Source of the DNA: Chalciporus piperatus
Lineage: Eukaryota; Basidiomycota; Agaricomycetes; Boletales; Boletaceae
Reading direction: 5' to 3'
Length of the DNA stretch: 47,254 bases
Assembly: GCA_038093975.1 (NCBI GenBank)
Contig: JBBPTG010000186.1
Location: forward strand, 1 to 47,254
Below are positions 1-47,254 of this stretch, in pieces. Numbering within the stretch: the stretch's first letter is position 1; each line of letters begins with the position of its first letter. A program made the position numbers and the translations under genes. Under the pieces are notes generated by a model. The model ran no database searches. It saw only the letters and a program-made list of their open reading frames with translations, and had not been told where the DNA came from.

Positions 1-201
1 CGCAAGGAGTACAATGGCCACTTCACTGAGGTCATAACCCTTCCGGCTGGCCCTCGACGCCACTCACAGCTAACCTCGAAGACGAAGACGGGGGCACGTA
101 GTTCTTTGAAGCGTACTTTGAAACCGCCATCGGGCAGAGGCAATACGAAGCGAAGTCGTAGTGACCAGACGAAGGGAGCTGGGCCGTCGGGAGGAAAATA
201 A
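1..201 (+). CDS. 3' end of an unrecognised gene (partial, basic tail)
   Basis: Frame 1 is open from the first base of the window to a TAA at 199-201, giving 66 residues with no start inside the window. The tail is rich in K, R, S, T and G, ends in GAGPSGGK, and has nuclear-signal-like basic clusters. I recognise no domain. It could be the last exon of a gene lying to the left, possibly another transposon gene, since the next gene (Plavaka A) starts 320 bp downstream on the same strand. A chance open frame cannot be excluded. Bases 202-521 hold nothing I can name and presumably contain the terminator of this gene and the promoter of the next. Confidence 0.4.
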   Translation, partial: RKEYNGHFTEVITLPAGPRRHSQLTSKTKTGARSSLKRTLKPPSGRGNTKRSRSDQTKGAGPSGGK

Positions 202-521
202 AGAGTATTGGCTCCAGACTCCAGTTCCTTTGATGTTCATTTTCACGGTCTCTTATGCCTTCTTTATCCTTTCAGTTTATCGTTGTTCATCGGATTGACT
301 GGGTCGTGACTCGTCGTTATATCCTCGGTAGTGTGGAACCGTGTTCGCTACAGACATCGCTATGGAATCAAGGACTCATTACTTTTCTTGTCATTTGGGC
401 TCAGCTTTGTCAGGTCCTGGCCAGCCGCAGGTGTCCTTTTTTGTCGCCGTTCTATGACTCTCACATTTCCCCAGGTGGGCGCGCATCACTGATCTTACAT
501 CTTCCTTTACCAGAGACCACG

Positions 522-3500
522 ATGCAGACTTTTCTCAATGCTCTCAATGTTAAAGAAGACCCATATACCTGTCCGGTATGTTCCAAACGCCTCAAGACCA
601 CTCAGGGCTTGTTAGCCCACATGAGCTCAGCACGTCGCTGTCGAGAATACAAGAAAGGTAAAACGGCTGCACTAGGTAGCCTAGCAGACGAAGAACTGCA
701 GACCGAGGAGGTGGAGGTAGATCGCCCAGTTCAAGTTCTCCCCCATCAAGCTGCTGACTGGCAAGAAAACCCGAGGGAGATTATAGAGGATTTCCATGAC
801 CAGCTCTATGAGTTGGTCCCCTTGGACTTGGACGGCGACTCAGAGCCGCACGCAGGACCTTCCAACCAACGACAAACGGAGGAAATAGATGAACGTTTCG
901 AAGAAGACCTATTTCCTCGTGCGGGGACCGTGATCCGAATGGACGAGACGTTGCATGAGAAGTGGCGGAAATTGTTTGGAAAGGAAGATGCTGACGGAGA
1001 CGCCCTGATGGATGAGGGCCCTGGCGACTCGGATGCTGCCAAGTTTACACCATTCGCCTCTGAGCTGGACTGGAGGATCGCTCGATGGGCAGTTCAAGAA
1101 GGGGTGGGCCACAAGTCATTGGATCGACTGCTAGCCATTCCAGGGGTGCGTTTCAATCGTGGACTCGTTCATTGCAATAACTGACTCAGACGGATAGGTT
1201 GTGAAAAGTCTGGGTCTCTCATTCCATAACACCAGGAAGTTGCACAAGATAGTGGACGAGATTCCGCCTCGCGTCAAATGGACCACTCACGAGCTATGGT
1301 ATCAATCTGATCCTGAGGCCAGACACACGATACACTATCGGGACGTCATCGATGCGGTCAAGACTTTATTGGGAAATCCAGCACATGTGAAGGACATCGT
1401 CTACAGGCCTAAACAGATTTTCACTAACTCGTCCAAGAAGAAGAGAATATACCATGAGATGTGGACCGGGGATTGGTGGGCAGCAGTCCAGGTAAGTCTA
1501 ATCCGCATCAGTTTTCCCCGTCACTGACAGTTGTCTCAGAAACGGTTACCTGAGCACTCCTGCGTTGCCCCCGTCATCATCTCGACCGATAAGACGCAGC
1601 TTACGCAGTTTTCTGGGGGGAAAATGGCATATCCGGTGTATCTGACGCTGGGCAACATTCCTCGCGCCCTTCGACGCAAGCCTAGCGAAAATGCATGCGT
1701 CCTCATTGGCTATCTCTCCATCAGCAAGATTGTCGGCAAGGACTTGACAAAGAAAGAACAGTCGGCGCGCATTCAACAGCTATTCCATGAGTCGATGAGG
1801 TTGATATTGGAGCCACTGATAGAGGCAGGGAAGAAAGGAGTGGAGATAGCGGGAGGAGATGGGAAAGTCAGGCGAGTTCATCCAATCCCCGCTGCGTACG
1901 TCGCCGACTATCCCGAGCAGTGTCTGGTGACCTGCGCCAAGTACGGGACATGCGCCAAGTGTCTCGTCACAGAGGATGAGCTGGAAGAGAGAGTTCCTGG
2001 ACCACCTCGCACTCAGAAATCTACTGCCGATACCATAAGGAACGCCATGGCACAGGCCACGTCCAATTCCAATTACCTGGACCTTTGCAAAGCTGCGCTG
2101 CTGTCTGGTGGGGTCAGTCGACCTTTCTGGGACGGATTCCCTCTCTGCGACATTCATCTTTCCGTCACGCCCGACGTTCTCCACCAACTATACCATGGGA
2201 TCGTCAAGTACCTCACCTCCTGGTGCACCAGTCTCATGGACACCAAGGAGCTCGATTCTCGAATCCGCACTCTCCCTCCTTGTTTCGGCGTTCGTCACTT
2301 TACCAATGGGTGGTCCAAACTGTCTCAAATCGCCGGCAAAGAAAGAAAGGACATGGCCCGCATTCTCTTGGGCGTCCTGGTCGGTAAAGTCTCCTCCCAG
2401 GTCATCACCTCCTACCGCGCCCTCCTCGACTTCATATACATAGCCCAATACCCCACCCACTACGATGATTCCCTCCAATGGATGGAGGAATCGCTCAGTC
2501 TCTTCCACGAGAATAAAGAGATTTTCCTCGCTGGGGAAAATGGGCTGGGCATCCGAGAACATTTCAATATCCCCAAGTTCCATTCTCTCGTGCATTACGC
2601 CGACTCTATTCGATACTTCGGAACCACGGACAACTACAACACGGAAGCTTTCGAGCGCTTCCATATAGACATGGCCAAGGAAGGCTGGCGAGCCTCCAAC
2701 TTCAGAAATGAAGTTCCACAAATGACCCGGTGGCTGGAGCGACAAGAGAAAATCAGTCTTTTCCAGGGCTACGTCGAATACAGAACTCAAGACGACCTTC
2801 AGGATGATCGGGAGGAACCACTCAATCCAAAAACTTCTGGAGCTGGCGTGGTGATCGCTCGTCAGCCAGCTGTCCCAGGCCAAACTATCAATAGCATCCA
2901 AAAGAACCATCACGCTCCCTCATTCCCTCATCATCTTCGAACCTATCTCAACTCCCTTCTACCCGCTGATGAAGCTCTTCCCTGCCGCAACATTCCATTT
3001 GCCCATCTTCCATTCGACAAACTGGACATTTGGCATACCTGCAAGTTCGCTCTCGACGTACTCGGTAACGACATTGATGGTACAGAGGGGATAGATTCCA
3101 TCAAAGCCAAGCCAGGCAGGTTTGATACCGTTGTCGTGGCTTATACCAGCGATGCAGAGACTACAGGTTTGCAAGGTAAGTATAGTATCTGTTTTGAATT
3201 TGTACCCAACAATCTGACATCTTGCTTTCAAAGGAATGCGAATAGGACGTTTGCGAGTTATTTTCAAACTTCCCTCCTCCCTTTCTCTTTTGACTCAGGC
3301 GCCTGATACCTGGCCAAAAGAACCATTGGCATACGTAGAGTGGTATAAGCATTCGGCGTCACCAGGCAAGTTCCACAACATGTATAGAGTTACTAAACCT
3401 TCTCTTCCTCCAAATATCTCAAACTTGGCTCCTACCATTCCCGGTGACATTATCCCTCTCAAAACCATTAGGCAGAGTTGTCAACTAATTCCGCATGTTA

Positions 3501-3610
3501 CTGATGATGAGCGTTCTGCCGATTGGACTGGTGATATTGTTTTAGACACTTGTTCTACCTTCCTTTTGAATAATTGGTCTAGTAAGTATTCCTATCAGAC
3601 GTTGTACTAG
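522..3610 (+). CDS. Plavaka-type DNA transposase A, four exons, apparently intact
   Basis: Exons 522-1145, 1198-1491, 1531-3175 and 3234-3610 join in frame to about 979 residues. Introns of 52, 39 and 58 nt have GTGCGT, GTAAGT and GTAAGT donors. The acceptor at 1530 could instead be the in-frame one at 1539. The protein opens with a C2H2-like finger (CPVC near residue 20), then an acidic linker. The Plavaka core follows, with the hallmark YPVYLTLGNI, then TPDVLHQLYHG and the FGTTDNYNTEAFERFH block, and it ends LLNNWSSKYSYQTLY. I start it at 522, not at the ATG at 255, because the stretch between is not protein-like and the finger begins right after 522; the context has A at -3. Such enzymes act in the nucleus, cutting and moving CACTA-like elements. 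I see no disabling change. Terminal inverted repeats were not found. Confidence 0.85.
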
Positions 3611-3849
3611 TAGTTGTAGATGCTACAATGTCGATTCAAAAAAGATCCATATGTACATAAATTGTTCCATTTGTTTACAAAAGTGCACAAATAAGTCATA
3701 GGTGCACATATGACTACAAATGACTGGCTGTGACATACAGGGTTTTTCCTGATTTGAAGGATATATGTGAAGTCAAAGGTAATGCAAAGGTCGTCTGAGA
3801 GTATTACATGGCCTGAGATGAGGTATGTAATCAAGAGGGAGACCAAAGC

Positions 3850-4596
3850 CCGATCTGGATGAAGCTTCCTAGTGAGAGCATGAGACTTAGTGTGGCAAGT
3901 GTGGCGACTAGGACCCGGGGTTGATACTCTCTCCTTAATATGAATAACAACGCCTTCTGGGATACCTCTAGTGGTCCTATTGCTTTGTCGGTGTTCATGT
4001 ACCTGATCGTTAAGGTTCTCTCGAATCGCGTTCTCACCTGCCGGGGATATAAGCGTGTGATAGATAGCGCTACGGAAACTTTGTGTACAACCAGAGACTC
4101 CAAGGGGGAATCTGTGTTGAAGAGCAAGAATATCCTGGTCAATGGCAAAGGCGTCAGCTAGAATTTGTTGGGGGTTGGGCGGCGGCAGTGCCCGAACCTT
4201 GATAGGTGGTAGTGACAGAAGTCGGAGGTTACTGATCTGAAGGTCGGCGGGGTTAATAGTGGACACATGGTGTGGGTAAGGAGGAATTACCAGTTCTTCT
4301 AGTCAATCGACGTAGTAGTCAGGGGCGGTGTTCTCAAATCTTACTCGGGCTTGGATTGGTGCATACTGATCAAGAAATACTCTTCCCCTCTCAGCATGTA
4401 CCACTCGAGTACTAGCAATATCTTCCTGGATACGGAGATTCTCTTGTTCGACTTCTGCAATGATGTTGGTGAAGGCTAGTGTTTCGAAGTCCAGTTGGCA
4501 ACTGGTATGAAGACTGGCAACTGGACCGCAACTGATCACAACTGGATTGCAGTTGCAACCGAAGAAAAAACCCGGTTGCAACTGATGCACAGCCAT
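3850..4596 (-). pseudogene. Degraded ORF downstream of Plavaka A, unknown
   Basis: On the minus strand two open stretches (4596 to 4303, and 4266 onward) lie in one frame and are separated by the TGA at 4303-4305. The joined text reads like protein, with helical, glutamate-rich parts (AEVEQENLRIQEDIAS) and then a leucine/proline-rich part (LRLLSLPPIKVRALPPPNPQ). No domain is recognised. The upstream end overlaps the CAACTG array, so the N-terminal residues may not be coding. It is either an eroded gene captured within the transposon or a chance run. Its lower end is not defined. Confidence 0.25.
4492..4584. repeat. Array of seven CAACTG/CAGTTG hexamers with two hairpins
   Basis: CAACTG or its complement starts at 4492, 4499, 4518, 4529, 4539, 4550 and 4579. 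The first pair forms the palindrome CCAGTTG-g-CAACTGG (4491-4505). The last pair forms AGTTGCAACC (4551-4560) facing GGTTGCAACT (4574-4583). Three central copies are spaced 10-11 bp apart. Arrays of short motifs near the ends of CACTA-like elements are often transposase-binding subterminal repeats. That role is an inference here, since the element's ends are not defined. Confidence 0.6.
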
Positions 4597-4979
4597 TTCA
4601 TATGTATTACCCTATTTTTCCTGATTTTTTTGGATTTTTCCTGATTTTCCTGGACCTTTATGGATGTTATCTGAGTTTTTTGATGAATATTGAAGTTAGC
4701 CAATGACAATATTGATTAACATGTCATAGAATTCATTCAATCATGTATATACACTCTCTGAGTTACATATTTATCTATATATCATTAGTCTGTGTTGAGA
4801 ATTGAGTCTATGATTGGTCTTGACTTTACACGTAACTTGATAATAGCTGATGTATCACTACAAAAAACATGCTGTTTTGAAATGCTCATATCTTTATGGT
4901 GTGTGAACCGTTTTGCTTGACCCAGAGACTGATTTGTAGCCAGGAACCAATACTATTTTTAATTTTTCCTACACTAAGC

Positions 4980-5105
4980 AAAAAACCGGTTGCAACTACT
5001 AAAAGACTAGTTTTCATCGGTTTTGGTTCAGTTCTAATGAATTAATTAATTAACAAAACCGGTCTCAGTCCGGTCACCTTCCTAATAAGGAAAAAAACCG
5101 GACTG
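4980..5105. repeat. Inverted-repeat cluster around ACCGG motifs
   Basis: AAAAAACCGGTTGCAACT (4980-4997) repeats the 4565-4583 sequence directly, with one C fewer. CGGTTTTG (5018-5025) faces CAAAACCG (5054-5061). CAGTCCGGT (5066-5074) faces ACCGGACTG (5097-5105). This folding-prone block probably belongs to the same transposon end or MITE as the CAACTG array; its outer limits are not visible. Confidence 0.5.
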
Positions 5106-5139
5106 GACCAGACTTTTAAACACTACTCTTACACACCCA

Positions 5140-8100
5140 TCTTGATCGTTGGAGGTACACTTACTTACAAGCACGCTGTTTCATGTGAGTCCCTGACCAC
5201 TACATTTCTACAGGCCACAGTCACATCCATGATTGCCAACAGTATGATGGAAGATCCATGGCCCTCGAGAGTGGCCGTTAATGGAAACAATTGGTAAGTT
5301 CATGACAGAATTCCGCTGGCTTTGTTTCTAACTCCATTGTTCCCAAGGCTGGATGAGTATGTCAATTTTAATTTTATCGCCATAGTGAGCATTGCAGTAC
5401 GGCTGCCAGGTGCGGACATTGACGCTGCCAAGCGATATACCCACAACATCACATTCTCTCGGAGGTATCTCATTCAGAACAGGGTTAGGTATCAAGTACA
5501 GTGTCGTTCATTCCATGGTGCACTCATCAAGAATCGTGAAACAAACTCCCTCTTAGTATCATACCATGACATCCAGCTCCACGTTCAACCCATTGTATGG
5601 TCAAAACATCATGTACGGTCTACAGCAACTCGCCGTCAATTTTGATTTGAGCTACTTCTATGGTATTGCTCCGCAAGATTACACCATGAATTAGTAAGTT
5701 TCAATCCGATGTAGGGAACACATACTCCCTATGCTTGCAGCCGGCGTTCTATCACCACCTCCCATCCTTAACATTCCTCGGCGTCTTTCCTTCCTTTCCG
5801 TTTACGTCCCAGCTTCTTCCGCTGCATATCCAACTTTCCGTCCCTATCAGGTTCCGTTCCCGTGGTTCCGTGCGTGCACGGGAACGACGGATCCTTTGTT
5901 TTGTCCACAGGTACTATCTTCCTCCGTGTCCCCGGAAACCGTTGTCCAGGTCTGATATGATTTGCTGGTAAGTTTTCCTTCCATGCATGATCTCTAACTT
6001 TGCTACGCTTCCTTACTGTCGCACTTTCCTCACTTTCTACTCATTCCTTTTCGTCTTGTTATCTATTCTGTCTATACTTAGGCCGGTACTGTCACTTAGC
6101 GTTCTGTCACGATCAGAGTCTCGGGTATGCCCAGACTATAAATGACTGTACTTTGCTTATTTTGAATCGACTTTTCTTTTCTCCACGCAACAACCTCTCT
6201 CTCTAAATCTCCGGAACCTTCGTCAACACTTTCCGTCCGTTTCCACCTTCGTTCCACTAGACCTAACAGCAAGGAAGTGGTTCGGAATATCCGTTTGTTC
6301 ATACGGAACATCATTTTCCAGTTCTTCAATGGCTTGGTACGCCGGAAACGTGTCCCTTTTCTTGTCTTCATTCTCTGGAATCCCTTTAGGGTCGAACTAA
6401 TCGTACCCTTCTTAATCTTTTGCTACTGACCTTTTAGGGATTTCTATTCCTACAGAGAGTTTAGCATTCTTACACCGAGTTCGGAGGCTAACTTTGATAC
6501 TGTGTCCAGGAACACATATTCCTCTGATGGCAATGTTTTGACACTCTATATCACGGAAGCTGCTCCGGTAGTTCTTACCATCAACAACACGCATGCAGGA
6601 ATTCCCAGCATTATCATTACGAATTCAGGAGGATTGCGATTTGGATATGCCACGACAGATGTGACACACTCTTCCCTCTCTCCTGTCGGCCATTGGTGAA
6701 CTGATTTCGATTTCTATCGGATAGGGCTGCCCTGGCGCAGGTGATGATATACTTCACACTCCACTCCCCTAGCGCTAGCGGACGAAGAAGATCATCAAGA
6801 CCAGCACTACACATGCAAGTTGGGCATTATCTATGTCCATTGGTTCAAGCCACTACGCCACATTGACGACACCACTCAGATGTTCCAGGCCACGTGCTCA
6901 ACGTGAAACCCCCTGCCTAACGCAGCCGTCATTCCTGTATCCCAACTCTATCAACCCTGCCACCTAGTTCCTAGATTTCCGAGCGGCACTGTCAACCCAC
7001 TCTGGAATCACAACCACACTACGACCGAGAGAGAAGTCGAGGGGATGAGCACGAGAGGTCCAGGGATAAAGAAAAAGATGTTGAGGGTCAGGGAAAGCAC
7101 GAGAGAGGTAGAAACAATGCCAAACGAGACACCAAATGTGACAGCATGGACAACACAATAAGTGACATATGTCGCGACTTGAAATGAGTCAAAATGAAGA
7201 CAATCACTAAGGATGCGCGCCAAGACCAACACTACATGTTCAAGTTAGGTGTATACTCACATAGGCTGTCATTACTACCAATTCCCCACCCATCCGATCC
7301 ACAAACCCACTGTGTCGCTGTGGACAAATCAAGCTACACCTATGAAGTCAGTCAAGTGCGCGGATGCGCATAGTTATGCATAGTACAGTCACGTCAAGAT
7401 CATCAAAGTGAAACAGACTCACGCAACACAGTCCAGAGCCTGCGGGAAGCCTTACCGGATGCTAGAGATGCTTCATCATATTGCTGAGGCCGATGAACAC
7501 GAGATCACACCCCACCACTGTACTACGATCAGTAGATCTACTTACCAAATCGGGAAATCTGACAGATGTTGCACTCGAGAATTATTCATTCGTTTATATG
7601 GACACGGAATCCACTTGTTTATGATTTAGTTGCTAGGTATTTCATTCTTTTGATTGCCTTTCATTCATTTCTTTCTATCTACTCAAACCTTCGTTTCGTA
7701 GCTAGACGCTGGTTTCCCAACTGGCACTGAGTACTTAGTGTTCAATAAGATGGACACCGAGCACAAGGTGTGTGATGCAAAGAGGATGTGCATGCGAGAA
7801 GCTGCACTTGTAGCCCAGCGTCAACATGACCTTTTCGCCAAAATCACCAAACAATCCTACTCGAATCTCAACCAGACACAATCAGGGTAATACTGCAATT
7901 TTGACGCCCAATCATGCACATCATCTTTGTCTCGCTACCGCCGTCCATCAGACAAGTTGCATTGTGCAGAACTTGCTCTCCCCCATGCACATTTCTCTTG
8001 TTTGTCATACTGTCACGGTTCTCCTGACTTGCATTGCTGTTTTACTTTTAGCTTTTTTTTTACCATATATGTGCTTACTAGGCTCCTGACTGCACACATA

Positions 8101-8390
8101 CTTCTGTCAATAATGCTTTTAGTAGCCTCCACATATTTTCTTGCTGTCCATTTATGATGTAACAGTAGTTGAGCTTACGTCATCAGCAAATCAGCACAAT
8201 CCTTATCAAACTTTTCACACCCTTTTTCCCAGCATTATGAAATTGTCCTCAGAGCCACCCGGAACAAAAGCCGAATAAGGAGAATAATGGATTTAATTTT
8301 GTCTTTGTGTTGAGTTGGGAGACGTAACAAGCAGGTCAAGGAGAGAAAGGACACCAAGCTCGATTGCACATTAATAAATACTATGAAGTA
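5140..8390. other. About 3.2 kb with no recognisable gene; scattered exon-like scraps
   Basis: No complete gene is recognised. Three scraps look more protein-like than their surroundings. The first, 5200-5692, contains NPLYGQNIMYGLQQLAVNF before a TAG. The second is 6502-6699. The third is 7492-7627 plus an exon-like stretch from about 7702 to 7889 (GFPTGTEYLVFNKMDTEHK) behind a TTTCGTAG acceptor. A short segment near 6813 (DQHYTCKLGIIYVHW) is weakly repeated near 7223. These are probably remains of old genes or transposons. No function is assigned. Confidence 0.35.
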
Positions 8391-8426
8391 AATGCTAGTG
8401 AGTCCGTCCGTGACTAAGGCTTTACA

Positions 8427-8614
8427 TGCTGTCTCTCTTCGAAGAGGTATCCACCCCCGACGACAAAGTCCTTGTGAACCATCTCTTCGAACTGCGGACC
8501 ATCCCGAGAAAGTCCTTGCGTACCATCTCTTCGAACCGCGGATCATCCCAAGAAAGTCCTTGCGAACTATCTCTTCGAACCGAGGACCATCCTGACAAAG
8601 TCCTTGCGAGCCCC
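8427..8614. repeat. Four-copy 44-bp tandem repeat
   Basis: AAAGTCCTTG recurs at 8465, 8509, 8553 and 8597, an exact 44-bp period, with CTCTTCGAAC-type cores between. The period is not a multiple of three, so the open frames crossing it are not proteins. It lies just beyond the 3' end of Plavaka B and could be a subterminal repeat of that element. Confidence 0.8.
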
Positions 8615-11600
8615 TTGCCAGTTTCAGCCATTAGATTCCGTATCAGAACACAGGCTGATGAAGGACTTACAAATTAAGAAGCAACCTCAAATGCATGGTG
8701 ATCTGCATACTTATTCACATAGAATGCACGAAAAGTGTCGTAGGAGTCGTGTGGTGTGAGATTGAGTGGAATGAATTGTCGCCCATAGATCGGGATGAGA
8801 TGAGCTCCCCTGTAGATGGATTTAATATCGATAATCCCGTATCGTGCGGTGTGGTTGGGTAGATATGATGGCCGCACCATCCACATTCCAGTATCTTCAT
8901 CAGGACCATCACCATTCTTGTCGAACCATCGAATTACGGCGCACTGAAAAAAAGAACCGCGGAACTTGAATGAAAAGAATGCGAGAATGCGGGTGATTGA
9001 GAGAACGGTCATGTTGATCTTGCATGGTTCAACGGCATTTTGAAGGACAAAGACACAGTCGCGACGGAGTGCCTCATTCCGCCAATTACGAGCAGAGCGA
9101 ACATACTCAGTGAGCATCCCACCGAGCCCACTGATGTCGCTAGGTGCATAGAAGTGCACGGAAGCGGAGTTGAAGACGGAGATCCTGCCTTCGAAGCGCG
9201 GGCAGCCAGCCAGTGGGACTTGATGCTGATCATGGTCCTCAAATAACTGTTCGCATAAGAAGCGCCGAAGGAGATCAGAGACAACAGGAACTCCGATTTC
9301 TTCGGCTAATGCTGGAACAGTGCGGGCATGTTTGCGTTCTGGAACCATCGTGAGGTTATTTTATAGTACAAATTGAAGGAAAGTTGCAAACAACTTACGC
9401 GGTGTGGTTGCAAGTCGTACTTGATGAGACAGATCCGTAGGTAGATCGTCCGTTTCGAATTCATCATTATCGCCCACTGTACTTGCTTCTGGTTGGGGTT
9501 CGGCATCGGCACCGTGACCGTCGTTGTTGACCACGCCGCCATTCGAGAGAGAGCTTGGTGGTACTAAGATATCTGCCAGGAACTGGTCAGCTCGAGTGAT
9601 CTGATAGAATATAACAACATACCAAGGCATTTCAGTGCTGCGGATAGGCATGTTCCCTGCAACATCTTGCGAGAATCGAACTCCAGACGACATCCTGCGA
9701 GCTTGTCCAAGCGTTGGTTGGTGAGAAGAATTTGGCTGAGCGCATTGTACTTGCTAGATCGTCGATAAGGTTCCTTCACGGCCTTGATATGCTTGCATTC
9801 TGTGATAGATGAACAAAGGCCATTCGGGGCACCAAAGAGGCGAATAAGCTCCGGGTAGTGTTTTGCAGCGTGTTGACGAGGTAGCGAGAAGGTATTGACC
9901 ACGGGATGCTCACCCGATCTGAATACTTCACGATAGCGGTGGAAACGGTCGAGGGCCTCCTGGATTTGGGCCAATGTATCCTCGCTGATGACATAACGCC
10001 GCACCAAGTAGATAAATTCTAGAAATGCACGAAAAGTGCGAACTATGTCCTGATCGACATGTCCTTCGATTGCCGAAATATAAACCTGTAACAAAAAAGA
10101 GATTAGACATCAAACAGAGTGAGATCGAAGCAAAACTGACCTTCATGAGTGCCTTTGAATCATTACCAGTCCATTGCTTGAACCCTCGTCCTTGAGGAAA
10201 GCGTCTGAGCCCCGTGAAGGGGGCGACAGCTGCAATTCTTCCTGCTCTGGGTTTAGTACATGTCGAAACACGTAATTAACGACTTACTGTCAATGTCATC
10301 TAATCTGCGTTCCGCCTCCTTCTTGCCATATCTGGCCTTCAGATAAGATTCGACCCAATCAACTAAATGATCCTTGAAGCAGCCCTTGATAAGCTGATGT
10401 AAAATATCCGGCGCGATGAGTCGATAGATGTCTGCGCGGGGAAGTCGTTTGTGAAAGGCTACGAGGGGTTAGCCGGCTATGTAATACGATCATCAACATG
10501 ACCTACGATAAGATTACCAACGATGCCATACTCATCCCATATTACATCAAGTGGGATATTTTCTTCGCATAATGCGTCTGTGAATTCTCTGGAACGCGGA
10601 AGTGCATCCGCATCTAATTCCTCCCGGTTTGCTTGGCAACTACGTGAGATAAGGTCAGAGAAGCACGAAAGCATGAAAAGATAATGTGGCTACTTACCGA
10701 GCACACCATCGTCGCACAATGCATGCGAGAAGAGCTTGCTCCTCGTAATCAGCTATATAAGGTCCTAACCCATAGACGACACGGCGGAAATGATCATCCC
10801 CAAACTTGACCACCTCAGGATTCAACATTGCGTCTTTCAGGGGGCCGAGTATAACAGAGAGCGAGCTGTGGAAAAGTTGCTGTTGAAAATTTCGGAAGGC
10901 AGGATCTGCGGCATGTTGCTTAGTCGCTAATAGTGTGCATTAGCATCAGCGTACATGAACGATGTAGGTCATGGACCAACTTTTCGGAATAGCAAGAAAT
11001 CCAATGAGCACCAGCCCGTCACGATGTGCACGGCGGACATTGTTTCGAACATTTCCGATGGAAAGATAAAGTGGGTAATACTCGTTGTTGCCCATGCCAA
11101 CAGATACCGTTGTCTTGTCGCTCCCGAGAATGATCGGAACAAAAGTGCTGCCGTGTGTTGCTGGATCCTCCGATATAATATCCTATAGCCATCGTGAGAA
11201 TATACACATGAGAAGTAAAAGTGCACTTACAGCCTGGTTCCAAGCCCAATCACCTGACATAAAATCTTGATATTGTCGGGCGTCTCCGTCGCTGGAGTAC
11301 TCACGGAACGGCCGAAGATCAATCTCATCGGCGAAGCTGGGGTTTCCGAGAAGGGAATGGACCACTTCACGAACATCGCGGAACCATACTTCAGATGTTT
11401 GTGACATCCAAGGAGGAGGGGAAACCGAGGGTTTCTCTCCAGTAAACTGGATCTTGAATCGTTGCCAATTTACGCCACCGTGAGATGACACATCGATGGT
11501 GCGATAGAGGTGTTGCCAGTTGAGAAACGGGGAACATCGTCGTGCTTGACGAGTGAGGAAGCCCAAAGGGCCAGGAGCGCATCAATATGGGATGCAGACA

Positions 11601-12109
11601 TTTGGATCCGCGTATAAAGAAGCTCGGCGGTCTCGAATTGCAAGCGGTCTTGGAAGGGAGCCCAGTCAATCTGATCTTTGATCTCCTGGGCTGGAGGACT
11701 GTCTGGAGGAAGGAAATTGCCCTGGCTATCACAAGGGCGCGCTATATAGATAAAAAACCAATAGTTAGATGTAAAGGATCGACGACAGAGAGAGATACAT
11801 ACCATTGAGTTTCGGATGGTAATTGCGATACAAACGATCACCGGGGCCATAAAATTCTGCTTCTACCTCAGCAGGAGGATTCGGAGCAGGCGGGTCAGGG
11901 CTCATTGGCGCGTAATCAGGATCAGCGTGAGGGGGGAAATCTTCCTGGTCTTCGGCTTGCTCTTCTTCGTTGGCCGCCTGAGGGTCTCCCGATGGTCCCT
12001 CGTGGCTTGTAGAAGACGACTCGCTCGGCTCGGGTGGTGGAAAGATCTGAGGCTGAGGTCGGAATGACCCTCCATGTACAGTTCACATGTGCTTCGTGCG
12101 ACCTCCTTG

Positions 12110-12702
12110 TGTTACGAACGCTCAGTTCCTTATCCTAGTCTTTCCTAGACTTCACTACGCTTACTATGTTTCTCTTTCACTTTTGCACTTAGTCGCTTTC
12201 TCTCCCTTTCCTGTTATCTTATCTTATCAAGATCACATCACATGACCTGCTGACATCAGCTAGGTCTAGCCTTTCGCTTACGTAACGTGGCTGTGCATCT
12301 TCCCCACTGTCCATGACTCATACCGAGTCACCATGACTCAGACTCTTAATGACTCATTATGACTCACCGTGACTCATACTGACTCACACTGACTCATCTC
12401 GCTTCCTAGTCATATACGCTATTGGCTGTTACTCGCCATGACTCATATCTAGTCATACCTAGTCATATAGTTAAGGTTTAGCCACAACATGTACAAACAC
12501 TGTCAATAGTATATAAACCCGGGTTAACAAGCACTGGCTCCCCAGTCTTGTTCTCCTGGAGTTTCCTCTTCTTGAACTTCATGGGCCAAGCGCTCCTGCT
12601 TGCCTAGTCTGATCCTCAGCTCTAGTTACTGAGTTGATGTGGTTTCGCTAGGGCATGTTGTCTGATGATAGCGCTAGCTCTTGATTGAGTTGAGTCGTTT
12701 CA
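12110..12702 (+). mobile_element. Solo LTR of an unseen Gypsy-like family (LTR X), TSD CCTTG
   Basis: The LTR starts TGTTACGAACG and ends GTCGTTTCA. It is flanked by the 5-bp duplication CCTTG at 12105-12109 and 12703-12707. Removing the LTR and one TSD restores the zinc-finger reading of the Plavaka B gene, which confirms both borders. The core promoter (ACATGTACAAACAC, then TATATAAA at 12510-12517) closely resembles that of the Gypsy A LTR, and both end in GTCGTTTCA, so the families are probably related. No internal part is left here; the state is that expected after LTR-LTR recombination. Confidence 0.93.
12314..12445 (+). promoter_or_regulatory. Eight TGACTCA sites upstream of the LTR X TATA box
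   Basis: TGACTCA starts at 12314, 12334, 12350, 12360, 12370, 12380, 12390 and 12439; the middle five are spaced exactly 10 bp, one helical turn. TGACTCA is the known binding site of fungal Gcn4/CPC-1-type and AP-1-type bZIP factors. The array ends 65 bp before the TATA box, the place for an upstream activating region. It is kept in the second LTR copy. Confidence 0.75.
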
Positions 12703-12792
12703 CCTTGTGTCTTGAACTGTCGTCGACATCCGGGGTGGTCACAAGACAACTTGAGGAGGCTGAACTGACGAGCGTTGCGGTCAGCAATAAAC

Positions 12793-12981
12793 ATTGGCCA
12801 GAGCTGTATAAAATGAAGCGCAGTTGAGTAAACGACTCTTGGATAGTGAAGTTTGAACCGTCGTAGTGTTCCTGGTAATGTGTTGTTGGGCGTTTGTTTG
12901 GGTCAGGTTAGCGAGAGTACTTACAACATTCACTCAATTTTACCTTCCTCCATCCAAATTTCCCCCCCTCAACGTTCAACC
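12793..12981. promoter_or_regulatory. Shared 187-bp divergent promoter region of Plavaka B and gene U
   Basis: The start codons at 12794 (minus) and 12982 (plus) face away from each other across 187 bp. TATAAAA lies at 12807-12813 on the plus strand. The reverse strand has an AT-rich ATTTTATAC stretch over the same bases. A single small intergenic region probably drives both genes. Confidence 0.5.
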
Positions 12982-15900
12982 ATGGCCAAAGCCAAGACCG
13001 GCACTCCATCCACCCGTCAAACTCGTGCGACCAATGCCACCAAACATCCTGGACAGGTCGTTTTGGATGCGCAGCCCAAACGTCGGACCAAAGCTCAGAA
13101 AGATACGGATGACCAGGCGTTGAAGGACGCTCAGGTGGCAAGGGAACAAGCTGAAGCGGAGGCCATTGGTCGTCTGGCAGACATAGAGATGAAGGTCGAA
13201 GAAGAACATACCACTTCTGTCAAACATGCACCTACCCGCCCGCGACCATGTGCCGTTTCGAAGAAGGCAGCTGTCAACAAGGCTGAGAAACAGGCTGTGA
13301 GCAACTTGAAGAGTGATACCCCAGCAATGGTGAGAGGAATACCTGTTCATCTGAGATGCGATGCTGATCTGAACTCTCACAGAAATCTGCCCCAGGCAAA
13401 CAAGAGGTTCGGGCCATTCGCCCATCACGTGCAGGGGATAATTCTAACCGCAAATTGAAGGCGATTTTGGCTGAAGTGATCGTGAAGCGTGCAGAGGCAG
13501 GTAATGAGTTTGATATGCATATGTGGGTGACGGCATGAGAGCTGATGAGAAAATTTGGAGGTGAACCAGGTGCAGCTGCGTTGTAGGTCTTTTTTTCCCA
13601 TACTTGACATGCTCTTACTCACGGAAGCCACACTCTTCTTTCGCGACATCGCGTTGAACATCAGAGGCAAGAAATTCTCTTTCGGTGGCCACATCAAGAA
13701 TTGGCAAGCTAGAGTACAAGCTGAAACGGACAAGAAATCTGCATCTAGCATAAAGTCCACAAGCACATCTGGCCCCACTCCTTCGACAACCACGTTATGC
13801 TCCACCTCCACCCAGGCAACTACAGTCTCCAACACAAGCCAAGCTAGCAAGGCGAGCATTAAGCAGGGAGTCGTTAAGCCACCATCCGTACCCACTGCCG
13901 GTGTTACGAAGGTCAAGCAAGAGCTCCAGGAAGTGGAAACGAACGGATTTGACGACACCGTCGATATTGACGATGAGCGTACCGCTGTCATTTCTGGGAA
14001 ATTGAAGGGAACGGCGATGATTAAGGTGAGTCAGTTCCATTTATCCGATTTAAATGCTTTCTTATTATTCTGTAGGTCATTCCTGCTGCTCCAGACAGCG
14101 ACGGTGATCTCACAGATGCGCCTCTGGACGGAGTTACTGCTACTGCTACTCCAGCAGCTCCTGCAGTCAAGCGCAAATTTGAGGACATTGCAGTCAACTC
14201 GGACGATGAGGATGAAGTGCCAGAGGATGAAGTGCCAGAGGATGAAGTGCATGAGATGGATGTCGACGGGCCTGTTCAGATCGACGATTTCGACAACAAC
14301 GAGCCCGCTCTGGCCGACATTGATGAACCTGCCCAGAACGACGATGACGAACCTGGCCAGGTCGACGATGGTGAATCCAGCAACGACCAGACTGAGGTTC
14401 GTAAACCGGTTACGCACAAAGCCCCACCTACCAAGGGCCACCGTACCACCGCCTCTGTATGTCTCATTGTTGTTGATTTATGTGCACTAACCGCTGTTAA
14501 TGTTACGGTTCATTACAGTTCTCTCACCTTCACAGACACTTTTCGGACTTCAACGCTTCGTTCCATTCGACCTTATCTAATCTCTCTCATCTTATCTTTC
14601 AGACACGTGCTCATTCACTTTCACTCTTCGCACGGTCGCCCCTTATGGTTATATTCATTCTCACGCACTGCCTTACCTTGACAGTTAATCTCCGTGCTGC
14701 GCATGGCTATGCCACAGCCTTTCACCTCATGTACTTAATCTCCGCTATCTCGGCTATGCCTCACAGCCTCCTTATCTCGCTTCTATTCTCATGGGTTCAG
14801 GGTAACTCCTTATTTAGTTATAGTTAGTACAAACATGTACAAACACTTAGGATAGTATATAAATCCCAAGGACTGGTAACCCCAGCTTAGTTCACTTGGT
14901 CTTTCCCCAAGACTCAACCGTCCTATCTCAGTTGTTCTCCACTCTCTTCTTCTAAACCGCTTCACTTGGCGATAGTGTAGACCTGATCTCAATACGAGTT
15001 TTGGGTCGTTTCACTTGAACTAAGCTTCATTCTATCACCTCTACGCTATCGTTCTCCACCGCTTCATCGCGTCGCAAGTGCGTGGACAATCTCTCGCTCA
15101 AGTACCTACGTTAACGTGACCTCGTAGTGTACTTCCCATCTTTTCACGCCACTCTTCTCCCTTTCCGGTCCGGGAGGTACTCGCAAGCCGAGAACCTAGA
15201 CCATCCTTACGTAGCCTCAGTAGTAGCTAGGCACGGACGGGTCACCGCGATCCCGACCATAGTTGAGACAGAGCCGGAGGCCGCTGCAGACGCACGGATC
15301 CCAGTGGGTGAAGAAGAACCCGCCAGACTCCTCTCACCATTCAGCAGGACGCTGAAAGCGCTCACGGCATTAGAGCCAGAGCAGTTCTACTTTGGAAAGA
15401 ACTCAGACGGAGGTTACGCAACCTACCACGACGCATCGATAGCATACGCCCAGGGGCTGCTATTCGACGGGATACTCGGAGACTTCGACAGACCAGCGTC
15501 GGTCAGCCAAGAGTCACTCATCAGCGAAGAGTTCGACCCCAACGACCAGACACCTATCGCCCCCTCAATCCCACTCCCCGCTCTATCCCCGTTAGTCGTA
15601 CCACGTGGGTTGTCAGAGAAGGCACCCTCGTTGCCGAAAACCGCATCCGCTACCTCTAGCGTTAAAAGAAGACTCGAAGAGTTTGACGAAGAGGTTAGAA
15701 CCCCAAAGAGACAGAGAGACGTCATCACAGGACCAGAGAGAGTAGTACCGGCTAGGCCGATCAGAAAGATAAAGATCCCTGCCGCCTTCCGGAGAAAGAT
15801 CATACGCACAGAAGTAGGAAACGTAAACAATCCCGAAAAGATCTCTAGGATAGTCCTACGTGTCAAACACCCCAAGCTTCCCCAACCTCGCTACAAGTAT

Positions 15901-18900
15901 TAGTAGTAACAATGTCACAAACTGCACTCCCAGCAGAACTCGCAGCAAGCCTTTCCGCTCTCGCTCACAATCACAATCAAGACTTAGCCGCTCTAGGAGC
16001 ACATCTCAGGCTTTTCTTAGAATTCCAAACAGATTCATTACGAGATGAACGACTTAGAAATCAGGCATTACGAGATGATCTCGACCAAGCGACAGATCAG
16101 ATCAGGGCGATTCTTAATACGCCAATACCCCCAGCTCCAGCAGGAGCAGTACCACCGCCACCAGCTGAGCCAAAACTATCGAAAATTGTAGCTGACCCAG
16201 GAGACTACGACGGGTCCAAAGGCAAGAAATTTGAAGAATGGTGGATGAGAGTACGCTCCTGGCGAGCGGAAAACATCAGAGTTCTTGCCGGGATGGCCGG
16301 AATAAAAGCAACCCTTAGCCGAATGAAAGGCGGGGACGCCGGAGACTTTGCACGCGCCACTATGGCACAAATCCTGGAAGGAACAGCCTATACATGGAAT
16401 GACTTCGAAAAAATGATGACGGATCGATTCCGTTCATCAAACAAACAAGAATATCATCGCAAGATGATCATGGGTTTGAAACAGCACGATATGAAATTTG
16501 CTAGTTTCATAACCAAATTCGAGATCCATAAAGCAATGGATGGATGGGATAATGAACGTCACATCGAAATCCTAGAGAAAAACGCGGATCAGGAATCAGT
16601 CAAATTCCTACTTGAGAACGTGGGAAGATACGACAATTACGAAACCTTCGTTGAAGCAATCCGCGCTCGCTGTAACAGGAAAGAGCTATTCTCCTACATC
16701 AAAGCAGGCACGGCAGACAGAATCTCACGCCGTGACCCTAACGCAATGGACGTTGACGCTCTCCAAACCAAGAAACCAAATGGAGACAGGAAGCCCAAAT
16801 GCTTCAACTGTGGAAAAGACCACTTCGTTAGAGACTGCAAAGAACCCAAGACCAGATGCTCAGAATGCGGCTGGTCTAGAGGAGAGCACAAACGTATGTG
16901 CAAAAAGTACAAAGCACCAAGAAATGTTCGCTTTACAGAAGAGCATACCTCCTGGGATGAGGATAAAAGCACCGAAACTCCTGAGCCAAACAAGGGCAAA
17001 GGAAAAGAAATGGATTGGGTACGAGCTACCCGAGGCATGGGTCTGGAAGAAGCAAAGGCTTGGTTCCAGGATTACATCACCCTTACCGACAAGTCGAAAA
17101 ACTGAAACCCCTTTCACACGCATCTGGGTGTGTGAGAGGATCTCGCTACGGACCACTAGAAATAGAAAACTCTGTCGATGTTGACACGGATAACACATTA
17201 GTTTCCAATATTACTTTGCCGACAGAGGAGTCCCTTGATGGGCTCGGCCCGGGCGTTACACGGGTGCTTAATTCCTCTATTTCCCCCTCTCCCACACAAA
17301 TCCCAGACAATGCTTTCGTGCGCTCATTCGCGCCGGAACGCGAAATACTTCTCGCAATCAAAATTCGTCCTGAAACAAATCGGACATTCATTCCACTTAC
17401 GGCACTCCTTGACTCAGGAGCAAATGCCATATTCATAGATCGCCAGTGGGCGAAATCACATCACATTCCCTTGACAAAGTTACGTCATGCAATTCCCGTT
17501 TACAACATGGACGGAACAAGGAATTCCGCTGGTTCTATTACGCACTCAGCCGAGCTAGTGCTAGATTACGAAGGACACCGCGAAGAAGTCACTGCAGAGG
17601 TCACAGATCTTGGCAAGAACGCCTTCATACTCGGATTCTTATGGCTGAAACGTCATAATCCGGACATTAACTGGAGTAAGGGAACAGTCAAAATGACTCG
17701 TTGCCCACACACGTGTGCCCTACTCCAAGAAAGGCCAAATCTAGATATACAAGATCCAGATCACCAGGAACGAGATTCCCAGTATTCTGCATACTCCGCT
17801 ATCCATGTGCTTGACGCGCAAATTCCCAAAGAAAAAGAAAAGACCGTGGAGGAAATGGTTCCAAAAGAGTACCACAAATTCCTCAAGGTGTTCTCTAAAG
17901 GAGAATCAGAGCGCATGCCCTTACGCAAGCCGTGGGATCACGCTATTGATTTGAAAGAGACGTTCAAACCTAAAAAGGGTAGACTGATACCACTTTTGGA
18001 GATGGAACAGAAGGAAGTCAGCGACTTCATTGATGATCAGCTCAAAAAGGGCTACATCGCGCCTTCTAAATCACCCCAAACGTCACCAGTCTTCTTTGTC
18101 CCTAAAAAGGATGGACGTAAACGCATGGTACAGGATTATCGTTACCTAAACGAACACACGGTCAAAAATAACTATCCATTACCGTTGATCGGCCAACTCG
18201 TTGACAAGCTCAAAGGAGCTAAATTATTCACAAAGATGGATCTCAGATGGGGATACAACAATGTTCGCATCAAAGAAGGCGATGAATGGAAAGCCACTTT
18301 CGTTTGCTTCCGTGGCTCTTTCGAACCCCGAGTCATGTACTTCGGTCTCTGTAACTCCCCCGGCACATTCCAAGCGATGATGAACGAGATCTTCGCAGAC
18401 ATGGAAGACGTGCTTGTCATCTACATAGACGATTTGATGATCTTTACCAAAACAGAAGATCAGGCAGAACATGACAAAATCGTACTTGAAGTTCTTCGCA
18501 GGCTAGAAGAAAATGATCTATTCGTGAAACCCGAAAAATGTAATTTCCGCGTATCAGAGGTAGAATTCCTTGGAATGATCGTAGGAAAAGATGGGATAAA
18601 AATGGATCAATCCAAAGTCACAGCTATACTGGAATGGCCAGAACCAAAGAACGTCAAAGGCGTAAGAAGCTTCCTAGGTTTAGCAAACTTCTATCGAAGG
18701 TTCATTCAAGACTACGCGCAAGTCGCACGTCCTCTCAATGACCTAACCAAAAAGGAACAAGCCTTCATATGGGATGACAAATGCCAAATAGCGTTTGATA
18801 CGCTGAAAAAGAGTTTCACCTCAGCTCCCATACTCGCCTTCCCTGATAGCACTTGTCAATTCCGCTTAGAATGCGATGCATCTAATTACGCAACAGGCGC

Positions 18901-21900
18901 AGTCTTATCTATTCTGAAAGAAGACAAATGGCACCCAGTTGCCTATTCATCTCATTCCATGACTCCGCAAGAACGGAATTATCCTATCGCCGATAAAGAA
19001 ATGCTCTCAGTCATTCAGGCACTAGAGCAATGGCGACACTACCTAGAAGGCGCTAGACACCAGTTTGAGATCTGGAACGACCACGCAAACTTACAGTGGT
19101 TCATGACGAGACAGGATCTCAACCGACGACAAGCGCGCTGGGCGCAATATCTATCTAGATTCAATATGCTCTGGGTTTACAAACCTGGACCTTCTATGGC
19201 AAAAGCTGACGCTCTCTCACGTCGAGAAGATCACGCCGTCGGAGTTGAAAATGACAATAAAGGAATATTGGTCATTGCTCCCGAAAATATCCGCACAGTC
19301 GCCCTGACAGATGAAGGGGCACTGATCAAGCAAAGGGTCTTCCTTGCTACGTGCAAGCTATCTGAGACAGAAGTTCAGAAGTTCCAGAAAAAGGGTATTC
19401 ATGAGAAGCTTGATGGCTTACTCTACGACGAAGAAGATCGGATGTACATCCCGGAAGACAACATACTCCGAATGGACATCATTCGTTTACATCACGACAC
19501 ACCGGCTGCAGGACATCCCGGTTACGAGAAAACATTAGAACTCATTCAACGATTTTACATGTGGCCTGGACTCGCCACTCTCGTAAAAGATTACGTGTCT
19601 CACTGTCAGACCTGTCAGAGGTTCAAAGGAACGAATCAGGCACCTGCAGGTCTCCTCCAACCCTTACCGGTTCCTAGTGGACCTTGGCAACACATCACTG
19701 CGGATTTCATTACGGGTTTACCCGAATCACGTGGTTTTAATGCAATCTTGACGGTGGTAGATCGCTTCTCGAAAGAAGTCGAACTCATACCATGCACAAA
19801 AATGTGTTCGGCCCTAGAAACCGCTCGCCTATTCCTTTCTCATGTACGGAAGCATCATGGACTTCCTTTATCCATCACATCAGATCGAGGCCCGCAATTC
19901 GCAGCGCAAGTCGCTAAAGAAATCAATGATGCCCTTGGTATTGATACCAAGCTCAGTACGGCATTTCATCCGCAGACAGACGGACAATCAGAAATCGTAA
20001 ACAAAGAAGTTGGGAAGTTTCTACGAATCTACTGCTTCGATAAACAAAATCAATGGGCAGACTGGCTAGCCATCGCCCAGTTCTCCATCAATAACAAGTA
20101 TCATACTTCGACGAAGAAATCGCCGTTCGAAGTCACACGTTCATATGAACCACGCATGGGCACAGAACCACATGCTTCTACTTCTCAGGCACCAGCTGCC
20201 AAATCATTCACAGACGCAATGAGAAAAACAATTGCTGATGTAGAAAAGAACCTGGCCAAGGCCCAGGAACGAATGAAATCGCTAGCCGATAAACACCGCT
20301 CGGCTGCACCCGAATATGAAATTGGACAGCAAGTCATGCTGTCAACCACAGACTTGCGTTTGACACGCGCATCAGACAAATTATCTGAAAGATGGCTAGG
20401 TCCATTTAAAATCATTGCCTTGGCAGGGCCAAATGCAGTAAAACTACAGCTTCCACGAGACATTCGAATCCACCCTGTGGTTAATGTCCGTCGAATCAAA
20501 CCTTACAAGGACCGCCTTGACGGCCAGCCTACAGCACGGCCTGGACCAGTCCTTGTTACGGAAGAACGGGACAACGAATGGGAAGTCGACTACGTTGTTG
20601 ACACACGGTACAAGGGAAAGAAACTGGAATACCTCGTGCACTGGAAAGGTTATGATGAAACCGATCGCACTTGGGAACCAAGAGCTAATCTGGCAAACGC
20701 CAAGGGCTGCTTGAAGGACTTCTACGCAAAGAATCCAGCCGCACCTCGTGCACTATCCATTAATCCCGCAGATTTCCTATTCCTATTCCAGAAACGTCCA
20801 GAAAATCTCACGGACAACGGACCAGCCAAAATTGATAGACTCATGGCAAACCTGTCCAGTCCATTAAAAACACGGGCTGCGCCCACATAAACAGTGCCAA
20901 ATAGGGGAAGAACATATATAAGGCCTGAGTGCCCACCCACCACCCTTCATTCCCCAACAAATACTCCTCATAACCACTCTCATATACATTCCTCACTGTA
21001 ATGGACGCCTACCTCAACGGTGTTGCCTATACTCGCCCCCTCGCTCAGACCGACATGGCGGTCAACAAGCTTTATCGTACCGCGCTCCTCGCTGTCATCA
21101 GCGCCTCCCTGTTCCTCTTGATGGCCATGCCGGTCGTCGTCTATGTCCTCCTCCTCCTCCTCCTCGTCATCACGCTAGTCGTGACCTTCATCGTGCTCTA
21201 CACCTCCCTCCGATTCGTTCACATGCTCGTGACGGATCATACTACCATCGTCGAGTACCAGATCTCGTGGAGCGAGATGTGGATGACCCTTAAAGTTATG
21301 CATCCCGACGTTTTGCCCCCTCGCTACGCAGATGACCCCATCCCAGCCCTAGTGGCTTCACGGCAGCCGTCACGCTCACCCACCCTGGTCAATGTTCATC
21401 TTGACGTTCCTCAGAACGTAGATGGCAACGGGTGGCAGCAGTGGCATGACGCAGACAACATGGAAAACTAATCACCTGGAAGTTGATCCATAGGAAGGGG
21501 GTAGTGTTACGGTTCATTACGGTTCTCTCACCTTCACAGACACTTTTCGGACTTCAACGCTTCGTTCCATTCGACCTTATCTAATCTCTCTCATCTTATC
21601 TTTCAGACACGTGCTCATTCACTTTCACTCTTCGCACGGTCGCCCCTTATGGTTATATTCATTCTCACGCACTGCCTTACCTTGACAGTTAATCTCCGTG
21701 CTGCGCATGGCTATGCCACAGCCTTTCACCTCATGTACTTAATCTCCGCTATCTCGGCTATGCCTCACAGCCTCCTTATCTCGCTTCTATTCTCATGGGT
21801 TCAGGGTAACTCCTTATTTAGTTATAGTTAGTACAAACATGTACAAACACTTAGGATAGTATATAAATCCCAAGGAACTGCTGGTAACCCCAGCTTAGTT

Positions 21901-23253
21901 CACTTGGTCTTTCCCCAAGACTCAACCGTTCTATCTCAGTTGTTCTCCACTCTCTTCTTCTAAACCGCTTCACTTGGTGATAGTGTAGACCTGATCTCAA
22001 TACGAGTTTTGGGTCGTTTCAGTTAATTAGACTTCTGTTGGAATTTCTATGATGCCTGTATCGACGCCGAAAGCAACACCATCCAAGAGGGTTAAGGTCG
22101 AAGCCATTGATGCACCATCTGAGGCGCCCACAACAAATTCCGCGACTGGCACAAAGCAACTTGTCTACGACGAAGATGGTTGTGTAGTTGAGGAAATTAA
22201 GAAACGAGATGAATACAAGGTCAGGGACTTGCCTGTACATAACGACTGGCGCTGGTCCCGATCCCTTCTTGGAACGATCATTCTGTGGGCCAGCGCCCAG
22301 GAGAATCCGTGGTCTATCTCAGAGGAGGAGCTTATCTCAGCCATCCAACTGGTTTGGGATATAGTCTATCCAAATGTGAAATACCGGGTGACGGGACAAG
22401 GATCTGTCGTGGCAATTGTGAGTTCCGACCACGGGCATAGCCACCAGTTTATTTGATTGATGCTTTTGACTAACAATTACAAGGTCATCCAACGCCTCTC
22501 AGAATGGCGCAATGGATTTGGATCCGCCGCCTTGTTGATGATAACCGGCTTCTTCTCGAAGATAGGCAAAGACGAAGATATTCCAGCAGCTGCAAAGGAA
22601 CTCTTGGGGGGGTATGCATTTCTCGATGAAGATCCAGACTCTCCATCCCCCGAGGGTCGATTCTGTTCCTGCTTCATCTTGGAATTAATTGCCATGACCT
22701 ATTTCAGCAGCATCACTGGCTACATCAATGTCCCGGGATGGAACACCCACGAGCTTGCAGCCGGAAAGCACATGGCAAGTGTCATCGGGCTCGCAGCAGC
22801 AGCGGTAGGCTATATTTATCGAATGCACCACTCAGCTGACTCAATTATTCATAGCTGGAGCGTGCAGTCCACCTTTTCAAGGAGAACATCATTGATATCA
22901 AGGACGTCCCTGCAATCATGGAGGCTACGGGTCGGCCAGATCCCAAGCAAAAAATCAAACTCCCGAAAACCCTCAACCCATTCACCGGAAAGTCAAGTTA
23001 TTCCCCATACATGTTCTCTTCCGACAACTGGGCGGGCAACACAAAAAGCTACCGAGAGGCAGTTGCTCGTCGTCCCCAGAGCTGGCTTAAGGACACGTTT
23101 TCGCTCGCTCAAGTTATGCGCAGCCAGATGGCTAAGGGGAGCGTCGGTGACACAGCGGATGGCGGCGACCATGGTGATGTCAATCCCCGCTCTCTCCTCT
23201 GTAATGTACTTCACCCGATTATTTTTTTTCATTTACTGACATTGATTGCAGGA
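12982..23253 (+). CDS. Gene U: multi-exon protein of unknown function, split by Gypsy A in an intron
   Basis: Proposed exons are 12982-13329, 13383-13500, 13628-14025, 14076-14456, 22031-22417, 22484-22804, 22855-23200 and 23252-23253. They sum to 2301 nt (766 residues), with the TGA stop formed across the last splice. The start ACCATGG is a strong context. The N-terminal half is basic, then low-complexity with an acidic DEVPEDEVPEDEVHEMDVD run. The C-terminal half is globular, with VRDLPVHNDWRWSRSLLGTI and PFTGKSSYSPYMFSSDNWAGN. From memory it resembles a multi-copy, uncharacterised agaricomycete family often found among transposons; no named domain is claimed. It stands head-to-head with Plavaka B and may be the second gene of that transposon. 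Exon 3's start (intron 13501-13627) is the least certain junction. Apart from Gypsy A it looks intact. Confidence 0.65.
14501..15013 (+). repeat. Gypsy A 5' LTR (513 bp)
   Basis: It runs from TGTTACGG to GTCGTTTCA. TATATAAA is at 14856-14863, and the inferred transcript start AGCTTAGTTCA is at 14884, 28 bp downstream. It contains a 60-codon ORF also present in the 3' LTR that I do not regard as a gene. Relative to the 3' LTR it has A at 14517, making a TTACAG splice-acceptor-like site. Confidence 0.95.
14856..14894 (+). promoter_or_regulatory. Gypsy A core promoter and predicted transcript start
   Basis: TATATAAA (14856-14863) lies 28 bp upstream of AGCTTAGTTCA (14884-14894). The latter is exactly complementary to the PBS and is therefore the likely first 11 nt of the RNA, by analogy with the self-priming element Tf1. 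The start site itself is inferred. Confidence 0.7.
15016..15026 (+). other. Gypsy A primer-binding site, self-priming type
   Basis: TGAACTAAGCT begins 2 nt after the 5' LTR end. It is a perfect reverse complement of AGCTTAGTTCA at 14884-14894. No tRNA 3'-end complement starting TGG is seen here. Tf1/sushi-group elements prime reverse transcription with the first 11 nt of their own RNA in just this way. Confidence 0.75.
15115..15903 (+). CDS. Gypsy A ORF0: 260-codon ORF without any ATG, upstream of gag
   Basis: The frame is open from after the TAA at 15112-15114 to a TAG at 15901-15903, followed in frame by TAG and TAA; the gag ATG comes 2 nt later at 15912. The deduced protein has no methionine. 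The earliest near-cognate codon is GTG at 15127. It is protein-like, with an acidic middle, SVKRRLEEFDEEVRTPKRQR (nuclear-signal-like) and a basic C-terminus. No domain is recognised. It could be made from a non-AUG start, be an exon of a spliced product, or be an N-terminal gag relic. The whole leader from 14884 to 15911 has no ATG in any frame. Confidence 0.55.
   Translation, partial: RDLVVYFPSFHATLLPFRSGRYSQAENLDHPYVASVVARHGRVTAIPTIVETEPEAAADARIPVGEEEPARLLSPFSRTLKALTALEPEQFYFGKNSDGGYATYHDASIAYAQGLLFDGILGDFDRPASVSQESLISEEFDPNDQTPIAPSIPLPALSPLVVPRGLSEKAPSLPKTASATSSVKRRLEEFDEEVRTPKRQRDVITGPERVVPARPIRKIKIPAAFRRKIIRTEVGNVNNPEKISRIVLRVKHPKLPQPRYKY
15912..17105 (+). CDS. gag: Gypsy A Gag (capsid and nucleocapsid)
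   Basis: 397 residues, starting at the first ATG of the element's predicted RNA. Residues 1-55 are helical and possibly coiled, followed by a proline-rich linker. The retrotransposon Gag core follows (YDGSKGKKFEEWWMRVRSW to about residue 260), then two zinc knuckles of unusual spacing: CFNCGKDHFVRDC at 297-309 (C-x2-C-x3-H-x4-C, one residue short) and CSECGWSRGEHKRMC (C-x2-C-x6-H-x3-C). It assembles the cytoplasmic particle that packages the RNA. Pol overlaps its last 90 nt in the -1 frame. Confidence 0.9.
   Translation: MSQTALPAELAASLSALAHNHNQDLAALGAHLRLFLEFQTDSLRDERLRNQALRDDLDQATDQIRAILNTPIPPAPAGAVPPPPAEPKLSKIVADPGDYDGSKGKKFEEWWMRVRSWRAENIRVLAGMAGIKATLSRMKGGDAGDFARATMAQILEGTAYTWNDFEKMMTDRFRSSNKQEYHRKMIMGLKQHDMKFASFITKFEIHKAMDGWDNERHIEILEKNADQESVKFLLENVGRYDNYETFVEAIRARCNRKELFSYIKAGTADRISRRDPNAMDVDALQTKKPNGDRKPKCFNCGKDHFVRDCKEPKTRCSECGWSRGEHKRMCKKYKAPRNVRFTEEHTSWDEDKSTETPEPNKGKGKEMDWVRATRGMGLEEAKAWFQDYITLTDKSKN
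17015..20890 (+). CDS. pol: Gypsy A Pol: protease, reverse transcriptase, RNase H, integrase, chromodomain
   Basis: The frame is open from 17015; true Pol reading probably begins near the gag stop (17096-17105) by a -1 shift. Residues are numbered from 17015: protease DSGAN at 133, RT YIDD at 470-473, RNase H CDAS with Asp 621, integrase zinc motif from HHDTPAAGH at 826 with CQTC, and catalytic D897, D957 and E993 (DD35E). A chromodomain lies at about 1189-1240 (EYLVHWKGYDETDRTWEP). All key residues are present, so it should be active. The chromodomain marks a chromovirus and is known to steer integration to modified chromatin. No stop or frameshift is seen. Confidence 0.95.
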   Translation: MGTSYPRHGSGRSKGLVPGLHHPYRQVEKLKPLSHASGCVRGSRYGPLEIENSVDVDTDNTLVSNITLPTEESLDGLGPGVTRVLNSSISPSPTQIPDNAFVRSFAPEREILLAIKIRPETNRTFIPLTALLDSGANAIFIDRQWAKSHHIPLTKLRHAIPVYNMDGTRNSAGSITHSAELVLDYEGHREEVTAEVTDLGKNAFILGFLWLKRHNPDINWSKGTVKMTRCPHTCALLQERPNLDIQDPDHQERDSQYSAYSAIHVLDAQIPKEKEKTVEEMVPKEYHKFLKVFSKGESERMPLRKPWDHAIDLKETFKPKKGRLIPLLEMEQKEVSDFIDDQLKKGYIAPSKSPQTSPVFFVPKKDGRKRMVQDYRYLNEHTVKNNYPLPLIGQLVDKLKGAKLFTKMDLRWGYNNVRIKEGDEWKATFVCFRGSFEPRVMYFGLCNSPGTFQAMMNEIFADMEDVLVIYIDDLMIFTKTEDQAEHDKIVLEVLRRLEENDLFVKPEKCNFRVSEVEFLGMIVGKDGIKMDQSKVTAILEWPEPKNVKGVRSFLGLANFYRRFIQDYAQVARPLNDLTKKEQAFIWDDKCQIAFDTLKKSFTSAPILAFPDSTCQFRLECDASNYATGAVLSILKEDKWHPVAYSSHSMTPQERNYPIADKEMLSVIQALEQWRHYLEGARHQFEIWNDHANLQWFMTRQDLNRRQARWAQYLSRFNMLWVYKPGPSMAKADALSRREDHAVGVENDNKGILVIAPENIRTVALTDEGALIKQRVFLATCKLSETEVQKFQKKGIHEKLDGLLYDEEDRMYIPEDNILRMDIIRLHHDTPAAGHPGYEKTLELIQRFYMWPGLATLVKDYVSHCQTCQRFKGTNQAPAGLLQPLPVPSGPWQHITADFITGLPESRGFNAILTVVDRFSKEVELIPCTKMCSALETARLFLSHVRKHHGLPLSITSDRGPQFAAQVAKEINDALGIDTKLSTAFHPQTDGQSEIVNKEVGKFLRIYCFDKQNQWADWLAIAQFSINNKYHTSTKKSPFEVTRSYEPRMGTEPHASTSQAPAAKSFTDAMRKTIADVEKNLAKAQERMKSLADKHRSAAPEYEIGQQVMLSTTDLRLTRASDKLSERWLGPFKIIALAGPNAVKLQLPRDIRIHPVVNVRRIKPYKDRLDGQPTARPGPVLVTEERDNEWEVDYVVDTRYKGKKLEYLVHWKGYDETDRTWEPRANLANAKGCLKDFYAKNPAAPRALSINPADFLFLFQKRPENLTDNGPAKIDRLMANLSSPLKTRAAPT
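17096..17105 (+). other. Gypsy A gag-pol junction, imperfect slippery site
   Basis: In the gag frame the end reads tcG AAA AAC TGA. A -1 shift here joins gag to the open pol frame. The heptamer GAAAAAC has the AAA AAC end of known slippery sites, but its first base breaks the X-XXY-YYZ rule. The mechanism is therefore uncertain. Confidence 0.4.
20915..20922 (+). promoter_or_regulatory. Internal TATA box between pol and ORF3 of Gypsy A
   Basis: TATATAAG lies 25 nt after the pol stop and 86 bp before the ORF3 ATG. A pyrimidine/CA-rich leader without ATG separates them. It suggests a separate short transcript for ORF3. Confidence 0.6.
21001..21471 (+). CDS. Gypsy A ORF3: 156-residue putative membrane protein
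   Basis: The ORF runs from an ATG with G at -3 and +4 to TAA. Residues about 29-68 are almost entirely hydrophobic (VVVYVLLLLLLVITLVVTFI inside), enough for two membrane spans or a hairpin. A short polar N-terminus precedes them and a polar C-terminal region with no cysteine motif follows. There is no cleavable signal peptide. The ORF lies between pol and the 3' LTR, the place of env in some Gypsy elements, but it lacks the size, cysteines and glycosylation sites of a fusion glycoprotein. It may be a captured host gene or an element-specific factor. An internal TATA box at 20915 suggests its own RNA. Confidence 0.7.
   Translation: MDAYLNGVAYTRPLAQTDMAVNKLYRTALLAVISASLFLLMAMPVVVYVLLLLLLVITLVVTFIVLYTSLRFVHMLVTDHTTIVEYQISWSEMWMTLKVMHPDVLPPRYADDPIPALVASRQPSRSPTLVNVHLDVPQNVDGNGWQQWHDADNMEN
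21492..21504 (+). other. Gypsy A polypurine tract
   Basis: AGGAAGGGGGTAG directly abuts the 3' LTR start at 21505, the standard site where plus-strand DNA synthesis begins. Confidence 0.8.
21505..22021 (+). repeat. Gypsy A 3' LTR (517 bp)
   Basis: It is identical to the 5' LTR except for three substitutions and a 4-nt insertion after CCCAAGGA. It is followed by the target duplicate GTTAA at 22022-22026. Confidence 0.95.
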
Positions 23254-23687
23254 ATACTCGTTTTTACGCTCGCTCCTGCCTCGAATCACTCAACCGCTCA
23301 CGTTTTCCCCTCGCTTCCATCCTCACTTTGTGTCCATGCCCACCCCGTCAAGCCTTCATTTAATTCTGCTTTCCTTTGTGCTCGCTATTCATGCCGAGCG
23401 CATGTCCGAGTTCTACTTTAATACCATTTGTCTTATTTTCCTTCATTTGCTTAGTTTGCTTAATACACGCTGCCGGTGATGGCCCTTTTTCTGCTTATTT
23501 TCACCAGCGTGATGTGTGTGACCCACTCGGACCAAGCAGAAAAAGCCCACTTTAAGGAAGCGAGTGGGCTTGTTTTCGCCTTTTCGTGCTTGTTCCAATG
23601 TTAACTTAAATTTCCCTTGGGGACCCGTATTAATCAGGATAAGTCCAAATAAGGGTGACTAAGTAATATGCTAATTTGCTGATGCTA
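23254..23687. other. Non-coding stretch after gene U with nested hairpins
   Basis: No gene is seen. CTTTTTCTGCTT (23485-23496) pairs with AAGCAGAAAAAG (23534-23545). AAGCCCACT (23543-23551) pairs with AGTGGGCTT (23563-23571). CCCACTCG (23522-23529) can also pair with CGAGTGGG (23561-23568), so alternative folds compete. This may be a transcript end, a transposon end or a small inverted-repeat element. The boundary with the Gypsy B fragment is near 23688. Confidence 0.5.
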
Positions 23688-23699
23688 GAAACCTATCTC

Positions 23700-24458
23700 T
23701 GAATCTACTGCGGAGATAACCCCATATCCTGGGCTGATTCTATCTCCCACGCTGAATTTGCACACAATCATCGACCCCACTCCGTCACCGGCAAATCCCC
23801 ATTCTATCTCATGATGGGATATGAATCCCGTCCTCTTCCTTCGGTGATTGCCGACTCTGCTCTCCCCGCTGTCGAACTTCGCCTTCACTCCCTCACTGCT
23901 GCCAGAGACGAAGCACTCGCCTCGCACGAGCTTGCCAGACAAGTGATGTCCGCACGAACTCGACAAAAGTTCAAACCATTCGCCAAAGGAGACAAAGTCT
24001 GGCTAGAGGCCAGAAACCTCAAACGATCCCTTACCTCCCCAAAGTTTGCCCCGAAACGAGAAGGACCCTTTACCATTACACAGGTCCTATCTCCGCTGTC
24101 TTATAAACTCCGCCTCCCACAAACATGGAAAATCCACCCCGTGTTTCATGCTTCTCTGTTATCGCCCTATCGCGAAAACTCCGTCCATGGACCGAACTTC
24201 CTGGCTCCACCACCTGACTTAATAGAAGGCGAAGAAGAGTATGAGATCGAAAAGATTCTCCGACACCGAAGTTTCTCTGAATGCCACTCGTACCTGGTTC
24301 GCTGGAAAGGATATACTGCTGACGAAGATGGCTGGCTCAAAGAAACAGACCTTACCCACGCCAAGGATGTTCTTGAAAACTATAAAACAGCTCATCCATC
24401 TGCCTTCCCTTCTTCCTCAAGATCCCCATCTTCTGTCAGACGCAAAACTCGCCGCTGA
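23700..24458 (+). pseudogene. Gypsy B Pol C-terminal fragment (integrase end and chromodomain)
   Basis: An open stretch carries FYLMMGYE-type integrase C-terminal sequence, the GDKVWLEARNLKRSL and FTITQVLSPLSYKLRLP blocks, and a chromodomain (SYLVRWKGYTADEDGWLKET), ending SSVRRKTRR and TGA at 24456-24458. It is close to the C-terminus of the complete Pol at 38046-41663. It lacks everything upstream and cannot work alone. Confidence 0.85.
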
Positions 24459-24462
24459 AACT

Positions 24463-25068
24463 ATGTCTGCTCCTACCACCCCTTCGTCTACCACTATGTC
24501 TTCCATTTCTTCTCTATCTCGTTCTTCTTCTTCTCCTACTTACCCCCCTGGTTTACCTATTCGTTCTCTACCTACTCAACCCACTCGTCCATCCTCTCCC
24601 AAACCCGCTAGCCCAACCGTCGCTGAAGCTGGATGGAATACCACCGGTCTCCCATTAAACTCCGCTGGATGGCCAGTCTTGCAGGAAGACCTAGATGCCC
24701 CCACTCATATTGCCGCTACCCCCACTGTCAGAGTCTTACCCATTGAATTACTACTTACTGCTCATTGTCTTCGCGACGAGTTGATGGACAATGCCGTCAT
24801 GGATCGTATGTCCCACTTCCTACTTGACTCACGTCTCTCCGTACCCATCGGTGCCCACCTTGACCTGGGGTCACCCCTCTTTGCCCTCTACCGTGCCTAC
24901 CTGCAAGCATCTCGTCTTGCCAATCTTCCTCCTTCCCTGACGACGGTTCACCAAGCTCATTCGGAAGCTACTTCCCTCCGCAATATCCATGGTGATCTAA
25001 TTACCAACCTCAGCATTGCTCTTTATGAGCTACGGATGCCGGAGTTTCTGCATGACCTAGACCGCTAC
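24463..25068 (+). pseudogene. Gypsy B ORF3 N-terminal fragment, cut by LTR X
   Basis: The ATG lies 4 nt after the pol TGA, exactly as in the other copy. About 200 residues match the N-terminal part of the ORF3 at 38041 (S/P-rich start, then DNAVMDRMSHFLLDSRLSVP). The frame then runs into LTR X at 25069, so the zinc-knuckle end is missing. That the spacing and frame persist in two diverged copies supports ORF3 being a real gene. Confidence 0.8.
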
Positions 25069-25627
25069 TGTTACGAACGCTCAGTTCCTTATCCTAGTCT
25101 TTCCTACACTTCACTACGCTTACTACGTTTCTCTTTCACTTTGCACTTAGTCGCTTTCTCTCCCTTTTCTGTTATCTTATCTTATCAAGATCACATCACG
25201 TGACCTGCTGACATCAGCTAGGTCTAGCCTTTCGCTTACGTAACGTGGCTGTGCGTGGCTGTGCATCTTCCCCACTGTCCATGACTCATACCGAGTCACC
25301 ATGACTCAGACTCTTAATGACTCATTATGACTCACCGTGACTCATACTGACTCACGCTGACTCATCTCGCTTCCTAGTCATATACGCTATTGGCTGTTAC
25401 TCGCCATGACTCATATCTAGTCATACCTAGTCATATAGTTAAGGTTTAGTCACAACATGTACAAACACTATCAATAGTATATAAACCCGGGTTGACAAGC
25501 ACTGGCTCTCCAGTCTTGTTCTCCTGGAGTTTCCTCTTCTTGAACTTCATGGGCCAAGCGCTCCTGCTTGCCTAGTCTGATCCTCAGCTCTAGTTACTGA
25601 GTTGATGTGATTTCGCTAGGGCATGTT
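25069..25627 (+). mobile_element. LTR X, second copy, 3'-truncated by the Copia element
   Basis: It starts TGTTACGAACG and follows the first copy closely to GGGCATGTT, where the Copia LTR begins at 25628. The last 75 or so bases of LTR X and its right-hand TSD are not found on the other side of the Copia element. TATATAAA and the TGACTCA array are kept. It was inserted into the ORF3 of the Gypsy B fragment. Confidence 0.9.
25282..25413 (+). promoter_or_regulatory. TGACTCA array in the second LTR X copy
   Basis: TGACTCA starts at 25282, 25302, 25318, 25328, 25338, 25348, 25358 and 25407, the same number and spacing as in the first copy. All eight sites remain unmutated although bases around them differ. 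Confidence 0.75.
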
Positions 25628-25811
25628 TGTTGAACGTAGCGTACATTCTTAGTATAGAAGGTAGTTACCACGCTTGTTCTATATCACATTCGGACTCAGT
25701 CGATCTGAGTTCCAATACAACTTGACTTGTAACCACAACGTTCGACGTTACTCACCAACCTCACCGCTAGGTAAGCACCAGATGTAGTTCCTCATTGGAA
25801 CCCTCGCAACA
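25628..25811 (+). repeat. Copia 5' LTR (184 bp)
   Basis: Short LTR starting TGTTGAACG and ending CTCGCAACA, about 97 percent identical by eye to the 3' copy. Confidence 0.92.
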
Positions 25812-25825
25812 GGTTATGAGCCCTG
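25812..25825 (+). other. Copia PBS matching the tRNA-iMet anticodon arm
   Basis: GGTTATGAGCCCTG directly follows the 5' LTR. It is complementary to the anticodon stem-loop of fungal initiator tRNA-Met, the half-tRNA priming known from Drosophila copia and yeast Ty5. The rest of the 256-nt leader is structured (GTTCTTG facing CAAGAAC) and has upstream ATGs. Confidence 0.75.
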
Positions 25826-26100
25826 GGTAGCTCAGCTGTGCGCGAAAGCGCCGCTGACTACTCTGGTGTTCTTGCCTAACAAGAACGTTTGGTCGCTCTG
25901 CGCGGTTTTACCGCCAGGCATCCCTCTGATGCGGTCACGCTCAGAAGGGACATGACCACAATGAGTCAGATCCCATGGGGAGACTATGTCCCCCTAGGAT
26001 ATGGGCTCTGAGCGTTCACGCTGACGCGGTCTCACCCGCTCCCTTTTCTCCTCTCTGATTAAAGGCAATGCTGACGCCTCATCCCGCTAGATACTCAACA

Positions 26101-28938
26101 ATGTCCTCCGCTCTCAAGGAAATCGCCCGCCTTAACGGTACCAACTATACGCGTTGGGCCGAGGAAATGCAGGATTATATCCGCTCCCAAGGCTTGTGGC
26201 AGAAAGTCATGGTTCGCGCCAATGCGAACGACGCTTCTGCGTCCTTCGCCTTCTCCTCTTTCTCCAACACGCCGGTGCTCAGCCCGGCCTCCACCGTCTT
26301 CACTTCCCCCGTCGTCGACCCTCGTACCCTCGCACACACCACTGGCGCACATCAATACGGTCCTCCCGCCTTTCCCCACACCCAGAACGCCATATCCCTC
26401 GCGGACCGGCTGGGTGTTACACCTACCATCGAGACAGTCCGTACACTCGATCCCGTGGCTAATCGCCACATCGACTACGACACCCCCGTCTCTCTCCCGC
26501 GCTCGCCCTTCTACAAGAAGGATGGCGCATCTATGTCCTTCCCGGTCAATGACCACAGGACGCTCCAGAACCAGCTAGGTGCGGCCTATTTCGGCCCCTC
26601 TGGTTTCTCCCGAATTCACGAGACCCCCTCCCGCTCTCTACTAGAGCGCCTGGAGGAAACGATCGAAGACGCGGAAATGGAGATCGCGTCCATCATGCCC
26701 CTTGACGAGGAGTATGAGGCGGAGGGCGAAGACACCGTCTCCTTAGGGGACGAAGCACCTGACGAGTTTATCTCGCAGTACTTCGACTTTGGGGCCGCTG
26801 ACGTTTGGCAAGTCCCTTTCCCGCTCTTTCTCTACACAGACACTGATGTGCGGCCTTCGCCACAGAAAAATGCATATTATTGTAACATGTCTGATGTAGT
26901 AGATAGAAATAAATCTACTGCTACCCCGTTCTCACTGTGTGACAACTGTAAGAAGAACGATAAGGGCAAGCAAAAGAGCGACGTGTATGATACACCAGCA
27001 GACCTTTGGCTGCTAGATTCAGGAGCTTCGGCTCATTTCACAAATAATATCAACGATTTCGCGGAGTACAACGCTTTCACCAAGCCTGAGTACTCACAGA
27101 CAGCGAACGGTCGTGCGCCAATTCTTGGCATCGGCACAGTTATTGTGGAGTTCAATGGAAACACCGTGCGGTTATCGCCGACCATATACATGCCCACATG
27201 TAACATTAAGCTTATTTCGATGGGTACATTACTCAAAGATCAGTGTCTTACACTGAAAGCTGTTCCGAATGGTATCGAATTTCAAGATACCTGCATTAAA
27301 AAGACCATACTATCGTTTCACTCACATGGTCGTGATACCATGTACTGGATCAAAGCACCAACCGTCAAACCACATGCCAAGCCTATTAGCATGGCCGCTG
27401 TGGACTACGACTTGCTACATCGCCGCCTCGGTCATCCCTCGCGTGACGTGCTAAAAGCCGCACGCAAACATCTTAAAGATTTCCCGGACGTTGAAATTCC
27501 GTCCCATCCTCCCATTTGTCCCGGTTGCGAACTCGGGAAACAGCCTAACAGGATGTTTCCTCATACTGAGATGCGCGCAAGCGCTCCATTTGAGTTGATT
27601 CACTCTGATCTCAAGTCGTTCGAGATAGAATCGTACCATAAGTTTAAATACGCGGTCGTATTCTACGATGATTTCACATCGATGTCCTGGCTCGCTCTTA
27701 TCCGCACCAAGGACCAGACCCTTAAAATGGTCAAACAATTTATTGCTTTCGTCCGCACACAGTACAACGCCAAAGTAAAGGCTTGGAAATCCGATGCCGG
27801 AGGCGAATATACCTCCAAGGCATTCACGGAATACATGCGCGATGAAGGCATCCGTATTCAACAGTCCACCCCATACGCACATCAGCAGAACGGGCGTGCG
27901 GAACGCTTAATCCGCACATTAATGGACAAAGCACAGGCGATGCGGTTACACGCTTGCCTACCCGATTCTTACTGGGAATTCGCTTTAACGCATGCATCCC
28001 ACGTGTACAATCGTACACCAATGGCTAGGTTGAACTGGAAGACTCCTATGGAGAAACTTACAGGGGAACAATCCTCCGTCTCCCACCTAAGAGTATTCGG
28101 ATGTGGTGCATACGTGCATCTTCCCGATGAAACAAGGAAAGGGAAACTACAACCTAAGTCACAATTGATGATTTATCTCGGTGTTGCCCCTGGTAGTGAG
28201 TGCAACTACATTTTTATGCGCCCCAACAACTCCATGCACACATCTGCACATGCCATCTTTGATGAGCATTTGTTTCCTAAGTGTTCCGGTGCACGCCCTC
28301 ACAGGCCCGTAAGTCACCCACCCACTGAAACACATCGACACACCGATGATGAAAACGAGTCTTCGGACTCTGACTCCTCTGACGATCAGTCTGATGCGGC
28401 TAGACCCGCCCCTGATCCCCAGCCAGCACCAGCACGCCCGGAAACCCCACCGGCACCTGCGCCTGCACCTCCTGTCACACCGCCATCTGCTCGTCCACCA
28501 GCTGGACCACCTCCCGCTCCACCTCGCCGATCTCAACGTGAACGCCGACCCCCTACTCGTCCTGGGAACGTCTATGGCGAAGATCGTCATCCTTTACAAC
28601 AGATTAAGGACATTGAGAAGAGATCTCGATGGGAAAAGCTAATCGGACACGGCGAATCATCACGAGAACCGCAGCGTGAACAACCGATCCCAAGTTCCAT
28701 GCCCGACTCTACTCCTTCGGAAGACGAGATCGAACGCATAACCAGGGAAGGGGGAGAGGCATTGATTAACTATCTTTGCTCTCGTGCTTATATTCCGGAT
28801 GAAATGAGTAATCCCAACTATCGCGAATGGAAATTCCGTGATATACTCAAACTTCCTGCCAAGGAACAAAACTCTGGCGACAAGCCTGCGAAACAGAGCT
28901 TCAGATGCTCAAAGATCGCAAGGTTTACGAGATTGTAG
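26101..28938 (+). CDS. Copia Gag-protease-integrase, with atypical Gag
   Basis: An in-frame ATG lies 33 nt upstream at 26068; 26101 has the better context. The Gag-like start (LNGTNYTRWAEEMQDYIRSQ) is very short. It passes into about 230 S/P-rich and acidic residues with an internal duplication (DPRTL...GA...GP and DHRTL...GA...GP) and no CCHC knuckle. Next come protease LLDSGASAHFT (Asp codon at 27016), the integrase zinc motif HRRLGHPS...CPGCELGK, and integrase core residues in HSDLK, SDAGGEY and GRAERLIRT. A D/S-rich and proline-rich tail follows. The frame ends at 28938 after an apparent 1-nt loss near 28868-28871, so RT is in the next frame. Confidence 0.85.
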   Translation: MSSALKEIARLNGTNYTRWAEEMQDYIRSQGLWQKVMVRANANDASASFAFSSFSNTPVLSPASTVFTSPVVDPRTLAHTTGAHQYGPPAFPHTQNAISLADRLGVTPTIETVRTLDPVANRHIDYDTPVSLPRSPFYKKDGASMSFPVNDHRTLQNQLGAAYFGPSGFSRIHETPSRSLLERLEETIEDAEMEIASIMPLDEEYEAEGEDTVSLGDEAPDEFISQYFDFGAADVWQVPFPLFLYTDTDVRPSPQKNAYYCNMSDVVDRNKSTATPFSLCDNCKKNDKGKQKSDVYDTPADLWLLDSGASAHFTNNINDFAEYNAFTKPEYSQTANGRAPILGIGTVIVEFNGNTVRLSPTIYMPTCNIKLISMGTLLKDQCLTLKAVPNGIEFQDTCIKKTILSFHSHGRDTMYWIKAPTVKPHAKPISMAAVDYDLLHRRLGHPSRDVLKAARKHLKDFPDVEIPSHPPICPGCELGKQPNRMFPHTEMRASAPFELIHSDLKSFEIESYHKFKYAVVFYDDFTSMSWLALIRTKDQTLKMVKQFIAFVRTQYNAKVKAWKSDAGGEYTSKAFTEYMRDEGIRIQQSTPYAHQQNGRAERLIRTLMDKAQAMRLHACLPDSYWEFALTHASHVYNRTPMARLNWKTPMEKLTGEQSSVSHLRVFGCGAYVHLPDETRKGKLQPKSQLMIYLGVAPGSECNYIFMRPNNSMHTSAHAIFDEHLFPKCSGARPHRPVSHPPTETHRHTDDENESSDSDSSDDQSDAARPAPDPQPAPARPETPPAPAPAPPVTPPSARPPAGPPPAPPRRSQRERRPPTRPGNVYGEDRHPLQQIKDIEKRSRWEKLIGHGESSREPQREQPIPSSMPDSTPSEDEIERITREGGEALINYLCSRAYIPDEMSNPNYREWKFRDILKLPAKEQNSGDKPAKQSFRCSKIARFTRL

Positions 28939-30359
28939 AACGACCAGCTGATCGTAAGATCATTAAAAATCGCTGGGTATTCGACGTCAAGTCTGACGGT
29001 CGTAAACGCGCTCGCCTAGTAGCCAAAGGCTTCTCACAGGTTGAAGGCGTAGACTACGATCAGATCTTCTCCCCAGTTGTACGATACGAAACGGTGCGGT
29101 GTATGCTCGCCCTTTCTACACTTGAGAACTGGTACATCACCGGTCTCGACGTACGATCTGCCTATCTATACGGCAAACTGGAAGAGGAACTCTACATGGA
29201 GTTTCCTGAGGGTTTTACGCCACCCGAACAAAAAGGCAAAGTCCTAAGACTACTACGTGCTATATATGGCCTCAAACAAGCAGGATTATCCTGGTGGCGC
29301 ACGTTAGACAAGTCTATGGCTGAACTTGGCTTCACAAGGCTCAAGACTGACGCCGGCCTGTTCATATACCGCAATGGAAATGATATCGTCATTGCGATTG
29401 TCTACGTTGATGACGCCCTCTTCTGTGGACCTAACAAAGCTGTCGTAGACAAGCTAAAGGCCACATTCATGAAGACATGGGAATGTCGAGACCTCGGGGA
29501 ACCTAAAGAGTTCCTTGGGATGAATCTTCGTCGAGAAGGCAGAAAGCTGCACATTGATCAGTGCAAATACCTCGACAAGGTGCTTGAACGCTTCGGCATG
29601 ACGAATGCTAAAGCTGCACCCACTCCACTTCCTCAGGGTTATTACCCAGAGAAGAATGTTGCCCCCGTTAACTTCGAATTGCGGACGCGCTTTCAAACGG
29701 TGATAGGCTCGTTATTATACTTGATGTTAGGCACACGCCCAGACATCGCCTACGCAGTTACCCAACTGGCAAGGCAATCCGCCAATCCTACTAAGGAGCA
29801 CTTGGATAGGGCTCTGTACGTATGTCGATACCTTGTCGGTACTCGACAATACTCCCTTACCTTCAATGGTGCATCTGGCAATGGCATTTATGCCTGTACC
29901 GACTCTGATTGGGGCCAAGACCCCATCACAAGACACTCGCAGACAGGGTTTTTCCTGAAACTCGCGGACGGTGCTTTCCTTTGGAATTCACACTTGCAGA
30001 GCTCTACCGCCCTCAACTCTACAGAAGCTGAGTATATGGCATTGAGTGATTGCACACGACAAGTATCCTGGATACACCACATGTTCTCAGAACTAGGTTA
30101 TAAGCTAAAAGCTATACCGGTCTGTGGTGACAACCAAGGATCACTATTTATGGGTGAAAATCCCGTTAACGAGAAGCGTAATAAACATATTCCACTACGG
30201 TACTTCTTTATACGTGACGCCGTAATGAAGTGGAAAGAAGTAGAGCTCTTCTACATCCCTGGAACTGACAATCCAGCGGATATGTTGACAAAGAACCTCG
30301 GACATGTCAAGTTCGAGAAGTTCCGCTCCGAACTCGGTCTGGTATTCTACACCAGTTGA
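28905..30359 (+). CDS. Copia reverse transcriptase and RNase H
   Basis: Reading in this frame is already protein-like from about 28872 (LWRQACETELQMLKDRK), so the 28905 ATG is internal. RT motifs are NRWVFDVKSDG, ARLVAKGFSQ, DVRSAYLYG, AIYGLKQAG and YVDD (codons from 29403). RNase H follows with DSDWGQD, STEAEYMAL, DNQGSL and HIPLRYFFIRD. The end, LTKNLGHVKFEKFRSELGL, is typical. No stops are seen. It must be joined to the upstream ORF by a -1 shift or was so before a 1-nt deletion; as it stands the element is probably non-autonomous. Confidence 0.88.
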   Translation: MLKDRKVYEIVERPADRKIIKNRWVFDVKSDGRKRARLVAKGFSQVEGVDYDQIFSPVVRYETVRCMLALSTLENWYITGLDVRSAYLYGKLEEELYMEFPEGFTPPEQKGKVLRLLRAIYGLKQAGLSWWRTLDKSMAELGFTRLKTDAGLFIYRNGNDIVIAIVYVDDALFCGPNKAVVDKLKATFMKTWECRDLGEPKEFLGMNLRREGRKLHIDQCKYLDKVLERFGMTNAKAAPTPLPQGYYPEKNVAPVNFELRTRFQTVIGSLLYLMLGTRPDIAYAVTQLARQSANPTKEHLDRALYVCRYLVGTRQYSLTFNGASGNGIYACTDSDWGQDPITRHSQTGFFLKLADGAFLWNSHLQSSTALNSTEAEYMALSDCTRQVSWIHHMFSELGYKLKAIPVCGDNQGSLFMGENPVNEKRNKHIPLRYFFIRDAVMKWKEVELFYIPGTDNPADMLTKNLGHVKFEKFRSELGLVFYTS

Positions 30360-30430
30360 TCTCGCTGATACTTATCATGCGGAAGTCCTCATTTATGCTT
30401 ACGTGTCCCCGTACACTTAGCAAGGGGGAG

Positions 30431-30615
30431 TGTTGAACGTAGCGTACATTCTTAGTATAGAAGGTAGTTACCACGCTTGTTCTATATCACATTCGGACTC
30501 AGTCGATCTGAGTTCTAATACAACTTGACTTGTAACCACAACGTTCGAAGTTACTCACCAACCTCACCGCTAGGTAAGTCACCAGATGTAGTTCCTCACT
30601 GGAACCCTCTCAACA
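30431..30615 (+). repeat. Copia 3' LTR (185 bp)
   Basis: TGTTGAACG to CTCTCAACA, followed directly by Gypsy B leader sequence with no target duplication. Confidence 0.92.
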
Positions 30616-31345
30616 ACAGCTGAGGAAAATTCGTGGGAGAGGTGAAGGGTTTCTTCTTGTTCCTCTTGGGTGGTGATTGGTTCGTCGTAAAGATCCGAGG
30701 TGTCGTAGGGGTTAGAGGGGTCTTCCTCTTCAGGTGAGCCCGAGTCGGAAGATTCGGGGTTCTGTGAATTAATGGTCTCTCGTGGGGGGCCCCAGCGAGA
30801 GGTGTCGAGGCGAGGTCGTTGGGAAATGGTGGAGGTCTACAGCGAAGGTAGCCTTTCAGGGGTAACTTAGACCTTTTGTTACGCTTGTACCAGGTAGGTC
30901 AAAGCGTAGACACAAAAGCTTAGTCAAAGACAAAGGTTTCAAGGTAGCCTAACGATGGGATGTCCACGTTAAGGCCTAGCGTCCGTTCAAGAGTGGGACG
31001 GTGACTCTCAGAGGGTTCAAGGAAGCGAGGAATGACCAAGCTAGATTGCGTAGGTCTAAGTTAGGGTTACAGGAGGAAACTCGAGGGTTTATATAAGTGA
31101 AGAGACGAGTTAAGGGCAGGCATAGAACAAGTCAGAATACGTAAGAACAAGTCATGACGAATAGGAATGAGTCATGCTCAATAAGCATACAAGTCAGCGA
31201 TGACGAAGCGTGGAAGGTGAAAGAACATTAAGGAATGTTCGCTGACTAAAGCAAGGTAAGAAATGAGAGGCCTAGGCAGGACTCGAACCAGCGACTAGGA
31301 CTTAGTACAAGGTAACAAAGAAAGAAAGAATGAGTGATCGTAACA
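30616..31345 (-). mobile_element. Gypsy B 5' LTR plus leader fragment
   Basis: Read on the minus strand, an LTR (31345 to 30877, 469 bp, TGTTACGATCAC...GCGTAACA) is followed by the leader to 30616, where the Copia LTR cuts it. The leader keeps ORF0 open from after a TAG near 30860 (SPEEEDPSNPYDTSDLYDEP) without any ATG. The LTR differs from that at 36361-36829 by about 11 positions, but from that at 43067-43534 by about 40. The right flank is the DUF6532-like gene. Confidence 0.88.
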
Positions 31346-31699
31346 CAGTGTCTCGTCACTGCCGCACTCATTGTACGCCATCTGCACCGTCGTCGCAAGT
31401 GGGTACCTGCGCTGCTTGTTCGCGCCTCATCGTCATTGCTGCTAGTCAGCTCACCATCGTCCTCATCGCTGAAGATAACTCGGTCAGCAAATCCAACGTC
31501 ATCGTCGTTGTCGTTGTCGAGCTTGCAAGTCAGCTCATCATTGACAACATCGTCGAGCCTGCCAGTCAGCTCGTCACCATCGTTCACGTACATGCTCATC
31601 GAGATCGAGCTCATCGTTGCTGCTATCGCAACAGTACGTCATCACCGTGTTACAACCTTAGCAGAGTGCTTACCTCTGTCATCTATTGCGCTGTCGTCG

Positions 31700-33127
31700 C
31701 GCTCACCGTCCCAAGGTGAGGGCCAGGAGGAGCAGGAACAAGGCGAGATAGAGGGTGGCGAAGATAATGTTACGGGCAATGAGATATTTTTTTCTTTGAT
31801 TCTATCTATCCAACGCTAATATTACTATCTAAATTATGCAGATCTAAGTCGGGCCTAAGCAAGATGAAGAAAAAAAGAAAATCCCTGCATCTGACTCAAC
31901 CAGCAAGCGGCAGGGAGGCAAGGTCACGCTGTCTGCCTTCTCCACACCCCGATCTGCACGTATTGCCAAGCATGGACATTCGATGGTACGCCAATATATC
32001 TCGCTCACCAATGCCTTCCCTCTTCCTGGGGAAAAAGAAGAGCTCTGTTGGAAGAGCCTGGTCGAGGTTGGCAAGAATAACAAGGCTCTCCGCACCTTCC
32101 TTGATGGCCTAGAAGATGAAAACAGGAAAAAGGACCTTATTGACTACGTAAGTAACGCAGTCTTTACATATCTCATACTCACCAATTCCGATCGTAGGCC
32201 TGGGGTGGGGTCACCCAGCTGCGAGGGGAGCTGGTTGCCAAGGCTCGCCTAGCTGTTCCTCACGCATATGGTCTGCCCGGAGGACTCAAGGGAGACAACC
32301 TGGTCTCCGCAGTCAGGTGGTTGGTGGATGGAAGGAAGATGCTGCACAGCGGCATTGACCTCAAGGTAAGTACCCATTTCACCTCCAGCATACTATCATC
32401 ACTGAACTCCTGCATAGGAACATACCTGCGATGAGGATGGGCCTTGGGCCCATCCCATCCTCACACAACTCATCAAGGCACAATGGTGGGGCCAGAGAGG
32501 AGAGGGAACAAGGTTGGGAAACTTACCCTCCAACCCGTACCTTGATGCTCCCATTGGCCAACTAGCCCTGGTGGCAACAGCGGTAAGTTCAATCTCTACT
32601 AGTATGACCCTTTACTTGCTGACACTCTCTTCTTTCAACCTCAGATCAACTGCGTCCTCACCGGCGTAGGTACTGGCACCGCCCCGGAGTTCAACAACTC
32701 GCTTTTCAGATCCAAGTCAGATTTTTGTTCTCACCGCCACCACCGCTCATTTTTTTAAATAGATTCCAGGACTACATCAAAATGCTCAAGGTCTTCGAGG
32801 AAAAGTCGCCCACATACCTCAAGATGATTCAGAGGCAGATTCAAGAGGACACTGGGTATGTTTTGCTACATTCTGCATTCACATGTCTGACACATTTTTA
32901 TTTCTAGCGTTCAGGCTGTGGCCTCTTCCACGTATTCATTTGATTTTGCTAATCTAGAAGCCAAGGCGAAGCCTGCTTTCCCCCGTTCCCATTTGTCTCC
33001 ACATTGTTTTTTCATGAAATATATTGATTGTTTTATCTATTTATCATTGAGCGACCATGAGCGTACCAAGAGTGAAAAATGGCATCAAAAGGAAAAGTCC
33101 CAAAATAATTTTGACTTTTCCATGTAG
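31700..33127 (+). CDS. DUF6532-like protein, 5' end missing or unclear
   Basis: Clear exons are about 31861-32147, 32198-32365, 32418-32582, 32645-32715, 32763-32855 and 32908-33127, with 47-62 nt introns and GTAAGT-type donors. The protein runs through PRSARIAKHGHSMVRQYISL, AKARLAVPHAYGLPGG, HPILTQLIKAQWWG, LALVATAINCVLTGVGTG and QDYIKMLKVFEEKSPTYLK. That order matches, from memory, the agaricomycete DUF6532 domain of unknown function. The N-terminal exon is uncertain: an acidic stretch (EEQEQGEIEGGED) near 31740 may belong to it, and the Gypsy B LTR ending at 31345 probably removed the true start. No disabling change is seen in the core. Confidence 0.6.
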
Positions 33128-33186
33128 TGCCATTTGTGCACATGTAGCAATCTATTGCTATGGTAAAGTAGGCCTGCTTAGAGGCT

Positions 33187-33246
33187 TGTTATATGTGCTA
33201 TATGGTGCTATATGTATGCTATATGGCGCTATATGATGCTATATTA
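33187..33246. repeat. Short GCTATATG repeat in an AT-rich spacer
   Basis: Five or six GCTATATG units follow one another at 10-13 bp steps in a 60-bp stretch. The surrounding 33128-33400 is AT-rich and non-coding. Confidence 0.6.
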
Positions 33247-33249
33247 AGG

Positions 33250-34404
33250 GGGACTTTTGCCTTTGTGCCATAGGGGCCGTAGAGCACCTATAGTGAATTA
33301 TATCATCAAATATCTATATATAGCTACATATGGTACCAAATGGCATAGGAGATTTTTCCTGATGTTCTGAGGAGTTTTTCCAAGATCTGTTTGAATTTTG
33401 CACATATACTACTCTCGAACTTCTATCTTCGAGCAGTAGCAAAAACTATTGTAATACAGGATACTATTTTTTATTGTTTTCTATTTTTGTACCTCGGTGG
33501 TGCTGCTGGCTTACGTTTCCTACGTATGACTCAGCCAAGGGGGCGGCGACGCGCTTTTCCCTTGTCGTCCTTCGCAATTGGGCACGACCCCAACTCGATC
33601 TTTGAACAAAATACTATAGTACTGAGGGTAACAGAAACGGGGCACTAAATGCTGGCCCAATAGAAGTGAAATGCCAGAAGGCGAATGTGTGACGTTACGG
33701 GTGATCACACGAACCCGAGTTGTGTCTACAGTCAGAGGGCTAGCACGTGAGCGGACCCCAAGACGTTTCGAACAATCAAAGAACCCCTAGTGCACTATGG
33801 GGAGCAGCAACATTATCCTTATTTATGACGGCGGACAGCCGTATATGCAACAGTGGACGGAGTGGTTTTCTCCTGCGTGTCACGTACACAAACGATGCTT
33901 ATAGACCCACTCTTTAGCCCTAGAGTCCAGTCGGTGTTTTCAAGTCTAATCCAAGTGTTATGATTGCTCACAACACACCGGGGACTTTAGGCAACACTAA
34001 GCCTATGCGAAGGATATGCTGAGTACTAAAGCTTAATGACGGTGAAGTCACAAATGGATTAGACTGGGGTCTGTGATAAGTACAGGGCTACTTATATACT
34101 ATTGAGAAGTGCGCACAGACCAACAGCCGAATAAGGAAAACACAAAGGGAAAGATAGATAAGGTAAATGGTACGATGATAAGAAAAGGTACCCGGCACGG
34201 ATTAGGGTCTAGGCCATGATATCATTGCTGACTCATCTAAGTCTGGACCTTTGTCATGTGACCTGATTATGTAATAGATTATGTAATGCTACAGGGACTA
34301 CCGGAGCGGATAAAGATGAATCCGGCTTGACCCCTAAGCTGTAGACAAAGTCCAGAGTTCGAATACCGTTGTAGGCAAAAGTTTGAAAAGTTATTAAATA
34401 CTAT
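33250..34404. other. About 1.1 kb without a recognised gene
   Basis: No gene is supported. Part of it (33700-34380), with a TTATATAC-like box near 34090 and promoter-like sequence, could be an old LTR or leader belonging to the Gypsy C remnant that starts near 34405. I cannot find a partner copy in the window. Confidence 0.3.
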
Positions 34405-35560
34405 AACAGACTGTAATGCCCCCGCGACATTTCAATGTCTGATGACAATACTGTTTTGAGACCACATAGGGCGCTTCGTATACGCCTACCTGGACGATAT
34501 ATTCGATATTCGTTTATGGCAATAGTTTGGAGGACCATGAACGGCACCTCTGGATTGTATTCGAAATACTGGAAAAGGCAGACTTCTACCTTGAAAAAAA
34601 GAAGTGTGAGCTATATGCTGAGAAGCTCGACTGTCTAGGTCATGTGATAGACCAAAAAGGTGTACATGCCGACAGAGACAAGATGTCCCAAGTTCGTGAA
34701 TGGAAGAAACCAAAGTCACTTAACGAGGTCCAATGATTTGTTGGAATGGTAGATTACTTGGCACAATTCATGCCAGATGTACTGGTGTATACAACACCTA
34801 TGACTGGAATGCAAAGGAACGGACACCCATTCTAGTGGAGAGAAATCTATGACAAATGTTTCCAAACTATCAAAGATATGGCTTGCAGGTATCCGATCCC
34901 AAGGCCAATTGACCACCGAGAAGACGAGCCAATATGGCTCATATGTGATGCTTCACTGTACGGAGTGGGTGCGTTGTACGGGCAAGGACCCGATTGGAAG
35001 ACCTGCCGACCGGCAAGATTCATGTCCAAAAAGCTGAGCAATGCTCAACAAAACTACAGAACGTTCGAGCGAGAGACGCTCGCAATAATTGAGGCTTTGC
35101 TAAAGTGGGAGAATAAATTTCTTGGACTCAAGTTCACGATCATAATCAATCACAAAGCACTAGGCTACCTAAAAACCCAACATAAGCTGTCTAGTAGACA
35201 GGTGCGATCAATCAACTACATGTCCCGATTCGACACGGACATAGTCTATGCAAAAGGTTCAGTGAACCGAGTGGCGGACTGCTTGTCGCGCTATGATGAA
35301 ATGGAGGGAGAAGATGACACCTCCAGCAATAAAATCGACTGGGCCAATGCCGATGTACGGCCAGACCCAGATGGGGATGACCTACTACACGACTGATGGC
35401 AAGAACTAAAACTATCAGCAATGGAGCACCAGGACACTCCTCGAACGAGCAAACACCTAAAAGAAAGGCGGGAGAACCACATATTGGAGGCTCGAGAAAT
35501 GACCTCAGTCACGGAAAAGAGTATTGCAGACCCCAACCACAAGTGTGGAGGAGAACCCAA
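34405..35560 (+). pseudogene. Gypsy C remnant: RT and RNase H, decayed
   Basis: The fragment begins in RT at NAPATFQ, passes the AYLDDIF catalytic motif, and includes LYAEKLDCLGHVIDQKGVHA, the RNase H start ICDASLYGVGALYGQGPDWK, and ends after SVNRVADCLSRYDEME. The family differs from Gypsy A and B. It is dead: TGA before DHIGRF (expected Arg), Cys for Arg in FQCLM, a 7-bp tandem duplication ATATTCG at 34499-34512 shifting the frame, TGA in place of Arg (after LNEVQ, at 34734), TAG after NGHPF, and TGA at 35394-35396. Integrase is absent. Confidence 0.82.
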
Positions 35561-35633
35561 CAATTCTTGAATTGTCTGAGGTAGTCAGAACCTCTCCAAC
35601 ACAGTGTGACGGAGCACCAGGGCTCCTGGAAGC

Positions 35634-36360
35634 TGTTACGTGTGTGCCGGGTAGGCCCAAACATAGACCCGGTTGGAACAAGGAGAGTGCTTGCTGGGAT
35701 GTCCAGACAAGACTCAAGCGCTCACTCAAGAGTAGAGCGACGACTCAGGGATCCTAGGCAAGATCTAGCAACAAGAAATGGGTTGCATAGAGAGCTTGGA
35801 CACTAGGAAAGAGAGAGAGATAGCTAGGTAGGACACTAGGCTGGGTGACCGGGTAGGGTAGCCGGGTAGACCAAGGTTAGAGTGTCATAGCGCGAGAACC
35901 TGGGACTTAAGTACAATCCCAAAGATAATGACTAAGCAACCAGAAGGGCAAAGGAAGACTAAGGGTAAATGACGAACATCCGATGATCAGATGGAGGCAT
36001 AAGAGAGAATGACAAAGGAATGACAAAGAGAAAGGAAATGCCGACCGGATATGAGATAGGTCCGGAGAACACGAGGTGAACGAGTCAGAGAAAGGCCCAC
36101 GAGGTGGGACACGAGGCGGGACACGAGGTGGATGAGTCACTAGGGGGTCCACGAGGTGGAACACGAGGCGGGTGAGTCACTGGAGGGTCCACGAGGTGGG
36201 ACACGAGGCAGATGAGTCAAGGGCTAGAGCTGAGACCTGAGATCTGGGTGCAGATAAGGGATCGATGGAGTAGATCAAGTGTCTAGGTGATAGGAAGGAC
36301 TTGGGGAGTCAAGGAAGGACTCGGGAAGAGACGGAGACAAGGAAAAAGGATAGAGGCGGG
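35634..36360. repeat. LTR-like sequence related to the Gypsy B LTR, diverged
   Basis: It opens TGTTACGTGTGTGCCGGGTAGG, resembling the Gypsy B LTR end TGTTACGCTTGTACCGGGTAGG, and shares GGGATGTCCA and a TCAAGAGT motif further on. It is cut at 36360 by the next Gypsy B LTR. It may be an LTR of the Gypsy C element. It contains the minisatellite below. Confidence 0.4.
36086..36220. repeat. 40-bp minisatellite with a TGAGTCA in each unit
   Basis: Units of GGTCCACGAGGTGGRACACG followed by AGGCGGRTGAGTCACT recur every 40 bp. TGAGTCA starts at 36133, 36173 and 36213. A less regular CACGAGG run precedes them. Confidence 0.75.
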
Positions 36361-36829
36361 TGTTACGCTTGTACCGGGTAGGTCAAAGCGTAGACACAAA
36401 AGCCTAGTCAAAGACAAGGGTTTCAAGGTAGCCTAACGATGGGATGTCCACGTTAAGGCCTAGCGTCCGTTCAAGAGTGGGACGGTGACTCTCAGAGGAT
36501 TCAAGGAAGCGAGGAATGACCAAGCTAGATTGCGTAGGTCTAAGTTAGGGTTACAGGAGGAAACTCGAGGGTTTATATAAGTGAAGAAACGAGTTAAGGG
36601 CAGGCATAGAACAAGTCAGAATATGTAAGAACAAGTCATGACGAATAGGAACGTGTCATGCTTGATAAGCATACGAGTCAGCGATGACGAAGCGTGGAAG
36701 GTGAAAGAACATTAAGGAATGTTCGCTGACTAAAGCAAGGTAAGAAATGAGAGGCCTAGGCAGGACTCGAACCAGCGACTAGGACTTAGTACAAGGTAAC
36801 AAAGAAAGAAAGAATGAGTGATCGTAACA
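36361..36829 (-). repeat. Gypsy B 3' LTR (469 bp)
   Basis: Ends are TGTTACG/CGTAACA. It is far closer to the LTR at 30877-31345 (about 11 differences) than to its apparent partner at 43067-43534. Confidence 0.92.
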
Positions 36830-36874
36830 TTACCCCCGTATTAGAATCAAGTCATCGACGAAGATAAAAACTAG

Positions 36875-38041
36875 TCAAATGTTTAACCCGTAATGACCCG
36901 GAGAACCTGTCATGTTTGCATATCTGACATCGTCGGTTGGATCATCTCCGTCATAGAGAGTGGCGTCGTCGTCGTCGCGTGAATAAGTCTCACCCGAGAT
37001 ACGGGTATAGAGCGGAGGGGGGCGTCGAGCAGCCCGATTGGTATTGGTTGATCGGCGGGAACGGAAAGAGGGTGCAACAGGTGGCGTGGTTGTATGTCTC
37101 TGTCCACGCCGAAGTGGGCAACGACCTTAAATGTGACCGGGTGCCCAGCGGAAGCACGTGGGACACTGGTATACGGGACAGTGGATACGTATATGGCCCA
37201 GTCGGTGACATACGAAGCAGGCATCGTGGTACTGGGGATGTGAGGTGGGTAGAGGTATGGTGCCAGTCCATTGTCGTTGCGAGGTAATGTGGTTATGTTC
37301 TGCACGAAAGAAGACTGCTTCCTCTTCATCGTTCAAAGGGGAGCTAGACGCGGAAGGAGTCGACGAGGGGAGAGATGAGGTAGAAACTCCGATGACAGGG
37401 GTTGGAGATTGAGCCGCAGAGGCGGATTCTCTGAGGTAGCGGTCTAGGTCATTCAGAAACTCTGGCATCCGTAGCTCATAGAGAGCAATGCTGAGGTTGG
37501 TAATTAGATCACCGTGGATGTTGCGGAGGGAGGCAGCTTCTGAATGAGCTTGGTGAACCGTCGTCAGGGAAGGAGGAAGATTGGCAAGACGGGATGCTTG
37601 CAGGTAGGCACGGTAGAGGGCAAAGAGGGGTGACCCCAGATCAAGGTGGGCGCCGATGGGTACAGAGAGACGTGAGTCAAGTAAGAATTGGGACATACGG
37701 TCCATGACAGCATTGTCCATCAACTCGTCACGAAGACGATGAGCGGTGAGTGGTAACTTGATGGGTAAGACTCTGACGGTGGGGATAGCGGCAATATGAG
37801 TGGGGGCATCTAGGTCTTCCTGCAAGACTGGCCATCCAGCGGAGTTTAGTGGAAGACCAGTGGTATTCCATCCAGCCTCAGCGACGGTTGGGCTAGCGGG
37901 TTCGGGAGAAGAGGGACGAGTGGGTTGAATAGGTAGAGAGCGAATAGGTAAACCGGGGGGGTAAGTAGGAGAAGAGGAAGAACGAGATAGAGAAGAAATG
38001 GAAGACATAGTGGTCGACGAAGGGGTAGTGGGAGCAGACAT
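36875..38041 (-). pseudogene. Gypsy B ORF3: zinc-knuckle protein after pol, one in-frame stop
   Basis: The ATG at 38041 follows the pol TGA (38048-38046) by 4 nt. The frame runs 304 residues to a TAA at 37129-37127 and then on, open, to TGA at 36877-36875 (388 codons in all). The N-terminus is S/P-rich. A helical middle (DNAVMDRMSQFLLDSRL) follows, then CFVCHRLGHIRIHC at 275-288 (canonical C-x2-C-x4-H-x4-C) and a second, longer knuckle, C-x2-C-x6-H-x4-C, interrupted by the TAA (CAA to TAA fits). A basic/acidic tail ends it. Gag has its own knuckle, so this is a second, separate nucleic-acid-binding protein. Function is unknown. Confidence 0.75.
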
Positions 38042-38045
38042 AGTT

Positions 38046-41000
38046 TCAGCGGCGAGTTTTGCGTCTGACAGAAGATGGGGATCTTGAGAAGGAGGGAAAA
38101 GCGGACGGGTGAGCTTTTTTATAGTTTTCTAGGACATCTGTGGCGTGGGTAAGGTCTGCTTCTTTAAGCCAGCGGTCTTCGTCGGAAGAATATCCTTTCC
38201 AGCGGACTAGGTACGAGTGGCGCCCGGAAGAACCTCGGTGACGGAGAATTCTTTCAATTTCGTATTCCTCTTCGCCTTCTATTAGGTCAGGCGGTGGAGC
38301 GGGAAAGTTCGGTCCGTGGACGGGGTTTTCGCGATAGGGCGATAACAGAGAAGCGTGGAACACGGGATGGATTCTCCACGTCTGTGGCAGACGGAGTCTG
38401 TAGGATAGCGGAGATAGGACTTGGGTGATGGTAAAGGGTCCTTCTCGCTTTGGGGCGAATTTTGGGGAAGTAAGGGATCGTTTGAGATTCCTCGCTTCCA
38501 GCCAGACTTTGTCTCCTTTGGCGAACGGTTTGAACTTCTGTCGAGTTCGTGCAGCCATCACTTGTCTGGCGAGCTCATGTGAGGCGAGTGCTTCGTCTCT
38601 GGCAGCGGTGAGAGAGTGGAGACGAAGTTCGACAGCGGGTAATGCGGAGTCGGCGATCACCGCAGGAAGAGGACGGGGTTCATATCCCATCATGAGGTAG
38701 AACGGGGATTTGCCAGTGACAGAGTGGGGCCGATGATTGTGCGCAAATTCTGCGTGGGAAATAGAATCTGCCCAGGATATGGGGTTATCTCCGCAATAGA
38801 TTCGAAGGTAAGTCTCGACTTCCTGGTTGACACGTTCGGTTTCCCCATCAGACTGGGGGTGATAGGCGGTGGAAAGGGAAAGGTCATATCCGAGGATTCG
38901 TCCTAGTTCACGAGCGAATTCGGATGCGAATTGCGGTCCTCTGTCACTGATGATTTTGTCGTAGAGACCGAATCTTAAGTAGACTTTGTGGAAAAAGAGG
39001 GAAGCGATCCCTTCGGCTGTGACGGTTTTCTTGGTAGGGCAAAGAATTACCCCCTTCGTAAGCCCGTGGTCGACCACGACCAACAGAGAATCAAAGCCAT
39101 TGGAAATGGGTAGGTCGGTGATGAGGTCACAGGACACTTGCTGGAATGGTTTAGAGCTCTTTGAGGGTATTGGCATCAGAGGGGGGGTCGTCGGATGCGT
39201 GTTTGCCTTATTCTGTTGGCAGGTTGCGCACCCTTCTACGTATTTGCGTACGAATTGGGCAAGTCCGGGCCACCAAAACTCAGCGGCGACTAATTGCCGA
39301 GTCTTGAGATAGCCAGGGTGGCCGGCGGTGGGATGATCATGGCATCGTTGGACTACGGTGCGACGCAGGTCTTCATCCGGTGGGATGTAGACACGACCTT
39401 GATAGGTCAGGACGCCGCCAGTTATCTGCCAGTCTGCCAGTCTAGAGCGGAAAGGTGCAGGGATGTCACCGTCAATGGCCTGTAACGCCGTGAGGAGAAA
39501 CGGGTCGTCCTTGGAGAGATTGGAGATGTGATTGTTCATGGCAGAGTCAATGACCCGCACAAATAGCGAGGGTGGTAGCAGAGTGGTACCCGCATTGTCA
39601 TCGGCGTCAGTGGGGAAGTGATCAGCACGTCTAGATAAGGCATCAGGACCGGCGAGGGACGAGCCAGGGACGTGGATCATTTTTAGGTCAAAGTCGGCAA
39701 GGTCAAGGAGCCAGCGGGCTTGCCGACGGTTCAGATTCTGGGGTTGGCGAAAGTAGGTCAGGTTTTTGTGATCGGTGAACACCTGGACGGGAAAGGAAGA
39801 GCCATGGAGGTAGTGTCGCCAGGTCTTTAGTGCGCGAATGACGGCAAGAAGTTCACGATCGTAAATATCGTAATTTCGCTCTGCGTCACCGAAGGACTGG
39901 GAGAGATAGGAACAGGGATGCCAATCGCCATTGGCGTCGGTTTGGAGGAGTATACCTCCAGAGGCAAATTTGGAGGCATCTGTCGCGATGGCGAAAGGTT
40001 TGGAGAGGTCAGGGAAGCGCAGGACGGGTTTTGCCAAGAACATCTGTTTCAGGCGAGTGAAGGCATCTTGGCAGGCGTTGGTCCAATCCCATCGATGGTC
40101 CTTTTTGGTTGGATCGATCAGAGGGCGAGCGACCAAAGAGTAGTTTGGGATAAAACGTCGGTAGAAGTTGGCGAAGCCAAGGAATGAGTGAACTTCCTTA
40201 ACGGTGGAGGGGATGGGCCATTGAGAGATGCCGTCGAGTTTGATGGGATCCATGGCAAGCTCTCCTGGGCGGACGATCATGCCGAGATATTCAACCTCGC
40301 TTACGGCAAAGTTGCATTTCTCCAGGCGAAGATGGAGATCTAGCTCCTGCATGCGCTCGAGAATTCGTTGGGTGCGAACAGTGTGAGTGGTGTCGTCGGG
40401 GGAGAAGATGAGAAGGTCGTCCATATAGATGACGAGCCATCCTTCAGCTATCATGTCTCTAAAAGAGTCGTTCATGAAGCGTTGGAAGGTAGCCGGGGAG
40501 TTGTTCAGCCCAAAGAACATCACAGTCGGTTCAAAGAGGCCTTTGTGAGTGAGGAAGGCAGCTTTCCATTGGTGTCCGTCTTTGATACGGACATTATTGT
40601 AACCCCATCGTACATCGAATTTGGTGAAGACCTTAGCGTCTTTGAGTTTGTCAACGAGATCTCCAATAAGGGGAAGCGGGTAGGCGTCGCGGGTAGTGTG
40701 TTCATTCAGATATCGATAGTCCTGACAGGGTCGGAGTTTTCCGTCTTTCTTTTTGACAAAGAAGAAGGGAGATGCTTGGGGGGAATTGGAAGGACGTATC
40801 TTTCCGGTGCGAAGATTCTCTTCAAGGAAGTCTTCTGTGGCTTTCTTCTCGTCTGGGGATAGCGGATAGAGTTTCCCGATTTTGGGGACGAAGGATTCCT
40901 TCAGGTTAATCTCGTGGTCGTAAATTCGAGATGGAGGAAGGTGGCCGGCCGAAGGTTCGTCAAAAACCGAGGCGTATTTGGCATATTCTTTCGGAAGGGT

Positions 41001-41663
41001 AGATTTAGGTTTGGCCAGCTCGGCCGCGATTGCAAGTTCCGTAGCTCGGGTGAGGCGAGCGACAACATGGTTTGGGACAAAGCGTGAGCCGCAACGAATA
41101 ATGCGGTTTAGGGTATGGTTTTCATAGGCGCGATTGAGGAAGGTGGATTCGGTCTCAGAATCTAGGTAGTCATAGAGTTGTTTGTCGACCTCCGGGGTTA
41201 CATAGGAGTGTCGAGGGGGAGGAGTAGGTCGAGTGAAGAGTCGGTCATTGGTTTTACAGGCTGAAGCGTGCATAGTATATAACCTTTTTGACTCGTCGAT
41301 AGATTCTGACAGTGAGAGGGTTCGTCGACGCCAATCGATGATTGGGTTAGCCTTTTCAAGCCATGGGAGACCTAGGATGACGTTTTCGTTTCCGCAGTTC
41401 ATGACGTGGAAGGTTACTTCTTGCGCAAGTCCTTCAATGTCAAGGAAGAGGGTGGTGGTGAAGAGTATCATTCCGCTTTTGTTTGCGGTTTGGTCGACGT
41501 TTCGAACTCGAATGGGGGTTTCGAGTCGAGTGGTTGGGATTCGATTTTTACGTACGAAGGCCCAATCGATGCAGGAGATGTCTGCGCCGCTATCAATGAG
41601 GGCGCGGGTTTCGACGGCTTTCATCGTGTGCGAGGGAACGATAATTTGTATGGGAATTTGCAT
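38046..41663 (-). CDS. pol: Gypsy B Pol: protease, RT, RNase H, integrase, chromodomain
   Basis: 1205 residues from the first ATG (41663); the frame is open upstream to the gag end, so the true product is probably a Gag-Pol fusion. Protease DSGAD starts at residue 24 and RT YMDD is at 413-416. RNase H has ATDASKFASGG. The integrase zinc motif is CHDHPTAGHPGY with CATCQ. The integrase core has CDLITDLP, SDRGPQF and the Glu of DGETERVN, with DD35E spacing. The chromodomain is at about 1134-1183 (SYLVRWKGYSSDEDRWLKEA). No stop or shift is seen and all catalytic residues are present. Confidence 0.94.
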   Translation of the reverse strand: MQIPIQIIVPSHTMKAVETRALIDSGADISCIDWAFVRKNRIPTTRLETPIRVRNVDQTANKSGMILFTTTLFLDIEGLAQEVTFHVMNCGNENVILGLPWLEKANPIIDWRRRTLSLSESIDESKRLYTMHASACKTNDRLFTRPTPPPRHSYVTPEVDKQLYDYLDSETESTFLNRAYENHTLNRIIRCGSRFVPNHVVARLTRATELAIAAELAKPKSTLPKEYAKYASVFDEPSAGHLPPSRIYDHEINLKESFVPKIGKLYPLSPDEKKATEDFLEENLRTGKIRPSNSPQASPFFFVKKKDGKLRPCQDYRYLNEHTTRDAYPLPLIGDLVDKLKDAKVFTKFDVRWGYNNVRIKDGHQWKAAFLTHKGLFEPTVMFFGLNNSPATFQRFMNDSFRDMIAEGWLVIYMDDLLIFSPDDTTHTVRTQRILERMQELDLHLRLEKCNFAVSEVEYLGMIVRPGELAMDPIKLDGISQWPIPSTVKEVHSFLGFANFYRRFIPNYSLVARPLIDPTKKDHRWDWTNACQDAFTRLKQMFLAKPVLRFPDLSKPFAIATDASKFASGGILLQTDANGDWHPCSYLSQSFGDAERNYDIYDRELLAVIRALKTWRHYLHGSSFPVQVFTDHKNLTYFRQPQNLNRRQARWLLDLADFDLKMIHVPGSSLAGPDALSRRADHFPTDADDNAGTTLLPPSLFVRVIDSAMNNHISNLSKDDPFLLTALQAIDGDIPAPFRSRLADWQITGGVLTYQGRVYIPPDEDLRRTVVQRCHDHPTAGHPGYLKTRQLVAAEFWWPGLAQFVRKYVEGCATCQQNKANTHPTTPPLMPIPSKSSKPFQQVSCDLITDLPISNGFDSLLVVVDHGLTKGVILCPTKKTVTAEGIASLFFHKVYLRFGLYDKIISDRGPQFASEFARELGRILGYDLSLSTAYHPQSDGETERVNQEVETYLRIYCGDNPISWADSISHAEFAHNHRPHSVTGKSPFYLMMGYEPRPLPAVIADSALPAVELRLHSLTAARDEALASHELARQVMAARTRQKFKPFAKGDKVWLEARNLKRSLTSPKFAPKREGPFTITQVLSPLSYRLRLPQTWRIHPVFHASLLSPYRENPVHGPNFPAPPPDLIEGEEEYEIERILRHRGSSGRHSYLVRWKGYSSDEDRWLKEADLTHATDVLENYKKAHPSAFPSFSRSPSSVRRKTRR

Positions 41664-41737
41664 AGAGCGCTTTCGCGACTTTACAAGTACAGGTGCACAC
41701 GTGACTGGGGAAGCTTGCGTCGGCGGAGCTTCCCGGT

Positions 41738-41747
41738 CTAAAAACCC
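41738..41747 (-). other. Gypsy B -1 frameshift site G GGT TTT TAG
   Basis: On the minus strand the gag reading ends aaG GGT TTT TAG. The heptamer GGGTTTT (41747-41741) obeys X-XXY-YYZ and lies directly before the stop. The -1 frame is open from there through 25 codons into the pol ATG and on. This is the arrangement of programmed -1 frameshifting; a downstream structure was not checked. Confidence 0.7.
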
Positions 41748-42649
41748 TTAGTGACAAAGGCTACTTTACGAACGGTGGTTTCATCCTCGTCGTCTTCCAT
41801 CTCGATCAACGAGGGGATCTCTTCCTCAACCTTCTGAACCTTCTTTGGGTTTTTCTGGCTCGAGGAGAACTCAGGGCAGGCGTTGGACCGGTGTCCTCCT
41901 TTCCTGCAACGGAAACAGAGTCCCTTCTCTTGGCAGCGTTTCCGCTCCTCAGGAGTAAGTTTGGATATGCGGATGGCATCGACGTCCATGGCATTGGGGT
42001 CTCTGGCGGGAGTGGAGTTGTTGGTGGAGGAGAACGGGCGGAACGGTTTGGCTGGGTTGCGGTTACGATTGGCGATCTCATTGGCGTGTTCCCATTGGGT
42101 TTGGAACTGGGTGGTTCGTTTATACCAATCTTCGATCGTGGTAGGAACGGTATCCATGCCGTTGACTCGTCTCATAAGAGAGATGGGTATCCCTGCAGAG
42201 AAGTATCCGATTAGGACATTGTTATCGGTGATGCCGGATAAGGCGACTTGGTTCTGGAAACTCGAGATGAATTCCGAGAGGGGGGGGGAATGTTCTCCGT
42301 TTTTGAGAGGTCTCATCCGCTTGGTGGAGAGCCAGGCGACGGTGTTTCCTACGGTGTCGTGGTGTTTGAATGCGGTTTCGAAATCAGTGATAAACTGAGC
42401 CCAGGTTCCCATTGTGACTGTGGCGCCGGTGATGGCTTTGCGGCGGAAGGTGGCGGCCCAAGTGGCTGCTGATCCTTTGGACATGTAAGACAGCGCAAAG
42501 GCGATCTTCTTGGGGTCGGTGTTGTATACGTCACCATTGACAGTGAGATAGAATTGGATGGAATTCATACAAGCAGTGCTCTTTTCAAAGGAGCCATCAA
42601 AGGCGTCTGGGGCTCCGATGCGGAGTTCAGTGGGTTTGGAGGACGACAT
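41738..42649 (-). CDS. gag: Gypsy B Gag
   Basis: 303 residues from the first ATG of the predicted element RNA. The retrotransposon Gag core runs from IGAPDAFDGSFEKSTACMNS to about residue 200. A linker with DPNAMDVDAI follows, then a canonical zinc knuckle, CFRCRKGGHRSNAC, near residue 245, and an acidic C-terminus ending VTKGF. The frame is intact. The start lies 5 nt after the stop of ORF0. Confidence 0.92.
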   Translation of the reverse strand: MSSSKPTELRIGAPDAFDGSFEKSTACMNSIQFYLTVNGDVYNTDPKKIAFALSYMSKGSAATWAATFRRKAITGATVTMGTWAQFITDFETAFKHHDTVGNTVAWLSTKRMRPLKNGEHSPPLSEFISSFQNQVALSGITDNNVLIGYFSAGIPISLMRRVNGMDTVPTTIEDWYKRTTQFQTQWEHANEIANRNRNPAKPFRPFSSTNNSTPARDPNAMDVDAIRISKLTPEERKRCQEKGLCFRCRKGGHRSNACPEFSSSQKNPKKVQKVEEEIPSLIEMEDDEDETTVRKVAFVTKGF

Positions 42650-42654
42650 GGGGT

Positions 42655-42948
42655 TTACAAAGGTAGGGGGTATCTGATACGCTCCTGGTGCAAATGCGGG
42701 TGCGGGAAGGGAAGGAGTGGGAAAGCTGGGGTTCGTGGGGGAGCAGGCGACACAGGGAACTGTGGAGCTCTTCGGGATATTGGGGTCGGTGACGGTGGTG
42801 TTGGTGACCTTGGGATGGTTACAGCTGAGGAAAATTCGTGGGAGAGGTGAAGGGTTTCTTCTTGTTCCTCTTGGGTGGTGATTGGTTCGTCGTAAAGATC
42901 CGAGGTGTCGTAGGGGTTAGAGGGATCTTCCTCTTCAGGTGAGCCCAA
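42655..42948 (-). pseudogene. Gypsy B ORF0 (ATG-less upstream ORF), broken in this copy
   Basis: An open frame without ATG runs to a TAA at 42657-42655, 5 nt before the gag ATG. It starts acidic (SPEEEDPSNPYDTSDLYDEP) and becomes proline-rich. In the copy at 30616-30876 the same frame extends further upstream. Here about 14 nt are missing near 42960 and a TGA follows, so the upstream part is out of frame. Compare ORF0 of Gypsy A. Confidence 0.5.
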
Positions 42949-43052
42949 GTCAGAATGGATTAGCGGTCTCTCGTGGGGGGCCCCAGCGAGAGGTGTCGAG
43001 GCGAGATCGTTGGGAAATGGTGGAGGTCTACAGCGAGGGTAGCCTTCAGGGG

Positions 43053-43064
43053 TAACTTAGACCT
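43053..43064 (-). other. Gypsy B primer-binding site, self-priming type
   Basis: Minus-strand AGGTCTAAGTTA lies 2 nt after the 5' LTR. It is exactly complementary to TAACTTAGACCT inside that LTR (43254-43243), which begins 32 nt downstream of the TATATAAA box (43286-43279). Confidence 0.72.
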
Positions 43065-43066
43065 TT

Positions 43067-43534
43067 TGTTACGCTTGTACCGGGTAGGTCAAAGCGTAGA
43101 CGCAAAGCCTAGTCAAAGACAAGGGTTTCAAAGGTAGCCTAACGATGGGATGTCCACGTTAAGGCCTAGTGTCCGTTCAAGAGTGGGACGGTGACTCTCA
43201 GAGGGTTCAAAGGAAGCGAGGAATGACCAAGCTAGATTGCGTAGGTCTAAGTTAAGGTTACAGGAGGAAAGTCGAGGGTTTATATAAGTAGAGAAACGAG
43301 TTAAGGGCAGGCATGGAACCGGTTGGAATGTGTAAGAACAAGCCATGACGAATAGGAATGAGTCATGCTTGGTAAGTGTATGAGTCAGCGATGACGAAGT
43401 ATGGAATGTGAAAGAACATCGAAGAACATCCGCTGACTAAAGCAAGCAAGAAATAAGAGGCCTAGGCAGGACTCGAACCAGCGACTAGGACTTAGTACAA
43501 GGAAAGAAGAGGAAAGAATAGGGCGATCGTAACA
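43067..43534 (-). repeat. Gypsy B 5' LTR (468 bp)
   Basis: TGTTACGATCG to GCGTAACA on the minus strand. TATATAAA is at 43286-43279. Its outer edge cuts the reading frame of Plavaka C. A lineage-specific sequence near the outer end (GGAAAGAAGAGG on plus) sets it apart from the other two copies. Confidence 0.92.
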
Positions 43535-46500
43535 CTGTCTGAATCCCCTCCGTTGTTGTTTTCTTCATCACCTTCATCATCATTGTCGCTTTCAGTATCG
43601 CCACTATACGTCAGAGGCTCTCCTTCCTCCTCTTCCGGCCCATGTCCTATGCTATCCGAGCGATCGTCTCGATTGTTCAGAGACTCTTCTTCAACATCGA
43701 CCTCCTCCGCTGGCTCGTTTGTTGGTCTCAACACTGGATTCTGAACCTCGTGCCCAACTCCAACCCGCGTGAACCTTGCATACATGTCACGGTCCGCAAA
43801 TCTAGATTCTTTAAGATGAGCAGTAGTTCCTTCATTGGAAGCTACTTACATGTTGACGTAGTATGCAACCCAATCATCGATGTCATCGTTCGCACGTCCG
43901 AGCGATGGACCACGGCGAAGAAGCGAGTCTGTCCAGCCCTCCGCGAACACTGGTATAAGATGGCATGCTCGAACCACAAGTGATGGATTGACGAAACCAA
44001 ACGCTCCAGGCGAGTCTGGAACGAAGCCTATCTTTGGGAGCCGGGCCTTTTGAATACTCCAGTGGTAGCCGGGCACCACTCCCAACCAACGAATCCAAAG
44101 TACATCCTTAGTGTGCTCACGTCCGTTGTGGTGGACACGGAACACAAAAGCAGCCAACACCTGGGCATACCAGAACGGGTGGGTATCGGAGCCTTCCTCG
44201 CAGGAGTGCAGCATAACCACACCACCATGACCAGGGCGAAGTGTATCGTAGGCGCGTCGAATGTCATAAGTAGTGAAGTTAATTTGCAGGCGTCTGGGCA
44301 TGGGTATATGGTTGAGACCATCGACAAAATGAATTGAATGTCGCTCGTCTGGGGTGAAGATGCATTCGTCACCATCATATTCTAGGTTTCGTAGACGAGT
44401 GAGGAGGTGGTCTTTGAGCTTCGGAATGAACTCCTGAGAAGGCTGGTAATCAAGGAACTGATCGTGTATGGCTTGGAAGAAACTCACTTTAATTGCTGGA
44501 TCACCAGAGTGTTCGCCCAGAAACACAGCTAAGTTAACAGTCTGACGGGAATCAGATGCCAGGTGGTAACGCTCCGATAGAGTCGATGGTCCACTGTCCT
44601 CGGGCCCTGCTTCCTGGAAGTATATTCCGTCAGGATCTACCTCACGGCGTGCGCGAGTCAGGCGTCTCTCTTGCTTTGAGAGTTGGCTCTTAGGGTCCTG
44701 CTTATTGGTGCACTGGTAGAACCTCTTCAACTGCCTATGAGCGAGTTCTCCCTGCAAGAAATACATTGAGATCACGCATACTTTTCAATACCACTCGGAG
44801 CTTACGATCTGAGTGGTGTATGAATCTGTTGTTCCCAGCGAACGAATTGTATTCGGGTAGTGACCAAGAGCGTGTATCTTGTATGTCGATAGATTGAACG
44901 TTTTCGGTCGTGCAGCACCGCCCGTACCAGTAGCCTGAGCTCGGGAAGCTTTCGATGTAGTATTGTCTGTTTGGGCCTTCAGTTTCGATTCCGTTCGTCT
45001 CCATCGTGCTGCAGTTTCTGAGGGTAGTTCGGTAGTCTTGAAAGGTGAGCAAGTATACTCTTGGAACTTGCGTAACTGCTGCCCAAGGAGTCTGGTCGCT
45101 TGCTCGAGGAACTCGACTGATTGCTCTGTATGCATTCGAAGCTTCGCGAGGGCGTGCCACTGAGCAAGGCGGAACAACAAGATGCGCACAACATCATCGT
45201 GTTCACGAGGAAAGAGACCCTCGAAGACAGGGATCGCACACTAGAGTCACTACGTGAGTTCTCCTCGCTTGAACCAGCTCATGGACAGCAATGACCTACC
45301 TGCAGCACATTTTCAAAATGCCAAGCGGCGCGCTGTTGCATTTCTGAAACGTCAGGAGGAAAGCGCCGAATTGATCCTAGCCCAAACGAGGGGATTTGAT
45401 GGAAGCTACCATGACCAAGATGTCAGCCAGACATTTGTAACAATATTGACAATGACGTACCGAACATTGAGAACGTTGATGGCATCGCGGTCGATAGAAT
45501 ACAGCAAACGCAAGAGATGTTTAAACACTGACTTGAAAACCCCAAGTTCAACTTCATGCAAGAGGTCGACGGTCAAGATCGTGAATATGTTGCATCCCAG
45601 AGGACCCAGTATATCAGCGAAGGAGTTCTGGGAAGACATGTCAACCGCTTGAAATTCTGAATGCGCAGCCAGTCGCTTACGAAGGTAGGTACCAGAGAAA
45701 GGGCTTTCAGGCGCTGTTCTGGCAATGCACCTTTGATAGGAGCCCCAAGCTTATAGATTGCGTTGCGTGCGGCACTGATCTGATCATGAAAGTATTGACG
45801 GATCTTGGCAATTCTCGCAGTGAAATCGGACAATAAACCAAGGCGGTGGAACTCGCTTTTTGGAACGAGACAGCTGGGACAGGGACAGTTACCCTTGTCG
45901 CGGATTGTGGCTAGAAGCACTCTGCAAAGTGACATTAGAGAAGTTGGCTACACAATGAAATAACAGAAATACTTCTCAGGATAGTCTGCCAGTGCCGAGT
46001 ATGTAAAGAGACGAGGAAATACACGGCGGTACATACCGTCGTGGCATTTAACAACAACTCCATTCTTGTAGGCCTCTACAAACTCCTCGTCCAATAAGAT
46101 CTTCCAGATTGCGTGAATTAATTCCCGCTTGCAATGCGCGAGGATGTCAGACTTATTCTTCTTGTTCGTGAATTGAGAAATAAAATTGTTGATTGATTGT
46201 GGGAGCTGCAATGTCGGTGAGACAACTTGAAGATACATCATGAAACAACTTAAAAGTACCTTCGGAATAAATGCCACAAGGTGGCATGCACCTGTTGTGT
46301 TCGGGCATGCTCGTATGTACTTTGATAGGTTCCCGAAGAACAAGTAGACCGGCCATGCTGAAGCATGACCAAACTGAGCAAGATGGGTTGCATCTGACGA
46401 CAGCATCATCCCTGCTATTACTCGCTCAAGGGTGCATCCGTCTGTACGTCTCTGTTTCTGCAGCTCGTCATGTGCTTTGATCCATGCATCTGAAGTATAG

Positions 46501-47254
46501 AGCTCATCATAGATGCGTTGCTCGTTACCACTGGCCGGAGATTTCCAGATCCGTTTGAACGGAGTCAAGTGAAACCACTTTGACGAGGTGTCCGAGAAAA
46601 CGGCCTGCATCACAGCAGTTAGGTTACGATGAAAGAATCCAGGGATGGTGAACTCCTGGCCATTTCCGGCAGGGTTTTGTTCGCGAGTTGGCACCGAGAT
46701 AGTGATGGGTGTTTCTGTCCAGCCATCCTTGCGAAAGTGATGGTTAGGGTCAAGATCCTTCTCCGATGCGTCAAAGCGCTTCATCTCGGTATTGGCATTG
46801 AACCCTAGCAGATCTTCAGGACAGAAGTCTTCTGTCGTGATGACAGTGCTGGCGAGCCGAGTTACTTCCGCTGCTGACTTCAGTTTGCTTCCTGATAGCA
46901 TCCAATTCATCAACCTCCAAACAGACATTGATTTCCATGGCCATGGTGGGGGCGGAGGTCCAGAAATGGCATCGGAAGAACTGTGACTGCTAGTAGAATG
47001 CGAGTTGGCAGTTGACAGCTCGTTGAGCAACAGAAAGAAGTCAGGATCGTATGATGGACGATGACGATACTCTCGAGCAATGCCAAAGATATTGAATGCT
47101 GACCGAAAAGAGTCGAATACATGCAATATGACACGAGGGATGATAGAAGCAGGCCCAGAAGAAGGTTCTAGGAGTATAGGGAGAGGTGGTTCTGGCAAGA
47201 CATCCCTGAAGCGAGCAGGTAAACGGCGAGACCGAATAGGACGGCTGGAATCTG
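43535..47254 (-). CDS. Plavaka-type DNA transposase C, partial at both ends
   Basis: The frame is open at the right window edge, so the N-terminus lies outside. Introns at 46259-46206, 45972-45922, 45680-45628 and 45460 to about 45406, plus further ones near 45290, 44790 and 43840, all splice in frame. Landmarks: SRRLPARFRDVLPEPP, WPVYLFFGNLSKYIR, KKNKSDILAHCKRELIHAIW, CPCPSCLVPKSEFHRLG, VDLLHEVELGVFKSVF, FHQIPSFGLGSIRRF, CAIPVFEGLFPREHDD, STYKIHALGHYPNTIRSLGT, HLIPVFAEGW and DWVAYYVN. It ends in an acidic tail (EEEEGEPLTYSGDTESDNDD), where the Gypsy B LTR begins at 43534, replacing the natural stop. No internal stop or frameshift is seen, so the catalytic part may still be functional. It differs clearly from transposases A and B. 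Confidence 0.85.

Follow-up and report, generated by a model that had tools for sequence, protein, structure and literature searches.

Sequence features identify element A, which lies in a 47,254-nt stretch of the Chalciporus piperatus genome (contig JBBPTG010000186.1, hereafter the window), as a Ty3/Gypsy retrotransposon that is self-primed, has a chromodomain and carries an additional gene, ORF0, after the primer-binding site and ahead of gag. The ORF0 start codon appears to be formed only upon RNA splicing, by removal of an intron-like segment of the leader (15078-15127). We consider it likely that the element makes two messages, an unspliced RNA that would be scanned as far as gag and a spliced RNA from which ORF0 would be translated, starting at the AUG formed at the splice junction.

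Results

Element A (all features on the forward strand) has a gag gene (Retrotrans_gag, 15912-17105) and, in the -1 frame relative to it, a pol frame (16985-20890) in which reverse transcriptase, RNase H, integrase and a chromodomain follow each other in Gypsy order. It is bounded by a 5′ LTR of 513 bp (TG..CA, 14501-15013) and a 3′ LTR of 517 bp (21505-22021), which differ by 3 substitutions and one 4-nt gap, and by a 5-bp target site duplication, GTTAA (14496-14500 and 22022-22026), all as in Ty3/Gypsy chromoviruses. No relatives of its gag were found in IMG/VR. The primer-binding site TGAACTAAGCT (15016-15026) begins two bases past the 5′ LTR, an arrangement known from self-priming elements, and is the exact reverse complement, over 11/11 nt, of AGCTTAGTTCA (14884-14894), the inferred 5′ end of the RNA; element A is thus self-primed in the Tf1/sushi manner, in the sense defined in PMC2864245. 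This exact complementarity independently supports 14884 as the transcript start. A TATATAA (14856-14862), read from the sequence, lies 28 nt upstream of this start, and the predicted exon 1 (R-U5, primer-binding site and 5′ leader, 14884-15077) contains no ATG and ends in ..GTCGCAA.

The preliminary description had reported that no ATG occurs between 14884 and the gag ATG, and we indeed counted 0 in the 1028 nt of 14884-15911, so that its claim that gag lies behind an AUG-free leader is supported. Its figure for chance was about 16 ATGs; base composition gives 12.6, and a first-order Markov model of the leader, a sequence already poor in ATG, gives 4.0 and produces none at all in 1.9% of runs. 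The longest ATG-free run in the window extends from 14835 to 15912 (1077 nt), the next one on either strand being 665 nt. Among 26 leaders of element A copies, 19 are ATG-free; the seven that bear ATGs do so at six distinct sites, five of which are ACG in the window, which fits CpG decay after insertion, while the sixth is the junction ATG of copy L022 discussed below. Methionine is absent from the 257 amino acids of ORF0, against 6.5 expected at the gag/pol rate, and recoding ORF0 with gag/pol codon usage gave a mean of 6.4 ATGs, the observed 0 never being reached in 3000 trials. Permuting ORF0's own codons leaves only 1.3 out-of-frame ATGs expected (P 0.18), so the ATG purge in this single ORF rests on the missing methionine and on codon choice. 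The near-cognate CTG occurs 5 times in the leader, where composition predicts 14.6; we do not claim a purge of CTG, as its scarcity in ORF0 falls short of significance when codon usage is taken into account (P 0.07, 0.10). At more than 1 kb the leader is long for plain scanning, which we count against the scanning model.

The frame from 15115 to 15903 is open for 262 codons with no methionine, a run matched in length by 2 of 5000 Markov sequences. This agrees with the Met-less frame of about 260 codons noted earlier as far as the open stretch is concerned; translation most probably starts at the splice junction (15128), which leaves 258 coding codons, the initiator counted. Exon 2 (15128-15903) would thus hold the TG of the junction AUG, 257 codons (15130-15900) without another methionine and the stop TAG, and the predicted protein of 258 aa starts Met-Tyr-Phe-Pro-Ser. 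The tandem stops TAG TAG TAA (15901-15909) stand 2 nt before the gag ATG, exactly as first described. Of 27 copies in which the site can be read, the window counted, 26 retain them; the exception, L033, has TAG TTG TAG. The dN/dS test across copies, which the preliminary description had named as a check on ORF0, gave 0.243 [0.169-0.342] for ORF0's own frame over 27 copies, compared with 1.209 and 1.195 for the other two frames. Third positions hold 57% of the differences between copies, and the frame is open in 24 of the 26 copies having nearly all of it. This pattern bears out the proposal that ORF0 is a protein gene, and one under selection. Its first 59 codons (15127-15303; omega 0.42 [0.14-1.01]) are too conserved at all positions for substitutions to prove the junction to be the exact start of coding. 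A bipartite NLS-like stretch, KRR..KR[QE][RK], picked by eye, is present in 23 of the 24 open copies.

The predicted intron, GTGCGT..TAG, is 50 nt long (15078-15127), and its excision joins ..GCA-A to TG-TAC.., giving A|TG, the first AUG of the RNA, in the ORF0 frame. We scanned for GTRNGT..YAG introns of 40-120 nt with an acceptor at or before 15400 and found exactly one that makes a junction ATG, this one; when the first 517 nt were shuffled under a Markov model, an in-frame intron of the kind arose in 0.66% of cases. The donor, the acceptor TAG, the flanks ..CGCAA and TG.. and a TTAAC (15111-15115) that is the likely branch point are invariant in all 29 copies retaining the region, in which seven other intron positions vary. 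The earlier worry over a spliced upstream ATG was well placed, except that the ATG would arise at the joint itself. An RNA with ORF0 excised as an intron, the outcome that would have spoken against the earlier proposal, was not found.

In copy L022 precisely the 50 nt of 15078-15127 are missing, and the deletion can be placed in no other way. As far as its 5′ part shows, L022 is an independent insertion, with its own flank and its own 5′ LTR, and its divergence from the four copies nearest to it is 0.6-0.8%; in its precise loss of a GT..AG segment it resembles a spliced retro-copy of the SpIRE type, as expected from reverse transcription of spliced RNA. A genome-wide search for the sequence of the spliced junction, with as many as 3 mismatches allowed, returned one match, at C311, and 0 control matches. 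Of 30 copies in which the region is complete, 29 keep the intron, so unspliced RNA would be the usual template; with L022 the only copy to lack it, spliced RNA would be either rarely made or rarely reverse-transcribed. Deletions of more than 3 nt relative to the window were present in two of 26 near-complete leaders, eight partial leaders being left out of the count: L022 and L037. The latter alone is missing a 44-nt GT..AG stretch (15304-15347), whose acceptor reads CAG in 26 of 30 copies and which is probably a cryptic intron. The Arg-rich alternative frame that this deletion would open (15348-15665) has an omega of 1.1 and shows no selection, so we treated the deletion as cryptic splicing.

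A second Gypsy family in the same genome (family 2), whose reference copy likewise has a primer-binding site complementary to its own predicted RNA 5′ end, has 0 ATG in the 1541 nt of the reference leader; 27 of 37 distinct leaders, some of them partial, are ATG-free. This leader holds two overlapping selected ORFs, ORF0a and ORF0b, one of them hydrophobic, and ORF0b may encode a transmembrane protein. The strict GTRNGT..YAG scan found one junction ATG, out of the ORF0a frame. A relaxed scan (GTRNGT..NAG) found two introns whose removal yields a junction ATG. One of these ATGs is in the ORF0a frame; its intron has an AAG acceptor, and the prediction is weaker than that for element A. No spliced copy was recognised among the genome copies of family 2, and for ORF0b no plausible junction that would give an in-frame AUG was found. 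A donor/acceptor pair with a weak donor, at 571/746 of the reference (175 nt), lies at the very start of ORF0b and is conserved in 33/33 copies; entry into ORF0b through this pair, or through +1 frameshifting, is possible.

No homologue of ORF0 or ORF0a was found at E 0.01 in a 5.8-billion-protein collection, nor did the three proteins searched match Pfam, or ORF0 and ORF0b the PDB. Profile comparison of ORF0 with ORF0a or ORF0b gave no homology (probability under 1%), and BLASTP of ORF0 against ORF0a, run without composition correction, gave one weak match (E 0.023). An AlphaFold2 model of the single ORF0 sequence was discarded (pLDDT 41.8). Among the literature matches listed, which covered freely accessible papers, none described splicing as the source of a start codon in a retrotransposon.

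Discussion

In the model we favour, ribosomes on the unspliced RNA would meet no AUG ahead of gag, scan about 1 kb and initiate there, and the same RNA would be the usual template for reverse transcription. Removal of the intron would form the first AUG of the RNA and allow ORF0 to be translated. The interior of ORF0 would lack AUG in every frame because the unspliced RNA must be scanned through it, and the tandem stops, which end 2 nt ahead of gag, would permit some reinitiation on spliced RNA.

Reinitiation could also be the only route to gag, if the intron were removed from nearly all RNA and ORF0 were always translated first, with termination and restart at TAG TAG TAA CA ATG. The closeness of the triple stop to the gag ATG in nearly all copies speaks for this. 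It would leave the absence of AUG from all frames within ORF0 unexplained, the retention of the intron in most copies marks unspliced RNA as the usual template, and the stops of ORF0b and ORF0a in the family-2 reference are separated from the gag ATG by 43 nt and 332 nt, so close coupling does not hold generally; we regard this route as unlikely. Slightly less probable is the proposal of the preliminary description, a non-AUG start of ORF0 on unspliced RNA with gag reached by leaky scanning or reinitiation. ORF0 is open, selected and free of AUG in the genomic sequence, and in unspliced RNA its frame opens only at 15115, after a TAA, with a GTG at 15127. Such a start is made unnecessary by a conserved intron that gives the right AUG and by a copy that lacks exactly that intron, and the proposal is probably wrong.

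The AUG might instead come from an exon outside the leader, if transcription began further upstream, within the LTR or in the DNA flanking it. ATGs do occur upstream of the TATA box, that at 14835 being the closest. The self-primer sets the 5′ end of the replicating RNA at 14884, downstream of those ATGs, and each new copy must bring its own signals, which makes this very improbable. Least credible of all is that ORF0 is not a gene, its open frame and the L022 deletion being due to chance: its lack of relatives in the databases searched would agree with this, but not a dN/dS of 0.24 against 1.2 in the shifted-frame controls, nor a gap placed uniquely and exactly at GT..AG.

A retroelement has one RNA that must act as genome and as several messages. 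If the two-message model is true, a single splice decides whether an accessory gene has a start codon, and the coding sequence of that gene doubles as an AUG-free 5′ leader. Such genes would be missed by ORF-finders that seek ATG in genomic DNA, and fungal Gypsy elements may for that reason have accessory proteins that were overlooked. The leaders, 1.0 kb long here and 1.5 kb in family 2, would also offer a natural test of the distance over which ribosomes can scan. More tentatively, a start-codon-building splice could be an RNA-fate switch throughout a self-primed fungal Gypsy group, the unspliced, AUG-free RNA (1.0-1.5 kb of leader) going to gag-pol and genomes and the spliced RNA to a nuclear regulator (ORF0 or ORF0a), with family 2 adding a membrane-associated ORF0b in the +1 frame, two proteins over the same 464 nt.

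Self-primed chromoviruses of the Tf1/sushi type have a primer-binding site complementary to the 5′ end of their own RNA and a chromodomain, and element A shares both; we know of no extra gene and intron in the leader of Tf1, such as element A has. The glycoGag of murine leukaemia virus, offered earlier as an analogy, is a CUG-started, in-frame extension of Gag. It resembles ORF0 in being an extra product that begins in the leader ahead of gag; the analogy fails in that ORF0 is in another frame than gag and stops before it, at 15903. Among fungal Gypsy elements, BcGypsy1 of Botrytis cinerea also carries an additional ORF, brtn (PMC8365987). Barley BARE has separate spliced and unspliced RNA pools, like those of our model, but there splicing yields a gag-only RNA rather than an upstream gene (PMC3735527). 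L022 has its parallel in the SpIREs of human L1, integrated intron-less copies of reverse-transcribed spliced RNA that are generally dead ends (PMC5860796); here, unlike in L1, splicing would create the start codon of a gene. The MDG1-group Gypsy elements of Drosophila (412 and others) are like both families in having extra ORFs of low dN/dS, sORF1 and sORF2, between the 5′ LTR and gag, one of them a transmembrane protein perhaps comparable to ORF0b (PMC11952523). In the cited part of that account these are of about 110 aa and lie on full-length RNA without evidence of splicing, whereas the ORFs described here are of 250-321 aa, lack methionine and would use a junction-made AUG. Cer1 of C. elegans is an LTR retrotransposon whose CERV protein is made from spliced RNA while the unspliced RNA serves gag-pol (PMC10309623), a division like that in our model. 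It differs in that the cited part of that report describes neither a junction-made AUG nor an AUG-free leader, and coding of ORF0 from spliced RNA alone is a prediction, with one intron-less copy as a sign of splicing. As a spliced-RNA protein of an LTR retrotransposon, CERV could serve as a model for ORF0, which, at a guess, would be a nuclear regulator of the element's RNA.

Structure of element A

The LTRs bounding element A (14501-15013 and 21505-22021) are identical but for 3 substitutions and one 4-nt gap, and the target site duplication GTTAA lies on either flank. The gag of the element (15912-17105) matches Retrotrans_gag. Its pol frame (16985-20890) matches RT, RNase H, integrase and chromodomain; it lies in the −1 frame relative to gag, overlaps it over 16985-17105 and is presumably expressed by frameshifting. 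Self-priming elements use the 5′ end of their own RNA as primer. Here TGAACTAAGCT at 15016, two bases past the end of the 5′ LTR, exactly matches the reverse complement of AGCTTAGTTCA at 14884. We therefore took 14884 as the start of the RNA; it lies 28 nt downstream of the first base of a TATATAA. Direct repeats of 97-98% identity (12110-12585 and 25069-25553) lie ~13 kb apart with element A between them, suggesting that it was inserted into an older LTR element. Domain matches also identified a Plavaka-type DNA transposase fragment (1528-3306) and a Copia-like element (26059-30359; SH3_retrovirus, RVT_2).

The ATG-free leader contains a gene

The preliminary description had reported that the 1,028-nt leader (14884-15911) has no ATG and carries an ATG-less ORF ending in TAG TAG TAA ahead of gag, and both statements are exact. 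Base composition predicts 12.6 ATGs over this interval and a first-order Markov model of the leader sequence 4.0, with none in 1.9% of the runs. The ATG-free run around it (14835-15912, 1077 nt) is the longest on both strands of the window, the runner-up measuring 665 nt, and the open frame (15115-15903, 262 codons) was equalled in 2 of 5000 Markov sequences. Among the genomic copies of element A (family 1), ATG is absent from 19 of 26 leaders, and in the remaining seven it occurs at six distinct sites. At five of these the window reads ACG, a pattern that post-insertion decay of CpG would produce; the sixth is the joint of L022, a copy lacking an intron-like segment. On the minus strand, a different Gypsy element has a leader that is ATG-free over 665 nt (42649-43314), and its gag frame extends without a stop well beyond the first ATG on the 5′ side; many copies of this gag among the matches listed have frames of 433 codons, versus 303 from the first ATG. 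A start that is spliced or non-AUG may be used there.

The Met-less frame, ORF0, is a gene. A tblastn search of the window's assembly (35.5 Mb, 484 contigs) returned at least 38 matches, and 34 genomic regions with ORF0 matches were retrieved for copy comparison. The dN/dS check across copies suggested by the preliminary description (NG86, 27 copies including the window) gave 0.243 (0.169-0.342) for ORF0 versus 1.209 and 1.195 for the other two frames, and third codon positions hold 57% of the differences. Of the 26 copies that cover 740 or more of the 770 counted positions, 24 have an open ORF0 (the exceptions are L032 and L035), shorter pieces and L037, a copy with an internal deletion, being left out.

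A candidate start codon at a splice junction

In genomic DNA the ORF0 frame opens after a TAA at 15112-15114 without any ATG. A scan for introns whose removal creates an ATG (GTRNGT..YAG, 40-120 nt, acceptor up to 15400) returned a single joint, in the ORF0 frame: the 50-nt candidate intron 15078-15127 (GTGCGT..gTTAACgtgacctcgTAG), which joins GTCGCAA to TGTACTTC. Markov shuffles of the leader's first 517 nt contained an in-frame site of this kind in 0.66% of cases; a relaxed scan (any GT, any AG) gave eight ATG joints, half of them (4/8) in the ORF0 frame. The intron signals are conserved: in all 29 copies keeping the region, the last exon-1 bases, the donor, TTAAC, the acceptor and the next TG are invariant, while seven positions vary elsewhere in the intron.

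One copy, L022 (G000:C311), lacks exactly 15078-15127, with a unique gap placement, and so carries the junction ATG in its genomic DNA. A genome-wide search for the joined-exon pattern, with up to 3 mismatches allowed, had a single match, at L022, and controls gave no match. Because its flanking DNA and 5′ LTR start are its own and it differs by 0.6-0.8% from its four nearest relatives, L022 looks, judged from the 5′ side, like an independent insertion derived from spliced RNA. This single copy supports the existence of a spliced RNA that can be copied; it does not show such RNA to be abundant. Among the 26 near-complete leaders (eight partial ones were excluded), only L022 and L037 have deletions of more than 3 nt relative to the window. 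L037 (G000:C109) lacks 44 nt inside ORF0 (15304-15347, GTGGGT..CAG). The deletion has two possible placements, of which one is GT..AG; the acceptor is CAG in only 26 of 30 copies, and no selection was found by dN/dS over copies on the frame that it would open. We regard L037 as probably a second, cryptically spliced copy.

These observations suggest a logic of two messages, in which ORF0 translation would start at the AUG formed by removal of 15078-15127 and the unspliced RNA would be scanned from its 5′ end to gag. Such scanning, if required, explains the purge of ATG from ORF0. None of its 257 residues is Met (6.5 expected at the gag/pol rate), and recoding with gag/pol codon usage predicts 6.4 ATGs, a count of zero never arising in 3000 recodings; gag, as a control, has 28 versus 28.8 expected. 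Permutation of ORF0's own codons predicts 1.3 ATGs (P 0.18), so the avoidance sits in amino acid and codon choice, not in codon order. If gag were instead made solely by reinitiation after ORF0, the purge would be left unaccounted for. The triple stop adjoining the gag ATG is kept in 26 of 27 copies, which leaves room for some reinitiation on the spliced RNA.

A second family with a coding leader

Among the matches listed, the gag search identified a second family at ~50% gag identity, whose reference copy, L048 (G000:C199), has an equivalent self-priming pairing (AGTCTTGTTCT / AGAACAAGACT) and a 1541-nt leader with no ATG, against 19.1 expected. After removal of eight duplicates and of the rearranged or foreign L049, L052, L055, L056 and L062, 27 of 37 distinct leaders, some partial, are ATG-free. 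Two ORFs overlap here in different frames, ORF0a (L048:396-1361, 321 or 308 codons) and ORF0b (L048:898-1650, ~251 codons), and dozens of further copies of the region exist; a decayed relic lies in the window (3736-4476, minus strand). Both ORFs are Met-less and under selection. Outside the overlap omega is 0.25 for ORF0a and 0.125 for ORF0b, the latter without a stop in all 33 copies used. Within the 464-nt overlap the two selected frames give 0.36-0.39 and 0.51-0.60 versus 1.5-1.7 for the third, the upper bound for ORF0b exceeding 1 in the first half. Codon permutation gave P values of 0.0017 (ORF0a) and 0.050 (ORF0b).

Family 2 strongly supports the AUG-free coding leader. Its support for a junction AUG is weak, because the strict GTRNGT..YAG scan of its leader found one junction ATG, out of the ORF0a frame; allowing any NAG acceptor gave two, of which the in-frame one (57 nt, L048:340-396) has an AAG acceptor, a weaker signal; and no spliced family-2 copy was recognised when looked for. 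As no homology between ORF0 and either ORF0a or ORF0b could be detected, the shared architecture either is ancient and has since diverged, or arose by convergence.

Both families show little variation over the first 300-400 nt of the RNA (14884-15299 in family 1, ~1-300 of the family-2 reference leader). In family 1, pi is 0.006-0.03 up to 15299 versus 0.02-0.08 beyond, and the low variation extends into the first ~58 ORF0 codons, so the exact first codon of ORF0 cannot be located from substitutions. Possible causes are signals for packaging or priming, or an exchange of templates between copies.

Comparison with known systems

That an accessory gene of an LTR retrotransposon can be served by splicing is already known: CERV of Cer1 is made from spliced RNA and is needed for the export of unspliced RNA, according to the consulted part of PMC10309623. 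By analogy with CERV, our guess is that ORF0 may be a nuclear RNA regulator. A KRR..KR[QE][RK] stretch, chosen by eye, is found in 23 of its 24 open copies. The nearest parallel to family 2 is the MDG1 group, whose elements have a pair of small ORFs ahead of gag; the second of these encodes a transmembrane protein linked to transfer between cells, and splicing is not mentioned for these ORFs in the consulted part of PMC11952523. ORF0b contains a PPPPY motif and, with hydropathy over 19 residues reaching 2.08, a hydrophobic stretch. Among the papers listed in searches of the open-access literature, none presents, in title or abstract, a start codon of a retrotransposon that is created by splicing. 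As far as could be checked, what is new here is the combination of a proposed splice-made start codon with a coding region that is kept AUG-free as a leader.
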